Assembly (NCBI GenBank): GCA_012511175.1
Contig: JAAZGO010000028.1
Coordinates: 1 to 64,000 of the forward strand
Length of the DNA stretch: 64,000 nt
Source: Fastidiosipila sp.
GTDB lineage: Bacteria; Bacillota; Clostridia; Saccharofermentanales; DTU023
Reading direction: 5' to 3'
Part shown: positions 1 through 64,000 of the stretch, one piece after another
Position numbering within the stretch: the stretch's first letter is position 1
How the letters are laid out: every line of letters starts with the position of its first letter
Notes under the pieces: generated by a model
What the model saw: only the letters and a program-made list of their open reading frames with translations
Told to the model about the DNA's origin: nothing
Database searches by the model: none
Translations under genes and position numbers: made by a program

Positions 1-191
1 TACGACGGCCCCATGGACCAACAAACGGGGGACTCCGCTCTACCGTTTGCAAAAAGCAATCACCGATGGCGGCTTAGGGAGAGTCCATTGAATTCTCTTC
101 TGACCTACAACAACTTGACTCGGTCCCCCACAAATGGCTGCGGGAGAGTCCTTTCGCCTTGTGTTACAATGTTTACAAGGAGTTTTATGGC

Positions 192-434
192 ATGAATCTG
201 ATTAAAACAACCATTGTCAGACGCAGAATGAAGTATGGAGCACTCAGGAAAAATTCTGTTCACGAGTCGACTTCAGACGCCTACCTTTGCCCCCGCTGCC
301 ATAAACTGATCAGTTACGTTCCCGTTCATTCCATCAAGCGATGTGTCTATTGCAATCAGGAACTCGACTGGTCCCTGCCCTTTGTCCCGCCTCCTCCCGT
401 AATGGACGCAGATGCCACTGATCAGGATCTGTGA
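192..434 (+). CDS. small zinc-ribbon protein, function unknown
   Basis: An 80-residue protein with one CPRCH and one CVYCNQ pair, the C-x2-C/C-x2-C layout of a treble-clef or rubredoxin-like zinc ribbon. The N-terminus is basic (VRRRMKYG) and the C-terminus acidic. I chose the ATG at 192 because AAGGAG at 177-182 sits 9 bases upstream; a longer frame from 159 has no ribosome site. No enzyme motif is visible, so it may bind nucleic acid or a protein partner, which is inference. Its 3' end overlaps the convergent amidotransferase gene by 13 bases. Bases 1-191 hold no gene I can support. Confidence 0.6.
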   Translation: MNLIKTTIVRRRMKYGALRKNSVHESTSDAYLCPRCHKLISYVPVHSIKRCVYCNQELDWSLPFVPPPPVMDADATDQDL

Positions 435-1159
435 CCGGTCTCACATAGATTCACAAACAGTTTGAACAAGGCGGCCATCTCCGGCCGGGTTTCGGAGAGT
501 CCCTCGGGATGCCATTGGACGCCAAGGATGGTTGGCGCAAAACCCTCTGCTGACTCCACGGCCTCAATCACGCCGTCCGGACTGACCCCTGTCACCTTCA
601 GGCCTTTGGCCAAAACCTTGATGGCCTGGTGGTGAAAGGAGTTGACCTCTGCCTGATCGCCCAATACCCCATGAATGAGGGAATCGCTTGTAACCATGAC
701 GAGGTGCGTTGGAGTATGCCGGCTCTCTTCTTGATCATGCCGTATGGTGAGGTCGGACATGGCAGCCAGATGCTGGTGGAGTGAACCACCGAGGGCGACA
801 TTGATCAGCTGTATCCCCCGGCATATGCCAAACACGGGAATTTTTCGCTCCACCGCCAAGTTGAACAGAAGCAATTCGTACTTGTCACGCCTGGCAGATA
901 CAGATCTCACCTCCGGCAGCGGCTCTTCACCATAAAGCAGGGGGGAGATATCATCACCACCTGTCAGCACCAACCCGCAGCAACAGTCAATGATTGCTGC
1001 CAGTCCATCCGCCTCCTGCGTGACAGGAACCGGAACGGGAGCAGCTCCTGCCCTCAAGATTGACTCGATGTAAGCATTATTCACCCGGCTTTGGCCGGAT
1101 TCATCCGGAGTCTGCTCGCTGACCCCGTCTAAGCTGCACGATAAGGCGATCCGGATCAT
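422..1159 (-). CDS. gamma-glutamyl-gamma-aminobutyrate hydrolase-like class I amidotransferase (peptidase C26)
   Basis: The family hydrolyses gamma-glutamyl amide bonds, as PuuD does on gamma-Glu-GABA. The sequence shows the class I glutamine amidotransferase fold: LTGGDDISPLLYG near residues 66-78, the nucleophile elbow GICRGIQLINV (catalytic Cys near 112), NSFHHQAIK near 173, and the catalytic His and Glu in GVQWHPE near 218. Length (245 aa) is normal for the family. It is the last gene of the oligopeptide importer operon, 57 bases after the small membrane protein gene, with GGAG ahead of the ATG. This position suggests, by inference, that it acts on imported gamma-glutamyl peptides or amides. 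No ATP-using synthetase is adjacent, so PuuD itself is not proven. Confidence 0.88.
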   Translation of the reverse strand: MIRIALSCSLDGVSEQTPDESGQSRVNNAYIESILRAGAAPVPVPVTQEADGLAAIIDCCCGLVLTGGDDISPLLYGEEPLPEVRSVSARRDKYELLLFNLAVERKIPVFGICRGIQLINVALGGSLHQHLAAMSDLTIRHDQEESRHTPTHLVMVTSDSLIHGVLGDQAEVNSFHHQAIKVLAKGLKVTGVSPDGVIEAVESAEGFAPTILGVQWHPEGLSETRPEMAALFKLFVNLCETGHRS

Positions 1160-1216
1160 GGCACAACTCCGCTTCTCATATAAATAAGGACTGGCCCCTC
1201 TTTCATTTTAATGCAA

Positions 1217-1663
1217 CTAGGTTCCGATTAAACATGATAAGGCTGTCAACAACACACCGCAGAATAACTTACTCCACATACCAGCTCGTTCAAGTTGTAC
1301 TTGAGATGGGTTATCTCCGCCAGCCCCGGACTTGGAACCCGGGTCGTCGCCCAAAGCGCTGGGGTTCATTTGAAAGGCTGGTTTTTTTACCTTGTTCCCT
1401 CCCATTCCCATGCATGCGGGGGATACTTTTCCCGCCGATACCCGGGCACGTATCTGAGGGAAGCGAACCCCCCTTAGCCTGAGATAGTCAAACCAACTCA
1501 ACATGAGACATAGGGCACCTGAAAAACTGAGACCGTAATGGAAATGCAGCCGGTCACCGTAAAGCCCGCCGACAATCGCTGAAGACAGCAGGCAGAATGA
1601 CAGCATCTTGAAAGTCTTGCCGCATACCAGCCCTGTCGGCGTTCTGGCATATCCCTCTTTCAT
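1217..1663 (-). CDS. small membrane protein in oligopeptide importer operon
   Basis: A 148-residue protein of no family I recognise. Hydrophobic segments lie near residues 18-34 and 44-60, and a third forms the C-terminus ([19 protein letters not shown]). Between them is a basic then Gly/Ser/Asp-rich loop of about 55 residues. Its ATG overlaps the stop of the upstream ATPase gene as ATGA, so the two are probably translationally coupled. That coupling is the main reason to accept it as real. A role in the transporter, for instance as a regulator or extra membrane subunit, is only inferred from position. Confidence 0.6.
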
Positions 1664-3660
1664 GAGATCATCAGCTCCTTTCGATAAATCTCGAGTTCAT
1701 GTTGATTGCCATAAACGAAATGACCGTTCACCAGCTCTTCCCATACAGGCTTGTCTTTTTGATAATTGTGAATGGCAGGGTTGTAGACAAGGAGTTCCTT
1801 GTCTTTTTCGAAATCTGGATCAGGGTAGGGCACTGCAGAGAGCAGGGACTTTGTGTAGGGGTGTAAAGGATGTCGGAATATCTCGTCGCAAGACGCCAGT
1901 TCAACAAGTTTGCCCTCGTAGATCACCGCGATTCGGTCTGAGAATAGCTTTACAACGCTTAGATCGTGCGCAATAAACAAATAGGTCAGATTTCTCTCTT
2001 TCTTTAGCTTATTCAGCAGATTCAACACTTGTGCCCTTATTGAAACATCAAGCGCAGAGATCGGTTCATCCGCTACAATAAACTCGGGATTCATGACAAG
2101 GCTTCGGGCGATCCCAATCCGCTGACGCTGACCGCCGGAAAACTCGTGAGGGAAACGGCTGACGAAATCTTTGTTTAGCCCAACCTCCTCCATAATCTGC
2201 TCCACTTTGCGAAGGCGGTCTGCTTCATCCAAATAAAGTTTATGGTTGTGAAGACCCTCTGAAATGATGTAATCAATTTTTGCCCGTTCATTGAGTGATG
2301 CCATCGGGTCCTGGAAAATCATCTGCATTTCCATTCTCAGATTCCGCATGCGCCTCCTGTCCAGCCTGCCTGTAATTGGACTGCCCTTGTACCGAATTTC
2401 TCCCTCCACGTTCTGATAGATTTTCATCAGGGCACGGCCAATGGTTGTTTTGCCCGAACCTGACTCGCCTACCAGTGACAGGGTCTCACCCTTATAAATA
2501 TCAAAACTCACATTATCCACCGCACGAAATTCCTTGTTGTTCAGCTTAAATTTGACTGTCAAGTTCTTCACCGACACAAGTATATCGCCGCTTGCACTGT
2601 CTGTTGCTCCTGGACTTTGGGTCGGTTCCTTGTGGTGCGTGGCAAGCGACTCACTGGCTGTGATTTGTTTCAGGTAGTCTTGCGCCATGGGGTGCATCAG
2701 CCAGGACTTGGCATAATGGGTTTCCGACAGTTTGTAGAGAGGGGGTTCCGCTTTGAAATCAATTAGCATAGCCTGCGGATTGCGCGGAGCAAAAGCGTCC
2801 CCTTCGATTTCTTTGTAGAGACTGGGGGGCGTGCCCCTGATGGAATACAGATCCCTTCCTTTCGTTCCCAGCTGCGGCAAGGATTTGAGCAGAGCCTTCG
2901 TATAGGGATGAAAAGGGTTCTTGAAAATATCATGGCAGTTACCGAACTCAATGATTTGGCCAGCGTACATCACACCTATCCGATCTGCAATTTTGGCAAC
3001 AACGCCCAGATCATGGGTGATGTAAACGACAGTCATCTTGAGTTCTTTTTGTAATGACTTGATGAGTTCGAGGATTTGAGCCTGCACGGTGACATCAAGC
3101 GCTGTCGTCGGTTCATCACAAATGAGAATCTCAGGTCTGCAGGCAATCGCGATCGCGATCACGACACGCTGGCGCATACCGCCCGAGAACTGCTGAGGGT
3201 ATTGTCCGTAACGGAGCTCGGCATCGTTGATACCGACACGCTTGAGCAGATCGATCGATTTTGCCTTTGCCTCTTCATGGGTTGCGTCAAGGTGCCATGT
3301 GAAAACTTCAGAAATTTGTTCACCGATCGTTCGCACCGGGTTGAGCGATGTCATCGGATCCTGAAAGATCATTGCGATTTTCTTCCCGCGCACTTTTAGC
3401 CACTGTGCCTCCGTTTCATACTCCGCCAGGTCCTCTCCATGAAAAAGCAGCTCACCTCCGGTAACCCTGCCATTTTTATCAGTCATCCCGATGAAGGATT
3501 TTGTAAACACGGTCTTCCCAGACCCCGATTCGCCGACGATTGCAAAAGTCTCGCCTTCAAACAAATCCAAGGATGCCTTACGGATTGCTTTTAGGTGCTT
3601 GCCTCTCAAATTGAAGTCGATTTCGACATTTCTGGCAGAAAAGATGATCTTATTCTCCAT
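1660..3660 (-). CDS. fused OppD-OppF oligopeptide ABC transporter ATPase
   Basis: Both ATPase subunits of a dipeptide/oligopeptide importer on one 666-residue chain. The first domain has Walker A GESGSGKT at residues 43-50, signature [12 protein letters not shown] and Walker [15 protein letters not shown]. An Opp-type C-terminal extension follows ([15 protein letters not shown]). After a Thr/Ser-rich linker the second domain repeats the set near residues 395-560: [28 protein letters not shown] and [14 protein letters not shown]. Separate OppD and OppF genes are the usual arrangement, so this is a fusion; the second Opp system at 49900-52128 keeps them apart. It lies 15 bases after the oppC gene. 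Confidence 0.93.
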
Positions 3661-3675
3661 AAGGGCGGCTTCCTT

Positions 3676-4626
3676 CTAAATGTGGTTCTTGGGATCCGAT
3701 GCATCGGCAAATTTGTTGCCGATTATATAAAACGAGATCGTGACCATACACAGAATGATTGTGGGAAGAAGCATCTGGTAAGGGTGCATGGTAAATGAGC
3801 TTCTCCCATGGTTGACGATATTCCCCAAAGTAATCGCGTCTACCGGCATTCCAACTCCGATAAAACTCAAAAACACTTCTGAACTGATCGAGTAGGGAAC
3901 ACACAAGGCCGTTTCCATGATGATCAGGCTGATAATGTGTGGAATGATGTTTTTCGTCGCAATTCTTCGTACCGGTGTGCCAAGACATTTGGACGCGATA
4001 TTGTACTCATTGTCCCGTATGGAAAGGATTCGATTCCTGAAAAAACGCGCTTCCACAATCCAGCCGCGGGACGCCATCGAAATAAAAAGCGTTAGATAAC
4101 TGGTGCCCATGATATAGGCCAGCAAAACCAGATAGACGGTAGAAGGAACATTGGTAATCACGTTGTAGACCTCCACCATGACGACATCCGCCTTTTTGCT
4201 GTATCCCCATAAGGCACCCATGATCGCACCCAAGCCGATGTCCGAGCAGGCAATAACGAAGGCCAGCAGGAATGAATTGCGCGTCCCATACCACGCCCTC
4301 GCCCATATATCGCGCCCGATTGTATCTGTGCCGAACCAGTGATCAGCTGAGGGGCGAAGATTCCACTCCGCAGTGTTGGTTGTCAGTGCCCTGGGGTCCG
4401 TTTTGGACAAGATGGGATAGATGAAACTCATTAGGATGATTGCGATTACGATGACGACCATGACCCGGACCACCATACTTTTGAAGAATGTGCGGATGGT
4501 GCTTCGCCAATAGGAGTAATTGGTGTAACCAATGTCCTCACTGCCAATATCATCAAATACGGCCGCCCGGAACATATCCCGGGTGAATCGAAGCTCCGCT
4601 GACTTGCCTGACTCTTCCGCACTCAT
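3676..4626 (-). CDS. oligopeptide ABC transporter permease, OppC type
   Basis: Inner-membrane permease subunit of the peptide importer. An N-terminal cytosolic stretch of about 55 residues precedes the first membrane helix (MVVRVMVVIVIAIILMSF). The OppC hallmark HWFGTDTIGRDIWARAWYG is near residues 95-113, and five more helices follow. The EAA-type loop that docks on the ATPase reads EYNIASKCLGTPVRRIATKNIIPH in the C-terminal half. Length (316 aa) is normal. It starts 4 bases after the oppB stop and is read with the flanking genes. Confidence 0.93.
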   Translation of the reverse strand: MSAEESGKSAELRFTRDMFRAAVFDDIGSEDIGYTNYSYWRSTIRTFFKSMVVRVMVVIVIAIILMSFIYPILSKTDPRALTTNTAEWNLRPSADHWFGTDTIGRDIWARAWYGTRNSFLLAFVIACSDIGLGAIMGALWGYSKKADVVMVEVYNVITNVPSTVYLVLLAYIMGTSYLTLFISMASRGWIVEARFFRNRILSIRDNEYNIASKCLGTPVRRIATKNIIPHIISLIIMETALCVPYSISSEVFLSFIGVGMPVDAITLGNIVNHGRSSFTMHPYQMLLPTIILCMVTISFYIIGNKFADASDPKNHI

Positions 4627-4629
4627 CGC

Positions 4630-5571
4630 CTACACCTCGTCGTCTGTCAGTTTTATTCTGGGATCAATGAAAGCGACCAGCAAGTCGCCCAAAAATGCCC
4701 CAAGAACGGAAAGTACCGCGTACATCAGAACAATAATCTGTACCAGATTGTTGTCTTGTCTTTGGATTGCCTTGGTCAACAATCCCCCCGTGCCTGGAAT
4801 GGCGTAAAGACTTTCGATCACAAGTGATCCTGAAATGATGAAGAGGATGTCGGACGGAAGATAAATGACAATCGGTATGATTGCATTTCGGAAAATATGT
4901 TTCCTCAAAATTTCTTTTTCACTTAATCCTTTAACCTGCGCAAATTTGACATAGTCCTTATTTTCCTCATCGACCATGAACCTTCTTAGCCAAATGGCGT
5001 ACCAGGCGATACTGCCAAGTGACAGGCATATTGTTGGCAAGATCCAGGAGGCGGGCCGATCGCGATAATACACCAGCGGAAGATTCAAGAAACGTGATAC
5101 CCAAACCTGAATGAAGAATAAATAGATCAGGCTGGGGATGGCTCTGACAACCAGCACATAGGTTGTCCCGATGCCCTCCCCTAACCTATCCTTATGCTTT
5201 ACCATCCACATGCCAAGCAGCAGTCCAAGCACCATGCCCAAAACCAGGCTGGCGAATCCGAAGGCAGCCGTCACGGGTATTTTCTCTGCAAGGATTGTCT
5301 TAATCGGTACTTTCGGGTAGATGGTTAGACTCCGGCCCAGATCGCCTTGGAACAGCTTCTTAACAAATCGCCACAACTGAACATAGGAAGGGTCGAGAAG
5401 GCCCTGATTGCGCAAATAGGTCATTCTTGTCGCAGGATCGGACTCTTTCAACATCTCTGTCGTAAAGTAGCCATTCATGGGCATGAAGCGAAGCAGCATG
5501 AAGACAACAACAAAGACGATTATTATGGTTACGACTGAACGCAAAATCCTTTTAAAGATATACTTCGTCAT
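4630..5571 (-). CDS. oligopeptide ABC transporter permease, OppB type
   Basis: Inner-membrane permease pairing with the OppC-type subunit. It opens with MTKYIFKRILRSVVTIIIV, a typical OppB first helix, and has the long external loop followed by five helices. The EAA loop is near residues 200-225 (KFAQVKGLSEKEILRKHIFRN), and the family end motif IDPRIKL is present. I placed the start at 5571, where GGAAGG precedes the ATG. A frame opening at 5634 would run through the perfect hairpin at 5595-5630 and add 21 residues no OppB has. Confidence 0.92.
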   Translation of the reverse strand: MTKYIFKRILRSVVTIIIVFVVVFMLLRFMPMNGYFTTEMLKESDPATRMTYLRNQGLLDPSYVQLWRFVKKLFQGDLGRSLTIYPKVPIKTILAEKIPVTAAFGFASLVLGMVLGLLLGMWMVKHKDRLGEGIGTTYVLVVRAIPSLIYLFFIQVWVSRFLNLPLVYYRDRPASWILPTICLSLGSIAWYAIWLRRFMVDEENKDYVKFAQVKGLSEKEILRKHIFRNAIIPIVIYLPSDILFIISGSLVIESLYAIPGTGGLLTKAIQRQDNNLVQIIVLMYAVLSVLGAFLGDLLVAFIDPRIKLTDDEV

Positions 5572-5594
5572 AAAATCAGCACCTTCCACGATAT

Positions 5595-5630
5595 GAAAGA
5601 ATTGCCCGTAACGGTCCGGGCAATTCTTTC
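5595..5630 (-). terminator. hairpin between peptide-binding protein and oppB
   Basis: A perfect 14-bp inverted repeat (arms 5595-5608 and 5617-5630, 8-base loop) between the binding-protein stop and the oppB start. In the reading direction only short T runs follow, so it is likely a leaky terminator or an mRNA stabiliser for the upstream gene. That would give more binding protein than membrane subunits. Confidence 0.6.
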
Positions 5631-5654
5631 TCAACAGGGTGTCTGGAAATCGGC

Positions 5655-7571
5655 TTATTCCCCCGCCAACGCAGCAGCCTTCTTCACTTCGTAGTCGGCC
5701 TTGATTTCTGCAATCGTTTTTGCTGGCAGCACTTGGTCAATCACTTGCATCCCTTTATATCGTGTATTTCCAAACAGGGTCAAGGGTTCTGTGTAGGGTA
5801 TGCTGCGGGTCATATAATAGCCTCTAAGGCTTGAAATCATGGGAATGACATAGGCGCCCTGGATCAGGAAAGCTTCTGCTTCGGCAAAGTACCCGTAACG
5901 TTCGCTCAAGTCGGAGGTATCGAGCGCCTTTTCAATCAGCTCATCAAAAGAAGGAACCTCGTAAAGGCCGACATTCTCAGCGCCGTCGGTTGTCATTCTG
6001 GCAAGAATACAGGAGGGATCCGAATAGGTCACGCTCAGGGAATCATAGTAGACATCATAATTGAGCGGATCCGCGACCGTGCTGTAGAAGCTGCTGGTCG
6101 CAAAGGCCAGTTGGATATCAATGTAATCAGAACCAATCGCTTCCTCGATCATTTTCTCCAGTAGTTGTGCCATGATGATTTCATCTTCATCATCAGTGCC
6201 TACGTAAAGTACCGTCACCGGAAGTTTGCCGTCAACTTTGTAGGAGGCGACCGGAAGCATATCAACTGTCGTCGCTTCAACCCCGAGGATATTCCCTTCC
6301 GAATCACACAGCTCCGCCACCGCTTTTTCCATGTATTCCCTTGCCAGGCTTTTGTTGAAGTAATCTGTTGCCTTGATGGCTGCCAGGGGTTCATAATCGG
6401 TGTAGTCTTTCCCTTTGTCATCGTAGATGATTTCTTCCGCGCATATGGTATTTCTCACCAGTCTTTTGGGCGTAACTGAGTCCCGCAGATAGGCAATCGA
6501 TTCGCGATCAATTGCATGTTGCAGGGCGCGGCGGAAATTCTCATTATGGATGAAGGTCTTGAATTCTGGGTTGGCCGATTCAAAATCCAGCCAAAGATAA
6601 TTGGTGCTGCTGCTGTGTTCTGTCGGTGCCAGTGACTCTGCCCATTCCGTGCCCTGCAACGAAGCATACTCCTCTGATTCCACAACGCACTCATCAATTT
6701 CATTGCGCTTGAACATCTCCAGAGCCGTTGTTCCATCAGGCATTTTCTGATACTCAATCGTCTTGATGGTCACGCTTTCGGCGTCCCAGTAATGCGGATT
6801 CTTGGTCAAGGTGATTTTTTTATCACGCTCGTATTCTGATATGTAATAAGCGCCACAGAATAACAGGTGTTCATGGTCAATCCCGAAATCCTCTCCCAGG
6901 TCAATTGCATAGGAATATTCAACCGGAAGCAAGAGCATGCTGCTTTCGATCAGGGACATGAAATAGGGCGCACCGGTATTAAGTGTGTACTGAACCGTAA
7001 GTTCATCCAAAGCCTTGACGCCCACCCTTTCATCAAAGGCTGCAACGACTTCACTTCGCACAAGATCTGTTTCTTCATCAGGATCGTCGATATCATCAAG
7101 ATCCCAGTAATAATCGGCCAAGCCAGAAATGAGGGAGCGGATGACGCGCATTCCATAGGCATCATTCTGCGGATCGCCGATGTAACGTATCGCATCAACA
7201 AAATCATCAGCTGTCACGGTGAATCCCGTATCCTCTCCTTTGCTGTTAACCCATTTAATATCTTTACGAAGATGGAAGGTCCACACTGTACGGTCGTCGT
7301 TCACCTCCCAGGATTCGGCTAGAGACGGCTTGTACACGCCGTATTGATCCGGCTCGATCAAACCGTCAATGCAGTTGGCCATCAACCCCCGAACACCTGC
7401 GTATACCGTTGAATAATAGTTGAGTGACGGGTAATCGGACGAAAAGTATGTCCGATAGGTATCTTTGTAAACAAAATCGCTGACACCTGGTAATGTCGGC
7501 TTTTTCTGGCAGCCAGCACATAAGCCCAACAGCACGGCCAGTACAAGCAATACAGTGAATGTACGTTTCAT
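5655..7571 (-). CDS. oligopeptide-binding lipoprotein (SBP family 5)
   Basis: Extracytoplasmic substrate receptor of the peptide importer. The N-terminus MKRTFTVLLVLAVLLGLCAG is followed by Cys21, a standard lipobox, so the mature protein is lipid-anchored. Family 5 features follow: SLAESWEVNDDRTVWTFHLR near residues 104-123 and GAYYISEYERDKKITLTKNP near 243. Length is 638 residues, somewhat long for an OppA/DppA-type protein, and includes an acidic insert (YYWDLDDIDDPDEETD). It is the first gene of the operon, with a promoter-like site at 7638-7666. The substrate cannot be read from the sequence. Confidence 0.92.
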   Translation of the reverse strand: MKRTFTVLLVLAVLLGLCAGCQKKPTLPGVSDFVYKDTYRTYFSSDYPSLNYYSTVYAGVRGLMANCIDGLIEPDQYGVYKPSLAESWEVNDDRTVWTFHLRKDIKWVNSKGEDTGFTVTADDFVDAIRYIGDPQNDAYGMRVIRSLISGLADYYWDLDDIDDPDEETDLVRSEVVAAFDERVGVKALDELTVQYTLNTGAPYFMSLIESSMLLLPVEYSYAIDLGEDFGIDHEHLLFCGAYYISEYERDKKITLTKNPHYWDAESVTIKTIEYQKMPDGTTALEMFKRNEIDECVVESEEYASLQGTEWAESLAPTEHSSSTNYLWLDFESANPEFKTFIHNENFRRALQHAIDRESIAYLRDSVTPKRLVRNTICAEEIIYDDKGKDYTDYEPLAAIKATDYFNKSLAREYMEKAVAELCDSEGNILGVEATTVDMLPVASYKVDGKLPVTVLYVGTDDEDEIIMAQLLEKMIEEAIGSDYIDIQLAFATSSFYSTVADPLNYDVYYDSLSVTYSDPSCILARMTTDGAENVGLYEVPSFDELIEKALDTSDLSERYGYFAEAEAFLIQGAYVIPMISSLRGYYMTRSIPYTEPLTLFGNTRYKGMQVIDQVLPAKTIAEIKADYEVKKAAALAGE

Positions 7572-7637
7572 TGCAATACCCCCTTATTCCTTTGTGGATA
7601 AACTTGCGAAGACGACTAAAGAGCCTATTCCATTTAT

Positions 7638-7666
7638 AAATTAGCATCGATGAAGGCTCCGCTCAA
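7638..7666 (-). promoter_or_regulatory. putative promoter of first peptide importer operon
   Basis: TTGAGC at 7661-7666, a 17-base spacer, then an extended -10 TGC-TAATTT at 7638-7646. It lies 67 bases before the binding-protein start. A closely similar block precedes the second peptide importer at 56948. Confidence 0.45.
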
Positions 7667-7794
7667 TGGATTTTGGGCATTCTTAACAGTATTTTAACGA
7701 AGAAATGATACATTATCTTGCAGATCAACTCACTCGTACGCCATAGCCAGCCGGGATGATATGATGAACCCGAGTTGCTGATGAGGTGTACCGG

Positions 7795-9303
7795 ATGGCT
7801 ACAAGAAAAGAAAGACATGCTGCCTGTATCAAGCAGATTTTGATCACAATCCCTGCAGCTGCCGCCTTGTTTTCTGCTTCATATTTTCTGACACACGCGT
7901 ATACCACCGGCTTTTTGGGCATGTTCTTCATTGTCTTCATCAACACGTCCAGGCTGCCTGCACTCGAATGCCGTCTCCTGATCGCCTTCTTAACGTCTTT
8001 GACATGCTCCATCCTGTCGATCTTGCTTGGCATGCCAATCACCGCCTGCAACATTCTGAACTTGCTTTTCACCATAGGCCTTACTTGTGCCGCAACACAT
8101 TATGCCTATGGTCTCTTTCGAAAACTGAAGGAGCAAAGTTTACACTCGCTCCAACAACTAAGTGCAACGGAACTTGTAACCAGTGTGAACAACCGGCTGT
8201 TAACCGAACGTGGACTTGAAAAGCTCCAGCAGCTCACGCTTTCCTGCGTTTTCGAGGTGAGCGGCTGTCATTCGGTACTCTACACTCCGGACAGCCTGGG
8301 CTTATCCATGAAATGCAAGTACCCCTCCGGGTTGATCCTTTATCCAACTGAACTCGGAGCCGCGGAAACCGCATGGAAACTTGGAGCGCCAGTCGGATAC
8401 GGTACGGACCACTGCCCCAATACCTCTTTTCGCCATATACCTCTGCTTGCCAACGGCGAAGTAATCGCCGTGGTGAGCATCTTGTTTGATCCAAAAACCC
8501 GGAAAAATGACAAACTAATTGGAATCCTTGACCAGATTATGGTGAGGGCGGCCGTTGCCATGGAACGCCAGAAGCTGGCGGATGAACAGCAGAAAATTTA
8601 TATGGAAAAAGAAGCTGAGCGCATCCGGAGCGATTTCTTGAGGGCGATATCGCACGACTTCCGCACACCACTGACAGGGATTATTGGGGCTTGTTCCGCT
8701 TTGACCTGTGATGAAACCCGTCTTGATGAGGATGAAAAAAAATCCATGGCAGAGGATATCCAGGAAGAAGCTTCCTGGCTTCTAAGAATGGTCGAAAATC
8801 TGCTATCCGCAACTCGTGTTGGGACGGAAGGGCCTAAACTCACGAAGTCACTCGAACCGGTCGAAGAAATTGTTTCAGAGGCGTTAAACCGTTCGTTCAG
8901 GCGATTCCCGCAAGTCAGGATTCATACCGACCTGCCTCAAGAATTTGTCATGGTGTCCGTTGATTCCACCCTCATTGTGCAGGTGCTCATGAACCTCATC
9001 GAAAACGCAGTCAAATACAGCGGCGGACAAAAACGCATCGATATTTCCGTCAGACAGGAGGGAGGACAAGTCACGTTCGCAGTACGTGATTACGGGAAGG
9101 GGTTGCTGCCAGAAGACCTGAATCATCTTTTTCAGCCAGCGACACGGAAAAGGGGCGATTTTGGGCACGGACTCGGACTTGGCCTCTCAATCTGCAAGAG
9201 CATCGTCAGTGCACACGGCGGCACCATTGAGGGGAGCAATAATGACTCGGGCGGTGCCACCTTTTCGTTCACGCTTCCCAATGAGGAAACACATGAGTAT
9301 TAA
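7795..9303 (+). CDS. KdpD-like sensor histidine kinase
   Basis: Membrane sensor kinase of a two-component pair. N-terminal membrane helices lie roughly at residues 13-110. A GAF-like cytosolic domain follows (about 125-260), then HisKA with the KdpD-style H-box AISHDFRTPLTGIIG (His287 from this start) and a HATPase domain with N-box LIENAVKYSGG and G-boxes DYGKGL and GLGLGLSICKSIV. The large N-terminal KdpD and Usp domains of true KdpD are missing, so the signal it reads is unknown. I chose ATG 7795 because GATGAGG ends 8 bases before it; a GTG at 7786 lies inside that site. The response regulator gene overlaps its end. Confidence 0.9.
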   Translation: MATRKERHAACIKQILITIPAAAALFSASYFLTHAYTTGFLGMFFIVFINTSRLPALECRLLIAFLTSLTCSILSILLGMPITACNILNLLFTIGLTCAATHYAYGLFRKLKEQSLHSLQQLSATELVTSVNNRLLTERGLEKLQQLTLSCVFEVSGCHSVLYTPDSLGLSMKCKYPSGLILYPTELGAAETAWKLGAPVGYGTDHCPNTSFRHIPLLANGEVIAVVSILFDPKTRKNDKLIGILDQIMVRAAVAMERQKLADEQQKIYMEKEAERIRSDFLRAISHDFRTPLTGIIGACSALTCDETRLDEDEKKSMAEDIQEEASWLLRMVENLLSATRVGTEGPKLTKSLEPVEEIVSEALNRSFRRFPQVRIHTDLPQEFVMVSVDSTLIVQVLMNLIENAVKYSGGQKRIDISVRQEGGQVTFAVRDYGKGLLPEDLNHLFQPATRKRGDFGHGLGLGLSICKSIVSAHGGTIEGSNNDSGGATFSFTLPNEETHEY

Positions 9304-9985
9304 GAACACCGTATTGCTGATTGAAGACGAAGAGTACATCGCCCGCGTCATTGAGACCGTGTTGAGGGCCAACGGCTATCGTGTCATCACCGCACATAGC
9401 GGTGCCATTGCCAATTCCTTAATCCCGTCACACATTCCTGACCTGGTACTGCTGGACCTCGGCTTACCCGATCTGGACGGAATTGATATATTAAAATCGT
9501 TGCGTTACTGGTCTGATATTCCGGTTATTGTCATCTCGGCAAGGGACATGGATAAGGATAAAGTCGAGGCCCTGGATCTCGGTGCCGACGATTATATTAC
9601 CAAACCTTTCAGCACACCCGAGTTGCTGGCGCGGATCCGGGTTGCCCTGCGACACAGGGAAACAAAGCACTCACAAAACGATTCATACACGGTTGGCGGC
9701 TTCCATATCGATTTTGTTAAAAGACGGGTCACCGTTGACGGTGAATTGATCCATCTCACGCAAATTGAATACCGAATCGTTGAGCTTGTCGCCAGACAAC
9801 CTGGCGTCGTCTTGACCTACGATTCGATAATCAAAGAAATTTGGGGGCCTAATTCTCCTTCAGACAACAACCGGATATTGCGCGTCAATATGTTCAATAT
9901 CCGGCGGAAAATCGAAAAAAACAATATCTCAACCCGCTATATCCTGACAGAAATTGGCGTCGGTTACAGAATGGCCGAGCAGTAA
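9293..9985 (+). CDS. KdpE-like response regulator (OmpR family)
   Basis: Transcription factor partner of the upstream kinase. The receiver domain is at residues 5-120, with the acidic pair Glu11/Asp12, phospho-acceptor Asp55 in LVLLDLGLPDLDG, the Thr/Ser switch in VIVISARD and Lys in ITKPF. A winged-helix DNA-binding domain follows, ending ISTRYILTEIGVGYRM. The start at 9293 lies inside the kinase gene (11-base overlap), with GAGG 6 bases upstream, so the two are coupled. No kdpFABC potassium pump genes are in the window, so targets are unknown; the divergent peptide importer is one candidate by position only. Confidence 0.92.
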   Translation: MSIKNTVLLIEDEEYIARVIETVLRANGYRVITAHSGAIANSLIPSHIPDLVLLDLGLPDLDGIDILKSLRYWSDIPVIVISARDMDKDKVEALDLGADDYITKPFSTPELLARIRVALRHRETKHSQNDSYTVGGFHIDFVKRRVTVDGELIHLTQIEYRIVELVARQPGVVLTYDSIIKEIWGPNSPSDNNRILRVNMFNIRRKIEKNNISTRYILTEIGVGYRMAEQ

Positions 9986-10013
9986 GTTTCATGGTATCAC
10001 TGCCCCGGGGAAC

Positions 10014-11132
10014 CTAAGCAAATCTGCCCGCCAGGATAGCTTCAATCTGACTGTCGTCGGCAGAAATACCGTAGAACAGCTCCAGGAAATCCCTGACTTC
10101 CTCATGCAATGAATTGGAATAGACTTGCGGGTAAAAAATGGAACCCAGCCAGCGCAAACCCAGGTAGCGGTTGACCGAGGGCGGGTCGGCCAGAAAGCCG
10201 TAAGGTTGGGACGGCACGACGATCATGCGGCCTTCCTTCATGGCCGGCAAGGACATCCAGGCCGGATCGGCCAGCATTTCCTCCTGGAGTTTTACCCCGT
10301 CGATCAGGACGTAATCGGGATTCCACCCGATCACCTGCTCCATGGAAACCTCGCTGCCTCCGCCCTTGTTTGAAGCTTCCACATCAGCTACATTAATCAC
10401 GGGTACGAAGTCAAGCACTTCACTGTGGAAAGACCCCACCGCATTGGTGCTGAGGCCCAGCTCCCCCAACGCCCAGTAAACACTGACGCGCTTTTCTTCC
10501 GGAATTTCGGCCTTGGCCTTATCAGACAGGGCCAGCGTCTCCTCACAATAGAGGGCCAGGGGATCAGTGCGCGAGGTGTCGCCGATCAGGCGGCCAATGT
10601 CGCGGTAAGCCTGCGGCATGCCCGTGAACATGGCTTCGATGAAGACTGTGGGGATCTTGATCTGATCCATCAACTGGTCCAAATCGTCCCGGGTCGTACC
10701 TTTTGTTTCGCCAATGTCCACAATCACCTGTGTCTCCGCCGCCAGGACGGTTTCAAGGTTGAAGTCCGGCCCCTTGCCATAAAACTTGCCCATTACGGGC
10801 AGGCTGCTGTATTTCGGATCGATCAGTTTTTGCTGGCTTTCCGTGAAGGGAAGCGAGATTCCGCACAGAAGGTCGGGGCAGGCTGTATAAAGGACAATAT
10901 TGGCCAGCGTCCCGGACGGGGCAATACGGGTCAGTTCGGTTGGAAGTTCAATTTCGCGGCCGGCCGAATCAAGGAAAACATTCCGTTTTTCCTCCTGAGT
11001 CGGGAACGGTGCCGTTTGCGGCGGATCCGTTTCCTCCGGCGGAGTGGCGGGAGCACAGGCGGCTGGCAGAAGCAGAGCCAGGATCATCACCGCGAGAATA
11101 AGCGGCAGCCATCTTTTTTTTCCTTTTATCAT
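10014..11132 (-). CDS. metal/chelate-binding lipoprotein of type II ABC importer (FecB/BtuF-like)
   Basis: Extracytoplasmic receptor of a FecCD-family importer. The signal peptide ends in a LLLPAAC lipobox (Cys near 26). A Pro/Thr/Glu-rich linker leads to the periplasmic-binding fold: VFLDSAGREIELP near 52, then GKGPDFNLETVLAAETQVIV, and near 250 SMEQVIGWNPDYVLID. Length (372 aa) is usual. It is the last gene of the xdhC operon, 9 bases after the ATPase gene. The ligand is not evident: siderophore, cobamide, haem and molybdate receptors share this fold. The xdhC neighbour makes molybdate or tungstate an attractive inference. Confidence 0.85.
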   Translation of the reverse strand: MIKGKKRWLPLILAVMILALLLPAACAPATPPEETDPPQTAPFPTQEEKRNVFLDSAGREIELPTELTRIAPSGTLANIVLYTACPDLLCGISLPFTESQQKLIDPKYSSLPVMGKFYGKGPDFNLETVLAAETQVIVDIGETKGTTRDDLDQLMDQIKIPTVFIEAMFTGMPQAYRDIGRLIGDTSRTDPLALYCEETLALSDKAKAEIPEEKRVSVYWALGELGLSTNAVGSFHSEVLDFVPVINVADVEASNKGGGSEVSMEQVIGWNPDYVLIDGVKLQEEMLADPAWMSLPAMKEGRMIVVPSQPYGFLADPPSVNRYLGLRWLGSIFYPQVYSNSLHEEVRDFLELFYGISADDSQIEAILAGRFA

Positions 11133-11141
11133 TTTTTCCTC

Positions 11142-11951
11142 CTAAGAATTTGGTTTCCTTATCCTGACAAAATCGGGCAAGACCGTCACATCGCCAGTCT
11201 GTGCGCTCTCTTCCAGGCGGATGGGTATCCCGTATACATGAGAGAGCAAGGACTCTGACAAGACGTGATGGGGCGGGCCATAGGCATAGGCCGTTTGCCC
11301 GCTGATCAGAAGCACGTCATCAGCGTAAAGAAAAACGTGCTGTGGGTTATGGGTTGAAAACAAAACCAGGTAACCGCGGTCGGCAAGCTCCCTGATCTGC
11401 TCCAGCACACGTATCTGGTTGCCGTAGTCGAGGCTGGCGCACGGTTCATCCATGATTAAGAGGGGGGCATCCTGGGCAACAGCGCGGGCGATGAGTGCCA
11501 GCTGCTGTTCACCTCCGGACAACTGGTCGAAACGCCTGTCCGCGAATTTTTCAATTTTCAACAGACGCAAGGCTTGAGCTGCGCGCTGTTTCTCCTTTCT
11601 CCCCGGCTGGGAAAAGACACCGAAAGAGGCGGTTGTCCCCATGAGCACAAGCTCGGATACGGAGAATTGAAAGTCTCCCGGCTGCGTCTGTGGAATGTAA
11701 GCCATTTCCCTGGCACGTTTGCGGATGGACAATTCCGGCAGGCTGCTCCCGTTCACCATGATCCGGCCCTGCTGCAAGGGCAGGATGCCGAGAATCAATT
11801 TGAACAGGGTCGACTTGCCCGCCCCATTGGCCCCCAGGACCCCCACGGCCCGGCCTCCCGGTGATTGGAAAGAAAGATCCTTCAGAACCGGGTCAAGCCG
11901 GTAGCGGAAGGAGAGGTCACTGACTTCGAGGCCCCGGGTCATGGTAGTCAT
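11142..11951 (-). CDS. type II ABC importer ATPase (FecE/BtuD-like)
   Basis: Cytosolic ATPase of the FecCD-type importer. Walker A GANGAGKST is near residues 39-47, Q-loop AYIPQTQPGDFQFSVSELVLMG near 90, signature LSGGEQQLALIARAVAQ near 143, Walker B LLIMDEPCASLDYG and switch His in LFSTHNPQHV. The segment VSELVLMGTTASFGVFSQPG is typical of the iron-siderophore/cobalamin/MolC group. Length is 269 aa. Its start overlaps the stop of the permease gene by 4 bases, so the two are co-translated. Confidence 0.93.
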   Translation of the reverse strand: MTTMTRGLEVSDLSFRYRLDPVLKDLSFQSPGGRAVGVLGANGAGKSTLFKLILGILPLQQGRIMVNGSSLPELSIRKRAREMAYIPQTQPGDFQFSVSELVLMGTTASFGVFSQPGRKEKQRAAQALRLLKIEKFADRRFDQLSGGEQQLALIARAVAQDAPLLIMDEPCASLDYGNQIRVLEQIRELADRGYLVLFSTHNPQHVFLYADDVLLISGQTAYAYGPPHHVLSESLLSHVYGIPIRLEESAQTGDVTVLPDFVRIRKPNS

Positions 11952-13741
11952 GCAGCCAACTCCCTGCGGCCCTGGCGAAGAATCAGATAGATGAAGAAGG
12001 GCGCGCCGACAAAAGCGGTCAGAATTCCGAGGGGAATCCCGCTACTTGTTGCCCGGCGGGCGATATCATCGACAAAAATCATGAAACCTGCCCCGATCAA
12101 GGCCGAAGCGGGGAGCGAAAACCGATTGTCCGCCCCGGTAATCATTCGGGCCATGTGGGGGATGACCAGGCCAATCCAGCCAATCACCCCGCTGACTGAG
12201 ACACAGGTCGCCGTGATCAGGGTTGAAGCCATGACGAGAACAAACCGGATCAGACGTATGCGGACACCCATGGAAGCCGCCGCTTCTTCACCCATGGTCA
12301 AAACGTTGAGCTGCCAGCGCAAGAGCATGATGAGTATCATGCCGCCCAAGATGAGGGGAGCGGCAAAAAACAGCTGTTTCATCTGCGATGAATTCAGTGA
12401 GCCCATAAGCCAGTAAGTGATGGCGGGCAACTGGTCTGTCGGATCCGCTACCAGCTTGACCAGCGACAGGCCTGCCGAGAAAAGTGAGCTGACCACCATG
12501 CCCGTCAGGATGAGAGCCAGAATACGCTGGGCCCTGACAAAGGAGGTCAGTATCAGAACCAGGAGGATGGACACCAGACCAAACAAAAAAGAGAGCGAGG
12601 TGATGGCGGAGGCGGGCAAGCCCCACAAAATGGCGAGGGCCGCGCCGAATCCCGCGCCAGAAGAGGCACCCAGAACATCCGGCGAAGCCATGGGATTCCG
12701 GAATACCCCCTGAAAGGTGTGGCCCGCCACCGACAGGCCTGAACCGACCAGAAGGCCGAGCGCGATGCGGGGCAGGCGGACATTAAGCAGAACCGTATGG
12801 ACTTCGGCCGGAAAGACCGCTCCCGTCCCGAAAATCCGGCTCCAGAAGAAGCGGACGATGGTGGCGGGGCTGATGCCATACCAGCCGACCGCAAAGGAGA
12901 GAATGACGATGCCGGTCAGCGCCGCGGCCATGATGGCGAAACGCCAGGTCATGCGCTTCCGGGATCCAGGTTTCTCCTCTTCTCCAACCGGCACATCCTG
13001 CGGAGTCGCTGCCTGGGGAATGGCTGTTTTGTCCTTTGCCAGTGCACTGCCCCAGCTGGTACGTTTTTGGTGGGCCATGGTCTGGCTGCCGTTGACCAGC
13101 TCAATTTGAACCAGTGAGGGATGCGATGCGATTATCTGTCTCCGCTCGCGGATGCACCCTTTTTCTTCTTCCGTCAGGGTGGAGCGGCCGGCTGATCGTT
13201 CAAATGAACTCTCATGCTTCCAAACAAGAACCACCGGCCGCGAGCGGTCATCCAACAAGGAGAGGACCCGCTGATAAAAGTTGTCAATCAGAAGCTCATC
13301 GCCGCCGAGCTCATCGAGGATCAGCAGCGTGCCCGGCCGATCCAGGAGCCTGCAGGCAGTGTCATGAAAGCGGTCGAGATCAAAACGGCGCCCTTTTTCA
13401 TCGGCTATGAGGAAGCAGTCATCTTGGGGAAAGGAAGTCCGGTCATGGTGTCTGACGGTCAAAAAACCTGTTCCCCGCTGGTTGGCGGCAGCAACATGGG
13501 CAAATCCCTGTTTTGTTTCATCGGCGTCGATATGCCGGATCGTCATATAGCCTGCCGGCACCGCCTGCATGTCGTCAATCAGGTGCTGAACAAGGGTCGA
13601 CTTGCCGGAGCCGATGGCGCCCGTAAGCAGGATGTGACGCCCGCTTCCTTCTAACAGATCAATTTGAGAACGTATGAAAGCGAGAAGCGCTTTCTCATCT
13701 GCGGGATAGGCGAAGGAAACCCTCTCAGCCAGTCTGTCCAT
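11948..13741 (-). CDS. FecCD-type permease with N-terminal P-loop NTPase domain (fusion)
   Basis: A two-part 597-residue protein. Residues 1-220 form a P-loop NTPase: Walker A TGAIGSGKSTLV near 42-53 and Walker B TLLILDELGGDELL near 137-150, resembling the THEP1-type nucleoside triphosphatases. After a charged linker, residues from about 267 form a complete FecCD/BtuC permease with VRLPRIALGLLVGSGLSVAG, FRNPMASPDVLGASSGAGFG and VIGWIGLVIPHMARM. The two halves are open in one frame with no stop, so the fusion is seen directly, though an internal ATG before AHQKRTSWGS could give a separate permease. It sits 18 bases after xdhC. Its job in the importer is unknown. Confidence 0.85.
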   Translation of the reverse strand: MDRLAERVSFAYPADEKALLAFIRSQIDLLEGSGRHILLTGAIGSGKSTLVQHLIDDMQAVPAGYMTIRHIDADETKQGFAHVAAANQRGTGFLTVRHHDRTSFPQDDCFLIADEKGRRFDLDRFHDTACRLLDRPGTLLILDELGGDELLIDNFYQRVLSLLDDRSRPVVLVWKHESSFERSAGRSTLTEEEKGCIRERRQIIASHPSLVQIELVNGSQTMAHQKRTSWGSALAKDKTAIPQAATPQDVPVGEEEKPGSRKRMTWRFAIMAAALTGIVILSFAVGWYGISPATIVRFFWSRIFGTGAVFPAEVHTVLLNVRLPRIALGLLVGSGLSVAGHTFQGVFRNPMASPDVLGASSGAGFGAALAILWGLPASAITSLSFLFGLVSILLVLILTSFVRAQRILALILTGMVVSSLFSAGLSLVKLVADPTDQLPAITYWLMGSLNSSQMKQLFFAAPLILGGMILIMLLRWQLNVLTMGEEAAASMGVRIRLIRFVLVMASTLITATCVSVSGVIGWIGLVIPHMARMITGADNRFSLPASALIGAGFMIFVDDIARRATSSGIPLGILTAFVGAPFFIYLILRQGRRELAA

Positions 13742-13759
13742 GGATGCTGTCCTGCCTGC

Positions 13760-14866
13760 TCAAAGCTTTCTTCTGGCTTCCAGTTTTCCGGCCCGCACGG
13801 CAATCATCTGGGCCGCGATGCTGATGGCGATCTCCTCCGGTGTCTCGCCGCCAATGTCAAGGCCGATGGGCGTGACCGCACGTTCAAGCGCTTCTTTGGT
13901 ATGTCCGCGTTCCATGAGTAGCCTGTCGATCGTCTGTGTTTTGTGACGGCTGCCGATGACCCCGATGTAGCGCGCCGGCGTTGCAAGGACCTGGTCCTCG
14001 ACGTCCAGATCATTGCTGTGGCCGCGGGTCATGATGCAGACATAGTCTTCCGGGCCGATGGTGACTGATTGGCCGATATCCTTCAAATCGCAGAGTCTGA
14101 CATCATAAGCGCCCGGAAAAAGGGCGGGATCGGTGAACTCCTCACGATCATCGAGGACAACGACCGCAAAGTGCACCTTGGACAGAACAGGCGCCAGGGC
14201 CTGGCCGACGTGACCGCCTCCGAAAATGTAGACGACACCGGGCACCACCAGTTCTTCGACGTAAAACCGGTGACCGCAAAGCTCAAAGGTTCGCCCCCGC
14301 TGGCAGAGCAGATGGGGTTCGGCCAGTAAAGCCCTGGTACAGGCGTCCTCTTCGGGAAAACCCGTAAACTGACAACCCTTCATGGAAAAGTCGGGGTCAG
14401 CCGGATTGGCGCCCTCCGGCGCTGTGAAAAGGGCCAGCCCCAACGGGCCCTTTTCGCTGATATCGGTCAGCAGCCAACTTGGCTGGCGCCTTTTGATGGC
14501 TTGACGGGCGGCCTTTACGATGCGCAGAAGCTCCTGATCGCTGCCCTTAAGGAAGAGATAGTGGACGGTCGCATTGCCGCCGCAGATCATGCCAATGTCC
14601 TCAATCTGATTCTTGGTCAAAAAGAAGTGATGGATATCGGAACGCCGGTCACGGATGGCTTCCTGTGCAATGGACAGGGAGTGAAGTTCAACAGCGCCGC
14701 CGCCCACAGTGCCCGCAAGGCGGCCTGTCGGGCCCACAAGCATGCGGGCGCCCTCCCCGCGCGGGGTTGCTCCCGAGCTTGCCGTTACGGTCGCAAGCAC
14801 CGTATCCTGTTTATCCTCCAAGGCTGATTCAAGTGCTTTGAGTACGGAGTCCATAACCATTTCCAC
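13760..14866 (-). CDS. XdhC/CoxI family molybdenum-hydroxylase maturation protein
   Basis: XdhC-family proteins bind molybdenum cofactor and help its sulfuration and insertion into xanthine dehydrogenase-type enzymes. The N-terminal XdhC/CoxI domain has TASSGATPRGEGARMLV near residues 28-44 and GTVGGGAVE near 53-61. The C-terminal Rossmann domain has YIFGGGHVGQALAPVL near 215 and ends with IGLDIGGETPEEIAISIAAQ. Length is 368 aa. The start is uncertain: GTG at 14866 or ATG at 14860 or 14854. It leads the operon with the FecCD-type importer, and a promoter with a perfect -10 lies just upstream. No hydroxylase structural genes are in the window. Confidence 0.9.
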   Translation of the reverse strand: MEMVMDSVLKALESALEDKQDTVLATVTASSGATPRGEGARMLVGPTGRLAGTVGGGAVELHSLSIAQEAIRDRRSDIHHFFLTKNQIEDIGMICGGNATVHYLFLKGSDQELLRIVKAARQAIKRRQPSWLLTDISEKGPLGLALFTAPEGANPADPDFSMKGCQFTGFPEEDACTRALLAEPHLLCQRGRTFELCGHRFYVEELVVPGVVYIFGGGHVGQALAPVLSKVHFAVVVLDDREEFTDPALFPGAYDVRLCDLKDIGQSVTIGPEDYVCIMTRGHSNDLDVEDQVLATPARYIGVIGSRHKTQTIDRLLMERGHTKEALERAVTPIGLDIGGETPEEIAISIAAQMIAVRAGKLEARRKL

Positions 14867-14913
14867 GCTTTCTTATCCATTCGCCACCCGGCTGGTTAAT
14901 CTTCTGTGGAAAT

Positions 14914-14941
14914 ATTATAGCCGATTTACATTCAAATACAA
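14914..14941 (-). promoter_or_regulatory. promoter of xdhC-ABC importer operon
   Basis: Perfect -10 TATAAT at 14914-14919, 16-base spacer, and TTGTAT at 14936-14941, ending 48 bases before the GTG at 14866. It lies between the ROK kinase stop and xdhC, so xdhC and the importer can be expressed apart from the kinase. Confidence 0.6.
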
Positions 14942-14948
14942 GTCGCCC

Positions 14949-15923
14949 TCATCGAGGAACTGAACCCTCCTTATGGAGCATGGCAGCACCGATGATGCCT
15001 GCATCGTTGCCCAGCCGGCTGATCAATACGGGGGGCAGCGAAAGGATAAAATCGTCCGGTTTTTCGGGCTCAAGGAGATTGCGAAGCGGCTCCAGAAGCA
15101 AATCCCCCGCACGGCTGATGCCGCCGCCCAGGAGGATGATGTGGGGACGGTAGAGTACCGTCAGCGTCCGTATGCCCGCAGCCAGGTAGGCAGCATAACG
15201 GTTCAGAACCCGCAAAGCGGCAGGGTCGCCCGTCCGGACAATATCGAAAAATATTTTCACGTTCTCCGAGGGCCTGTCCTGCCGAATCAGCCGGCGCAAA
15301 GGTGTCTCACCCGCTTCGAGCAGACTTTCCTGGAGAAGGCGATTCAGACCCCGGATTGAAATGAACATCTCGAGGCATCCTCTTCTGCCGCAAGTGCACA
15401 AGGGCCCGTTCTCCGCCATAATCGCAGAATGTCCGGGCTCGATCCCCAAGCCGGTCGCGCCACGGAATATCTTGCCCTTATAAACAAAGCCTCCCCCCAG
15501 CCCCGTGCCCAGCGTAAGAAGCAGGGCACTTTCAAAGGAACTCGCCTCGCCGGCCAAATACTCTCCCCACGCGGCGCAGTCCCCGTCGTTGCCTGTTTTG
15601 ATCACGGTTTGGGGAAAGTGCTGCTTAAGGAGGGAAATGAAGTCGATGTGATCCAGGTACAAATTGGGGGCTTCAATCATCAAACCCGTTTCCCCGTCAA
15701 CAAGACCGGGCAGGCCAAGTCCGATGGCGCTGAGATCGGACAGCTTGAGCTTCCTGCGGGCGAGAAGATTGTCAATGCAAAGGGCCATGCTTTCCGCCAG
15801 GGATTCAGCAGGCCTTGGCACTTTCGTCTTGACAGTCTCACGATCGGCTATCCTGTGACTGTCGTCAACCAGACCGACCGCTATGTTGGTTCCGCCCAAG
15901 TCAATGCCAATAGACCAACTCAT
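14949..15923 (-). CDS. ROK family sugar kinase (glucokinase-like)
   Basis: Phosphorylates a hexose, most likely glucose, with ATP. The ATP-binding motif IGIDLGGTNIAVGLVD is at residues 5-20, the substrate loop GNDGDCAAWGE near 131 with the catalytic Asp, and GTGLGGGFVYKG near 158. The ROK zinc site is His in EPGHSAI with CTCGRRGCLE near 195-204. Length is 324 aa. GGGAGG precedes the ATG. There is no helix-turn-helix, so it is a kinase and not a ROK repressor. Substrate among glucose, mannose and related sugars is not settled. Confidence 0.9.
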   Translation of the reverse strand: MSWSIGIDLGGTNIAVGLVDDSHRIADRETVKTKVPRPAESLAESMALCIDNLLARRKLKLSDLSAIGLGLPGLVDGETGLMIEAPNLYLDHIDFISLLKQHFPQTVIKTGNDGDCAAWGEYLAGEASSFESALLLTLGTGLGGGFVYKGKIFRGATGLGIEPGHSAIMAENGPLCTCGRRGCLEMFISIRGLNRLLQESLLEAGETPLRRLIRQDRPSENVKIFFDIVRTGDPAALRVLNRYAAYLAAGIRTLTVLYRPHIILLGGGISRAGDLLLEPLRNLLEPEKPDDFILSLPPVLISRLGNDAGIIGAAMLHKEGSVPR

Positions 15924-15940
15924 GAAAAACTACCTCCCGG

Positions 15941-15969
15941 CTGACCGGTCATTCATTCGATAGTATACT
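15941..15969 (+). promoter_or_regulatory. putative promoter of hut operon
   Basis: CTGACC at 15941-15946, 17-base spacer and TATACT at 15964-15969, followed 34 bases later by the hutU ATG with a strong AGAGGAGG ribosome site. It lies in the 80-base divergent gap with the ROK kinase gene. Confidence 0.5.
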
Positions 15970-16003
15970 TGAAGCGACGGCTCGATTACGAGAGGAGGTC
16001 ACT

Positions 16004-18019
16004 ATGGACAGATACGAAACTGAATCCTGTCATCATATTACACTTGACGGCCCCTTGCCGCCCGATCCTGTTTTTGAAGCGGGCATTCGCCGCGCTCCCC
16101 GCCGCGAGGCCAGGCTTTCGGAGAAAGAGCGCGCGATTGCTCTGAAAAACGCTTTGCGCTATATCCCCGTGCAACACCACGAAATCATGGCTTCCGAATT
16201 CTTGAGGGAACTCGACCGGCACGGGAAGATCTATGGCTACCGCTACCGGCCGCAGGGGAGGCTGTTTGGCAAACCGATCGACCAGTACAAGGGAAATTGC
16301 ATCGAAGGCAAGGCCTTCCAGGTCATGATCGACAACAACCTGGATTTTGAGGTGGCCCTTTATCCCTACGAGCTGATCACTTACGGAGAAACGGGCGCAG
16401 TCTGTCAAAACTGGATGCAGTACCGGCTGATCAAGCAATACCTGGAAATTCTGACCGATGAACAGACCCTGGTCCTCTTCTCAGGGCACCCCGTCGGCCT
16501 CTTCCACAGCCCGCGTTCGGCACCCCGGGTCATCCTGACCAATGGCCTCATGATCGGCCAGTACGACAACCTGGAGGACTACAACCGGGCCTCTTCCATG
16601 GGGGTATCAAGCTATGGCCAGATGACTGCCGGCGGCTGGATGTACATCGGACCGCAGGGCATCGTACATGGCACCTACAACACCCTGCTCAATGCCGGCA
16701 GGCAGGAGCTGGGCATCCCCAATGAGGGAAACCTGGCCGGCCGTCTTTTCGTCAGTTCCGGCCTGGGCGGCATGTCGGGCGCACAGGGCAAGGCCTGCAA
16801 GATCGCCGGGGGCGTCGCCATCATCGCCGAAGTTGATCCTTCGCGCATCAAGACCCGGCATGAACAGGGCTGGGTTGATGTCATTGCCGATTCCTGTGAA
16901 AAGGCCTTTTCAACCGCGGCCGAAGCCATGGCGGAAAAGGAAGCGCTGGCCATCGCCTATCACGGCAACATCGTTGACCTTCTCGAGTTCGCGATCGACC
17001 GGATGATCCCCATCGAGCTCTTGTCGGATCAGACCTCCTGTCATGAACCCTATACGGGAGGCTACTGCCCGCAGGGTCTGACCTACGACGAGCGGACCGC
17101 CATGCTGGCGGAGGATCCGGACCGTTTCAGGGAATACGTAAACCGGTCGCTGGCTGCCCATTACCGGGCTATCAAAACCCTGACTGAAAGAGGAACCTAT
17201 TTCTTTGATTACGGCAACTCCTTCATGAAGGCAGTCTTCGACTCCGGCGTCCGCGAGATCTCCAAAAACGGTGAAAATGACCGTGATGGCTTCATCTGGC
17301 CTTCCTACGTGGAGGATATTATGGGCCCTCTGCTCTTTGATTATGGCTATGGCCCCTTCCGATGGGTGTGTCTTTCAGGCAAAGATGAAGATCTTCGTTT
17401 GACGGATCAGGCTGCCATGTCCTGCATCGATCCCGAAAGGCGCTATCAGGACCGCGATAACTACAACTGGATCCGGGACGCGGAAAAGAACAAGCTGGTG
17501 GTCGGCACCAAAGCCAGGATTTTGTACAGTGATGCCCTGGGACGGATGGAAATCGCCCTCAAGATGAATGAACTTGTGAGGCAGGGGAAAATCGGCCCAG
17601 TCATGATCGGCCGCGATCACCACGACACGGGCGGCACGGATTCGCCCTTCCGGGAGACCTCCAACATATATGACGGCAGTAATGTGACCGCCGATATGGC
17701 AACTTCGGTCTTCGCAGGCAACGCAGCGCGCGGCATGAGCCTTTGTGCCCTCCATAACGGAGGAGGGACCGGGATTGGCAAGGCCATCAACGGCGGTTTC
17801 GGCTGCGTCCTGGACGGATCCGAACGCATCGACCAGGTGCTTCGCAATGCCGTGCTCTGGGATGTCATGGCCGGCGTTGCCCGGCGCGCCTGGGCGCGAA
17901 GCCGGAATGCCATTGAAACTGCAGAAGAATACAACCGGATCATGAAAGGCAAAGATTACCTGACCCTGCCCTACCTGGCAGATGACCAGCTGATCCAAAA
18001 AACACTCAGGGAAGGATAA
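16004..18019 (+). CDS. hutU: urocanate hydratase
   Basis: Adds water to urocanate to give imidazolonepropionate, using tightly bound NAD+ as an electrophile; second step of histidine breakdown. Family signatures are clear: FSGHPVGLFHSPRSAPRVILTNG reduced here to its key parts GHPVGLF and PRVILTNG near residues 165-185, QMTAGGWMYIGPQGIVHGT near 206, NAD loop GLGGMSGAQGKA near 251, and DQTSCHEPYTGGYCPQG near 341. The C-terminal half has GRDHHDTGGTDSPFRET. At 671 aa it belongs to the longer clostridial-type branch, above the roughly 550 aa of the Bacillus enzyme. It is first in the operon; hutH is not adjacent. Confidence 0.95.
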   Translation: MDRYETESCHHITLDGPLPPDPVFEAGIRRAPRREARLSEKERAIALKNALRYIPVQHHEIMASEFLRELDRHGKIYGYRYRPQGRLFGKPIDQYKGNCIEGKAFQVMIDNNLDFEVALYPYELITYGETGAVCQNWMQYRLIKQYLEILTDEQTLVLFSGHPVGLFHSPRSAPRVILTNGLMIGQYDNLEDYNRASSMGVSSYGQMTAGGWMYIGPQGIVHGTYNTLLNAGRQELGIPNEGNLAGRLFVSSGLGGMSGAQGKACKIAGGVAIIAEVDPSRIKTRHEQGWVDVIADSCEKAFSTAAEAMAEKEALAIAYHGNIVDLLEFAIDRMIPIELLSDQTSCHEPYTGGYCPQGLTYDERTAMLAEDPDRFREYVNRSLAAHYRAIKTLTERGTYFFDYGNSFMKAVFDSGVREISKNGENDRDGFIWPSYVEDIMGPLLFDYGYGPFRWVCLSGKDEDLRLTDQAAMSCIDPERRYQDRDNYNWIRDAEKNKLVVGTKARILYSDALGRMEIALKMNELVRQGKIGPVMIGRDHHDTGGTDSPFRETSNIYDGSNVTADMATSVFAGNAARGMSLCALHNGGGTGIGKAINGGFGCVLDGSERIDQVLRNAVLWDVMAGVARRAWARSRNAIETAEEYNRIMKGKDYLTLPYLADDQLIQKTLREG

Positions 18020-18023
18020 GGGT

Positions 18024-18932
18024 ATGACTGAAGGCAGAAAAATCCTTGAATGTGTCCCCAATTTCAGTGAGGGAAGAAATGAAGAATCAATCGAGCGGAT
18101 TGTCGCCCCCCTCAAGGCCCGGCCGGGTGTCCGGCTGGTCAACTATGAAGGAGATCGCGATTACAACCGGCTGGTGGTAACCGTTCTGGGTGACCCGCAA
18201 GCTGTAAAGGAAGCCATACTGGATGCGGTCGGAATTGCCACCGAATTGATTGACCTTAACCATCACCAGGGTGAACACCTCCGGATGGGCGCGACCGATG
18301 TAGTCCCGCTGATCCCCATCCGCAATATGACCGTCGGGGAAACAGTGGAACTGTCCAGGGAATTGGGCCGCGCCATCAATGAACGCTACGGAATCCCCGT
18401 TTTTCTCTATGAAGATTCAGCCTCTTCGCCCGACAGGGTCAACCTGGCCAATATCCGGCGGGGCCAATTTGAGGGTATGGCCGAAAAACTGTTGCTCCCT
18501 GAATGGGAGCCCGACTTCGGTCAACGGAAAATTCATCCAACGGCCGGGGTAACAGCTGTCGGGGCACGCTTCCCGCTCATCGCCTATAACATTGACCTGG
18601 GAACGGACAAGCTTGAAATTGCCAACCGGATCGCCCGCGCCATCCGCCAGTCTGGCGGCGGCTTTCAATTCATCAAGGCGGGCGGAGTCGAACTCAAGGA
18701 AAAGGGAATCGTTCAAGTCACCATGAATATCACCGACTACCGCAAAAATCCCATCTACCGCGTCTTTGAGACCGTCCGCATGGAAGCGGCCCGCTACGGT
18801 GTTCCCGTCATCGGAAGCGAGATCATCGGCCTGGCCCCCCTGGACGCCTTGACGGGCTCACTGGAGCATTATCTGGGCCTCCATGGCTTCGACGACACCA
18901 AGATCATCGAGCACTGGCTGATGGACGATTAG
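18024..18932 (+). CDS. ftcD: glutamate formimidoyltransferase
   Basis: Moves the formimino group of N-formimino-L-glutamate to tetrahydrofolate, releasing glutamate. The N-terminal motif LECVPNFSEGRNEESIERI is at residues 8-26, the active-site region NHHQGEHLRMGATDVVPLIPI is near 79, and PTAGVTAVGARFPLIAYNI follows. It is monofunctional (302 aa), lacking the cyclodeaminase half of the animal enzyme. It starts 4 bases after the hutU stop. No fchA-like cyclodeaminase gene lies in this operon, so that step must be coded elsewhere. Confidence 0.94.
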   Translation: MTEGRKILECVPNFSEGRNEESIERIVAPLKARPGVRLVNYEGDRDYNRLVVTVLGDPQAVKEAILDAVGIATELIDLNHHQGEHLRMGATDVVPLIPIRNMTVGETVELSRELGRAINERYGIPVFLYEDSASSPDRVNLANIRRGQFEGMAEKLLLPEWEPDFGQRKIHPTAGVTAVGARFPLIAYNIDLGTDKLEIANRIARAIRQSGGGFQFIKAGGVELKEKGIVQVTMNITDYRKNPIYRVFETVRMEAARYGVPVIGSEIIGLAPLDALTGSLEHYLGLHGFDDTKIIEHWLMDD

Positions 18933-18946
18933 GGGGAAGAAAATTC

Positions 18947-20119
18947 GTGGACTTTTCTGAAATTCTGGACCGCAGGCATACAGGCTCCATGAAATGGGAC
19001 AATAACCCTGGCCCGCTGGACCCTGAAAAATCCCTGATCCCCCTGTCGGTGGCCGACATGGAATTTCGCAGCCCCCGGCCCATCAGGAATCGCCTGAAAG
19101 AGCTTGCTGAAACAGGTATATGGGGCTACACGGGCCCCCGGCCCGACTATTTTGAGGCCTTGGACCGCTGGTACCGGATCCGCCATGATTTCCCCCTTGA
19201 CCCCGCTTGGGTAGTGCCAACGGTCGGGGTCGTCCAGGCCGTCTATGCCGCTGTCAGAGCTTTTTCCAAAGCCGGTGACAAGGTCCTGATCCAGACCCCT
19301 GTCTACCACCCCTTTTACCGGGCCATTGAGATGAACGGCCGCCGCCTCCTGACCTCCCCCCTCCTGATCCGGAAAGGCCGTTACGAGATTGACTTGGACG
19401 ACCTGGAAACCAAGATGAAAGAGGCCTCCCTCTTCATCCTATGCTCTCCCCACAATCCGGTGGGCCGGGTTTGGAATCGGGCAGAGCTGGATGATATGGC
19501 CCGCCTTGCAGCACGCCATCGTGTCTTTGTCATCTCAGATGAGATCCACTGTGATTTTACTTTCGGAACCAAGCATACCGTCTTCAGCCAAGTGGCCCGA
19601 TCCCATAACTGCCGCCATCTCCTGGCTTTCTCCGCCTCCAAGACTTTCTCCCTTGCTGGCCTTGGCCTGGCCAGCATCATCCTGGAAGATGAGGACGACC
19701 GGGATCTTTACGAGTGCCGGGTCCGGACAGACGGAATCAATTCCCACTCCTCTTTCGGCTACGCCGCTGCTGAGGCCGCCTATACCCTCTGCGATGACTG
19801 GTATTTTGCCATGCTGGACTATGTCTACGGCAACTACCAGCTCCTCAAGGATTTCACGGTCAAAAAGATGCCCAAGGTTCATCTTTTCGATCTGGAGGGA
19901 ACCTACCTGGCCTGGCTGGATTTCCGGCCGGTCTGCCCTGACCACGAAAAACTGGAGGCGGCTTTGGTCGGGGCCGGTCTCTACTTCAACCAGGGTTCCA
20001 TGTTCGGTCAGGATGGCCGGGCTTTTGAACGGATCAACCTGGCCTGTCCCCGCAAGATCCTTCTGGCCGCCCTGGAACGCCTGGAGAGAGTCTATGACCG
20101 CCTGGTGGCAGAACTTTAG
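18947..20119 (+). CDS. MalY/PatB family PLP-dependent C-S lyase or aminotransferase
   Basis: Fold type I PLP enzyme of the MalY/PatB group, which usually cleaves cystathionine or other beta-C-S bonds and can act as an aminotransferase. The typical opening FSEILDRRHTGSMKWD supports the GTG start at 18947, with GGGGGAAG upstream. Other family marks are IPLSVADMEFRSP near residue 31, QTPVYHPFYRAIEMNGR, CSPHNPVGRVW near 165, ISDEIHCDF near 198 and the PLP lysine in FSASKTFSLAGLG near 229. Length is 390 aa. It lies between ftcD and hutI, an unusual companion; what it does in histidine degradation is not known. Confidence 0.9.
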   Translation: MDFSEILDRRHTGSMKWDNNPGPLDPEKSLIPLSVADMEFRSPRPIRNRLKELAETGIWGYTGPRPDYFEALDRWYRIRHDFPLDPAWVVPTVGVVQAVYAAVRAFSKAGDKVLIQTPVYHPFYRAIEMNGRRLLTSPLLIRKGRYEIDLDDLETKMKEASLFILCSPHNPVGRVWNRAELDDMARLAARHRVFVISDEIHCDFTFGTKHTVFSQVARSHNCRHLLAFSASKTFSLAGLGLASIILEDEDDRDLYECRVRTDGINSHSSFGYAAAEAAYTLCDDWYFAMLDYVYGNYQLLKDFTVKKMPKVHLFDLEGTYLAWLDFRPVCPDHEKLEAALVGAGLYFNQGSMFGQDGRAFERINLACPRKILLAALERLERVYDRLVAEL

Positions 20120-20152
20120 CCGGGCTCAGAAAAGAATTTCAAGGAGACTGAC

Positions 20153-21409
20153 ATGGCCTATTTCATGATGGAACACGCCGCCGAACTGGCAACTCCCTGC
20201 GGGACAAAAGCCAGGGAAGGATCTGAAATGAAAGACCTTTTGCTCATCCCGGACGGGGCGGTCATTTGGCGGGACGACATCATCGTATTTGTCGGAACCA
20301 CCCATGAGGCTCACGATTGGATCGAGCGAAAGCTTCAGTCAGGGAATCAACTTGATCGCCTGGACGCTTCAGGACGAACGGTCATTCCCGGCTTTGTTGA
20401 CCCCCACACCCATTTCGTCTTCGGGGGCTACCGGGACCAGGAATTCAACAGGCGGCTTCAGGGTGCTTCCTACATGGAAATCATGGAGGCCGGCGGCGGC
20501 ATTGCGTCGACCAACAAGGCGACAAAAGAAGCTTCCGAAGATCAGCTTTATCAATCAGGCTGGCAGCGGCTTGACCGGATGCTGGAACTCGGCATTACAA
20601 CGGTCGAAGGGAAAACAGGGTATGGGGAAGACACGGAAACCGAGGACAAGATGCTCCGTGTCTTGGAAAGGCTGGACCGCGATCACCCGGTCGATATTGT
20701 CAAAACCTACATGGGAGCGCACGCCCTGCCGCGCCGTTTTAAGGGGAATACAGCCGCTTACATTGATTACCTGATTGAGGAAGGACTCCCCATGGCCCGT
20801 GGCCGGGCAGACTTCTGTGACGTCTTCACGGAAAAAGGAGTCTTCGAGCTGGAAGACTCTGAACGCCTCCTGGAAGCTGCCAGGGCCATGGGTTTCAAAC
20901 TGAAAATGCATGCGGACGAAATCGTCCACCTGGGCGGGGCCGGCCTGGCAGCAAAACTGGGGGCAACCAGCGCCGACCATCTGCTCAAGGCCTCCGACCG
21001 GGATTTGCTTGCCATGCGAGATGCCGGCGTGATCGCCACCCTGCTGCCCCTGACAGCCTTCAGTCTCAAGGAATCCTATGCCAGAGGCCGTTTCATGATC
21101 GACCAGGGGCTGGCGGTCGCCCTGGGCACCGACCTTAACCCAGGCAGCTGTTATTCGCAGTCCATTCCGCTTATGATCGCCCTGGCGGCCATCTATATGG
21201 ACTTCACCGTGGAGGAAGCTTTGACGGCGGTCACCCTCAATGCCGCTGCTTCCATCGGCTTGGCAGAAAGCCGGGGGTCGCTGGAGGAGGGCAAGCAAGC
21301 AGACATCCTGATTCTGGACTGCCCCAACCACGGGCACCTGTCTTATCACTTCGCCATGAATCTGGTCGAAATTGTCGTCAAGGACGGCAGGCTGGTCAGA
21401 CCCAAATAA
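20153..21409 (+). CDS. hutI: imidazolonepropionase
   Basis: Hydrolyses imidazolone-5-propionate to N-formimino-L-glutamate; third step of histidine breakdown. It is an amidohydrolase with metal-binding HxH in GFVDPHTHFVFGG near residues 80-92, TGYGEDTETEDKML near 160, a third ligand His in LKMHADEIVHLGGAGLA near 250, and Asp in VALGTDLNPGS near 325. Length is 418 aa. AAGGAG stands 6 bases before the ATG. It is the last gene of the plus-strand operon and is tail-to-tail with uridine phosphorylase, 17 bases apart. Confidence 0.95.
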   Translation: MAYFMMEHAAELATPCGTKAREGSEMKDLLLIPDGAVIWRDDIIVFVGTTHEAHDWIERKLQSGNQLDRLDASGRTVIPGFVDPHTHFVFGGYRDQEFNRRLQGASYMEIMEAGGGIASTNKATKEASEDQLYQSGWQRLDRMLELGITTVEGKTGYGEDTETEDKMLRVLERLDRDHPVDIVKTYMGAHALPRRFKGNTAAYIDYLIEEGLPMARGRADFCDVFTEKGVFELEDSERLLEAARAMGFKLKMHADEIVHLGGAGLAAKLGATSADHLLKASDRDLLAMRDAGVIATLLPLTAFSLKESYARGRFMIDQGLAVALGTDLNPGSCYSQSIPLMIALAAIYMDFTVEEALTAVTLNAAASIGLAESRGSLEEGKQADILILDCPNHGHLSYHFAMNLVEIVVKDGRLVRPK

Positions 21410-21426
21410 ACGGGCCGCAAAACAGT

Positions 21427-22182
21427 CTATTCCCTGTTTATTTGTATGTGGCGCCGGATGGCCTCGACCGCGACCCGGATGCCCCGCATGGTATCGTGGC
21501 TTTCGGTGTCATCCATCCCCAGGGCACGCCTCTCCTGATTCCAGATGGTATTGAGGATGCAGGCCGCTTTTGCCCCCAGTGACTGGCAGACAATGTAGAG
21601 GGCTGCGCTTTCCATCTCGGAGGCCAGAGTGCCGCCCTTCAGCCAGGCCTGCCATTTGTTTTCCAGTTCATAGCTGACGGGCATACGCTCCGGTGAATGT
21701 TGGCCGTAAAAGGAATCCTTGCATTGGACCACACCGGTATGGTAGCGATAGCCTCCTGCTTTGGCGGCATCCGCCAGACAGCCGGTCAGTTCGAAATCGG
21801 CGACAGCGGGAAATTCAATGGGCAGGTATTCACGCGAGGTGCCTTCCATCCGGATGGCACCCGTAGCAATGACCAGGTCTCCGCCCATGACCTCCAGGCT
21901 CATGCCGCCGCAGGTTCCCACCCGGACAAAATAGCGGACGCCGGTCATGTAGAGTTCTTCAACACCGATGGCTGTGGAAGGCCCCCCCATGCCGGTTGAC
22001 ATGACCAGGACAGGCTCATCTTCAAGGCTTCCAAGCCAGCTGGTGTATTCGCGGTTGATACCCAGAAAGCGCGGTTGATCCAGAAGGCCGGCGATCTTTT
22101 CGACACGGCCTGGATCGCCGGGCAGGATAGCGTATTGGGCGCCATGGGAATCGTCAAGCTGAATGTGATAAAGTTTTTCCAT
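21427..22182 (-). CDS. udp: uridine phosphorylase
   Basis: Splits uridine with phosphate into uracil and ribose 1-phosphate. Nucleoside phosphorylase family I marks: YAILPGDPGRVEKIA near residues 17-31, VMSTGMGGPSTAIGVEEL near 59, RVGTCGGM near 87 and MESAALYIVCQSLGAK near 192, with Glu/Met/Glu that hold ribose. Length (251 aa) is normal. GGGAGGAAAACA precedes the ATG. It is the last gene of the nucleoside operon, 23 bases after psuG, fitting a pathway that ends in free uracil. Confidence 0.93.
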   Translation of the reverse strand: MEKLYHIQLDDSHGAQYAILPGDPGRVEKIAGLLDQPRFLGINREYTSWLGSLEDEPVLVMSTGMGGPSTAIGVEELYMTGVRYFVRVGTCGGMSLEVMGGDLVIATGAIRMEGTSREYLPIEFPAVADFELTGCLADAAKAGGYRYHTGVVQCKDSFYGQHSPERMPVSYELENKWQAWLKGGTLASEMESAALYIVCQSLGAKAACILNTIWNQERRALGMDDTESHDTMRGIRVAVEAIRRHIQINRE

Positions 22183-22205
22183 TGTTTTCCTCCCGACAGG
22201 CTATT

Positions 22206-23138
22206 CTATGAATAACTTTTACCAGCGTAGGCGAGGGCAATGGCGGCAGCGACCCGGGCATTGTCCAGCACCAGCGCGATGTTGGCCTTCAGGCTGTCAC
22301 CGCCGGTCCGCTCCACGACACGGGCCAGCAGGAAGGGTGTCACCTCTTTGCCTGTGATGCCGGCCGCCTCAGCCTCGGCCAGGGCCGTTTCGATCGCTTC
22401 ATTGATAACCATGCTGTCCATGGCCGCTTTTTCGGGAATGGGGTTGGCCACGACCATGCCGCCGGGGAAACCAAGTGCCCGCTGGGCGCGGAAGGCCTCC
22501 GCGACCGCGCCGGGATTGTCAGCCCGGATGGCCAGGGGGAAGCCGCTTTCCCGTGTATAGAAAGCCGGCATCTCGTCTGTGCCGTAGCCGATGACAGGCA
22601 CACCCCCCGTTTCAAGATATTCCAGGGTCCGGCCAATATCCAGAATGGACTTGGCCCCTGAACAGACTACGGCAAGGGGTGTTTTCTGAAGTTCGACCAG
22701 GTCTGCGGAGATGTCCAGGGTGTCCTGCCCGCCCCGGTGAACACCGCCGATGCCGCCCGTGGCGAAAAAGTGGATGCCTGCCAAATGGGCTGCAATCATG
22801 GTGCCGGCTACCGTTGTCGCGCCCGTAACCCGCGATGCCAGAACAAAAGGCAAGTCCCTGCGGGATGTCTTGGTAACCGTAAGTCCTTCCTTGCCCAGCC
22901 GTTCAATCTCTTCCGGCGCCAGACCGATCTTCAGCCTGCCGTCAAGGACCGCAATGGTCGCGGGCAGGACTCCGCAGTCCCTGATTATCTTTTCCACCTC
23001 AAGTGCCGTTTTGACATTGTCCGGGTAAGGCATACCATGGGAAATAATGGTGGACTCCAGGGCAACGACCGGCATGCCCTCACTCACAGCCCTTTGGACC
23101 TGATCGGAGAGATTAAGATAGTCGTCTAATTCTTTCAC
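22206..23138 (-). CDS. psuG: pseudouridine-5'-phosphate glycosidase
   Basis: Breaks the C-C glycosidic bond of pseudouridine 5'-phosphate to give uracil and ribose 5-phosphate (written in reverse as a synthase in older work). Signature regions are VALESTIISHGMPYPDN near residues 25-41, KTSRRDLPFVLASRV near 89, FATGGIGGVHRGG near 125 and VVCSGAKSILDIGRTLEYLE near 157. Length is 310 aa. Its GTG start overlaps the kinase stop as GTGA, so the two genes are coupled. Confidence 0.94.
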   Translation of the reverse strand: MKELDDYLNLSDQVQRAVSEGMPVVALESTIISHGMPYPDNVKTALEVEKIIRDCGVLPATIAVLDGRLKIGLAPEEIERLGKEGLTVTKTSRRDLPFVLASRVTGATTVAGTMIAAHLAGIHFFATGGIGGVHRGGQDTLDISADLVELQKTPLAVVCSGAKSILDIGRTLEYLETGGVPVIGYGTDEMPAFYTRESGFPLAIRADNPGAVAEAFRAQRALGFPGGMVVANPIPEKAAMDSMVINEAIETALAEAEAAGITGKEVTPFLLARVVERTGGDSLKANIALVLDNARVAAAIALAYAGKSYS

Positions 23139-24097
23139 TTGATTACCTCAATGATCACTTCTTCCGCCCTCTCGGACAGAAGCTCGGATGAAAGCGACGG
23201 GTTGACCGCCTCATCCGACTCGACCGACAGGGTAGCTGCCGCAACACTGTAACGGGCTACCTCCTGGAGACTTCCGGTCCGATTGGCCGACCAGGCAAAG
23301 ATGGCAGCCATGGCATCTCCCGCACCCGTCGCGTTTCCATCATGGAGGATCCTGCCGGGACGTGCAAGGACCAGGTCGGGGCCATGGGAAAAAAGAGCGC
23401 CGTCAATCCCAAGTGAAAGGCAGACACGGCTGATACCCATCCCCGCTATCCGTCTGACGGCCCGGACAGCGTCGGCGATTGACGCGACCCTGACTCCCGT
23501 CAGATGCCCCGCTTCCAGCCGGTTGACCTTGAGACCATGGAGGCGGGGAAGAATACCGGTCAGCCTGTCCATCTTGGCGGTTGAGACGGCGTCGGCGAAG
23601 AGAGGAACCGTAAAGGAAGAGGCCAGCGATGCCAGTATGGGAGCAGGCAGATTGGGGTCAAGGATGGCGCCGCAGCATTGCTCCGGGCTGCCAAGCCTGG
23701 TCCAGGATGTGACGTCATCGGCTGTCAGGGAGTCAAAGAGGGCCATGTCATTGACAGCGACGGCCATGTCACCCTCATCATCATGAACGGCCAGGTAACG
23801 GGAACTTCTCTCCCCTTCTTTGATGATGGCCGCGGAGAGATCTACACCGGCCTCCGCCGCCCGGCCGGCCAGGACAGTTCCAGCCCTGTCATCACCCAGG
23901 ACGGTAAGAAAGAGCACACGGCTGCCGATGCCGGTCAGATTGCGGGCCATGTTGAAACCAACACCGCCAGGCCGCTCAGTGATGATGCCGGGGTTGGAGT
24001 CACGAAAGCGGAAAGCAGCCGATGGCCTGGCCAGGATATCCAGATTGATGCCGCCGGCGATAAGCCAGGGAAGGGCTTCTCCCTGATACCTCTCCAT
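23135..24097 (-). CDS. psuK: pseudouridine kinase (PfkB family)
   Basis: A PfkB-family kinase, by context phosphorylating pseudouridine for the overlapping psuG. It has GGINLDILARP near residues 16-26, the first PfkB signature region GGVGFNMARNL near 45 and the second GNATGAGDAMAAIFAW near 272 with the catalytic Asp of GAGD. Length is 320 aa. The preceding GAGG is 6 bases before the ATG. The substrate is inferred from psuG and the nucleoside importer; sequence alone would allow ribokinase-like substrates. Confidence 0.88.
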   Translation of the reverse strand: MERYQGEALPWLIAGGINLDILARPSAAFRFRDSNPGIITERPGGVGFNMARNLTGIGSRVLFLTVLGDDRAGTVLAGRAAEAGVDLSAAIIKEGERSSRYLAVHDDEGDMAVAVNDMALFDSLTADDVTSWTRLGSPEQCCGAILDPNLPAPILASLASSFTVPLFADAVSTAKMDRLTGILPRLHGLKVNRLEAGHLTGVRVASIADAVRAVRRIAGMGISRVCLSLGIDGALFSHGPDLVLARPGRILHDGNATGAGDAMAAIFAWSANRTGSLQEVARYSVAAATLSVESDEAVNPSLSSELLSERAEEVIIEVIK

Positions 24098-24106
24098 ATC
24101 CTGCCT

Positions 24107-25045
24107 CTATGCTTGTCCCTTGAAATAGGGTTGACCCAGGGCCCTGGGCGGTGTCGAGCGCTCAACAAAAATGACCAGGATCAAAAGCGTCAGCGCATAG
24201 GGCAGCATGGCCAGGATTTGGGTCGGCAGCCAGGGGATCCCCGCCATAACAACTGTGAGCGCCTGGGCAAAGCCGAAGAGCAAGCAGGCCAGCGTTGCAC
24301 CGATGGGTTTCCAGTTGCCGAAAATGACGGCTGCCAGCGCAATGAAGCCCTGGCCTGAGATAACCGTTGGTGTAAAGCGATAGCTGATGGTCAGGGATGT
24401 CACGGCCCCGCCCAGACCCGCCATGACACCGGAAAGGATGGTCGCCACATAGCGGATCCGGGTCACATTGACCCCCAAAGTGTCCGCCGCGCCGGGATGC
24501 TCACCGCAGGCCCGGACACGGAGGCCGACCCTGGTTTTGTAGAGTACGAACCAGATCAGTACCGCAAAGGCAAAGGCAAAAATCACGGTCAGATCAATTT
24601 CCGCGGACTCCAGAAGCCTGGATTTCGACTTGTCAATCCCCAGAAGCCCGAATACCTTGGGCAAGGGCGTGCTGATGGTCGAGTTTGACTGGGCTGCGCC
24701 ATTAAAGAGGAATCGCGTCAGGAAGACGCCAATCCCCAGCCCGATGAAGTTGATGGCAATGCCTGAAATAAGCTGATTTCCCTTGGCTGTCACGGCAACG
24801 AAGGCGTGAAGAACCGCCAATGTGGCACCGAAAGCGGCACCGACCAAAAGTCCGAACCAGGGGCTGCCCGTGAAATGGCAGAGAATGGAAGCGCCGCAGG
24901 CACCGAAAGCCATCATTCCCTCAAGGCCGATATTGTCCACTCCGGCACGCTGGGTAATAACCCCTCCGAGTGCTGTGAAAATGAGCGGAGCCGAATACAT
25001 CAGGCTGATGGAAACCGTCAGAAGAACCGTATTCAAAAGGCTCAT
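24107..25045 (-). CDS. nucleoside ABC transporter permease (NupQ/YufQ type)
   Basis: One of two membrane subunits of a BMP-type nucleoside importer. A hydrophobic protein of 312 aa with about eight to nine helices. Marks of the BPD_transp_2 family are TALGGVITQRAGVDNIGLEG near residues 25-44, GNQLISGIAINFIGLGIGVF near 95 and VSRIRYVATILSGVMAGLGG-like text near 200 (here VTRIRYVATILSG). It starts 4 bases after the stop of the partner permease, with AAAGGAG. Confidence 0.9.
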   Translation of the reverse strand: MSLLNTVLLTVSISLMYSAPLIFTALGGVITQRAGVDNIGLEGMMAFGACGASILCHFTGSPWFGLLVGAAFGATLAVLHAFVAVTAKGNQLISGIAINFIGLGIGVFLTRFLFNGAAQSNSTISTPLPKVFGLLGIDKSKSRLLESAEIDLTVIFAFAFAVLIWFVLYKTRVGLRVRACGEHPGAADTLGVNVTRIRYVATILSGVMAGLGGAVTSLTISYRFTPTVISGQGFIALAAVIFGNWKPIGATLACLLFGFAQALTVVMAGIPWLPTQILAMLPYALTLLILVIFVERSTPPRALGQPYFKGQA

Positions 25046-25048
25046 GGC

Positions 25049-26161
25049 TTACTCCTTTCTTTCCAGGCGTTCCGCCAGCCTGGGCAGGGCCGGGGCAAAA
25101 GCAATACTGAGCACCAGGGCGCCGATCATGATGTTGATGATTTCTGTCGGTGCGCCCAGCCGGGATTGGATTTCGGTCCCGCCCAGCTTCAGCGCCGAAT
25201 AGAGAAGGGCGGCGAAGATACAGCCGATCGGGTGATTGCCCGCGATCAGGGCAACCGAAATCCCATCCCAGCCGTAGCCTTCCGTCGCTCCCAGCATGGT
25301 GATGAAATAGGAAGTTGACATGACCAGCATGGCACCGCCCAAAGCAGCCGTGCCGCCCGAGATAAACATGGAAAGAAGCGCATTCCGTTTGACGGGCATG
25401 GCTGCAAATTCGGCAGCATAGTAGTTGTAGCCCACGGCACGTAATTCAAAACCAAGGCGGGTGTATTTCAAAATAATCCATAAAAGAAGGGTGACGGCAA
25501 TCATGACCAGAATGGCGTAGCCCGCGTCCGTTCGCACCAGGCTTTCCATCCAGGGGTGTTTGGCGATGAGAGCCTCGCCTTCAGCCGTTGTCCGGAACTC
25601 CCGGCTGAAAAAAGTAATTTTCGCTGTATCAAAAATTTCGGGGGAGTGCTGTGTTCCGGGAACTTTGACACTTTTCATGTTGACGATGAAATTCATGAAA
25701 TAGTAGGCAATCCAGTTCAGCATGATCGATGAAATGACTTCATGAATACCGAAGCGGTTTTTAAGATAAGCCGCAAAACCGGCGTAGAGCCCGCCGATCA
25801 CAAAAGCGCAGAGCATGATGAAGATCGGATGGATGATGGCCGGCATGGGGACGTAATAGCCAAGAATAGCGCCGGTGATCTGCCCCATGATAAATTGGCC
25901 GTCTGCTCCGATATTGAACATGCCCGTTCGGACTGCAAAAGAAACGGCAAGGCCCGTCATGACGATGGGGACGGCATTGACGAGGACCTGTGCCATGCGG
26001 CGGGTGCTCGAGGTAATCCCCGTAATCAGGAGGCTGTATCCCCGCCCCGGGTCGAAGCCGCCGAGCAAAAGGGTAACCGCTCCGACCAGAAGGCCGACAA
26101 GAATGGCGCAGAAGACGGCTGTGAAAGGCCTTTTCAGAGCCTGGATGACAAACTTTCTCAT
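25049..26161 (-). CDS. nucleoside ABC transporter permease (NupP/YufP type)
   Basis: Second membrane subunit of the nucleoside importer, 370 aa. The family signature FAVRTGMFNIGADGQFIMGQ is near residues 75-94, HEVISSIMLNWIAYYFMNF near 140 and GYGWDGISVALIAGNHPIG near 295. Its ATG overlaps the ATPase stop as ATGA, so translation is coupled. The partner permease follows directly. Confidence 0.91.
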   Translation of the reverse strand: MRKFVIQALKRPFTAVFCAILVGLLVGAVTLLLGGFDPGRGYSLLITGITSSTRRMAQVLVNAVPIVMTGLAVSFAVRTGMFNIGADGQFIMGQITGAILGYYVPMPAIIHPIFIMLCAFVIGGLYAGFAAYLKNRFGIHEVISSIMLNWIAYYFMNFIVNMKSVKVPGTQHSPEIFDTAKITFFSREFRTTAEGEALIAKHPWMESLVRTDAGYAILVMIAVTLLLWIILKYTRLGFELRAVGYNYYAAEFAAMPVKRNALLSMFISGGTAALGGAMLVMSTSYFITMLGATEGYGWDGISVALIAGNHPIGCIFAALLYSALKLGGTEIQSRLGAPTEIINIMIGALVLSIAFAPALPRLAERLERKE

Positions 26162-27768
26162 TGACTGCCTCCCGCCATCAAGAGACCGACGGCCTGTTCA
26201 TCAGTTTTTTCAGGATCCAGGTCAGCCACAATCTGACCGTTGTAAATCACGTTAATGCGATCAGCGATATCGAACACCTCATCGAGTTCATAGGAAATAA
26301 GCAGAACTGCCCGCCCCTGATCCCGCTGTTCGACCAGGGCATTGCGGACGTACTCGATGGCACCGACGTCAAGGCCGCGTGTCGGCTGGCAGGCCAGGAG
26401 CAGATCAGGTTCCTGCTCAACGGTACGCGCCACGATGACCTTCTGCTGATTGCCGCCGGACAATTCCTTGGCCCGCTGAAGCGCGCAACCCGCCGGCCGA
26501 ATGTCAAACTTATCAATTTGCCGATTGGCATAATCGTTTATTTTTTTCCATGAAAGCAAACAGTTCCTGCCCTGGAAACGTTTCTGCTTATAAGATTCGA
26601 GGATCAGATTTTCTCCAACCTGAAAATCCAGTACAAGCCCGCGCTTGTGGCGGTCTTCATGAATGGTCCGGATCCCGGACCGGTGCGTATCGACAGGCAG
26701 GCCGTTTTCGATATGCTGCCCATTGACAATGATTTCACCTTTTTCAGACTTCCTCAGACCGGTGATGGCCTCGATCAGTTCTGTTTGGCCATTGCCGTCC
26801 ACACCCGCGATGGCCAGGATTTCGCCCCTTCGGACATAAAGTGACAGATCTTTCACTTTTTCGATCCCGCGATTGTCTTTAACGGTCAGGTCATTGATCT
26901 CCATGATGACCTCACCGGGTGCCGCGGGATCTTTCTCAGTGGTCAGCATGACCTCCCGGCCCACCATCATGGAAGCCAGATCCTTTTCAGTCACGTCCTC
27001 GACCCGCACGGTATCGACCACCTTGCCCCGGCGGATAATGGTGCAGTATTCCGAAGATGCGATGATTTCTTTCAACTTATGCGTGATGATGATGACGGTT
27101 TTGCCAACCTCGACCAGCCGGTGCATGGTCACAATCAAATTGTCGATCTCCTGGGGGGTAAGCACTGCCGTGGGCTCGTCAAGAATCAGAATATCGGCTC
27201 CCCGGTAGAGAGCCTTCAGGATTTCAACCCGCTGCTGCGTGGCAACTGAAACGTCCATAATCACTGCCCGGGGATCGACTTCCAAACCGTACTTTTCACC
27301 GAATTCACGTATGGTCCGGTTCATTTTTTCGCGATCCAGGCGCCCGAAGGATCGGATCGGCTCACTGCCCAGGACAATGTTTTCAGCGATGGTCATGTTC
27401 TCGACCAGCATGAAGTGCTGGTGAACCATGCCGATTCCGTGGGCGATCGCCTGTTTTGGATTTTTGATCTCACATGGCTCACCCATGATCCGGATTTCTC
27501 CCGCGTCTTTGGTGTAAAGTCCGTAGAGAATCTTCATGAGTGTCGATTTACCTGCGCCGTTTTCCCCAAGCAGGGCGTGAATGGTTCCTTTGCGTACGGT
27601 CAAGTCGACGTGATCGAGCGCCCTGAGTGTTCCAAATGACTTGGAAATGCCATACATCTCTACAGCATAATCGGCGGCCTCCCCCTGGTTCCCACCCGGG
27701 GCATGGAACGCTTCATTCATATTCCCGACCGGGCTTTCGTCGGGAAGGGTCCGGGTGTCCTGCTCCAT
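26158..27768 (-). CDS. nucleoside ABC transporter ATPase, two domains (NupO/YufO type)
   Basis: Double ATPase of the BMP-type importer, 536 aa. A 35-residue N-terminal leader is followed by domain 1, with Walker A GENGAGKSTLMKILYGL near residue 70 and DILILDEPTAVLTPQE near 195. Domain 2 has the weaker Walker A GVDGNGQTELIEAITGL near 320, signature LSGGNQQKVIVARTVE near 440 and Walker B LLLACQPTRGLDVGA. In the last motif Ala-Cys-Gln replaces Asp-Glu, the usual family degeneration of the second site. GGAG lies before the ATG. Confidence 0.92.
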   Translation of the reverse strand: MEQDTRTLPDESPVGNMNEAFHAPGGNQGEAADYAVEMYGISKSFGTLRALDHVDLTVRKGTIHALLGENGAGKSTLMKILYGLYTKDAGEIRIMGEPCEIKNPKQAIAHGIGMVHQHFMLVENMTIAENIVLGSEPIRSFGRLDREKMNRTIREFGEKYGLEVDPRAVIMDVSVATQQRVEILKALYRGADILILDEPTAVLTPQEIDNLIVTMHRLVEVGKTVIIITHKLKEIIASSEYCTIIRRGKVVDTVRVEDVTEKDLASMMVGREVMLTTEKDPAAPGEVIMEINDLTVKDNRGIEKVKDLSLYVRRGEILAIAGVDGNGQTELIEAITGLRKSEKGEIIVNGQHIENGLPVDTHRSGIRTIHEDRHKRGLVLDFQVGENLILESYKQKRFQGRNCLLSWKKINDYANRQIDKFDIRPAGCALQRAKELSGGNQQKVIVARTVEQEPDLLLACQPTRGLDVGAIEYVRNALVEQRDQGRAVLLISYELDEVFDIADRINVIYNGQIVADLDPEKTDEQAVGLLMAGGSQ

Positions 27769-27788
27769 ACTTCAGTCTCCATAATAGT

Positions 27789-27820
27789 CGCCCGGCCACC
27801 CTGTAAAGAGTGTCCGGGCG
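27789..27820 (-). repeat. GC-rich hairpin after nucleoside-binding protein gene
   Basis: Inverted repeat with arms CGCCCGG (27789-27795) and CCGGGCG (27814-27820), extended by a CAC/GTG pair inside. It lies between the binding-protein stop and the ATPase start. No T run follows, so a stabilising 3' hairpin is more likely than a terminator. Confidence 0.5.
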
Positions 27821-27855
27821 TTCATGCCGTCCTTAAGCCGGAAGGCATTTATCTG

Positions 27856-28896
27856 CTATCCGAGCTTGCTCTTGAAGGTTTCAAATTCCGCGGCGGTGAT
27901 GGGCACGGCAATATCACCGTCGATGATCTTCTTTTCAACTTCAGCTGTCTTGTCAAGAATATCCTTGGGAACATGCTTGTCGGAACTGGGCGCAATGCCA
28001 ACCCCGCCTTCCTTAAGGCCGAAGAAGAAAGTTTTGCCGCCGACATCCTCACCCTCGAGGAAGCGTTTCGACAGCAGGTAAACGGCCTGATCAACATTCT
28101 TCAAGGCTGAGGTCAGGACATTGTCGGGTGCCAGTTCATTCTGGTCCAGGTCAACGCCGATGGCCCATTTGCCCATTTCCTTGGCTGCCGTAATACAGCC
28201 GGAACCGGCCTGGCCTGCCGCGTGATAAACAATGTCCGCACCGTCGCTGAACATCTTGGTCGCGGTCGCCTTGCCCTTGGCGGTATCGCCAAAGGTGTCA
28301 ATGGTCACGTAGTCGACCCGGATATCCTTGCCCAGCTCATGGGCGGCATAGGCGACACCTGCCAGGTAGCCGTACTGGAAGCGGAACATGACATCACCTT
28401 CCATGCCCAGCACAAAGCCGACATGGTCGGTCTCGGTCACATGACCGGCAATGTAACCGACCAGGAAAGATGACTCTTCGGAGTTGAACATGGCACCGAC
28501 CAGGTTGGGATATTCCCCATCCGGAAGGCCGACATCGACGATGCCAAACATCTGATCCTTATGTTCTTTCGAGGCCTCCTTGACTGATTCCTCCATGAGG
28601 AAGCCGATGCCCCAGATCATGTCATTGCCTTCCTCGGTTTTGTTGGTAAAGTTGACAGCGTAATCTGCTTCCTTCTCCGACTCCACGTAGGAGATTTCGT
28701 AGCCGTCCGCCTTCAGCTTCTCCATGCCGTTCCAGGCTGATTGGTTAAAGGACTCGTCATTGATCCCGCCAAGGTCGGTAATCAGGGCAACGCGCTTGGC
28801 CTTCCCCCCACCGTCCGGCTCTTTCGGCGCACATCCGACGCCCAGCGCCAGGATCAAAACCAGAACCAAAGCCAGGCTAAAGATTCTTTTTTTCAT
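27856..28896 (-). CDS. BMP family nucleoside-binding lipoprotein
   Basis: Receptor of the nucleoside importer, homologous to BmpA/PnrA/NupN. MKKRIFSLALVLVLILALGVG precedes the lipobox Cys. The family opening RVALITDLGGINDESFNQSAWNGMEKL is seen as LITDLGGINDESFNQSAW near residues 37-54, with Asp and Asn that contact the ribose, then VGFVLGMEGDVMFRFQYGY and GADIVYHAAGQAGSG. I moved the start to 28896, where AGGAGGAAAAT directly precedes the ATG; the frame opens ten residues earlier without a site. Length is 346 aa. Confidence 0.93.
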   Translation of the reverse strand: MKKRIFSLALVLVLILALGVGCAPKEPDGGGKAKRVALITDLGGINDESFNQSAWNGMEKLKADGYEISYVESEKEADYAVNFTNKTEEGNDMIWGIGFLMEESVKEASKEHKDQMFGIVDVGLPDGEYPNLVGAMFNSEESSFLVGYIAGHVTETDHVGFVLGMEGDVMFRFQYGYLAGVAYAAHELGKDIRVDYVTIDTFGDTAKGKATATKMFSDGADIVYHAAGQAGSGCITAAKEMGKWAIGVDLDQNELAPDNVLTSALKNVDQAVYLLSKRFLEGEDVGGKTFFFGLKEGGVGIAPSSDKHVPKDILDKTAEVEKKIIDGDIAVPITAAEFETFKSKLG

Positions 28897-28970
28897 ATTT
28901 TCCTCCTGTTTGATGGTGACTCGCATGAGTCAATTCTTCTATTTCCAAACGGCCCGGGGCCGTTGGTTCC

Positions 28971-29417
28971 TTACCCATGCAGGTAATCAAGATCCGATGG
29001 CCCGAAAGAATGGGGCAAAAGGGCGTTCAGGGATGTTTCCAGGTATTGGTCCGGCGCCTTGGCTACCAGGACGGTCATATCACCCGACGGCGGCAAAAAT
29101 TCACGCAAAAACTGGCGGCATATGCCGCAGGGGTACGCATAAGCCATGTCCCCGCTGTCCGACCCCTCCTCAGATCCCACAACCGCGATCGCGACAAACT
29201 CCCTTGAACCTGCAAAAGCAGCCTTGACGGCTGCAGTTCTTTCCGCACATATGGTGGCACCATAGGAAGCGTTCTCTATATTGGCACCCGTAAACATTCG
29301 GCCATCCGATGTCAGCAGGGCAGCGCCCACCTGGAATCTGGAGTAGGGGGAATAACTCCCCTTGCGGGCTTCGAAAGCAGCCCCTACCAGCTTACGCTTC
29401 ATGCTCTCATCGATCAT
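28971..29417 (-). CDS. cdd: cytidine deaminase
   Basis: Deaminates cytidine and deoxycytidine to uridine and deoxyuridine in pyrimidine salvage. It is the small tetrameric type: zinc ligands Cys in ATICAERTA near residue 53 and Cys pair in PCGICRQF near 96-99, with catalytic Glu in CAER. SPYSRFQVGAALLTSDG near 22 and GANIENASYG near 43 bind the nucleoside. Length is 148 aa. It leads the nucleoside operon and would feed uridine to the phosphorylase at its far end. Confidence 0.95.
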   Translation of the reverse strand: MIDESMKRKLVGAAFEARKGSYSPYSRFQVGAALLTSDGRMFTGANIENASYGATICAERTAAVKAAFAGSREFVAIAVVGSEEGSDSGDMAYAYPCGICRQFLREFLPPSGDMTVLVAKAPDQYLETSLNALLPHSFGPSDLDYLHG

Positions 29418-29477
29418 TCCCGGATCGTTCTCCCCTTAATCGCTAATCCATACAGATGAAAGGCAGTATTTTTATCT

Positions 29478-29486
29478 ATTTTAGCA
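29478..29486 (-). promoter_or_regulatory. putative extended -10 promoter of cdd/nucleoside operon
   Basis: TGC-TAAAAT, an extended -10 element, about 60 bases before cdd. There is no good -35 at 17 bases. The same nine bases precede malQ at 32462. Confidence 0.35.
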
Positions 29487-29552
29487 TAAAAGGAGTGGAG
29501 CAGATTCCCCCATGAACGAAGGCCTTCGCCCTCATCATCTCCGAGCCATTGA

Positions 29553-29581
29553 TTGACATCATCACGCATATTTCATATAGT
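29553..29581 (+). promoter_or_regulatory. promoter of CAP-domain lipoprotein gene
   Basis: Perfect TTGACA at 29553-29558, 17-base spacer and TATAGT at 29576-29581. The first ATG of a lipoprotein signal peptide follows at 29619, which supports that start. Confidence 0.7.
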
Positions 29582-29618
29582 TGCGTCAGTCAGATCACTT
29601 CTTTGGGCGGATTCTGTC

Positions 29619-30014
29619 ATGAAAAGAATTTTAATTTCGCTGTTTCTTCTTTTCCTTTCGCTGACCTTGCTGGCCGCCTGTCAGAATGCCTCACCCTTCA
29701 TGGAGAAGACCGCGGATCCCCGGGAAACGTACACGGAAACGACCGCCGCTTCCGAGCATCTATCGCCGGCCACGTCTCTGGCTGAGGAAACAAAGTGCGC
29801 GCAAACCGTCCCGGCGACCGCTTCTGACATGACAGCCGACGCGGCAACAACGGAAGAAACAAGAATCCCGCAAACCACGCACAAAGAGAGCGGCAGCCGG
29901 ACAACAAGGGTGACGACCGCGGGATGTGCGGTACCCGAGACTCCCCGCCCTTCCAGCCAGCGGGAGTCGCTTCCGGACCACGAACCGGAGCAACCCGGAT
30001 GGGAATTCAAGTGA
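29619..30014 (+). CDS. lipoprotein leader and linker of a CAP-domain protein, ended by in-frame TGA
   Basis: The 131-residue reading begins MKRILISLFLLFLSLTLLAA and then Cys21, a clear lipobox, so the product would be a surface lipoprotein. The rest is a low-complexity Thr/Ser/Ala/Glu linker with no fold. It stops at TGA 30012-30014, and the same frame continues directly into tandem CAP domains (next entry). The linker is the kind that normally tethers a CAP domain outside the cell, so this is best seen as the N-terminal part of one broken gene. A strong promoter lies upstream; the ribosome site (GGGCGG) is weak. Confidence 0.6.
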   Translation: MKRILISLFLLFLSLTLLAACQNASPFMEKTADPRETYTETTAASEHLSPATSLAEETKCAQTVPATASDMTADAATTEETRIPQTTHKESGSRTTRVTTAGCAVPETPRPSSQRESLPDHEPEQPGWEFK

Positions 30015-30026
30015 GGGCAGGGCTGG

Positions 30027-30824
30027 GTGGCCGTTGGCCCCCCTCCGGCGACAGATCCCCACTACGAAGATGACTTTGAAAAGAAAATCCTGGAGCTGGT
30101 CAACAAGGAGCGCAAAACCGCAGGCCTGAATCCGGTCAAGTCAAGCCAGGGGTTGAACGATGCGGCACAAGTCCGGGCCAGGGAACTCACAGAAAGCTTC
30201 AGCCACACACGGCCTAACGGCAGCGCTTATGACACAGCCATCAAAATCCCTTACATGGTTTCAGGTGAAAATATTGCTATAGGGCAGAAGACGCCCCAAC
30301 AAGTAATGGAAGCCTGGATGAATTCACCCGGCCACCGGGACAATATCCTGAATCCGTACTGGACACATTTGGGTGCCGGCTGCTGGCACGATTCGAGCCG
30401 TTCCTCAGTGTGCCATTGGGCCCAAATTTTTGGCCTTATCCCATCATCAGAGAAATTCCACAATGAGGCCTACGACCAGGAACTGTTCCGTTTGATCAAC
30501 GGGGAAAGAACAACAAAAGGGTTGGAACTTTTAGTCATGACAGACGCGACGCACGATCTGGCCCAAAGGCTGGCCGCGTATTACAGCCAACATAAGGCCT
30601 ATCCGGCCTGGCCCGATCTGGGCATATTCAGCCAGGTCGTGTTCCAGGGTTCCTGGGGGCCATACGCCCTCGATACACCCCAAATGTTATTCTCCCGTCT
30701 GAGGGACACTTGCGGAAACATCATCGACGGCGGTCACACCCACCTCGGTATTGGCTACTATCACAACTGGGAGGGAAACTCTATACATTGGTGGGCCATT
30801 ATCTGGGGTCCGCCCGGCTACTGA
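30027..30824 (+). CDS. tandem CAP/SCP-domain protein, C-terminal part of split gene
   Basis: In frame with the preceding leader across TGA 30012-30014. The first CAP (cysteine-rich secretory/YkwD-like) domain runs from FEKKILELVNKERKTAGL to CHWAQIFG, with GENIAIGQKTPQQVMEAW and SPGHRDNILNPYWTHLGAG. A second, weaker copy starts YDQELFRLINGERTTKGLEL and ends NSIHWWAIIWGPPGY. A GTG at 30027 could serve as a start, but the product would lack a signal peptide, odd for this extracellular family. So the whole is either a recent pseudogene, a sequencing error or a read-through product. Function of bacterial CAP proteins is mostly unknown. Confidence 0.65.
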   Translation: MAVGPPPATDPHYEDDFEKKILELVNKERKTAGLNPVKSSQGLNDAAQVRARELTESFSHTRPNGSAYDTAIKIPYMVSGENIAIGQKTPQQVMEAWMNSPGHRDNILNPYWTHLGAGCWHDSSRSSVCHWAQIFGLIPSSEKFHNEAYDQELFRLINGERTTKGLELLVMTDATHDLAQRLAAYYSQHKAYPAWPDLGIFSQVVFQGSWGPYALDTPQMLFSRLRDTCGNIIDGGHTHLGIGYYHNWEGNSIHWWAIIWGPPGY

Positions 30825-30854
30825 AACCCCTAAGGGCCCCAAGTTCCGCTCCCG

Positions 30855-32432
30855 TCAGCTGTCCCCCTGAGTTCTCCCAGGGAGCCTTCCGCTCATCCGG
30901 GTCAGCTCCCGCATCCGGGTGGCCAGCTCCAGGGTCAGGGCATCAGGCAGCATCCGCCACCGCCAGTTGCCTTCTGCCTTGCCCGGCCGGTTCATCCGGC
31001 TCTCGTCACCGAGCCCCAGCAGATCCTGCATCTGGAAAATCACCGTGTTGCAGACACTGGTCGCCGCGCCACGCATCATGCCGAAAATGAGCCCCTCCTC
31101 CTCACTCAGGCCCAGATAGCGCTTGGCAAAGGCAGTCTCTTCGGGGTCGGCTGCCTCAAACCAACCGGCGATGGTGTCGTTGTCGTGAGTTCCCGTGTAA
31201 AGGATGGCATTCTCTGTCAGGTTATGGGGGAGGTAATCACTCGTCACCTCGGGATTGAAAGCAAATTGAAGCACTTTCATGCCGGGAAAACCGGTGCGTT
31301 CCCTGAAAGCGTAAACTTCTTCTGTCATGTAACCCAGATCTTCCGCAATAATAGGAAGAGGTCCCAGTTCTTTTTCCATGGCCTCGAAAAGGGCATCGGC
31401 CGGTCCGGGCACCCAGTATCCGCGCCGGGCGGTTTTATCTCCATAGGGAACAGCCCAATAGGACTCGAGTCCGCGAAAGTGATCAATCCGGATCATGTCG
31501 TAGAGTCGGAGTTGAAAGCGCATCCGCTCCGTCCACCAGTGATAGCCCTCCGCCGCATGAGCTTTCCATTCATAAAGCGGATTGCCCCACAACTGGCCGT
31601 CATCAGAGAAATAATCGGGCGGGCAGCCCGCCACAAAGGTCGGCGTAAAGTTTTCGTCAAGCTGAAAAAGCCCGGGCTCCAGCCAGACTTCAACCGAATC
31701 TTCCGCAGCGTAGATGGGCAGGTCACCGATGATGCAGATACCGGCGTTGGCAGCATAGATCCTCACCTGCTGCCACTGGCGGAAAAAAAGGAACTGCAGG
31801 AATTTTTCAAACTGCAAGTCATCCTGCCTGCCCTGCTCAAACTCGAGCAGGGCAACCGGGTCGCGTCCTCTGTAGGGTTTGGGCCAGGTCCGCCAGGACG
31901 CCCCGCCATGGGCCGCCTTCAGCGTCATAAAAAGAGCAAAGTCATGGAGCCAGGAGACGTCTTCCTTGACGCAAAAGACCTTGAATTCATGCTCCAGTGT
32001 CTCATGGCCTCCCTGCTTGAACTCTTCCCATGCGAGCCGGAGCAGTTTTCTTCTGTTTTTCCATAGCAAGCCGAAGTCAACCGAAGCGGGATCTGCCCCG
32101 AACTTGAATTTTCGGGGGGCTTCCGGCGACAGGAGGTTTTCACGGATCAGCAGGCCGGGATCGATCAGATAGGGATTCCCCGCCCTGTCGGATACGCATT
32201 GATAGGGCGAGTCACCGTAACCTGTCACCCCCAACGGCAGGATCTGCCAGCATGACTGACCCGACAATGCCAGAAAATCAATGAAATCAAGCGCCGTATC
32301 ACCAAGCGTTCCGACCCCGAAAGGTGACGCAAGGCTCGTGACATGACACAGGATCCCGCTTTTCCGCCCCTGGCGCACAACCTTGAAGTTATACCGCTGA
32401 TCCAGGCCGGTTCCCGCAATTGAATCCATCAT
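30855..32432 (-). CDS. malQ: 4-alpha-glucanotransferase
   Basis: Amylomaltase of GH77: transfers alpha-1,4-glucan segments between malto-oligosaccharides and releases glucose. Family marks: RKSGILCHVTSLASPFGVGTLGD reduced to its key SLASPFGVGTLG near residues 32-43, GYGDSPYQ near 71, the nucleophile Asp in MIRIDHFRGLESYW near 315, acid/base Glu in PIIAEDLGYM near 359, and TGTHDNDTIAGW near 412. Length is 525 aa. It stands beside the malto-oligosaccharide-type importer and the glucokinase-like ROK protein is at 14949, together a route from maltodextrin to glucose 6-phosphate. Confidence 0.95.
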   Translation of the reverse strand: MMDSIAGTGLDQRYNFKVVRQGRKSGILCHVTSLASPFGVGTLGDTALDFIDFLALSGQSCWQILPLGVTGYGDSPYQCVSDRAGNPYLIDPGLLIRENLLSPEAPRKFKFGADPASVDFGLLWKNRRKLLRLAWEEFKQGGHETLEHEFKVFCVKEDVSWLHDFALFMTLKAAHGGASWRTWPKPYRGRDPVALLEFEQGRQDDLQFEKFLQFLFFRQWQQVRIYAANAGICIIGDLPIYAAEDSVEVWLEPGLFQLDENFTPTFVAGCPPDYFSDDGQLWGNPLYEWKAHAAEGYHWWTERMRFQLRLYDMIRIDHFRGLESYWAVPYGDKTARRGYWVPGPADALFEAMEKELGPLPIIAEDLGYMTEEVYAFRERTGFPGMKVLQFAFNPEVTSDYLPHNLTENAILYTGTHDNDTIAGWFEAADPEETAFAKRYLGLSEEEGLIFGMMRGAATSVCNTVIFQMQDLLGLGDESRMNRPGKAEGNWRWRMLPDALTLELATRMRELTRMSGRLPGRTQGDS

Positions 32433-32461
32433 CAGCCTCTTTCAGGAATGGAATTGACCTG

Positions 32462-32470
32462 ATTTTAGCA
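32462..32470 (-). promoter_or_regulatory. putative extended -10 promoter of malQ
   Basis: TGC-TAAAAT about 30 bases before malQ, identical to the element before cdd, again with no convincing -35. Confidence 0.35.
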
Positions 32471-32545
32471 CAAGACAAGGGCAGCCCCGGCTTGGCACCT
32501 TTCAGGTAAAATAGGAATCGGATGATGGCGGGAGTGTGAGCTTGA

Positions 32546-33418
32546 ATGGTCGAGCATCTTGATATTGACAAACAAACCGGGATACGACAGCAATGGGAGG
32601 CCCTTCTTTCCTCAGCCGGACTGCAGGCCGATCCTCCCTATTCTTCAGTCCATGGGATTTTCGAGAATGGCAGGCTGGTCGCAACAGGGGCCAGGGATGG
32701 GAACAGGCTGAAATGCATCGCCATCGACCCCGGCCACCGGGGAGGATCTCTCTTCAGCCAGCTTATGACGGGCATCATTGCCCACGCCTTTGATCTTGGT
32801 ATCGGCAAACTCTACCTTTACGCAAAACCGGAAGCCGTGGCTGCCTTTGCCAGCGCAGGTTTTCTCTCCCTGGCTGTGGCCCCCGGGGGCGTCACCTTCA
32901 TGGAGCGGGGCAGGCCTTCTTTTGCAGACTACCTGGCCCGGCTTGAGGAAACAAGAGACCGGTATGACGGAGAGCACGGCAGGGCCGGCGGGCCTGTGGA
33001 ATCAATCGTGATCGAGGGGGATGTCCTCACATCCGCCGAACGTGCCCTGATCGAAAAAGCTGCAGGTCATGCAAAACGGGTGCATCTCTTCATCATGGGT
33101 GACGAAAAAGCCCTGGAACGCATTCGCCGTGAAACAGATGATCTGACCGGACTGATACACCATCCGGCAGAAGGGTATTTCATTCCGCCGGCTCTTTTTC
33201 CTGCCTATTTTCTGCCGGACCGGAGCGACCGGATCCGGACCCAGGCTTCACTTGATGCCCTCCTCTTTCGGAACCGGATCGCACCCAAACTGGAGATTAC
33301 TGACCGGACTGTCCTGGACGACCCGACAGATCCCCTCAAGTCGCTTTACAATGAAACGCTCAGGGCTTTTTTCCTGGGGGAGCCCCGATTAAACCGGGTG
33401 CTTCCCGGCCAGCGCTAG
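32546..33418 (+). CDS. citrate-lyase-ligase-like protein with GNAT domain and lost nucleotidyltransferase motif
   Basis: A 290-residue protein with the CitC layout. The N-terminal GNAT domain has KCIAIDPGHRGGSLFSQLM near residues 52-70. The rest aligns by eye with the citrate lyase ligase C-terminal domain: AAGHAKRVHLFIMGDE, EGYFIPPALFPAYFLPD near 209, and near 256 FRNRIAPKLEITDR before SLYNETLRAFF. At the place of the adenylyl-transfer motif (NPFTLGH in CitC) it reads EGDVLTSAE, with both His missing. So it probably cannot adenylate acetate, and no citDEF genes are near. Function unknown. It is convergent with the importer ATPase gene, end to end. Confidence 0.7.
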   Translation: MVEHLDIDKQTGIRQQWEALLSSAGLQADPPYSSVHGIFENGRLVATGARDGNRLKCIAIDPGHRGGSLFSQLMTGIIAHAFDLGIGKLYLYAKPEAVAAFASAGFLSLAVAPGGVTFMERGRPSFADYLARLEETRDRYDGEHGRAGGPVESIVIEGDVLTSAERALIEKAAGHAKRVHLFIMGDEKALERIRRETDDLTGLIHHPAEGYFIPPALFPAYFLPDRSDRIRTQASLDALLFRNRIAPKLEITDRTVLDDPTDPLKSLYNETLRAFFLGEPRLNRVLPGQR

Positions 33419-34504
33419 TTAGTTAATCCTCCCGCTTGTCTCCTCGTCGAAGAAATGGAGACCCTGCGTATCCAAGTGAAAATTGTGCTCCTCGTCAATT
33501 GCGTACTTGAAGTGGCCCGGCTCTGATATGACACACTCTTTCCCGTTGGGGAATTTACAGTAGAGCAGCTGCTCCTTGCCCAGCATTTCAATAACATCCA
33601 CCTCGACCGTGATTCCATTCTTCTCCGCCTTACCCGCCAAAAAGCGCTCGGACCGGATCCCCATGACTACGCGCTTTCCTTCGTGACCGGAAAGCTTCTT
33701 CTTGTCCTCCTGGCCGGGTTCAACCGTGAAGAGATCCCCGTCGGCTTTGAAAAGACCTTTCTCAATAACGCCAGGGAAGGTGTTCATCGTTGGAGAACCG
33801 ATGAAACCGGCGACAAACAGGTTGGCCGGTTTCTCATAAAACTCGGACGGACGGCCTGCCTGCTGCACCTTGCCGTCGTCCAGGAGAACGATCTTGGTTG
33901 CCATGGTCATGGCTTCTGTCTGGTCGTGTGTAACATAAATCGATGTCGTATCCAGGGATTTATGGAGCCTCACCAATTCAACGCGCATATGCTCGCGCAG
34001 TTTGGCATCCAGATTCGAAAGCGGTTCATCCAGCAGGAAAACACCGGCCTTTCTCACCATGGCCCGGCCGAGGGCGACGCGCTGACGCTGGCCGCCGGAA
34101 ATCTCCGACGGTTTGGAATAGAGATATTCCGTGATCTGCAGAAGCTCGGCCGCTTCGATGACACGGTCATGGATCACTGTCTTTTTTTCCCGCCGCATTT
34201 TCAGGGAGAAGGCCATGTTATCGTAAACCGTCATGTGAGGGTAAAGCGCGTAAGACTGGAAGACCATGGCAATATCCCTGTCCTTGGGTTCGACCTTGTT
34301 CATGCGTTTCCCGTCAAAAAGCAAGTCGCCTTCCGTGATGGAATTGAGCCCAGCGATCATGCGGAGGAGAGTGCTTTTTCCGCATCCCGAGGGTCCCAGA
34401 ATGACACAGAATTCCTTGTCTTCGATCTCCAGGTCGATGTGCCGGATGGTAAAGTTTTCCCGTCCCTCATATTTTTTGCCGATATTAACCAGGTCGACTT
34501 TCAT
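33419..34504 (-). CDS. sugar ABC transporter ATPase (MsmK/UgpC/MalK type)
   Basis: Cytosolic ATPase of a CUT1 sugar importer. Walker A LGPSGCGKSTLLRMIAGL is near residues 36-53, signature EISGGQRQRVALGRAMVR near 134, Walker B GVFLLDEPLSNLDAKLRE near 153 and switch His in VTHDQTEAM. From about residue 240 comes the TOBE/OB regulatory domain (FPGVIEKGLFKADGDLFTVE, MGIRSERFLAG). Length is 361 aa. It is the last gene of the importer operon; proteins of this type often serve several sugar importers. Confidence 0.93.
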   Translation of the reverse strand: MKVDLVNIGKKYEGRENFTIRHIDLEIEDKEFCVILGPSGCGKSTLLRMIAGLNSITEGDLLFDGKRMNKVEPKDRDIAMVFQSYALYPHMTVYDNMAFSLKMRREKKTVIHDRVIEAAELLQITEYLYSKPSEISGGQRQRVALGRAMVRKAGVFLLDEPLSNLDAKLREHMRVELVRLHKSLDTTSIYVTHDQTEAMTMATKIVLLDDGKVQQAGRPSEFYEKPANLFVAGFIGSPTMNTFPGVIEKGLFKADGDLFTVEPGQEDKKKLSGHEGKRVVMGIRSERFLAGKAEKNGITVEVDVIEMLGKEQLLYCKFPNGKECVISEPGHFKYAIDEEHNFHLDTQGLHFFDEETSGRIN

Positions 34505-34513
34505 GTTTGCCTC

Positions 34514-35404
34514 CTAACCTTTGACGGCGCCGCTCGCCAGCCCTGACACCAGCTGTTTTTGCAGCGCAATAAATAAAACAATGATGGGTACCGCTGTCAG
34601 AAGACCTCCGGCCGCGAAGACGGGCTGGTGCATGTTGCGGACGTCGTTAATCAGTGTGTGAAGCCCGGTCGCCAGGGTATAGGACTTGGGGTCATTCAAG
34701 AGAATGCTGGGGAGCATGAAGTCCAAAAAAGGGCCAATAAAGGACCACAGGGCTATCACAGCCAGCATGGGGCGGACAATGGGCATAATGATCAAGCGGT
34801 AAACCTGCAGGTTGCCGCAGCCGTCAATCCGGGCCGCATCATCGAGTTCCCTGGAGATGGAATCGATGTAACCCTTGAGAATGAAGGTATTGCCCGCAAT
34901 CCCGCCCCCCGCGTAAATCAGGATGAGAAACATCTGCCTGCTGAACCAGGGCGCGATGGAGACAATAATCGAGTGAAGGGTGTAGAAGGCCGCGATCCCC
35001 GCGAAGGAGGGAATGGTTTGGATCAACATGATGGCCATGAGCGATGCCTTGCGGCCCTTGAAACGGTAGCGCGAGTACGCGTAGCCGGTGAAAGAGACAA
35101 AAAACAAAGTCAACAGGGCCGTTGCCAGCGCAATCAGGATGGTGTTGACCACCCAGTTCAGAAAATAGGTTTCTCCAAAGAGATACTCGAAGTGCTTCAA
35201 GGAAAAGGAGAAGGATACACCGATTTGCAGATAAGACCCGTGGTTGCCGTTGAAGCTTGCAAAGAGGATCTGCGAAAGCGGCCAGAGGATTACAAAGACG
35301 TAGAAAAAAAGCAGAACATAGCTGATGGCCAGCATGACAACCTTGACGGCTGTCAGGGGCGGCCGGTCTGACAGGTAGAGTCTCTTTTCTTTTGTCCCGC
35401 TCAT
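34514..35404 (-). CDS. malto-oligosaccharide-type ABC transporter permease, MalG type
   Basis: Membrane subunit of the sugar importer, 296 aa with six helices. The MalG-type region ILKGYIDSISRELDDAARIDGCGNLQVYRLIIMPIVRPML holds the EAA loop; the core ELDDAARIDGCGNLQVYRL is near residues 190-208. The C-terminus GLASGAVKG is the family ending that reaches the ATPase. Its ATG overlaps the stop of the MalF-type gene by 4 bases. Confidence 0.93.
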   Translation of the reverse strand: MSGTKEKRLYLSDRPPLTAVKVVMLAISYVLLFFYVFVILWPLSQILFASFNGNHGSYLQIGVSFSFSLKHFEYLFGETYFLNWVVNTILIALATALLTLFFVSFTGYAYSRYRFKGRKASLMAIMLIQTIPSFAGIAAFYTLHSIIVSIAPWFSRQMFLILIYAGGGIAGNTFILKGYIDSISRELDDAARIDGCGNLQVYRLIIMPIVRPMLAVIALWSFIGPFLDFMLPSILLNDPKSYTLATGLHTLINDVRNMHQPVFAAGGLLTAVPIIVLFIALQKQLVSGLASGAVKG

Positions 35405-37461
35405 AATTTTTCCTCCCGGAAGGCTTTGGATCGGCTGAATCCAAACCAGGCGATAAAGATCAGCACCAGTGAGACGATCAGGGTGATGGCGGAGCCGATC
35501 CCCTGGTACTGCTTCTGAATGGTCAGTTTGTAGATGTAGGAGATCAAAAGGTCGGATGAGCCGGCGATGTTGCCATATTTGGTTGGCTCGAAGGGTCCGC
35601 CTCCGTTAAAAAGGTAAATGATTGAGAAATTATTGAAATTGAAGGTGTACTGGCCGATCAGGAGCGGGGCGGTCTGGAAGAGCAAAATCGGGATGGTGAT
35701 GTGGCGGGTCGCCTGAAAACCAGTAGCTCCGTCAATCTTCGCCGCCTCGTAAAGGTCGCCCGGGATGCCCTGCAGGATCCCCGTACATAAGAGAAAGACA
35801 TAGGAACTCCCCAACCAGCCTTGGAGCAGGATCAGAACAATGCGGGTGCCCCAGGCCGAGTACTTGATATTGGTGATCTGGCCTGTCAGCGACGAGAGAA
35901 CGCTGGTCAAGGGGCCGTCCGGGGAAAACATGATTGAAAAGAACATGATGGTGATGAAGGCCGGTACGGCCCATGGAAGCAGGTAGACGGTCCGGAAAAG
36001 ACGTTTGCCGTAGATGCGGTCCTGGTTGACCAGCAGGGCGAGTACGAAACCAATCAAGATGGCAAGCGAAGTCGCCAGCAGTGTCCAGATGACCGTCCAG
36101 CCGGTGATATGCCAGAAAGGTCCTCCGGCGATCCCCTGCCCCAAGGCAATCTGCTTGTAATTGGCCAGCCCCGTCCAATTGAATTTCGACTGGTGCGAGG
36201 GATCGTAATTGGTGAAAGAAATCAGGATGGTCACGGCAATGGGCAGAAGAACAATGAAGATGGTCACCAGCGCTGCAGGGGCGGAAGCGAAAAAGGGAAA
36301 GCCGTCACGTTTGATAGCCGTCCTTGTTTCAAACCAGTTATAGCGCCTGACACCCTTGATCATTTTCTTCTCAACCCGGTTGACGTCCCTGAAAGACTGG
36401 TAAAGGATCAAAAGCCCCATCAGCAGGAGGATAATGGCGATGACGCCTTCCACCATAAAAATGACGGAACGGTCAAGCCGGGATCCGTCCCTGGCCAGGG
36501 AGATCAGGCCGAACAGGCCTTTCCCCCGGTAGTTGCCGCGTCCCAGTGCGTAGGGAATGGCGATCAGGTAGGTGAAAAACGATCCGATGACGAAAAAGAG
36601 GGCTTTCAAAGGCTGCCCCAGGAGAAATTGTCCCAGACCGGGAAGAGGCCAGGTCAGATAAGAAACCAGGGGACGGCGCTTGGCAATTTCAACCGGTGTC
36701 CTGCGGCGAAGATCCGACAGGTCAGAATCCAAAACGCGCAGCTTGCTTTTTTTGTCGCGGCGGAGCTGGTGTTTTGCATAGCGAACCCGTTCCTTTTGCG
36801 CCTTGACTGGGAGCTGACGGCGCATGACCCCGATCTGATCTCTGGCTGCGAGGCTCCGCTCTTTTTTTTCGTTGTTGAATGCTTTGGCGGAGATGGTTCC
36901 TTCCCGGTAGGACGCTTTCAATTCTTTCTTCTGCTCGCGAAGCAGGGCCAAACGTTCCTTCCGGGCAGACGAAAAAGCTTCTCTTTCTTCTTTTTGACCG
37001 GCAGCCCTGGCCTCCGTCAGAGCCTCCCGGGCGGCCGTCAGTTCACCGAGAACAGCGCGCCGCTCCGCGGCGATCAGCGGGAGCTGGCGGGCGGTTTCCA
37101 GATGCTGTTTATGACGGAGCTCAAAGTCATAGTCAAGGTCGATCAGCGGTTCGTAGAAAGCAGCGCGGGCTTCACTCTCTTTCGCCTTGACCAGCCAGCT
37201 TCGAATGACCGGATCTTCATCGCTCCCGATCTCGAAAGTCTTTTTCCGCCCGGATTGCTGCCGCAGGAAAATCTTCTCTGCCGCCAGAGCCTCAGCCCGT
37301 CGCGCCTGATATTCATTAAGGGCCTCTTCCGTGATCTCAGGCGTCCCTGGAGGAGATTCGCGGTCACCCGCGGCTTCCATGGCAGCTTGATGCGCAAGGA
37401 GCAAGTTCTTCCTGGGGTATTGGTTGCCAATTTCGTCAAGGACGGTCTCGGGATACCTCAT
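35401..37461 (-). CDS. MalF-type permease with long coiled-coil N-terminal extension
   Basis: A 686-residue sugar permease. The last ~290 residues are a normal MalF core: FASAPAALVTIFIVLLPIAV, VYLLPWAVPAFITIMFFSIMF and the EAA loop GDLYEAAKIDGATGFQATRH. Before it lie about 260 highly charged residues of heptad-like, Lys/Arg/Glu/Ala-rich sequence with no signal peptide (for example QKEEREAFSSARKERLALLR and LAARDQIGVMRRQL), and then three additional membrane segments around residues 267-350. Most MalF proteins of about 290-500 aa lack the coiled-coil part. It likely stays in the cytosol and may bind a partner or the membrane face; its role is unknown. The gene after the small membrane protein gene. 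Confidence 0.87.
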   Translation of the reverse strand: MRYPETVLDEIGNQYPRKNLLLAHQAAMEAAGDRESPPGTPEITEEALNEYQARRAEALAAEKIFLRQQSGRKKTFEIGSDEDPVIRSWLVKAKESEARAAFYEPLIDLDYDFELRHKQHLETARQLPLIAAERRAVLGELTAAREALTEARAAGQKEEREAFSSARKERLALLREQKKELKASYREGTISAKAFNNEKKERSLAARDQIGVMRRQLPVKAQKERVRYAKHQLRRDKKSKLRVLDSDLSDLRRRTPVEIAKRRPLVSYLTWPLPGLGQFLLGQPLKALFFVIGSFFTYLIAIPYALGRGNYRGKGLFGLISLARDGSRLDRSVIFMVEGVIAIILLLMGLLILYQSFRDVNRVEKKMIKGVRRYNWFETRTAIKRDGFPFFASAPAALVTIFIVLLPIAVTILISFTNYDPSHQSKFNWTGLANYKQIALGQGIAGGPFWHITGWTVIWTLLATSLAILIGFVLALLVNQDRIYGKRLFRTVYLLPWAVPAFITIMFFSIMFSPDGPLTSVLSSLTGQITNIKYSAWGTRIVLILLQGWLGSSYVFLLCTGILQGIPGDLYEAAKIDGATGFQATRHITIPILLFQTAPLLIGQYTFNFNNFSIIYLFNGGGPFEPTKYGNIAGSSDLLISYIYKLTIQKQYQGIGSAITLIVSLVLIFIAWFGFSRSKAFREEKL

Positions 37462-37479
37462 GCCTACCTCTTTCCATGG

Positions 37480-37920
37480 CTATTCACGTTTGAGCCGGTG
37501 AATGTTAATCACAACAAGAAAAAGCCCGGCCCACAAGAGCAAAGTCAGGTACCAGGCCGGGGAGGATGTGTCAAAAGCCAGCAGTTTCCACATAGCCGCG
37601 ATCAAGATGACAGCGCCCCAGATCAGCCGATAGGCGGGCGGTGTTCCCACTTTCCTGATGGTGAAATAGGTGTAAAGGGAAAGTGAGACGGGGATCAGGA
37701 TGTCCAAAAGAAACTGTGTCAGGATAAAAGCGGAATAGTCGCCGCTCCCAGCCTCGGGAAACAGGTCCTGCCAAAGCTTGAAGGCATCAGGCCCCGTCAG
37801 GAGGGCCGCTTCCAGCGAAGCCAGCAAAACAAGTCCTGCGCACAAAGAGATAAGGACAGTCAATTGCCGGCTGTGCCGGCGCCTGGCCTCATCCAGCTTG
37901 ACTTGTCGAGCCTCTTGCAT
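37480..37920 (-). CDS. four-helix membrane protein in sugar importer operon
   Basis: 146 residues of no family I recognise. A basic N-terminus (VKLDEARRRHSRQ) leads to four membrane helices near residues 20-40, 65-88, 98-114 and 122-139, ending in HRLKRE. It sits between the binding-protein gene and the extended MalF gene, 18 bases before the latter, so it belongs to the operon. Both this protein and the MalF extension are additions to a standard importer, so they may work together; that is inference. Confidence 0.65.
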   Translation of the reverse strand: MQEARQVKLDEARRRHSRQLTVLISLCAGLVLLASLEAALLTGPDAFKLWQDLFPEAGSGDYSAFILTQFLLDILIPVSLSLYTYFTIRKVGTPPAYRLIWGAVILIAAMWKLLAFDTSSPAWYLTLLLWAGLFLVVINIHRLKRE

Positions 37921-37983
37921 GCCCCCCCCTTAAAACAAGAATCTTCTGCCTTTCATCATAAACGAAAAGATGAGAAAAATTAA

Positions 37984-38018
37984 CAAGGGCGGGGAATCCT
38001 GGGACTCTCCCGCCCTTG
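37984..38018 (-). terminator. hairpin after sugar-binding protein gene
   Basis: Ten-bp arms CAAGGGCGGG (37984-37993) and CCCGCCCTTG (38009-38018), followed in the reading direction by TTAATTTTTCTC. It should act as a partial terminator between the binding-protein gene and the membrane-subunit genes. Confidence 0.65.
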
Positions 38019-38049
38019 AACAGTTTGTCAGCCTTCAGGCGCGGATGAA

Positions 38050-39411
38050 CTATTTCAAGTCCGCCATCATGGCGTCAAAGGAAGCTTTGAGCTGCCCGTA
38101 AGCCGCTTCGATCCCCGCAGGAACCACACTGTTCCATGAGAGTACGGCATTTTTCCAGGTATCCCATACGGGACCGAATTCCTGGAAGAGCGGGCGGCCT
38201 GGTGATACATGGAAAGAGTCGATTACGGCTGCAATGACCTTCTTGTCGATCTCGTCCAGGTCGGAGGCGGCATAGGCGCCGGCTGTCACGTTCTCAAGAA
38301 TTTTGCCGGTTGCCTTGAAAAGATCAACGGCATATTCAGGGTTGACGATTTCACCGATCATGGCCTCGGCCAGTTCCACCTTGGCCTGATCCTCCTCGAT
38401 GCGGGGGTTAATGGCAAGGCCCCAGCCTCCCTGCCAGTGGCGCAGAGGCTGGCCTGCGACGGTGATGTGGCCAATGGGGTAGATGCCCAGATCTTGCCCG
38501 TCATTGGTCATCCCTTTCATGGCGCCCGTTTCCCAGGGCCCGCCGATGCGGAAAACGCCGCTGTTGCCGCTTGTGAATTTCTCATCAATGTAGCCCCAGC
38601 CAGCTTCGGGGTCAAAGAGCGTGGAGTTGCTGTCGTAATTAAGCTTCCAGTAGTTATAAAGAACTGTAAGCGCAGCCTTTTTCCCCGCTTCCAGGTCGCC
38701 CCAGGCGGTAGTCAGGTCCGAAACGAATCCGTCTCCCTCCTCCTTCAGGAGCGCGATGTCAGCCGAGTTAGTCAGAGCCACGCCAAACCAGGCGTCAAAG
38801 ACGGGCAGCAGGATGTGCGCCGGATTTTCCACCTCATCCAGTTCGGCCGTCTTGGCAGGATCGATCCCTTCGGCTCCAGCATTCTTCACGTTGGCAAAGA
38901 CAACCAGCGTTTCAATGTTGAAGGGGAAGGCAAGGTACTCGCCGTCGAGTTTGAAGAGTCCGCCAAGGCCGTCGTCAAAATTGCTCCAGCCACCGAGACG
39001 GGCGGCGATTTTCTGTCCGTCGATGGCACCGAGCAGGTCCTTGCCGGCCAGGCCGGTCAGGCGGTCAGCAGGCAGTGCAAAAACATCGGCAACGTCAGGA
39101 TTGCTGGCATCCGTCTCATCCAGAATGCCAATGTGATCAAAGGATCCAATCTCCTGGAGATGGATCTTAACGTCAGGATTGGCATCGGTGATACGTTTAG
39201 CGGCAGCTTCATAGTAAGCCATCCACTCTTTTTCCACCTGCACTGTAATTTCCGCAGCTTCAAGCCCGGTCGGCGGTTCAGGTTCTCCCGCACCCTCGGT
39301 TTTGGCCGGCTCGGTCGGTCCTGTCGGTTCCGGCGTCACCTTGGGGGCACACCCGGCAACCAGCGCGAAGACGAGAACGAGGGCCAGAATGATCATCAGA
39401 TATTTTTTCAT
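38050..39411 (-). CDS. sugar ABC transporter substrate-binding lipoprotein (MalE type)
   Basis: Extracellular receptor of the CUT1 importer. MKKYLMIILALVLVFALVAG is followed by the lipobox Cys, then a Pro/Glu/Thr linker. Family 1 binding-protein features: EITVQVEKEWMAYYEAAAKR near residue 53, ADVFALPADRLTGLAGKDLL near 105, GVFRIGGPWETGAMKG near 285 and HWQGGWGLAINP near 320. I put the start at 39411, where GGAGGACAAT directly precedes the ATG; the frame is open 47 codons further without such a site. Maltose/maltodextrin as ligand is inferred from the neighbouring malQ. Length is 453 aa. Confidence 0.92.
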   Translation of the reverse strand: MKKYLMIILALVLVFALVAGCAPKVTPEPTGPTEPAKTEGAGEPEPPTGLEAAEITVQVEKEWMAYYEAAAKRITDANPDVKIHLQEIGSFDHIGILDETDASNPDVADVFALPADRLTGLAGKDLLGAIDGQKIAARLGGWSNFDDGLGGLFKLDGEYLAFPFNIETLVVFANVKNAGAEGIDPAKTAELDEVENPAHILLPVFDAWFGVALTNSADIALLKEEGDGFVSDLTTAWGDLEAGKKAALTVLYNYWKLNYDSNSTLFDPEAGWGYIDEKFTSGNSGVFRIGGPWETGAMKGMTNDGQDLGIYPIGHITVAGQPLRHWQGGWGLAINPRIEEDQAKVELAEAMIGEIVNPEYAVDLFKATGKILENVTAGAYAASDLDEIDKKVIAAVIDSFHVSPGRPLFQEFGPVWDTWKNAVLSWNSVVPAGIEAAYGQLKASFDAMMADLK

Positions 39412-39492
39412 ATTGTCCTCCATTGATTTGTTGAATGTCCGTAGAGACTTTCGAAAACTGCAAATTTTTCTTGTCAAATTGATGACAGCTGC

Positions 39493-39521
39493 ATTATAGT
39501 TACAAGAGATAGGGCGAACAA
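39493..39521 (-). promoter_or_regulatory. promoter of malto-oligosaccharide importer operon
   Basis: Perfect -10 TATAAT at 39493-39498, 17-base spacer and TTGTTC at 39516-39521, about 80 bases before the binding-protein ATG. A partial inverted repeat TGTCAaattTGACA-like text (TTGTCAAATTGATGACA on the plus strand, 39472-39488) lies just downstream and could be an operator. Confidence 0.6.
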
Positions 39522-39587
39522 GCACAGACGATACCTGTAACGTAGGGCGCATGACTTTTTATTGCATTTCACCGGACGGAGGCTCAA

Positions 39588-40031
39588 GTGGCAGCCCGCA
39601 CCGCAATTACCTTCATTTTGCAACCAGTCGATTTCGACCTGATATTCGCCGTGCTTTTCTACGGGGGCCTGATCCTGGCCGCTTTTCTTTTAATCATGTG
39701 GGTGCTCACAAAATTCGCCGGCTTTTTCTTCAAGGCAAAACTCCAGGACGATATCAGGAAACATGGGCTTGCCGATGTGGCAATCCGGGAAGTTGACAGT
39801 CAAACCTTTGACGACACCCTGGCCAACGCCATCATGGGCTATGGTATTGCCGGATCGCTCGGAGCTGCCCTGGGTGCCCTGTCGGGGGGAGAACATGAAA
39901 AAGTCAAATCCATCCGTTTCTGGATCAAGCTGGGCAATGGTGAAAAAAGAGACGTTACCTTGAGCCCGCGGGACAGCGTTTGCCAGGAATTGCTCCTTTT
40001 CATTGATAAGCGCGACTTCGACAACTGGTAG
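39588..40031 (+). CDS. membrane-anchored protein, function unknown
   Basis: 147 residues. One strong membrane helix near 17-41 (IFAVLFYGGLILAAFLLIMW), then a cytosolic part with a short glycine-rich hydrophobic stretch (IMGYGIAGSLGAALGALSGG) near 83-102 and a C-terminal beta-like segment (KSIRFWIKLGNGEKRDVTLS). I do not recognise the family. The GTG start is supported by GGAGG 6 bases upstream. It is followed 38 bases later by the GNAT-HEAT gene in the same direction. Confidence 0.65.
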   Translation: MAARTAITFILQPVDFDLIFAVLFYGGLILAAFLLIMWVLTKFAGFFFKAKLQDDIRKHGLADVAIREVDSQTFDDTLANAIMGYGIAGSLGAALGALSGGEHEKVKSIRFWIKLGNGEKRDVTLSPRDSVCQELLLFIDKRDFDNW

Positions 40032-40069
40032 AAAGAATTCCCGGACCCGGACATTATCGGAGGCGGACC

Positions 40070-41023
40070 ATGTACCTGGAAACAGACCGCTTGATTATCA
40101 GAGATCTGGATGAGTCCATGGCAAGGGATATCCACTTCCTTTCCGTCGACGACGAAAATCGCCGTTTTGTGCCGGACGAGGTCTTTGAAACCGAAGAGGA
40201 GGCGAGATCCGCCATCCGTCACCTGATCTCCTGCTGCCAGAGTGCTGACGGTCCCTTTGTCTATGCCGTCCTTCTCCATGATGGGAGGCAGATCGGCCAT
40301 GTGCAGCTGGTCAAAATCCAAAAGGGCTGGGAGATCGGTTTTCACACCGGCCAGGCTTACAGATGCCGTGGCTACGCGACAGAAGCAGTCAGGGCCTTCC
40401 TTCCCGCAATCATGGACCGTCTCGGCATCCCTGTCATCCATGGCATCTGCAATGCAGGCAACCTCGCTTCGCGAAAAGTGTTGGAAAAGTGCGGATTTAC
40501 CCTGATCGAAGAGGGCCCCGGCTGTTACCAGGGTGAAATCCGCCCTGTCTGCAGGTACCTTTATTACGGGGTTTCCAAAATTGAAGACTTGCTGGATCAG
40601 CTGGACTCCCGTGACCAGGTTCGTGCCTATGAAGCCCTCAAAGTCCTGGAAGCTGTCAGCCGGGAGGCGGATTGGGTTTACCCCTTTTTCGAGAGATTGA
40701 CTTCCATGCTCAACCATCCCAGTTCCTACATCCGGACCCGCGGCCTGGCCCTCATCACGGCCAACGCCCGCTGGGACAAAGCAGGACGAATCGACGGCAT
40801 CCTGGATTCTTTGCTTGAGCAGGTCGCTGATCCTTCTCCAATCACCGCCCGGCAATGCATTAAAGCTTTGCCTCTTATTGCCTGCCATCGGCCGGCGCTG
40901 AAATCAAAGATAGTGAAAGCTCTGACGTCCATTGATCTTTCAGGCCGTAAGACGAGCATGAGGGGGCTATTGGAGAAAGACATCCAGGCTGCCTTGAACC
41001 GGCTTGAGAAGGAATGTCCCTGA
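40070..41023 (+). CDS. GNAT acetyltransferase fused to HEAT-like repeat domain
   Basis: A two-domain protein of 317 aa. Residues 1-165 are a RimJ/RimL-type GNAT domain: LETDRLIIRDL at the start, acetyl-CoA loop GQAYRCRGYATEAVRAFLP near 99 and CNAGNLASRKVLEKCGF near 129. Residues from about 175 are all-helical and HEAT/ARM-like (AYEALKVLEAVSREAD, then SSYIRTRGLALITANARWD and ITARQCIKALPLIA), similar to stand-alone proteins often labelled SufBD-associated. RBS GGAGG is 8 bases before the ATG. The repeat part may recruit the protein to be acetylated; this is inference. Confidence 0.82.
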   Translation: MYLETDRLIIRDLDESMARDIHFLSVDDENRRFVPDEVFETEEEARSAIRHLISCCQSADGPFVYAVLLHDGRQIGHVQLVKIQKGWEIGFHTGQAYRCRGYATEAVRAFLPAIMDRLGIPVIHGICNAGNLASRKVLEKCGFTLIEEGPGCYQGEIRPVCRYLYYGVSKIEDLLDQLDSRDQVRAYEALKVLEAVSREADWVYPFFERLTSMLNHPSSYIRTRGLALITANARWDKAGRIDGILDSLLEQVADPSPITARQCIKALPLIACHRPALKSKIVKALTSIDLSGRKTSMRGLLEKDIQAALNRLEKECP

Positions 41024-41050
41024 CAGAGAAGGTCAACCTTCTGTTCCCAA

Positions 41051-41290
41051 GCAGAAGTCAAACTGTCAAGTATCGATGCCACAATAAACAGTGCTTATGA
41101 AGGGATTCATCGCATCCTTTGGGGACCCGGCATTCTGTTCAATCAAGACCCGACTTGTGAGGCGCTGACTCCTGCTGGCCGGTATGGCAACGCCTGCCTC
41201 ACGCTGTTCACCCGCCTGGGCCTCTTGGAATTATTGGGCCTGCTCCTTTATTTTTTGCCGTACGCACTTCAGCCGATGCCTTTTCATCCA
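41051..41290 (+). pseudogene. possible remnant of a membrane transporter gene
   Basis: The 536-base gap 41024-41559 has no intact gene. One frame from 41051 to the TAA at 41288-41290 reads protein-like text without any start codon: SSIDATINSAYEGIHRILWG, then PGILF and, further on, LGLLELLGLLLYFLPYAL. The first part resembles the N-terminus of sodium:alanine symporters, where a short helix precedes a WGP motif. It may be a decayed copy, but resemblance is short and I cannot test it. A -10-like TATACT at 41512 precedes pfkA. Confidence 0.2.
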
Positions 41291-41559
41291 CCTGCAGCAA
41301 TCGGATAAGATGGAGCGATCAAGCTTTCAATGTATTCGACCGGCTGGACTTTTATTTTCCCTGATCGCCATTATTCCCATTTACTTCTCCATCCACCGCT
41401 GAGCAGGGCTACGACTCGTCGCCCATCCTGAAGTTTCCGGGAAATGGAAAACAACCGAAAGATCCCAATCGGCTGATCCGCCTGGCAGGTTTCCGGACTT
41501 TTGGGTTAGGCTATACTTGGCTGGAAGTTAAAGTTGTCGAGCGGAAAGAGGATTCAGCC

Positions 41560-42573
41560 ATGTCTGATAGGAGAAAACACAAGTTGGCGCCATGGTCCCG
41601 GGACAGGGGCATCCGAACGGTCGGTGTGCTGACCAGCGGCGGCGACGCCCCGGGCATGAACGCGGCCATCCGTGCCGTCGTACGGGAAGGCTTGCACCAG
41701 GAATATAAAATGCTGGGCTGCCGGCGCGGCTTCCACGGCTTGTGCCAGGGGGACATCATCGAATTGGGCGACCGCTCCGTTTCAGGGCGCCTGCAGCACG
41801 GGGGGACCTTTCTGATGACGGCCCGAAGCCAGGCTTTCAACTCACCTGAGGGTGTCCAAAAAGCCTTTGAGATGTGCCAGGCCTTCAATATGGATGCCCT
41901 GGTGGTCATCGGGGGCGATGGTTCACTGCGGGGAGCCTTGGATCTTGCCCGGCTGGGCTTGCCTGTCGTCGGTATCCCGAGCACCATTGATAATGATGTG
42001 GGCTGTTCCGGTTATGCCATTGGCTATGACACGGCCCTCAACACGGCCATGGAGGCAATCGACAAGCTCCGGGACACGGCGTCCTCGCATGAACGTTGCA
42101 GCTGCATTGAGGTAATGGGCCGAAAGACAGGTTATATTGCCTTGAATGTAGGCCTGTCCTGTGGGGCGGAAGTCATCCTGATCCCCGAAGTGAAAATTGA
42201 TTTTGACAAGGGCGTGGTCCGCCGTTTGCTGGAATGCCACGAAAAAGGCAAGCAGCACTATATTGTGGTCGTTGCGGAAGGTGCCGGCAATACGGTTGAA
42301 ATCAGCAGAAGGATTGAAGAAGAAACCGGCATTGAATCCAGGGTCACCATCCTGGGTCACTTGCAACGCGGGGGGAGTCCCTCTGTCAGGGATCGCATCA
42401 TGGCCAGCCGGATGGGTTCTGCTGCCATCAAAAGCCTGGTTGCCGGCGAATATGGACATGTGGTGGCCTATCGGCAGGGCCGGATCACCACCATCGAAAT
42501 TGAAGAAGCTTTGCAAATGTCGAAAACCATCTCCCGCGAAGAACTTGATATGGCTTACAGGATCGCGCTTTGA
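41560..42573 (+). CDS. pfkA: 6-phosphofructokinase
   Basis: Phosphorylates fructose 6-phosphate to fructose 1,6-bisphosphate, the committed step of glycolysis. Marks are VLTSGGDAPGMNAAIRAVVR near residues 24-43, VVIGGDGSLRGALDLAR near 117, PSTIDNDVGCSGYAIGYDTA near 144, MGRKTGYIAL near 187 and LGHLQRGGSPSVRDRIMASR near 267. Gly in GGDG, where PPi-dependent enzymes have Asp, points to ATP use. A 17-residue basic N-terminal tail precedes the usual start. Length is 337 aa; AGAGG lies before the ATG. It would draw on the sugars supplied by the importer and ROK kinase. Confidence 0.94.
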   Translation: MSDRRKHKLAPWSRDRGIRTVGVLTSGGDAPGMNAAIRAVVREGLHQEYKMLGCRRGFHGLCQGDIIELGDRSVSGRLQHGGTFLMTARSQAFNSPEGVQKAFEMCQAFNMDALVVIGGDGSLRGALDLARLGLPVVGIPSTIDNDVGCSGYAIGYDTALNTAMEAIDKLRDTASSHERCSCIEVMGRKTGYIALNVGLSCGAEVILIPEVKIDFDKGVVRRLLECHEKGKQHYIVVVAEGAGNTVEISRRIEEETGIESRVTILGHLQRGGSPSVRDRIMASRMGSAAIKSLVAGEYGHVVAYRQGRITTIEIEEALQMSKTISREELDMAYRIAL

Positions 42574-42588
42574 TCTTTCGGCCGAAAT

Positions 42589-43119
42589 TCATGGACGCAG
42601 ACGCATGCGAAGTTCGGTCCCATGGGCCTTGGTACGCTCAGTTCCGTCAAACTCAAAACCGTAGCGCCGATAAAAGCGGATAGCCTTTTCGTTGCCTTTG
42701 AGGACCCAAAGGATCACTTGCGGCCTGTCAGCCAGCTCAGCCATGGTAGCCTTCATCAGTTGAAGTCCGAGTCCCTGACCTTGAAAAGCGCGAAGAAGAT
42801 AGAGGGCGATGACTTCACCCGCTTGCCCCAAGTCGGGATCATGACTTTCGCCAAAGCAGGAAAAGCCAATGACCTGATCATTTTTTTTCAAAACAAGGGT
42901 ATTCTGAGGCCAGCTGTGTGCCCAGGACACAGTTTGCTCGAGGCTCAGCTTGTCCAGACACGCCTGGGGCATCAACCCCGCATAAGTTTCCTGCCAGCTT
43001 TTCCAATGGACGTAACCCTTGCCATCCATTTCTTCATCCGTTTTCATAGGTGCAATGGTGACTTTACTTCGCATAACCCGATCCTGCCCATCTGACGCGC
43101 TGGTTATGATCTTCCGCAT
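42589..43119 (-). CDS. GNAT family N-acetyltransferase
   Basis: 176 residues with the GNAT fold: WQETYAGLMPQACLDKLSLE near 42-61, the beta-4/acetyl-CoA loop VIALYLLRAFQGQGLGLQLM near 103-122 and NEKAIRFYRRYGFEFDGTE near 144. It acetylates an amine of unknown identity. The start is uncertain: ATG at 43119 has no clear ribosome site, and ATG at 43074 is an alternative that keeps the whole domain. It is convergent with pfkA, 15 bases apart. Confidence 0.85.
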   Translation of the reverse strand: MRKIITSASDGQDRVMRSKVTIAPMKTDEEMDGKGYVHWKSWQETYAGLMPQACLDKLSLEQTVSWAHSWPQNTLVLKKNDQVIGFSCFGESHDPDLGQAGEVIALYLLRAFQGQGLGLQLMKATMAELADRPQVILWVLKGNEKAIRFYRRYGFEFDGTERTKAHGTELRMRLRP

Positions 43120-43282
43120 GGATCTGTGGAATGATTCGGGGACTGACCCGTTTCGAGTATAACACCCCGCTCGCTTGCCGTCCCCAATAAGATACCGGGT
43201 AACTTCAGGTTGACTTGGGGCCGGCTGGCGCCTAACCTAAATGAAAGGCCTCCCGGCGCAAAAAAGAACAGGACATGCAGAC

Positions 43283-43696
43283 ATGAAAAATAATGAGATT
43301 TCCTGGCTTGACGCCAGCCGGCTGCAGCCGTCGCAGTTCTACATTAACGAAGCAAAATTGAAGATCTTGAGGATGAACTTCGACCCCGCTTTATGCGACC
43401 CGGTTCCCGTCAAGGAGCTGGACGGGCAGTTAGTCATGACAGATGGCCACACCCGGGCCTGTTTCATGATTCTTGAGGGTTACCGATCGATCCCGGTCAT
43501 CAGGGAGACAGCTGATTTGAACTGGCAGGCTTATCGGATCAATGTCAGGGACTGCCGGAAAAGGGGAATCAGGTCCGCTCTGGATTTACCCCGATGCATT
43601 GTGCCGAGTGACATTTTTGAGGAAAATTGGAATACCTACTGCGACAGGGTTCAGAGCAGCCTGGCCCAAAAACAGCCTGACCTTCAGAAAGGATAA
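43283..43696 (+). CDS. ParB-like nuclease-fold protein
   Basis: 137 residues. It resembles the ParB/Sulfiredoxin fold: LDASRLQPSQFYINEAKL at 7-24, then PVPVKELDGQLVMTDGHTRA near 46-65, where the GHxR-like box GHTRACFMILEGY is the family hallmark, and SIPVI. There is no helix-turn-helix, so it is not a partition protein. Small ParB-like proteins of this type are known as free-standing genes with unknown roles. I chose ATG 43283, preceded by ACAGGAC; the frame opens at 43241. Its 3' end overlaps the convergent gene by 13 bases. Confidence 0.7.
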   Translation: MKNNEISWLDASRLQPSQFYINEAKLKILRMNFDPALCDPVPVKELDGQLVMTDGHTRACFMILEGYRSIPVIRETADLNWQAYRINVRDCRKRGIRSALDLPRCIVPSDIFEENWNTYCDRVQSSLAQKQPDLQKG

Positions 43697-44292
43697 ACAG
43701 GCTTCTTTGTGAGATTGTCGAAGACCGCGCGGACGGCAGCCAGCGGCAAATAGAGCAAAACCGCCAGCATGATGGACAGCTCGTAAAGCATATGGGTCTT
43801 TCCGGATGGTTTCCCCTTCAGGCGGTCAAATAAGGCGCTGATCGCAATGCCGTAGATATTGGCCGCATTCATCACCCGAATCATGGCCAAAATCACCCAA
43901 GCACCTTCTTCGCCGTATTCATCAACAAGCCTTTGCCAGGATTCTTCTGAAGTCTTCCAATTGTTATCCGTGTAATGTTGGGCAAAAAACACACCCACCC
44001 GTTCATCTTGCGGAATACTTCCCGCCTCTCCGCTCAAGATGGCTTCAATTTCCTCGGGACTCATCCCCTCTTCCAGCGCAAATTTGGTGTGGGCATAGGA
44101 ACAAGCTTCGCAGCCATTGACTTCGGTCACGGCAAGCATGATCCGCTCCCTGAACCGGGAAGATACAAGTCCTTTCCTACGGTTGAGCCTCATATACTTG
44201 ACGCCTCTGAAGGCCAGGACCAGTGATTTGAAGAAGTCGCAATGATTGTAAATTTTCTTGTAAAACCTGTTATCCACGGCTTGGCCCACCAT
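43684..44292 (-). CDS. carboxymuconolactone decarboxylase (AhpD-like) family protein
   Basis: 202 residues. The AhpD/CMD core motif with redox pair and His, EVNGCEACSYAHTKFALEEG, has Cys61, Cys64 and His68. It is followed by MSPEEIEAILSGEAGSIPQD and RVGVFFAQHYTDNN. After about residue 165 comes a hydrophobic segment (MLYELSIMLAVLLYLPLAAV) that most CMD proteins lack, so it may be membrane-bound. Known members act as alkyl hydroperoxide reductase partners or hydrolases; no peroxiredoxin gene is adjacent. The start is uncertain: ATG 44292 lies only 11 bases after the tRNA-Thr terminator; ATG 44193 is an alternative. Confidence 0.8.
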   Translation of the reverse strand: MVGQAVDNRFYKKIYNHCDFFKSLVLAFRGVKYMRLNRRKGLVSSRFRERIMLAVTEVNGCEACSYAHTKFALEEGMSPEEIEAILSGEAGSIPQDERVGVFFAQHYTDNNWKTSEESWQRLVDEYGEEGAWVILAMIRVMNAANIYGIAISALFDRLKGKPSGKTHMLYELSIMLAVLLYLPLAAVRAVFDNLTKKPVYPF

Positions 44293-44303
44293 TCAAAATA
44301 CCG

Positions 44304-44333
44304 AAAAAGGGCCCGCCCCCGGGGAGCGGACCC
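44304..44333 (-). terminator. terminator of tRNA-Thr gene
   Basis: GC-rich hairpin (about 11-bp stem with G-T pairs, 44309-44333) followed by TTTTT at 44304-44308, starting 9 bases after the tRNA end. Confidence 0.8.
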
Positions 44334-44341
44334 TCGATCTC

Positions 44342-44417
44342 TGGAGCCTTTTGCCGGAATTGAACCGGCGACCTCATCCTTACCATGGATGCGCTCTACC
44401 TGCTGAGCTAAAAAGGC
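44342..44417 (-). tRNA. tRNA-Thr (anticodon GGT)
   Basis: 76 bases with CCA encoded. Acceptor arms GCCTTTT and AAAAGGC, D-arm AGCTCAGCAGGTAGAGC, anticodon stem CATCC/GGATG around loop ATGGTAA (anticodon GGT, codons ACC/ACT), T-arm GCCGGTTCAATTCCGGC. It has its own promoter and terminator. Confidence 0.95.
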
Positions 44418-44439
44418 ATTTCTGTCTGGCTGCCTGCCT

Positions 44440-44468
44440 ATCATACAAAGGACCGGCCATTTTGTCAA
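44440..44468 (-). promoter_or_regulatory. promoter of tRNA-Thr
   Basis: Perfect TTGACA at 44463-44468, 17-base spacer and TATGAT at 44440-44445, 22 bases before the tRNA 5' end. It begins right after the sortase stop. Confidence 0.8.
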
Positions 44469-44474
44469 AGGCAA

Positions 44475-45179
44475 TCAGGGAGTGTCCCGCAGTGTCCCTC
44501 TGACGATCAGACGGTGTGACGATATCCTGGGCGGGGTGCAGGTAACCAGGGTAATCTGAGGATAGGAAGCCGGATCCAGCACCCAGGTGTCCTCCGGCTT
44601 GACAACAAAGATCTCAGAAACAATGTAGATATAAGTCTGACCGTCGAACTCGACGATCAGCTCATCACCGGGCTCAACCTTGTCCAAGTGACCGAAAAAG
44701 TCGCCGGTAATGAAGTTGCGGTGGCCGGCAATGGCCAGATTGCCGACCCTTCCCGGCAGACCCGTTCCCGTGAAGTGGCCGACTGCATAGCGCAAATCGT
44801 TGGGAGTCACCCCCTCCACCATGACCGCTTCGATTTTAATTTTTGGAATCTTCAGGATCCCCATGGGCCTCAGCCGATTGATGTCGAAGACCTGGTCAGG
44901 TTCCTCATCATCACCCGGAAGGACGACGGGGTCTGTCTGGGCCGGCCCCTCTTCCTTCTCCGGCCTTTCAGTTTCTTCGATCTGGCTGATCCAGGATTGT
45001 CCAGACGCAAGCCGGTCCGTATAGACAGCCCGAAGCTGCTTCTGCACTGAATTTTCCTGCCACTTGGAACGGAAGCCCAAGTATACCAATACCGTTCCGG
45101 CAAGAATCAGGAGGACAGCAAATGCTGCCATTAAATACTTTTTTTGCTTGATTTTTTTGATGGCTGACCTCCCACTCAT
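44475..45179 (-). CDS. sortase, class D-like
   Basis: Membrane transpeptidase that cuts a C-terminal sorting signal and links surface proteins to the cell wall or to each other. A basic N-terminus and one membrane helix (residues 16-36) lead to an acidic Glu/Asp/Pro-rich linker, then the sortase barrel: MGILKIPKIKIEAVMVEG near 106, catalytic His in AIAGHRNF near 150, catalytic Cys in ITLVTCTPPR near 213 and Arg in SSHRLIVRG. Length is 234 aa. No gene with an LPXTG-type signal or pilin is near, so its substrates lie elsewhere. It stands alone between two tRNA genes. Confidence 0.9.
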   Translation of the reverse strand: MSGRSAIKKIKQKKYLMAAFAVLLILAGTVLVYLGFRSKWQENSVQKQLRAVYTDRLASGQSWISQIEETERPEKEEGPAQTDPVVLPGDDEEPDQVFDINRLRPMGILKIPKIKIEAVMVEGVTPNDLRYAVGHFTGTGLPGRVGNLAIAGHRNFITGDFFGHLDKVEPGDELIVEFDGQTYIYIVSEIFVVKPEDTWVLDPASYPQITLVTCTPPRISSHRLIVRGTLRDTP

Positions 45180-45263
45180 CCGATTTTAAACCTCAACTCA
45201 TGTGATTATAGAATCTGCGGCAAGATCCCCCTGTACCAGGTGTCACTTACCGTATGGATCCTG

Positions 45264-45306
45264 AAAAAAAGGAAAACCGCCTGCAGGAAATCCTGTCCGG
45301 CGGTTT
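45264..45306 (-). terminator. terminator of tRNA-Gly gene
   Basis: Stem AAACCGCC (45274-45281) with GGCGGTTT (45299-45306), strengthened by an inner CAGGA/TCCTG pair, then TCCTTTTTTTC. It begins one base after the tRNA end. Confidence 0.8.
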
Positions 45307-45307
45307 C

Positions 45308-45381
45308 TGGAGCGGGTGAGGGGAATCGAACCCCCGTATTTAGCTTGGGAAGCTAATGTTCTGCCATTGAACTACACCCGC
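45308..45381 (-). tRNA. tRNA-Gly (anticodon CCC)
   Basis: 74 bases with CCA encoded. Acceptor arms GCGGGTG and CACCCGC, D-arm AGTTCAATGGCAGAAC, anticodon stem TTAGC/GCTAA around TTCCCAA (anticodon CCC, codon GGG), T-arm CGGGGGTTCGATTCCCCT. Own promoter and terminator. Confidence 0.95.
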
Positions 45382-45397
45382 AACTTTTATCTTAGGC

Positions 45398-45425
45398 ATT
45401 ATACCATTGAGAAAGCCATTCTCAA
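45398..45425 (-). promoter_or_regulatory. promoter of tRNA-Gly
   Basis: TTGAGA at 45420-45425, 16-base spacer, perfect TATAAT at 45398-45403, 16 bases before the tRNA 5' end. Its -35 overlaps the stop codon of the upstream desulfidase gene. Confidence 0.7.
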
Positions 45426-46726
45426 CAACCTCCCTGCTTATTCAGCATGATATTGAGCAGGAGATCGTCCATCTTGGTCATTCCCTCCCTGGAGATCCGT
45501 TCCATGTTGCGGATGGTCTCCTCAACGTCGCTCTCAATCACACCGTCGGTGGCCGCGATCTCCTTGCCCCGCATGGCGACCAAAGCGGCCTGTACAGCGG
45601 CATAGATAGACACGGAGACTTTCAGCGCACAGCCCAGTTTGGCACCGTCGCAGATCATGCCCGTCAGTGTGCCAAACATGTTCTGAACGGCAGCGATCAC
45701 CTGGTCAAGGCCTCCGCCCAGCAGCATGACCACCCCGGCGCTTGCTCCAACTGCCGCTGCGGTGGCGCCGCAAAGCGGCGACAGTCTGCCATAGTTTTTT
45801 TTGACGTGGATGGCTACCAGCTGGCTGAGTGTCTGGGCCCGAAGCAGCGCCTCTTCAGAACTCTCCAGGTATTCTGAGGCCGCTGTGACACAGACCGTGG
45901 CCGTAAGGCCCTGGTTGCCGCTTCCTGAGTTGCTCATGACCGGGAAGGGCGCGCCCGCCATGCGGGCGTCAGCTGCCGCGGCCGTGCGGGCAGCACAATA
46001 ATCTGAAAGTGAACAGCGGCTGCGGTCAATATCCGTGCCGGTCACCTGATGCGCCTCGGCGATGGATCGGCCCACTTCCAGGCCATACTCCCCGGTTAAC
46101 CCTTCCCGGGAAATGCGGTCGTTCAACAGCATGGCCTGCCGGATGATGTCCAGCCGGCCGAGGTCAACCCGCACCGCAAAATCCCAAATCTCACGCAAAT
46201 CATCGGCGGTGATGGCCGCGGCCATTTCCTGCAAATGGGAAATGTCGTTGACAAAGGTCGGCTGGCCGTCCCGCTCAAGTTCCGTGATCAGGTCGTGTTT
46301 CCAGGCGATGACGGCTCTTCCTGTGTGGTTTTTCGCCTTGACCTTGACCTCAATGAAAACCGGGGGGGAATCCCCCGGTGCTGGATGGGTTGTAACCAGG
46401 CCATCGGCACAAAGACGCCTGGCTTCAATCACGTGCTCTTCCCCGATGTCCCGGAGGACCTGAAGTCCCAGGTCGGGATTGCCCCCGACAGCACCGAGCG
46501 CGGCTGCCATAGCCGCGCCCATATCCTTGGTTCCGGGGATGAAGACTCCGAGCGCATTCTTGTAAATGCTGACACTCGCCTGTAATTCAATTGATTCGAC
46601 CGGTCCCCCGCCTGCCTCCTTTTTCGCCAGTGACGCCGCATAGGCTACCGCCACCGGCTCCGTACAGCCGAGTGCGACGACCAGCTCCTCCTCCAGTTGC
46701 TTCAAGAAGTATTCTTGCTTCATCAT
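45422..46726 (-). CDS. L-cysteine desulfidase-like protein (CyuA/UPF0597 family)
   Basis: The family breaks L-cysteine to pyruvate, ammonia and sulfide with a 4Fe-4S cluster. Cysteines that could bind the cluster are in VALGCTEPVAVAYA near residue 20, LSPLCGATAAAVGA near 325 and GMICDGAKLGCALKV near 364. The family motif SNSGSGNQGLTATVCV is near 276. Length is 434 aa. I chose ATG 46726 because GAGAGG precedes it and because the frame's earlier start (46816) would run into the upstream gene. It begins 7 bases after that gene and ends next to tRNA-Gly. Serine as substrate is possible in the related beta-subunit fold. Confidence 0.88.
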   Translation of the reverse strand: MMKQEYFLKQLEEELVVALGCTEPVAVAYAASLAKKEAGGGPVESIELQASVSIYKNALGVFIPGTKDMGAAMAAALGAVGGNPDLGLQVLRDIGEEHVIEARRLCADGLVTTHPAPGDSPPVFIEVKVKAKNHTGRAVIAWKHDLITELERDGQPTFVNDISHLQEMAAAITADDLREIWDFAVRVDLGRLDIIRQAMLLNDRISREGLTGEYGLEVGRSIAEAHQVTGTDIDRSRCSLSDYCAARTAAAADARMAGAPFPVMSNSGSGNQGLTATVCVTAASEYLESSEEALLRAQTLSQLVAIHVKKNYGRLSPLCGATAAAVGASAGVVMLLGGGLDQVIAAVQNMFGTLTGMICDGAKLGCALKVSVSIYAAVQAALVAMRGKEIAATDGVIESDVEETIRNMERISREGMTKMDDLLLNIMLNKQGGC

Positions 46727-46733
46727 GATCCTC

Positions 46734-47996
46734 TCACACCTGGTTCTGGCCCCGGACCCTGCTCCACTGCTTTTCCGAGACAAGCGCCAGCGGTTTGCGG
46801 CAATGGGGGCAATCAATTGAGGCGATCTGGTTTCGTTTCACAAGAGACATGCGTTCCCCGCAGGAAGGACAATTGTAGGTGGAAGAAAGTGATTTGTCTT
46901 CCTTAATGAGGCGCAGCTGTCTTTTAACTTCAAGGGTGCCGCAGTTCCTGCACCGGTAAAGTTCTCTGGAAAAATCCAGCTCACACTGATCGGACTGGAC
47001 CAGGTCAATCAGGATCAGAGGGTCAATTCTCCCTGACCGGATCTCATCGAGTATTTCCTTGAACATCTGATGGTCTTCGCCTTGCCTGCCCAGATAGAAA
47101 GTATCCCGGTAGGAACAATCGGTGCATACCAGCTCATAGGCCAGCCTCCAGGGCAGCCGCGACGGCTTGTGGGAAGCGACAGTGATGCCGGTTCCTTCAA
47201 CCGGTGCCGTGTGGTCGACAAAGAGCACCGCGCAGTCCGTCTCCTCTTCTGTGACCTGCACCAGGGAAATTGCAACAGAGTCACCTTTTTTCTTCAGTCT
47301 GGTTCCGGGAAGATTCTCCATGAGGACGGCCCGCCAGGTGCCATGGTTGGCGGGTGTCAAATCCTTGATACGGACAAAGTTGATGTAATCATCGGGAACG
47401 TCCGGCAGCCCGGGAAGGCTTCCCTGGTTCTCAGTTTGAATTTGTGCTGTCTCCAGTTTTTCCCGATAGCGATCAGTCAAATCCTGGTAGGCCTGCCGTT
47501 TTTTTTGCTCATCCCGTATGAAACAGGCTGTCAGGATACCCGGGTAAAGCGGGTCACGGAGCGGATCCAAGATCCGGAGCGCCAGGGTACTGCGCCTGAG
47601 CGCATCCGACTCGTGGAAAGCAAGCACCCCCTGGACAAAAGGATGGCTGTTCAATTCAAGTGTTGGCTTGACAACCATGACAAGCATTTGCGTCAAGGCA
47701 GCGGCTGGCATAACCAGGATATCCTCCGATTCAAAATACTCATAAGTACCCTGCTCGGGATCGGCATAGCCGAGAAAAGCGACTTTCAGGATATCGTCAA
47801 GGTAGGCATAGGCCAGATAGCCGGATTCACTCGCGGGCAAGGCGTCCAGGCCTTCTTGAAGAAAGAGTTTTTTATCGGGTGAAACGACCAGGAATTTCTC
47901 GTCGATCTGCCAAAATTCATAGGATTTCAGGATATGGCGCTTGATTTTCTTGGCCTTCAATTGATTCATAATGATGACGCAGAGTCTGTTCTTCAA
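46734..47996 (-). CDS. zinc-ribbon protein, function unknown
   Basis: 420 residues, no family I recognise. The C-terminal quarter holds several cysteine pairs: CTDCSYRDTFYLG near 288, YRCRNCGTLEVKRQLRL near 345, then NCPSCGERMSLVKRN near 377 and DCPHCRKPLALVSEKQW near 395, at least two complete zinc ribbons. The N-terminal part is mixed alpha/beta with a coiled middle (DEQKKRQAYQDLTDRYREKL). There is no membrane helix. The start is uncertain: TTG 47996 with GGAGG 14 bases upstream, or ATG 47969. It probably shares a transcript with the desulfidase-like gene; a link to iron-sulfur or sulfur chemistry is only positional. Confidence 0.7.
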   Translation of the reverse strand: MKNRLCVIIMNQLKAKKIKRHILKSYEFWQIDEKFLVVSPDKKLFLQEGLDALPASESGYLAYAYLDDILKVAFLGYADPEQGTYEYFESEDILVMPAAALTQMLVMVVKPTLELNSHPFVQGVLAFHESDALRRSTLALRILDPLRDPLYPGILTACFIRDEQKKRQAYQDLTDRYREKLETAQIQTENQGSLPGLPDVPDDYINFVRIKDLTPANHGTWRAVLMENLPGTRLKKKGDSVAISLVQVTEEETDCAVLFVDHTAPVEGTGITVASHKPSRLPWRLAYELVCTDCSYRDTFYLGRQGEDHQMFKEILDEIRSGRIDPLILIDLVQSDQCELDFSRELYRCRNCGTLEVKRQLRLIKEDKSLSSTYNCPSCGERMSLVKRNQIASIDCPHCRKPLALVSEKQWSRVRGQNQV

Positions 47997-48069
47997 CAGA
48001 CAGATGCGATCCTCCTTTTATTCCATTCTATCAGTCACTTGACCGTTTGAAATGACTCTTACAATAAGC

Positions 48070-48100
48070 AAAAGCGAGCGGTCGATGAGTCGCGCTCGCT
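48070..48100 (-). terminator. terminator of second peptide importer operon
   Basis: Arms AGCGAGCG (48073-48080) and CGCTCGCT (48093-48100), then TTTTGCTTATT in the reading direction, 35 bases after the lipoprotein stop. It marks the end of the seven-gene operon. Confidence 0.65.
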
Positions 48101-48134
48101 GCCGGATTGGTTTTTCCTGCCTGCCGGCTGCGGA

Positions 48135-49580
48135 CTAGTCCAGCAATCGGCTGATCTCCGCGAATTCAGAGCTTTTGAATACGATATTCTCGGCGGTTAC
48201 CTGATCCAGGACGGTACCTGTCGCTTGAACAAAAAGATCGCCGAGCCTGTACAGGGCCTCGCCATCATCGCCCATGCCGGTATTAATGACAATCTCCTTG
48301 AAGATGACGTTCTTCAGGGTGGTCTTTTTCGATTTGATCGCAAGGGGCGCAGCATTCAAAGTAACTCCTGGATCGATACTGATGTCAACCAGGATATCCT
48401 CAAAAGTCAGATTTTCAAGGTAGGCACCATCCAGTTCTTCAAAAAGTGCCACATCCTTGTGTTTATCCTGATCCATTTTCTTGGTCTTCATGACCAGCTT
48501 GATATTTTTCAAGGTGAAGCCGTTGCCAATGAGCCTCCCGCTGAATGGCCCGGCCATGGTGAAGGTCTCCCCCCTGAAGTCAATGTCATTGGTGAAGATG
48601 TAACCGTCAATCGGATTGCCGGATTTGTCAAGACCGAAAAAGCCCGTTTTGCTGCCGAATTTCAGATCGGACGGCTTGCCGACGTGGACGAAACGGCCTT
48701 CAGAATACTTCAGATAAATTTCCTTGTTGGCCGTGTTGACCGTGTAATACTCAATCGCATCCTCATAGATCTGGTCTTTGGCCCTGCGAATCTCTGCTCT
48801 GGCCTCCGGATCATCCGTTACGACTCTGTACCCCAGCCTGTTGATGTAGAGGTCCGAAGTATCGAGCTGAGATTCCAGTTCCTCCTTTGAAGGCTCCTCG
48901 AAATCGATCTTCTCGAAATAGTCGGGGAAGATCTCAAAAAGCTGGTCATAGACCTCCTGGTTTGTCGGAATCATTTCTTTGTGAACGTACTCATTGAAGC
49001 GGAAAGGTTCCGTTAATTCGGGATCGGCATAGTAACCATCGAAGGTCATGCCTGCCTTGGCAATCAGCTGCTCGGCTGCGCTCGACAGGGGCTGGATGGC
49101 CTCATCGCTGGTGATATTCTTGGAAAATTTGACCTCACCTGTCTCCGGATCAATGTAACTGACACGGCCCTGGGGGATCCATCGGGCATAAAGGGTCATA
49201 TCATCCTGGACCCGATCCTCGAAAAAATCCCAGCGGTCCTCCCCCTTAAAGGCGTAGCCCGTACCCGCCCCTTGGTCATCCGGCACTTCTTCCATGGCGG
49301 TATACCAGCCCGCCAGCACATAGCCATCCCGGACAGGTTCAATCAACATGTTGGTTGTCCCTGAGGGTTTGAAAAGATAGGAATTTTTCATGTAGTAGGT
49401 TTCGCGGATTTCACGATTGTTGACCACCCCGCCTAGCGCATTGTAGGTAATCAGGCAATTAAAACCCCAGTCACCGGGGTCAGCTGCCTGGCCGGTTACT
49501 GAACATGAAGCGAGGAATAGGCTCACCGCAACAATCATGATGAGCAAAACCAGAGGATGGCGCATTCTATTTTTCTTCAT
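48135..49580 (-). CDS. surface lipoprotein with Listeria-Bacteroides-type repeat and beta-helix-like region
   Basis: 481 residues. The signal peptide ends VSLFLAS followed by Cys, a lipobox. Residues 40-130 contain an InlB B-repeat/Listeria-Bacteroides-like module (ending DGYVLAGWYTAMEE and later MTLYARWIPQG), and a second partial one contains GMTFDGYYADPELTEPF. The C-terminal part resembles GLUG/beta-helix proteins: TNDIDFRGETFTMAGPFSG, then LIGNGFTLKNIKL and LENLTFEDILVDI. I placed the start at 49580 after AGGGGGAA; the frame opens earlier. It is the last gene of the second peptide importer operon, unusual for such a protein. It may help capture substrate at the surface; that is inference. 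Confidence 0.8.
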   Translation of the reverse strand: MKKNRMRHPLVLLIMIVAVSLFLASCSVTGQAADPGDWGFNCLITYNALGGVVNNREIRETYYMKNSYLFKPSGTTNMLIEPVRDGYVLAGWYTAMEEVPDDQGAGTGYAFKGEDRWDFFEDRVQDDMTLYARWIPQGRVSYIDPETGEVKFSKNITSDEAIQPLSSAAEQLIAKAGMTFDGYYADPELTEPFRFNEYVHKEMIPTNQEVYDQLFEIFPDYFEKIDFEEPSKEELESQLDTSDLYINRLGYRVVTDDPEARAEIRRAKDQIYEDAIEYYTVNTANKEIYLKYSEGRFVHVGKPSDLKFGSKTGFFGLDKSGNPIDGYIFTNDIDFRGETFTMAGPFSGRLIGNGFTLKNIKLVMKTKKMDQDKHKDVALFEELDGAYLENLTFEDILVDISIDPGVTLNAAPLAIKSKKTTLKNVIFKEIVINTGMGDDGEALYRLGDLFVQATGTVLDQVTAENIVFKSSEFAEISRLLD

Positions 49581-49614
49581 TGATGGTGTTCCCCCTAAAC
49601 TGGCCCCTGAATTT

Positions 49615-49893
49615 CTATTTGAACCAGACTTTAATGCAAAACAGGATGAAAAGCGCAAAGCTGCCAAAAACGACAAGTCCGAAAAGGATGTAGGAAGAAA
49701 TGATGCCCAAAAAAGCATTGATGTATTCCCGTTTCGTCAGCTTGGCAATCGGCTGGTTCATTTCCTTTGCCGGTTTCCTGCGTGCTTTGCGCCTGAAGAG
49801 CGGGCCTGGCATCCCGTCGACACTCATGTCGGCAATGACGCGGCCATCATCCACAAAGTCTTCTTTTTTGTCTTTCTTGCCCAAGAGCTCCAC
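49615..49893 (-). CDS. small membrane protein in second peptide importer operon
   Basis: 92 residues: a charged, basic N-terminal half (FRRKARRKPAKEMN) and one membrane helix near 62-88 (AFLGIISSYILFGLVVFGSF). It begins 6 bases after the OppF stop with a GTG start; a TTG three codons on is an alternative. No family recognised. Its gene is followed by the lipoprotein gene. The first peptide importer also has a small membrane protein after its ATPase gene, but the two do not look alike. Confidence 0.6.
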   Translation of the reverse strand: MELLGKKDKKEDFVDDGRVIADMSVDGMPGPLFRRKARRKPAKEMNQPIAKLTKREYINAFLGIISSYILFGLVVFGSFALFILFCIKVWFK

Positions 49894-49899
49894 CTTTAG

Positions 49900-50904
49900 T
49901 CAATCCTGGCTGTAAAGATGACAAGCGACGAAGTGACCTTCTTCGTATTCCTTGAATTTCGGCGCAATCTCTGAGCAAATCGGCATGACGTTGGGGCACC
50001 GGGTCCGGAATTTGCAGCCGGAAGGTGGATTGACCGGGCTCGGGATATCCCCCTCCAAAACGATCCGGTTCATTTTCACATCGGGATCGGAAACTGGAAC
50101 CGCTGACAGCAGCGCTTTCGAATAAGGGTGCATGGGATTGGAAAAGATCTTCTTCTTGTCGCCCATCTCCATGATGGTACCCAGATACATGACACCAACC
50201 GTATCGGACAGGTACTCGACGACCGACAGGTCATGTGAGATAAATAAATAGGTGTAGCCAAACTGTTCCTGCAAATCCTTCATCAGATTGATGATCTGCG
50301 CCTGGATGGATACATCAAGGGCACTCAAAGGTTCGTCAGCGATGATGAATTTCGGATTGAGTGCGACCGCCCTCGCGATACTGATCCGCTGTCTTTGACC
50401 GCCCGAGAATTCGTGAGGATAACGGTAAAAATACTGGGGCTGCAAGCCACAGTCACGCATGACCTTCAAGATATAGGATCGATATCGATTCTTGGGTACG
50501 ATCTTGTGCGACTTGACTGCCTCCCCGATAATCTCACCGACAGGTACACGGGGCGAAAGACTCGAGTAAGGATCCTGGAAGATCATCTGCATCTGCGGAC
50601 GCATCCTGCGCAGGGCCCGCTTGGACACTTTTGACAGGTCTTTTCCATCAAAAAATACCTGACCGTCGGTCACATCAATCAAGCGCAGGATAGTCCGGCC
50701 CACCGTTGTCTTGCCGCAGCCTGATTCTCCAACCAGACCCATGGTCGTTCCGCGCTTAATGGTGAACGAAACATCGTCCACAGCTTTGACATAGGACCGT
50801 CTTTTACCGAATCCGAACTTTGAAATCGGAAAGTACTTCTTCAGGTGGTTGACTATCAGGATGTCGTCACTGCCCTTATCAATTTTCAAATTTTCGTTGA
50901 TCAT
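49900..50904 (-). CDS. oligopeptide ABC transporter ATPase, OppF type
   Basis: Second ATPase of the importer, 334 aa. [30 protein letters not shown] is OppF-like at its key LKKYFPISK (20-28); Walker [18 protein letters not shown] is near residues 59-75, signature [19 protein letters not shown] near 165, Walker [15 protein letters not shown] near 187. The Opp C-terminal zone has [18 protein letters not shown], whose Cys residues bind iron-sulfur in some Opp/Dpp ATPases. It starts 6 bases after the OppD stop. Confidence 0.94.
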
Positions 50905-50910
50905 GGTGCT

Positions 50911-52128
50911 CTACCTTATGCTCTCCAGTACGTCTTTTTCCTCCTGCAGAATCTCGTCGCTGTAAAGGAAGCAGGCCGCCGCGTGGTTTTCATTGAAAAA
51001 GGTCATCGCCGGGTAATGCTCATGACAGATCGGCATGGCCTGATCGCATCGGTTGCAGAAATAACAGTGGTCAGGCATGTTGATGGGGTTGGGAACCTGC
51101 CCCCGGATGCTGTAGAGCCTGTTGCCGACCTCTTCGCCGCCGGGCTTGGATTTCATCAGGCCGATCGTATAGGGGTGTTTGGGGTGATGGAAGATCTCCC
51201 GGACCGTCCCCTGCTCGACGATGCGGCCCGCATACATGACGACGACATAGTCAGCCATTTCGGCGATTACGCCCAGGTCGTGCGTAATGAACATGATGCT
51301 TCCTTCATACTTGTCCTTGATTTCCCGGAGAAGTTCCAGTATCTGGGCCTGGATGGTCACATCGAGAGCCGTTGTCGGCTCATCGGCAATCACCAGCCTG
51401 GGGTTGCAGGCCAGGGCCATGGCGATCATGACCCGCTGGCGCATACCCCCTGACAGTTCATGCGGATAATTGTTGTAGATTTTCTCGCAGTCAGCAATGC
51501 CAACCAGCTTCAACATCTCAATCGAGCGCTTCTTTGCCTCAGAATCCGATTTGACCTCTTTATGAACCAGAAGCACTTCGTCAAGCTGCTCACCCACCTT
51601 GAAGACGGGATTGAGACTGGTCATGGGTTCCTGGAAGATCATGGCGATCTCCTTGCCCCGGATCCTGAGCATCTGATCCTTGGGCATTTGGGTGATTTCA
51701 TAGACCTTGCCGTCACTGGCCTTGTAACGGATGCTGCCCGCAACAACCTGCCCGGTCGGCGCCTGTACAAGCTGCATGAGGGAAAGGCTGGTCACGGATT
51801 TGCCGCAGCCCGACTCACCGACCACGCCCACGATTTTCCCCTGGGGAACATCAAAGCTGACGCCATTAACAGCCTTGACGGTGCCGACATCGGTGAAGAA
51901 GAAGGTGTGGAGATCCTCAAATTCAACCACATTATTGGGGTCTTTCATGACGGTCAAATAATCCTTTTCAGGGACATTTTTCCGCGCCTTGGCCCGCTCA
52001 AATTTCTTGATGATCCGATTGTTGTTCCGGGAGATGCGCCGCTCCTCCCGAAGCGTCAAATAAACTGAATCGTCAATACCCTCAATTTTTTTACGCTTAA
52101 ATATTTTCAGCCTTGCCAAAGTGGTCAC
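50911..52128 (-). CDS. oligopeptide ABC transporter ATPase, OppD type, with basic N-terminal extension
   Basis: First ATPase of the importer, 405 aa. About 65 basic residues ([31 protein letters not shown]) come before the usual OppD start [19 protein letters not shown]; this extension is not typical. Walker A is [17 protein letters not shown] near residues 104-120, signature [19 protein letters not shown] near 222, Walker [15 protein letters not shown], and the C-terminal Cys cluster [14 protein letters not shown] near 355. The GTG start immediately follows the OppC stop, so the two are coupled. Confidence 0.92.
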
Positions 52129-53199
52129 CTACCTTTTCATTCTGGGATCGAAAGCATCGCGCAGACCGTCGCCCATGAAGCTGAAACCCAGGACCGCAAT
52201 GACAATAAGAATTCCTGCCGGCACCCACATGTTGGGATAGTTGGCGAGGATTTCCTGGCCTTTGGAAGGGTCAGCCAGAGCGATCATGGATCCCCAGGCT
52301 GCGCGGGGGAAGGGAACACCCAGCCCCAGGTAGGATAGGGTCGATTCGTAAAGGATGACTCCGCCCAGTCCCAGGGTTGCACTGACAATCAGCTGGGGCA
52401 TGGCATTGGGTACCAGATGCTTGAAGATCTTCTTAAAGGCGCTGATGCCGGTCGTCTCCGCAGCCATCATGTATTCCTGTTCCCTGAGCATGAGAATCTG
52501 CCCTCTGACAAGCCGGGCAACCCCGGTCCAGCCCATCAGGGTAAGGAAGGCCATCAGGTAGTAGATCCGGTGCTCAGCTGGAATGGATTCAATTGAACTG
52601 ATGGTCGCCGATAAAATGAGCAGGATAGGCAGGCCGGGCAGACAGGCAAAAATATCGACAATCCGCATAACCACCTGGTCAACCCACTTGCCGAAGTAGC
52701 CGGCAAGCCCGCCGAGGATAATCCCCAGAATCGTTTCCATGATAATAACAATGAAAGAAATCACCAGCGAGATCCGGCCCCCATACATGAGCCGGGTCAG
52801 GATGTCAAAGCCGGACGTATCGGTTCCCAGCCAGTGATCTTTCGAAAGCGGCGCCTTGAACAGCACCACAGTTCTTGACTTATCGTAATACTGATAGGGT
52901 TTGCCGTCCGGGCCCTTGAAGTCGGCTGACGAGACCATATCCGAGTTTCTTTCAATTTTGAAAACCTGCGTTTCCTTGTATTTCCAGGTCAAATCGATGA
53001 TCCAGGGCCCTACAAAGGAGAAGACAAAGACAAAGAGGACCATGGCAAGCCCGGCAATGGACAACTTGCTTTTGAAGAACCGCTTGGCCACCATGCGGCC
53101 TGGGGAGATGACACGGAAGTTCTCTTCAAAACCTGTCGCGGCAGTATCTTCCATATCGACATATTGATATGCGTTTTTCCGTTCGTTATTGGTATCCAT
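52129..53199 (-). CDS. oligopeptide ABC transporter permease, OppC type
   Basis: Permease of the second peptide importer, 356 aa. After a 40-residue cytosolic start comes helix 1 (LSIAGLAMVLFVFVFSFVG). An external insert of about 50 residues precedes the OppC hallmark HWLGTDTSGFDILTRLMYGG near residues 122-141. The EAA loop region MLREQEYMMAAETTGISAFK is near 252, and the end motif GDGLRDAFDPRMKR is typical. It starts 14 bases after oppB. Confidence 0.93.
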   Translation of the reverse strand: MDTNNERKNAYQYVDMEDTAATGFEENFRVISPGRMVAKRFFKSKLSIAGLAMVLFVFVFSFVGPWIIDLTWKYKETQVFKIERNSDMVSSADFKGPDGKPYQYYDKSRTVVLFKAPLSKDHWLGTDTSGFDILTRLMYGGRISLVISFIVIIMETILGIILGGLAGYFGKWVDQVVMRIVDIFACLPGLPILLILSATISSIESIPAEHRIYYLMAFLTLMGWTGVARLVRGQILMLREQEYMMAAETTGISAFKKIFKHLVPNAMPQLIVSATLGLGGVILYESTLSYLGLGVPFPRAAWGSMIALADPSKGQEILANYPNMWVPAGILIVIAVLGFSFMGDGLRDAFDPRMKR

Positions 53200-53213
53200 G
53201 ACAAGCCCCTCCC

Positions 53214-54212
53214 CTAAGACAATTTGACCCGGGGATCAACCACCATGTACATCAGATCTGAGATCAGCATGCCGGTCACCGTAAGAATGGCGAGGAACAT
53301 GTTGTAGCCCATGATGAAGGGAATGTCACCCTGCTGCGTGGCCCGGAGGGCCATGTAGCCGATTCCGGGGATAGCGAAAACGGTCTCCGTGATCATGGCG
53401 CCTCCGAAAAGGCCGGGCAGCATGCCCGACAGCGAGGTGACCAGAGGAATCATGGTGTTCCGGAAAGCGTGTTTATAGGTTACCGTATGCTCGGACAATC
53501 CCTTGGCCCTCGCCGTTCGGATGTAATCCGAATTCAGGACTTCCAGCATATTAGTACGGGTGAATTTCATCACACCTCCAACGCCCAGCATGGTCAAAAC
53601 GGTGATGGGAAGCACCAGATGCCAGGCCTTGTCCGCCAGGATGGCCAGATGCGCGTCCGCCGCAAATACCTTGGTTGCTGTAACCAGGCCTTGAAGCGGG
53701 AAGAGCTTCAATTTAATAGCAAAAACATTCATGAGCAGGGCGGACAGAAAGAATGAGGGCAGCGCCGTCCCCATCATGGCAAAGACTGATACGGTGTAGT
53801 CGTAAGTGCTGTACTGGTTGACAGCCGCCTTGATTCCCATGGGTATCCCGATGATGATCTCCAGGATATAGGACAGAAAGGCCACGATAAATGAGATCCA
53901 GATGTAATCACCCAGCACCTTGGTGACCGGCTTCCCGTAAAGGAAAGAAAAACCCAGGTCACCCGACAAGGTACTCTGCAGCCATTTTGAATAACCCTTG
54001 ATGATGCCTCCCAGGCTTTTATCTGCCAGCCCGTAAAGTTCTTTCAGGCGCTGCACATCGTCCAGGGTCATGGCGCCGCTTTGCACGGCTGCCGATGTCT
54101 GGTTGTCGATGTAGTCCAGAGGCATCAGCATACTCAACATATAGATGAGCACCGAAACGCCCACGATGATGAGCAAGGCGAGGCCCAGCCTCTTCAAGAT
54201 GTACTTCCACAT
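53214..54212 (-). CDS. oligopeptide ABC transporter permease, OppB type
   Basis: Partner permease, 332 aa. It opens MWKYILKRLGLALLIIVGVS, a standard OppB first helix, followed by a roughly 75-residue outer loop with LYGLADKSLGGIIKGYSKWL. The EAA loop is near residues 227-250 (LNSDYIRTARAKGLSEHTVT) and the end is MYMVVDPRVKLS. It starts 269 bases after the binding-protein stop, a gap that holds the hairpin at 54417-54443 and no gene. Confidence 0.94.
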   Translation of the reverse strand: MWKYILKRLGLALLIIVGVSVLIYMLSMLMPLDYIDNQTSAAVQSGAMTLDDVQRLKELYGLADKSLGGIIKGYSKWLQSTLSGDLGFSFLYGKPVTKVLGDYIWISFIVAFLSYILEIIIGIPMGIKAAVNQYSTYDYTVSVFAMMGTALPSFFLSALLMNVFAIKLKLFPLQGLVTATKVFAADAHLAILADKAWHLVLPITVLTMLGVGGVMKFTRTNMLEVLNSDYIRTARAKGLSEHTVTYKHAFRNTMIPLVTSLSGMLPGLFGGAMITETVFAIPGIGYMALRATQQGDIPFIMGYNMFLAILTVTGMLISDLMYMVVDPRVKLS

Positions 54213-54416
54213 ATCAATCCTCTATTCGTCAGAAAAAGAAACTCCCCCTGACCATGGCGCCATTCTGCAACGACAGACCCTGCAGGCCGGCTCTTTTTTG
54301 GCAGGCGCTCTCCTTTGCCGGATCTTGTCCATCTAAGATAGCAAACCTGTATTCAAGGGGCAACCGCCCAGCGGCTTTTCTTAACTGAAAGGTCCCTTTT
54401 ATCCAGAGAAAAGGCA

Positions 54417-54443
54417 CAAGGCCCGGGTTTTCTCCGGGCCTTG
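54417..54443 (-). terminator. hairpin after second peptide-binding protein gene
   Basis: Ten-bp arms CAAGGCCCGG (54417-54426) and CCGGGCCTTG (54434-54443), 7-base loop, then TGCCTTTTCTC in the reading direction. Probably a leaky terminator that reduces transcription of the membrane-subunit genes. Confidence 0.65.
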
Positions 54444-54481
54444 CACCTGAAGCAGCTTAATGCCACTTGATTCGACAAAGA

Positions 54482-56917
54482 TCAGTCGAGCAGATCGACA
54501 TTCCAGATGAAGCTCAGAGGCGACTGGAAGGGTGTCACATCTTCACCACTGAAGAGTGAATCACCGTCAACGACCGTCTTGTCGTAGACGAACATGTTCT
54601 TCCTCTGGTAGGTCGGGATCTCAATCGCGATGCCGGTTGACAGTTCGAGCGCTTCCTTGTAGATGGTCTTACGCTCTTCCACGTCGAGCGTTGAGCGGCC
54701 GGCCACGATCAGTTCATTCAGCCTGGTCAGCATGGCCTTCTCCTCGTCCGAGCCATTCTCATAGAGGTAGAAGAGGCCGGCGCGCGGAGGCTGCTGGTTG
54801 ACCTTGGGGTCGGAGTACCAGATCTGGAACATATCGGGGTCGACGCCGCCGCCGCCCCAGGCAGCTGCCCAGACCTGGATGCCGCTGTCGTAAGCAGTAT
54901 TGAGCTTGCCCAGGAGGTTCTGGTCGACCTCGATGTCCACCTTGACGCCAATCTTGGCCAGGACTTCCTGCGTGTCGATCATGATGGAACCAGCCGGGTG
55001 GTCTTTGGCCTCTGAGGGCAGGGTGAACTTGAAGGTAACCTGCTGGCCCTCTTTTTCGTGACCTTCAGGATACTTCATGACGCCATCTTCGTAAACATAA
55101 CCCGCTTCAAGGAAGAGTTCCTTGGATTTTTCGCCGGTCTCATCATAGGGGAAGAGATTTTCCGGGTTCTCGGGGTAGGCCCAGAGAACTTTGGTCATGG
55201 TCCGATAGTTGACACTGGCCAGCTCGCCGTAGTAGTCATCAACGGCCAGCTGCACGTTCATGGCGTGAGCGAGCGCTTTTCTGACTTCAAATTCGGGAAC
55301 TGCCTGGCCCTGTATGCCGATGTAGCCGTAGCCGTCGTTGTCGACCAGGGTGTAGGCCAGTTTGGCGTATTCACCTTCACCCGCCGTGATGTCGTTGACG
55401 ATGGTCGTCGAAGCAGAAGGATCAGCGTAGTGAACCGTGCCGGTCTTCAGCGAGTCAAGCTCGGCGCCCAGGGTGATCTCCTGATAACGGAAGGTGTGAA
55501 TGTGGGGTGAACCCAGCAGGAAGTGCTCGTTGGGGCCGTAAGTCACCACATTGTCCTTGAATTCCTCAAAGATGTAGGGGCCTGCGCCAACGGGCTTGTC
55601 GTTCTTGGTCTTCAGATGATCCATGAAGGCCTTGTTGCCTACATCAACGCCAAAGTCATTCAGCTCGCCCGCGTAACCTTTTGTGTAGTAATGGAAGGGA
55701 ACAACCGCAACGCCGAATTTAAAGATGGCCGTCGGGTCAACACCGTCCAGGACGATCTTGATGTACTCTCTCTCAACACCATCCTCCGATGTCAGGGTGC
55801 CGGTTGTGATACCGGAGATGCTGGGCACGCCGCCACCTTCTTCGCGTTCTTCCTGGAAGTATACATCTTTGACAAAGTCTTCGATTTCGAGCTCGGCGGC
55901 TTCTCCGTTGATGCCTTCAAGGTCGTAGCCGTACATGCCAACGATGTTCTCCCAGTAAACTTCAGGAGTAACTTCATCTTCACCAAAAACGTAGACATTC
56001 CCAAGGTAGTCGACGAAGTTGTCATCGTCATCCAAGTCGCCGAAGCCCCACATCACCATGCCAAAAGCAACTTTCTTGTTCTCATCTTCAACCAAATCAG
56101 CTTGCGTATAGGGTGCGAAATAGGCTGGAATGTACTGAGGATATTCTCTGTAGACATAATCGACGATTGACTGGGCGAATCGGGCTCCAGCCTGATCGAT
56201 ATAGCCCCAAACGGCTTTTTGATCGTCCTCGCTGACACCGGAAACGGGGTTCATGACCATTTCGCCATCAACGTATTCATAGCCGGCTTCCAGAATGGAG
56301 TCAACTTTTTCAATAAGGTCCATGGGCGCCTGGCGGCGATACTCAACAATCCCCTGGATGTCCATGGTGTAGAAAGTGGATGAACCGTCATACATGGGGT
56401 CAGCCAGAACATACATGGAGAAGAGCACGTCTTTGGCGCTCATGATAGTGCCGTCGCTGAAAGGGATGCCGTTCTTAAGCACAAAGGTATAAACCGAAGT
56501 GTCGCCTTCAATATCCTGCGAATACTCATAGGCAAAGCTGGGAACATCGATGCCTGCCTCAGGTGCACCGAACTTGTTGTAGTACAACAGGCCAAGCTGG
56601 GTCATGCCGACCACATCAGCGTCATAGGCAGAGGTATAGAAGAAGGGGTTGAATTTTCCATCCAATGTACCCGTACTGACAACGAGAGGTACTGTGGCAT
56701 TGCTCCCCGTCCGCGGGGTGGCCAGCGCATCGTACCGATCGGCCGGAACGTCAGGCAAGACTTCTTTCGGCGGGGCCTCAGTTGTCGGCGGCGCCGATGT
56801 CTCCGTCGGCTTGCCCGTCTCTTCCGGCGGTGTCTTCGGGGCACAGCCAAACACGGCAAATGCCATCACTGCCACCAGAAGGAAAGCAAGCGACTTTCTA
56901 ATTAGTTTGTTACTCAT
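54482..56917 (-). CDS. oligopeptide-binding lipoprotein (SBP family 5), unusually long
   Basis: Receptor of the second peptide importer. The signal peptide ends AVMAFAVFG then Cys, a lipobox, followed by a Pro/Thr/Glu-rich linker to about residue 60. Family 5 marks include SFAYEYSQDIEGDTSVYTFVLKNGI (core YTFVLKNGIPFSDGTIMSAK near 143-162) and, near 445, PVGAGPYIFEEFKDNVVTYG. At 811 aa it is well above the usual 500-650; much of the excess lies near residues 200-380, in acidic inserts such as DLDDDDNFVDYLGNVY. GGAGG precedes the ATG. Substrate unknown; the extra mass suggests a large or unusual ligand, by inference. Confidence 0.9.
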   Translation of the reverse strand: MSNKLIRKSLAFLLVAVMAFAVFGCAPKTPPEETGKPTETSAPPTTEAPPKEVLPDVPADRYDALATPRTGSNATVPLVVSTGTLDGKFNPFFYTSAYDADVVGMTQLGLLYYNKFGAPEAGIDVPSFAYEYSQDIEGDTSVYTFVLKNGIPFSDGTIMSAKDVLFSMYVLADPMYDGSSTFYTMDIQGIVEYRRQAPMDLIEKVDSILEAGYEYVDGEMVMNPVSGVSEDDQKAVWGYIDQAGARFAQSIVDYVYREYPQYIPAYFAPYTQADLVEDENKKVAFGMVMWGFGDLDDDDNFVDYLGNVYVFGEDEVTPEVYWENIVGMYGYDLEGINGEAAELEIEDFVKDVYFQEEREEGGGVPSISGITTGTLTSEDGVEREYIKIVLDGVDPTAIFKFGVAVVPFHYYTKGYAGELNDFGVDVGNKAFMDHLKTKNDKPVGAGPYIFEEFKDNVVTYGPNEHFLLGSPHIHTFRYQEITLGAELDSLKTGTVHYADPSASTTIVNDITAGEGEYAKLAYTLVDNDGYGYIGIQGQAVPEFEVRKALAHAMNVQLAVDDYYGELASVNYRTMTKVLWAYPENPENLFPYDETGEKSKELFLEAGYVYEDGVMKYPEGHEKEGQQVTFKFTLPSEAKDHPAGSIMIDTQEVLAKIGVKVDIEVDQNLLGKLNTAYDSGIQVWAAAWGGGGVDPDMFQIWYSDPKVNQQPPRAGLFYLYENGSDEEKAMLTRLNELIVAGRSTLDVEERKTIYKEALELSTGIAIEIPTYQRKNMFVYDKTVVDGDSLFSGEDVTPFQSPLSFIWNVDLLD

Positions 56918-56947
56918 ACTAGAACCTCCAATAGTATTGTTGCTATA

Positions 56948-56976
56948 AACTTAGCACGATGCCTCTTTTTCATCAA
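56948..56976 (-). promoter_or_regulatory. putative promoter of second peptide importer operon
   Basis: TTGATG at 56971-56976, 17-base spacer and an extended -10 TGC-TAAGTT at 56948-56956, 31 bases before the binding-protein start. The region CATCGTGCTAAGTTTATA closely matches the one at 7635-7651 before the first peptide importer. Confidence 0.45.
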
Positions 56977-57150
56977 CTTAATTGGGCGAGGCTTGCCCCT
57001 AATGATACAATATCCTGACCGCTTTTGTCACGTCATCGTTCACCTGTTCGCATTTTCGCCCGCTCGCTCCGGCATGGCCAGGCTCTTGCCCATGGATGCC
57101 AAAACCAGCATTTGGAGCAAACCGTGCATGTCCTGATTCAGCTGGTAAAG

Positions 57151-60100
57151 CTAAACTAAGCCGAAGTATTTTTCGAAAAATACAATCAAGCGTTCAATAA
57201 TCGCGGACTTTCGCGCATCTCGATCTTCTGTACCAAACCGGGAAACAGGAGGCATAATCCGGTCAATGTCCGTGCCTTTGGTCTTGAGGACTCCATCACG
57301 GAAAGCATTGTCTATGAATCGCTTTGTTTCTTCGGATTTCAGCCTTTCTTCATCGATGATCTGAGCGATCTCCGCATCCTTTTTCTCCCGGACAAAAAGC
57401 TGCCAATCGTCCACAACGTCAGTGACCAGGTTAATCCGGTCAATAAATTGTTCAATCAGTTTCTTTTTGCTTCGCAACTCGAGACTTGAGTTGACAGCTT
57501 TCTCGATGGTGACCAGGATGGTTTTGTCCTTCGCGTTGGTTTTTTTGTATTCGGCAACCAGCATGAGGATGTAATCAATGTTAACCTCGATTTGGCGGAC
57601 CAACTCCATTTCAAAAATGATATCATCACTGATTGACTCTTTTTCCGCCTCCCCTGCTTTCCGGTACGATTCATACAAGTCGATATAAATACTCTGGTAA
57701 TCCTGGAAATCGCGTTCGGTCAATATTTCATTGCCTTCGAACTCATCGAAGGCTGTCAGGATATTTCTGACTTTCAAAATGGCTCCGTAGAGCATGATGA
57801 AACGCTTCTGAGCCGTCTCACCCAGGATGGATTCTCCGATCGGATAATTGGCAGTGAGCTCACGGATGAGGTCACGATAACCCGGCTTTCGCTCCCCTTC
57901 TTCAACGTAGCCGTAATAATAGTCGCGGTAAGACCTCAAGAGGATCGTTCCAGCCGCCTCTTTATCGCCGAAGAGGGCGATGGCCTCGTCCATCTGTTCC
58001 TTTAAATCCCGGAAACAGACAATGTTTCCATAGGTCTTGATGCTGTTCAAAATCCGGTTGGTCCGGGAAAAAGCCTGAATCAGGCCATGCTGCCGGAGGT
58101 TTTTATCTACCCAAAGGGTGTTCAGCGTTGTTGCGTCAAAGCCTGTCAAAAACATGTTGACCACGATCAATAGATCAACCTCACGGTTCTTGACGCGCAG
58201 TGAAAGATCTTTGTAATAGTTTTCAAACTTTTGTGACGAGGTATCGAAGCTGGTGCCGAAAGTCAAATTGTAATCCTGGATGGCCCCGTCAAGAAAATCC
58301 CGGGAATTCTGGTCAAGACCTCCCGTATCGAAATCTTCATCCGGTAATAAGCCTTCCGGTTCTTCTTCGTTGGCGCTGAAACTATAAATGAGGGCGAGGT
58401 TGAGCCGTCTCGAAGATTCCTCCAGCTGTTTTTTAAACTCCGCATAGTAACGTTGGGCTGCCTTGATGGATGAAACCGCATAGATCGAATTGAATCCTTT
58501 AACACGGCGTTCAGCTAGCTGACTCGATTGCCCCGCCTCTTTTCCCAACATCTGGGATCGGATCAGATAGGACATGGTATCTCGTTTGGTCTTCTGATCG
58601 AAGCGCTCCAGGATATAGGTCACGGTATTGGAAATCCGCCGTGGATCCAGGAGCGCCTCTTCGCGGTCGATCGAGTAGACATCCTTATCCTCGACCTGGT
58701 CGGGAAGTTTGAAGGTGTTGATAAAATCCACCCGAAAGGGAAGCACGTTGTGGTCGCGAATGGCATCAACAATGGTGTAAGTATGGATCGGGCGTCCAAA
58801 AGCATCCGGTGTCGTCCGGTAATAGAGATGACTCCCCACTGGAGCATTGTCGGCAAAGATAGGGGTTCCCGTAAAACCGAAGATCGCATATTTGCGGAAT
58901 TTCCGGGTGATAGCCCGGTGCATCTCCCCGAACTGTGAGCGGTGACATTCATCAAAAATCAGGACCACCTGTTTGCCATAAACATCATGCCTGGGGTTGC
59001 TTTTAACGAAGACATTTAGCTTCTGGATGGTGGTCACAATGATTTTATAATCGTGGTGTCCACCCCGTTCATTCCGGTCTTCCATCTGACGCTGCAGGAT
59101 CTGTGTCGATGTATTGCCATTGGCCGCCCCCTTCTCGTAGCGGTCATATTCTTTCATGGTCTGGTAATCCAGGTCTTTGCGGTCAACAACAAAGATCACC
59201 TTATCGATGAAGGGGAGCTGCGCCGCCAGCTGGGCTGTTTTGAAACTGGTCAGGGTCTTCCCCGACCCGGTTGTGTGCCAGACATAACCGCCTGCATCTC
59301 TTTTACCCATCAGCTGATAATTGTGGGCAGATTTAATCTGTAACAAGATGCGTTCGGCGGCGACAATCTGGTAGGGCCTCATGACGAGCAATAACTCGTC
59401 GGAAGTGAAAACACAGTACCTGGTCAGCACGTTCAGGATGGTGTGCCTGGCAAAAAAGGTCCGTGTAAAATCGACCAGATCCAAAATATTCTGATTTCCA
59501 GCATCCGCCCAAAAACTTGTGAACTCAAAACTGTTGCTTGTTTTCTTGCTCTTTTGCCTTTGACTCTCACTGGCTTCCGCGATATGGGAACGGCGGGTTG
59601 TGTTGCTGTAATACTTGGTGTTGGTTCCATTGGAGATCACAAAGATCTGAATATACTCGTAAAGACCGGATCCCGCCCAAAAGCTGTTTCGCTGATAGCG
59701 GTTGATCTGGTTGAAGGCTTCCCGGATGCTGATCCCCCGTCTTTTCAATTCAATGTGGATCAAGGGCAAACCATTAACCAGGATGGTCACATCGTAACGG
59801 GCTGATCGTTTGCCTTCTGTTTCTTCATACTGGTTGATGACCTGCAACCGGTTGTTATGGATATTGCTCTTATCCAGCAGATAGATATTCTTGACACTCC
59901 CGTCATCACGACGGAGAAGCTGGATGTAATCGACCTGGATCTTGCGGGTTTTTTCAACAATCCCTTCATTCTGATTGGCCAGTTTTTCTTGGAAAAACCG
60001 ATTCCATTCCTCATCTGAAAATGTAATGCCATTCAACAATTCCAGCTGCCGCCGAAGGTTTTCAATCAAGGCCATCTCATTGCGAAGCGGAAGATACTCA

Positions 60101-60246
60101 TACCCCTGCGAGACAAGCTGATCGATGAACTCTTTTTCCAGTTCCGCCTCACTCTGGTATCTGGCGGGCCGGTCACCGTATAAGGGCTTGTATTCTGCGA
60201 CGACGGTTTCCTCTTCGGAGCTGACGACAATCTTGTATTGGCTCAT
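57151..60246 (-). CDS. hsdR: type I restriction enzyme R subunit
   Basis: Motor and nuclease subunit of the R2M2S complex; cuts DNA lacking the host methylation after ATP-driven translocation. The N-terminal PD-(D/E)xK nuclease has YDVTILVNGLPLIHIELKRRG with its ExK near residue 165. The SF2 helicase has Walker A WHTTGSGKTLTSF near 325, motif II IFDECHRSQFG near 430, FGFTGTPIF near 460 and MFLTGFDATTLNTLWVDKNL near 700. The C-terminal part is helical and charged. Length (1031 aa) is usual. Its ATG overlaps the hsdS stop as ATGA. Confidence 0.95.
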   Translation of the reverse strand: MSQYKIVVSSEEETVVAEYKPLYGDRPARYQSEAELEKEFIDQLVSQGYEYLPLRNEMALIENLRRQLELLNGITFSDEEWNRFFQEKLANQNEGIVEKTRKIQVDYIQLLRRDDGSVKNIYLLDKSNIHNNRLQVINQYEETEGKRSARYDVTILVNGLPLIHIELKRRGISIREAFNQINRYQRNSFWAGSGLYEYIQIFVISNGTNTKYYSNTTRRSHIAEASESQRQKSKKTSNSFEFTSFWADAGNQNILDLVDFTRTFFARHTILNVLTRYCVFTSDELLLVMRPYQIVAAERILLQIKSAHNYQLMGKRDAGGYVWHTTGSGKTLTSFKTAQLAAQLPFIDKVIFVVDRKDLDYQTMKEYDRYEKGAANGNTSTQILQRQMEDRNERGGHHDYKIIVTTIQKLNVFVKSNPRHDVYGKQVVLIFDECHRSQFGEMHRAITRKFRKYAIFGFTGTPIFADNAPVGSHLYYRTTPDAFGRPIHTYTIVDAIRDHNVLPFRVDFINTFKLPDQVEDKDVYSIDREEALLDPRRISNTVTYILERFDQKTKRDTMSYLIRSQMLGKEAGQSSQLAERRVKGFNSIYAVSSIKAAQRYYAEFKKQLEESSRRLNLALIYSFSANEEEPEGLLPDEDFDTGGLDQNSRDFLDGAIQDYNLTFGTSFDTSSQKFENYYKDLSLRVKNREVDLLIVVNMFLTGFDATTLNTLWVDKNLRQHGLIQAFSRTNRILNSIKTYGNIVCFRDLKEQMDEAIALFGDKEAAGTILLRSYRDYYYGYVEEGERKPGYRDLIRELTANYPIGESILGETAQKRFIMLYGAILKVRNILTAFDEFEGNEILTERDFQDYQSIYIDLYESYRKAGEAEKESISDDIIFEMELVRQIEVNIDYILMLVAEYKKTNAKDKTILVTIEKAVNSSLELRSKKKLIEQFIDRINLVTDVVDDWQLFVREKKDAEIAQIIDEERLKSEETKRFIDNAFRDGVLKTKGTDIDRIMPPVSRFGTEDRDARKSAIIERLIVFFEKYFGLV

Positions 60247-60848
60247 GTCTTTTTCTCCTTGAAGGTCAAAAGCTTGTCCCGGTAGTATTGGTACTGTTTT
60301 TGACGGGCTGCAAGCTCTACTGTAAGCTCTGCTGTAAGCTCTGTGAAATTGTCCAAAATTCGGACAATTTCACGCTGGATCTGGAGAGGTGGCACAGGGA
60401 CCCGTAGCGTTCTAATCTCAGTTGTGTTGATCGCGTCAAAGGTAGAGCCAAACGACCTTGCCTTGATTTCATATGAACTGGCATTCAACCAGTAATACAA
60501 GAACTTTGTGTCAAGGCGCTCTTTCCCCCATAGTGCACACAGCCCGCGCCCAATCGCAATATTCCTGTCTACAATGTTTACATCTCCAACGGGGGCCCGC
60601 ACACTCATGACAATGCTACCCGAAGGCGCAATTTTGATGGGTGTGGAAGTGTATTGTGACGAGTGATTGAGATACATATCTCCAAACAGTGATTTCCCTT
60701 GATGGAATTCGATGCCTGACTTTGGGTCACTTGAAACGCTGTCACCCTTGGGAGAAATGCCCATCTCGAGGTATGCAATTTCAGACATCAAGGCTTTTTC
60801 CACATCGTATGGATAAAAACCTTGAACAAACTTGTCAGCCATTTTCAT
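60243..60848 (-). CDS. hsdS: type I restriction specificity subunit, half-length
   Basis: Sequence-recognition subunit, only 201 aa where a full HsdS has about 400. It contains a single target-recognition domain (residues 20-150, with SIVMSVRAPVGDVNIVDRNI and IGRGLCALWGKERLDTKFLY) and one conserved helical spacer (VPVPPLQIQREIVRILDNFT, then ELAARQKQYQYYRDKLLTF). The spacer holds TEL-TAEL-TVEL repeats of the kind that set the distance between half-sites in EcoR124-type enzymes. A half subunit could work as a dimer, giving a palindromic target. GGAG precedes the ATG. The DNA here looks more AT-rich than the rest of the window. Confidence 0.88.
   Translation of the reverse strand: MKMADKFVQGFYPYDVEKALMSEIAYLEMGISPKGDSVSSDPKSGIEFHQGKSLFGDMYLNHSSQYTSTPIKIAPSGSIVMSVRAPVGDVNIVDRNIAIGRGLCALWGKERLDTKFLYYWLNASSYEIKARSFGSTFDAINTTEIRTLRVPVPPLQIQREIVRILDNFTELTAELTVELAARQKQYQYYRDKLLTFKEKKT
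60312..60347 (-). repeat. 12-bp tandem repeats in hsdS spacer
   Basis: Three units at 60312-60323, 60324-60335 and 60336-60347 (AAGCTCTACTGT, AAGCTCTGCTGT, AAGCTCTGTGAA on the plus strand). They encode the TEL/TAEL/TVEL block; gain or loss of one unit keeps the frame. Confidence 0.85.
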
Positions 60849-60860
60849 ATTGAGAGACTC

Positions 60861-61631
60861 CTATTCTAGCCAACCCAAATCTTCAGTAGCACTATGATAT
60901 TCTTCACGATTTTTGACATTTTCAATTATTCCAAGCACGAGTCTCCGAAATGGCCTGTATTTGCGAAGTCCAATCTCTTCATCAAAATCTCCATGGATAA
61001 CGTCACTGATTTCACCAAAGAGCCTGTACCCATTTTGTGAGAACTCACGTGGAATGATGGCACGCTTCTGATCTACCTCACCTAAGAGCTCCTTAAACGG
61101 TCTTGGTTTTCCTTTCGGTGTGCTCACACTTATTGACTCGGAAACTGCAATTTCTTTTGTAATTTTCTCCATGATCTTCCGCAGATAAACAACAGCCCCA
61201 GCACCTAATCCTTCACGATAGGCATGTTCCGCCTTATTCAAAAGCAATGAAAACGTGCCGTATTGTTCGCTAACGATGGAAACTTTCTCAGAGAGTTTCT
61301 CACTTCGCTTAAGAATCCGTACCTTGGGCGCTTGTCCGCGGATATCTTCCTCAGCTTCGACAGAGAACCAAACTTGGACATCTGTGCCGCAACTACAAGT
61401 TAAAACACAGTCAATGCTTATGATTCTCGTGCTTACAAAAACACAAGATAACCTGCCCCTTGAAGTAAACGTGCGAATATCCTCACAGCGCGAACAGTAA
61501 TAATTCAGCATCACTTTGCCGACAGACATTTTGACCTGCTGGCCTATTATTCCTTTTCTGTTAACTAGGAATCCTTCAATCTGCACAAAATTACGCTTGG
61601 GAGGTTTAGATAAGACATCACCTAGTCGCAT
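60861..61631 (-). CDS. zinc-ribbon and DUF4145-like protein inside R-M operon
   Basis: 256 residues between hsdM and hsdS. The N-terminal half has cysteine pairs YYCSRCEDIRTF near 44-55 and LTCSCGTDVQVW near 79-90, a likely zinc ribbon. The C-terminal half is helical (LLNKAEHAYREGLGAGAVVY, YLRKIMEKITKEI, SDVIHGDFDEEIGLRKYRPF) and resembles the DUF4145 helical domain found in or near many R-M and defence genes. Molecular role unknown. AAAGGAG stands 8 bases before the ATG; hsdS follows after 12 bases, so the two are co-transcribed. Like hsdS it looks AT-richer than hsdM and hsdR. Confidence 0.72.
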   Translation of the reverse strand: MRLGDVLSKPPKRNFVQIEGFLVNRKGIIGQQVKMSVGKVMLNYYCSRCEDIRTFTSRGRLSCVFVSTRIISIDCVLTCSCGTDVQVWFSVEAEEDIRGQAPKVRILKRSEKLSEKVSIVSEQYGTFSLLLNKAEHAYREGLGAGAVVYLRKIMEKITKEIAVSESISVSTPKGKPRPFKELLGEVDQKRAIIPREFSQNGYRLFGEISDVIHGDFDEEIGLRKYRPFRRLVLGIIENVKNREEYHSATEDLGWLE

Positions 61632-61798
61632 CGCTTCACTCCTTTACCATCAATGCTCATTATTCCATCGTGCAAATAATGCGCTGCAATAGCGCTTCAT
61701 TACTCTTCGCAAGACTCAGTTACCGTGCTCTACGTAAGACTATTCTTGGCTATCGCAAAAAATATCCTCTCCTCCTGCTATAGAGACAAGCTGAAGAC

Positions 61799-63361
61799 CT
61801 ACCCTTCTATCTCTCGAATGACCTTATCAATCTCCTTACGCAAATAATCCGATCGGGCTACAATCTCCTCAATCTCCCGATTCAGCTTGACAATATCAAT
61901 CACTTCCCGGGTGTCCTCCGGTTCAACATAGGAGGTGACCGTCAGGTTGTACTCGTGCTCCTCAATCTCTGAATTGAGTACCAACCTGGAAAAATACTCC
62001 CTGTCCTCCCGCGATTTGAAAGCCTCCAGAATATTGTCGATGTGCTGTTGGGTCAGCTTATTGCTGTTGGTCACCTTGACGAATTCTTTGGACGCGTCAA
62101 TGAAAAGCGTTTTATTCTCGCTCTTGTTCTTCTTGAGCACCATGATGCAGGTCGCGATGGAAGTGCCATAAAAGAGATTATCCGGCAGCTGGATGACGCA
62201 ATCGACATAGTTGCTGTCGATCAGGAATTGCCTGATCTTTTTTTCTGCCCCTCCCCGGTACATGATCCCGGGAAAGCAAACAATAGCGGCTGTTCCTGTG
62301 GTGGCCAGCCAGGAGAGGCAGTGCATGATAAAGGCCAGATCCGCTTTGGATTTAGGTGCCAGCACACCTGCGGGGGAAAACCTCATGTCATTGATCAGGA
62401 TGGGGTTGTCCTTGCCCTCCCACTTGATGGAGTAGGGGGGATTGGAAACGATGGCCTCAAAAGGTTCGTCATTCCAATGCTGAGGGCTGGTCAGGGTATC
62501 TCCATGGGCGATATCAAACTTATCGTAACCGATGTCATGCAAGAACATGTTGATGCGGCAGAGGTTGTAGGTGGTGATGTTGATCTCCTGGCCGAAAAAT
62601 CCCTGGCGGACATTTTCTTTTCCAAGGATTTTTGAGAATTTGAGAAGCAGCGATCCTGATCCGCAGGCGGGGTCGTAAACCTTGTTGACTTCCTTTTTCC
62701 CAACTAATGTGAGATGGGTGAGCAGTTCGGACACTTCCTGCGGTGTGAAAAATTCGCCGCCGCTTTTACCCGCTCTTGAGGCATACATGCCCATCAGGTA
62801 CTCATAAGCGTCGCCGAAGGCATCAATCGTGTTGTTTTGGTAGTCTCCCAGTCGCATGGATTGCACGCCAAGCAAGAGATTTTTTAACCTTTTATTTCGT
62901 TGTTCAACCGTTCCGCCAAGCTTATTGCTGTTGACATCAATATCGTCGAAAAGCCCCTTGAAATTCTGCTCACTATCTGTTCCCATGGCTGAGCTTTCAA
63001 TATCCTTGAAGACAGCTGCCAGCTTCTCGTTCAGGTCTTTGTCGTTGGCCCTGGCTTTTTCACAGATATTGACGAATAACTCACTGGGAAGAATGAAAAA
63101 GCCTTTCGTCCTGACCAGATCCTCCCGAGCTTTTTCTGCTTTTTCATCAGAAATGGTCGGGTAGTCAAAATCGGGGTGACCCGCTTCGTGTTCCCCTTGA
63201 TTGATGTAGGACGTAATATTCTCCGAAATATACCGGTAGAAAAGAATGCCGAGTATATATTGCTTGAAATCCCAGCCATCAACGCTCCCCCTCAGATCGT
63301 CAGCGATCCCCCAGATGGTACGGTGAAGCTCAGCCCGTTCCTGTTCTTTCCTGTTGTCCAT
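61799..63361 (-). CDS. hsdM: type I restriction-modification methyltransferase M subunit
   Basis: Adenine-N6 methyltransferase subunit that protects host DNA and is needed for restriction. The N-terminal helical domain has [20 protein letters not shown] near residues 29-48. The methyltransferase core has [13 protein letters not shown] near 205, SAM motif [16 protein letters not shown] near 228 and motif [15 protein letters not shown] near 303. Length is 520 aa. It is the first visible gene of the operon; 167 bases separate it from the DUF4145-like gene, a stretch with no gene or clear hairpin. Confidence 0.95.
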
Positions 63362-63520
63362 GCCATGACCCCGCTATTCTGTTTTATCCTGCTGGTTAAC
63401 GAACTAATTCAATGATCCGGGAATATTGATCTCATTCCCTAATACTATACCAAGCGCCCGCGCACACCACAAAGGCAAGAACTTCTGAAACTCCAGCCTT
63501 TCGACTTTTTGCCAACAATG

Positions 63521-64000
63521 TTAAGCCAAATCAAAGAGGTTCAATTGCTTCGATGGGAATGGCGGATAAAAGACGCCAACGATGGTGAAGGGATTCTTCG
63601 CAACTTTATGATGCTTCAGGGTTGTACCGAGAAAGAAGTGAAGGTCATGCTTCAAAAACTCTTCATAGTATTTTTGCCTGACCTTTTCGACAGCAATCTC
63701 TTTGTTTCCTCCGGCCCTTTTTAAACAATTGACGTAGAGCATGCCAATTTCCCAGTCCAGGATCTTCATGGTGGACTGCCTGCCGCTGTCATCCAGAAAT
63801 TTGTAGGAGAAGTGGTAAGGCACTTTTGGCACCACCCTGAACTCATCAACGATCTCGTCAACCGTCTGGAAGACATTCAATTGTCTGGATACATACTCGA
63901 GATTAGCCAGCTTGGCGGGATCCCAGGATGGATTCGTTTTACTTGCATTAAAACTGAGAATCCTGGCCGGCTTGAATACCGCCAGGGAGATGTCATCTGC
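63521..64000 (-). CDS. partial protein of unknown function next to R-M operon
   Basis: The frame is open from the window edge to TAA at 63521-63523, so only the last 159 codons are seen; the start lies beyond 64000. Text includes ISLAVFKPARILSFNASKTN, FQTVDEIVDEFRVVPKVPYH, KFLDDSGRQSTMKILDWEIG and a C-terminus NPFTIVGVFYPPFPSKQLN. A stretch LYVNCLKRAGGNKEIAVEKV is helical. I do not recognise a catalytic motif. It is read in the same direction as hsdM, ending 160 bases before it, so it may be an upstream member of the defence locus. Confidence 0.6.
   Translation of the reverse strand, partial: ADDISLAVFKPARILSFNASKTNPSWDPAKLANLEYVSRQLNVFQTVDEIVDEFRVVPKVPYHFSYKFLDDSGRQSTMKILDWEIGMLYVNCLKRAGGNKEIAVEKVRQKYYEEFLKHDLHFFLGTTLKHHKVAKNPFTIVGVFYPPFPSKQLNLFDLA

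Follow-up and report, generated by a model that had tools for sequence, protein, structure and literature searches.

An xdhC operon with an NTPase–FecCD permease fusion in Fastidiosipila: a candidate importer for salvaged molybdenum cofactor

The BtuCD-F, HmuUV and F420-0-type importers are a precedent for the import of whole cofactors, and we know of no established pathway for the known THEP1 proteins. XdhC chaperones normally get the molybdenum cofactor (Moco) from biosynthetic proteins. XdhC holds bound Moco and shields it until it is delivered (PMC10609526), and MolBCA of Haemophilus influenzae (HI1470/71/72), a FecCD-type importer, is recognised as a molybdate transporter of low affinity (PMC7759655). 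The general view is that a cell in need of Moco synthesises it; the nematode C. elegans is presented as an exception, acquiring protein-bound Moco from the bacteria it eats by a route still unidentified (PMC9793310). In addition, one survey counted, and could not account for, 305 bacteria that have molybdoenzymes and no complete Moco pathway (Peng et al. 2018, PMC6147048). Here, we report an operon of Fastidiosipila sp. in which xdhC is packed together with an ABC importer whose permease carries an N-terminal NTPase.

The operon lies in the window, i.e., the whole stretch of 64,000 nucleotides that was analysed, as a tightly packed minus-strand cluster of xdhC, the NTPase–FecCD fusion, an ABC ATPase and a binding lipoprotein (Table 1); the junctions, in order from xdhC, are an 18 bp gap, a 4-bp overlap and a 9 bp gap. 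This arrangement, proposed in a sequence-only reading, is borne out together with the domains. The xdhC product belongs to the XdhC family by its matches to XdhC_CoxI (E 5e-17) and XdhC_C (E 1e-40), both above the Pfam cut-offs; against the XdhC_rel_AOR model (NF045664) it scores 298 bits, short of the curated cut-off of 350. FecCD, ABC ATPase and a Peripla_BP_2 binding protein in a single operon make the remainder a type II (FecCD/BtuC) ABC importer. The ROK-family gene also stands upstream of xdhC at five related loci (L037, L040, L041, L043 and L044) and is a conserved neighbour in the genus, probably with a function separate from the operon; hutU/ftcD adjoin the locus in L037–L050 and serve as its landmarks in genera g1 and g2. 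The "good promoter" of the sequence-only reading stands in part: there is a perfect TATAAT, but the -35 is poor and a consensus scan for sigma-70 sites listed none on the minus strand at the operon. Both hexamers sit within the 82-bp gap between the ROK-family gene and xdhC. A Moco or tungsten riboswitch was also considered and rejected: at nine related loci no match passed the gathering score, and the window itself gave no credible one.

Table 1. Features of the xdhC operon and its surroundings (window positions)
Feature	Position	Strand	Remarks
Substrate-binding lipoprotein, 372 aa	10014..11132	-	Peripla_BP_2, above cut-off; lipobox LPAAC
ABC importer ATPase, 269 aa	11142..11951	-	heme/corrinoid/siderophore-type
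NTPase–FecCD fusion, complete ORF, 597 aa	11948..13741	-	
FecCD permease domain, residues 277-589	11975..12913	-	PF01032 E 3e-82
NTPase–permease linker, residues 219-268	12938..13087	-	length-variable block in alignment; low confidence, pLDDT <50
N-terminal P-loop NTPase domain, residues 1-218	13088..13741	-	THEP1/NTPase_1 family
xdhC-type gene, 368 aa	13760..14866	-	Moco-binding/sulfuration chaperone family
TATAAT, possible -10 box of the xdhC operon	14914..14919	-	perfect; read from sequence, unlisted by consensus scan
TTGTAT, poor -35	14941..14936	-	16-nt spacer to TATAAT
ROK-family sugar-kinase-like gene	14949..15923	-	PF00480 E 2e-61; upstream of xdhC
hutU + ftcD, divergent histidine-degradation genes	16004..18932	+	NCBIfam models above cut-off

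Profile, fold, Walker A and an acidic Walker B all place the N-terminal domain of the fusion in the THEP1/NTPase_1 family. NTPase_1 (PF03266) matches residues 36-178 of the fusion (E 2e-9, above cut-off), the domain's profile search finds 2i3b and 1ye8, and the domain model (pLDDT 88) has THEP1 1ye8 as its top structural match in VIA-align (Z 13.1, rmsd 2.9, 143 aligned); THEP1 was absent among the best 50 Foldseek matches listed for the same model. The whole-fusion model, built with eight close sequences, is poor (pLDDT 51). Eight aligned fusions share 58-71% identity with the window's, and Walker A (GxxGSGKST) and DELGG are invariant. The frame is unbroken in 10/14 genomes of the genus, two of the ten being truncated at contig ends, and this conservation as a single frame rules out a frameshift, sequencing or assembly artefact. 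NTPase and permease as separate proteins do not apply to this genus, but they do to sister genera, where the THEP1-family NTPase is a free-standing gene directly after xdhC. A spread of the fusion beyond the genus was looked for and rejected: the search for related fusion loci gave 10 loci, all on Clostridiaceae, Bacillota or Mageeibacillus MAG contigs except a 3-kb "Smithella" contig, which is probably misbinned. The proposed linkage of the fusion to xdhC holds in relatives, and a link to molybdenum hydroxylases is supported too; xdhC accompanies the fusion loci save in G024, where it is located elsewhere in the genome. At xdhC loci, NTPase_1 has other fusion partners as well, namely a MocA-like nucleotidyltransferase and a methyltransferase.

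Among solved structures, the permease comes closest to MolB/HI1471, a molybdate permease (2nq2, E 2e-68); FhuB is next (2e-57), with HmuU and BtuC also lower. The ATPase (ABC_tran, E 4e-31) comes closest to NCBIfam models of heme, F420-0 and corrinoid importer ATPases, none above cut-off. The lipoprotein is a Peripla_BP_2 protein and not of the ModA/WtpA type (PF13531). Its solved relatives are 4pag (7e-38), 4hn9 (4e-13), 4ovk (3e-12) and MolA (3psa, 8e-11) in a single-sequence search, and 4pag (3e-71), 4ovk (3e-35), 4hn9 (9e-30) and MolA (8e-28) in a profile search. Genes for DUF364 ("heavy-metal chelation") and SAM methyltransferases were seen at related importer loci.

The window genome (97.7% complete) encodes five molybdenum hydroxylases, two of them above the curated XDH cut-offs (XdhA, 1181 versus 780 bits; Se-dependent XDH, 1271 versus 830). 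MoaA, MoaC, MoaE-like, MoaB/MogA and MoeA were not detected in this draft. MoaA and MoaC are absent too in G018, G019, G020, G022, G023, G028, G029, four g2 genomes and G036, the last from another genus of the family; as far as drafts show, the window genome and 12 others of the family have hydroxylases without detectable Moco synthesis. One of the four g2 genomes has a MoeA-like fragment, and G020 has retained MoaB as well as a MoeA-like gene that lies next to a second FecCD. G383 is left unclassified, all that it shows of Moco synthesis being part of a MoaC at the edge of a contig. The genus is represented by draft genomes; incompleteness as the cause was rejected, the product of the missing fractions over the 13 genomes being ~3e-13, a value that ignores shared assembly bias and ancestry. 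G335 (99% complete), which belongs to a different family of the order, has a hydroxylase and neither MoaA nor MoaC, the comparison covering these genes only, and its operon, XdhC–SBP–FecCD–ATPase–MocA::NTPase_1, is an independent replicate.

NTPase_1 occurs at an XdhC or FecCD locus in all 13 Moco-less genomes versus 5/19 Moco-making ones (raw Fisher 3e-5). With shared ancestry corrected, for which the sample of 32 genomes is too small, the association is not significant (2.5 pairs for, 0 against, p 0.25). XdhC-linked FecCD without NTPase is a weaker marker (8/13 versus 3/19, raw p 0.02), and within the genus by itself fusion and MoaC show no significant association (p 0.20). The Moco-making G342 and G112 have FecCD relatives near hydroxylases. 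The importer is not confined to Moco-less cells, since G024 and G030 have the fusion together with full Moco genes and ModA-type genes; orphan hydroxylases also exist without the XdhC/importer system, since G037 and G017 each carry a single hydroxylase-like gene but neither an XdhC match nor MoaA/MoaC, G037 lacking a close FecCD as well.

Our leading, still tentative, explanation is that the operon encodes a BtuCD-like type II ABC importer that salvages Moco or a late intermediate and hands it over to XdhC. We start from the gene order, the fusion, the co-occurrence with hydroxylases, the undetected Moco genes and the recurrent linkage of THEP1, XdhC and MocA-like genes; what is carried, which way it is handed over and a kinase role are inferred. 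The lipoprotein would bind the cargo, possibly Moco, Mo-molybdopterin or a dephosphorylated form present in the surroundings, and the FecCD/ATPase pair would import it; XdhC would then take over the cofactor so that it can be sulfurated and inserted into enzymes of the xanthine-dehydrogenase type. On its cytosolic side, the tethered THEP1-type domain may act on the incoming cofactor; if we are to guess, the most economical role would be to re-phosphorylate a dephospho-cofactor, enabling nucleotide addition by a MocA-like enzyme. Free Moco is unstable, which counts against salvage import.

A molybdate/tungstate importer of the MolBCA kind, beside xdhC because both serve Mo enzymes and with the cofactor made by unrecognised or missing genes, appears unlikely. 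MolB is the nearest solved permease, MolA is among the solved relatives of the lipoprotein, and ModA is missing from most fusion-bearing genomes but present in three fusion-less relatives (Fisher 0.035). However, within the genus Moco genes and ModA are co-present in 5/5 and co-absent in 8/8 genomes (G020 counted as absent), so the absence of Moco synthesis fully explains that of ModA, which in turn is present in the fusion-bearing G024 and G030. The window genome itself has no ModA-type protein (PF13531), and imported molybdate would have no known use there because the Moco-synthesis and Mo-insertion genes searched went undetected, as did MoeA/MogA-type or Moa genes in relatives. The lipoprotein is also nearer 4pag than MolA. 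Molybdate/tungstate uptake as first proposed fits poorly, and the molybdenum-uptake interpretation overall is partly supported. We likewise regard it as improbable that the importer carries an iron-siderophore, heme or a corrinoid and has no more in common with xdhC than the operon, its THEP1 domain serving that ligand. Such ligands dominate the three importer families, DUF364 genes lie beside related importers, and the operon's FecCD is the sole one of the window genome; against this, no curated BtuC/FecD/FhuB model reaches cut-off, and among the FecCDs compared, every one that reaches 180 bits to the window's comes from a hydroxylase-bearing genome, the best score in hydroxylase-less family genomes being 173 bits. 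XdhC, MocA-like genes, MoeA and hydroxylases are also repeatedly linked to this FecCD subfamily in separate families.

It is quite improbable that the cargo is a Mo or W chelate (metallophore) or a selenium compound for Se-dependent hydroxylases: the methyltransferase and DUF364 genes at related loci and the Se-dependent XDH speak for it, but the Moco supply without synthesis genes would stay unexplained, and no metallophore-biosynthesis genes were identified, albeit with no systematic search. Slightly less probable still is a vestigial operon with hydroxylases that are cofactor-free relics or users of another cofactor, despite Mo-independent forms having been raised for orphan molybdoproteins (Peng et al. 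2018, PMC6147048), given two hydroxylases far above the XDH cut-offs, GGxFGx[KR] kept in 5/5 and the C-terminal GE motif in 4/5, retained xdhC and a MocA/ModE-like gene, and several open-frame hydroxylase copies in each Moco-less relative.

If Moco salvage is true, it would help explain "orphan" molybdoenzymes, and the THEP1 family would gain a pathway, the first such hypothesis for these NTPases. Conceivably, and with a shade more reserve than for the importer itself, this would be the first bacterial importer of ready-made Moco, with auxotrophs in anaerobic communities salvaging through a FecCD importer, a THEP1-type enzyme that processes the cofactor and XdhC; Moco would then, like vitamin B12, be made by some members and salvaged by others. 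An operon co-occurring with missing Moco synthesis is a candidate through which the exchange of cofactor among bacteria can be tested.

Compared with known systems, the operon resembles MolBCA in its FecCD-type importer and its link to Mo metabolism, and differs in the THEP1 NTPase on the permease, in xdhC, in a genome without detectable Moco synthesis and in the nearest relative of its binding protein. BtuCD-F, HmuUV and the F420-0-type importers share the permease, ATPase and binding-protein families, whereas the window's importer is linked to XdhC and hydroxylases and scores below the curated cut-offs. THEP1 (Aq_1292; human cancer-related NTPase) is alike in sequence and fold, yet here it is joined to a permease, or in relatives to a MocA-like enzyme or methyltransferase, adjoining xdhC. 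XdhC of Rhodobacter capsulatus is of the same family, and the window's would likewise handle Moco before insertion (PMC10609526); in R. capsulatus, Moco is supplied by biosynthetic proteins (MoeA), which were not found in the window genome. A further parallel is the organisms with orphan molybdoproteins, which have Mo enzymes without a complete Moco pathway and mostly without known Mo transporters, and for which new synthesis components or Mo-free enzymes, not import, were proposed in the Discussion, with no candidate transporter named (PMC6147048).

The packed operon that the sequence-only reading had placed at this locus was borne out in its positions, and its four genes follow one another tightly on the minus strand, i.e., xdhC, NTPase-FecCD fusion, ATPase and substrate-binding lipoprotein (SBP), with 18 bp between xdhC and the fusion, an overlap of 4 bp between fusion and ATPase, and 9 bp before the SBP gene. 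The good promoter assigned to it held up in part: the 82-bp gap that precedes xdhC contains a perfect TATAAT with a poor -35, and a consensus promoter scan of the minus strand found none for the operon. In the fusion, NTPase_1 (PF03266) covers residues 36-178 (E 2e-9, over the cut-off) and FecCD residues 277-589 (E 3e-82), the sole FecCD gene of this genome (1.7 Mb, 42 contigs, 97.7% complete). Elsewhere the window carries hsdR, hsdS-like and hsdM genes of type I restriction-modification (57151-63361), and oligopeptide/dipeptide ABC transporter clusters (1660-7571 and 49900-56917), the first of which has two ABC ATPase domains joined in a single 666-aa frame (1660-3660).

Coordinates of the importer operon in the window and of peptidase C26 genes in compared loci (L numbers)
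Feature	Position	Strand	Remark
xdhC	14866..13760	-	XdhC gene, first of four packed genes
NTPase-FecCD fusion	13741..11948	-	NTPase_1 + FecCD domains
ABC ATPase	11951..11142	-	importer operon
Binding lipoprotein (SBP)	11132..10014	-	importer operon
Peptidase C26 genes	L037:2903-3619, L044:5223-5957, L132:7747-8487		

The fusion is real and conserved within the genus. A search of 38 family genomes, as the sequence-only reading had suggested, found both domains in one long frame in 10 of the 14 genomes of the genus (two of the ten frames are cut by contig ends), and in an alignment of eight fusions the Walker A and DELGG motifs are invariant and the linker varies. The order ROK-XdhC-fusion-ATPase-SBP, divergent from hutU-ftcD, is retained where contigs permit; G024 has its xdhC at a different place from the fusion locus. 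Related loci occur in public records of Clostridiaceae, Bacillota and Mageeibacillus MAGs. A peptidase C26 gene (gamma-glutamyl hydrolase family) adjoins the fusion operon in several genomes of the genus, or sits directly 3' of xdhC where the fusion is absent; none was seen beside the operon in the window.

Unfused arrangements were found in other lineages. At the hutU-ftcD-linked site of genus g2, XdhC is followed by a stand-alone NTPase (221-233 aa, 31-35% identical) with no transporter, the FecCD-ATPase-SBP genes (FecCD 45-46% identical) being located elsewhere in the genome. G036 (genus g7) and G383 (another family) have a single operon XdhC-NTPase-DUF364-FecCD-ATPase-SBP with a MobA-like gene alongside, which in G036 additionally adjoins a molybdenum hydroxylase, and G007 (genus g3) has XdhC-FecCD (56%)-ATPase::DUF364-SBP and a second XdhC followed by a 175-aa NTPase. 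It follows from these arrangements that the NTPase partners XdhC in its own right, and its fusion with the permease appears to be derived. The ATPase of G007 with its C-terminal DUF4213/DUF364 (L124:1705-3210) is a further domain join around the same importer.

The NTPase belongs to the THEP1 family. A profile of 17 relatives matched human THEP1 (2i3b) and Aquifex THEP1 (1ye8) best, and the domain model (pLDDT 88) gave Z 13.1 with 1ye8 over 143 aligned residues (rmsd 2.9); the next row, an unrelated one, scored 10.7. NTPase_1 turns up in further joins close to molybdenum genes: it is N-terminal to a methyltransferase, 3' of XdhC, in G087 and G136, and in G087 and the G112 cluster it adjoins a hydroxylase operon and a gene for a methyltransferase. 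Three loci (L214:1203-2408, L215:6945-8156, L272:10033-11303) have it in fusion with, or next to, a SAM methyltransferase, immediately after xdhC or by a molybdenum hydroxylase operon. G238, which makes molybdenum cofactor (Moco), carries FecCD-ATPase-methyltransferase-SBP-NTPase_1 in series (L233:2368-6633), then what appear, by their start sequences alone, to be thiamine-type genes.

XdhC binds Moco, takes it over from biosynthetic proteins and shields it until delivery (PMC10609526). The window's genome has five xanthine-oxidase-family hydroxylases, all keeping the GGxFGx[KR] motif, with XdhA at 1181 bits (curated cut-off 780) and the selenium-dependent XDH at 1271 (cut-off 830); it was searched for MoaC, MoeA, MoaA, MoaE-like, MoaB, molybdopterin-binding proteins and ModA, and none was found. 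Nor were Moco-synthesis genes found in fusion-bearing G018, G019, G022, G023, G028 and G029, where some genomes have larger frames with radical-SAM matches (about E 1e-7 to 1e-9) that were not counted as MoaA, and PF13531 is weak in G018 (E 6e-10) and G028 (7e-21), far below ModA-like matches. The same holds for G002, G004, G005 and G001 of g2, save a MoeA-like fragment in G001, and for MoaA, MoaC and MoeA in G036. G020 lacks MoaA and MoaC and retains MoaB and a MoeA-like gene adjoining a second FecCD. Across the draft genomes of the genus, Moco genes and ModA are both present in five and both absent in eight (G020 scored as lacking, fragmentary G021 omitted); fusion-bearing G024 and G030 are also Moco-making. 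A second FecCD-type gene lies beside DUF364 and MoeA-like genes in G020 (L240:5823-9649, also MoaB) and G024 (L252:2541-8593), which suggests a link between a related importer and Moco chemistry. G037 (L270:1177-4023) and G017 (L271:681-2969) each have one hydroxylase-like gene, with no XdhC match and no MoaA/MoaC; these are orphans unexplained by the proposed importer.

Outside the family, we drew 392 genomes across the class, looked at the genes surrounding the best XdhC matches and checked MoaA/MoaC in the 16 genomes concerned. Both were present in 13, where xdhC is often beside moa and mod genes; G335, G087 and G383 (with a MoaC fragment) lack MoaA, and these three plus Moco-making G136 are the four with NTPase_1 in the xdhC neighbourhood. 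G335 (another family, 99% complete) is the best replicate of the pattern outside the family as far as MoaA and MoaC are concerned: it has a hydroxylase operon, neither gene was found, and its row reads XdhC-SBP-FecCD-ATPase-MocA::NTPase_1, NTPase_1 being C-terminal to a MocA-like nucleotidyltransferase (TIGR03310 131.9 bits, below cut-off).

Among 32 XdhC-bearing genomes, NTPase_1 is either XdhC-linked or part of a FecCD fusion in 13/13 lacking detected Moco synthesis versus 5/19 Moco-making (raw Fisher 3e-5). Moco-less status requires at least six changes on the XdhC tree, and independent pairs gave 2.5 for and 0 against (p 0.25); the association is consistent, yet statistically not established. 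XdhC-linked FecCD alone is a weaker marker (8/13 versus 3/19), and inside the genus the fusion showed no significant association with MoaC (p 0.20). Among the FecCDs compared with the window's, every score of at least 180 bits, a line set post hoc with the scores already known, came from hydroxylase-bearing genomes; the top score in hydroxylase-less family genomes was 173, and lower-scoring FecCDs also occur in some hydroxylase-bearing genomes.

In the open-licence literature searched, no importer is described for bacterial Moco uptake, salvage or auxotrophy, and no paper links any two of XdhC, FecCD, DUF364 and THEP1; T11SS proteins as a molybdopterin uptake route are a speculation in one paper. 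MoeA is absent, and therefore another source of Moco is needed. Because of this absence, because XdhC binds Moco and because BtuCD-type importers belong to a class that carries whole cofactors, we propose that the importer may take up Moco or Mo-molybdopterin as candidate ligand, instead of the molybdate or tungstate of the sequence-only reading. The imported cofactor would be passed to XdhC, and the tethered THEP1 domain would act on the incoming molecule, conjecturally as a kinase restoring the terminal phosphate of molybdopterin. Since MocA-type enzymes attach a nucleotide to this phosphate, such a role would account for both joins of the domain, with the importer in one lineage and with a MocA-like enzyme in a second.
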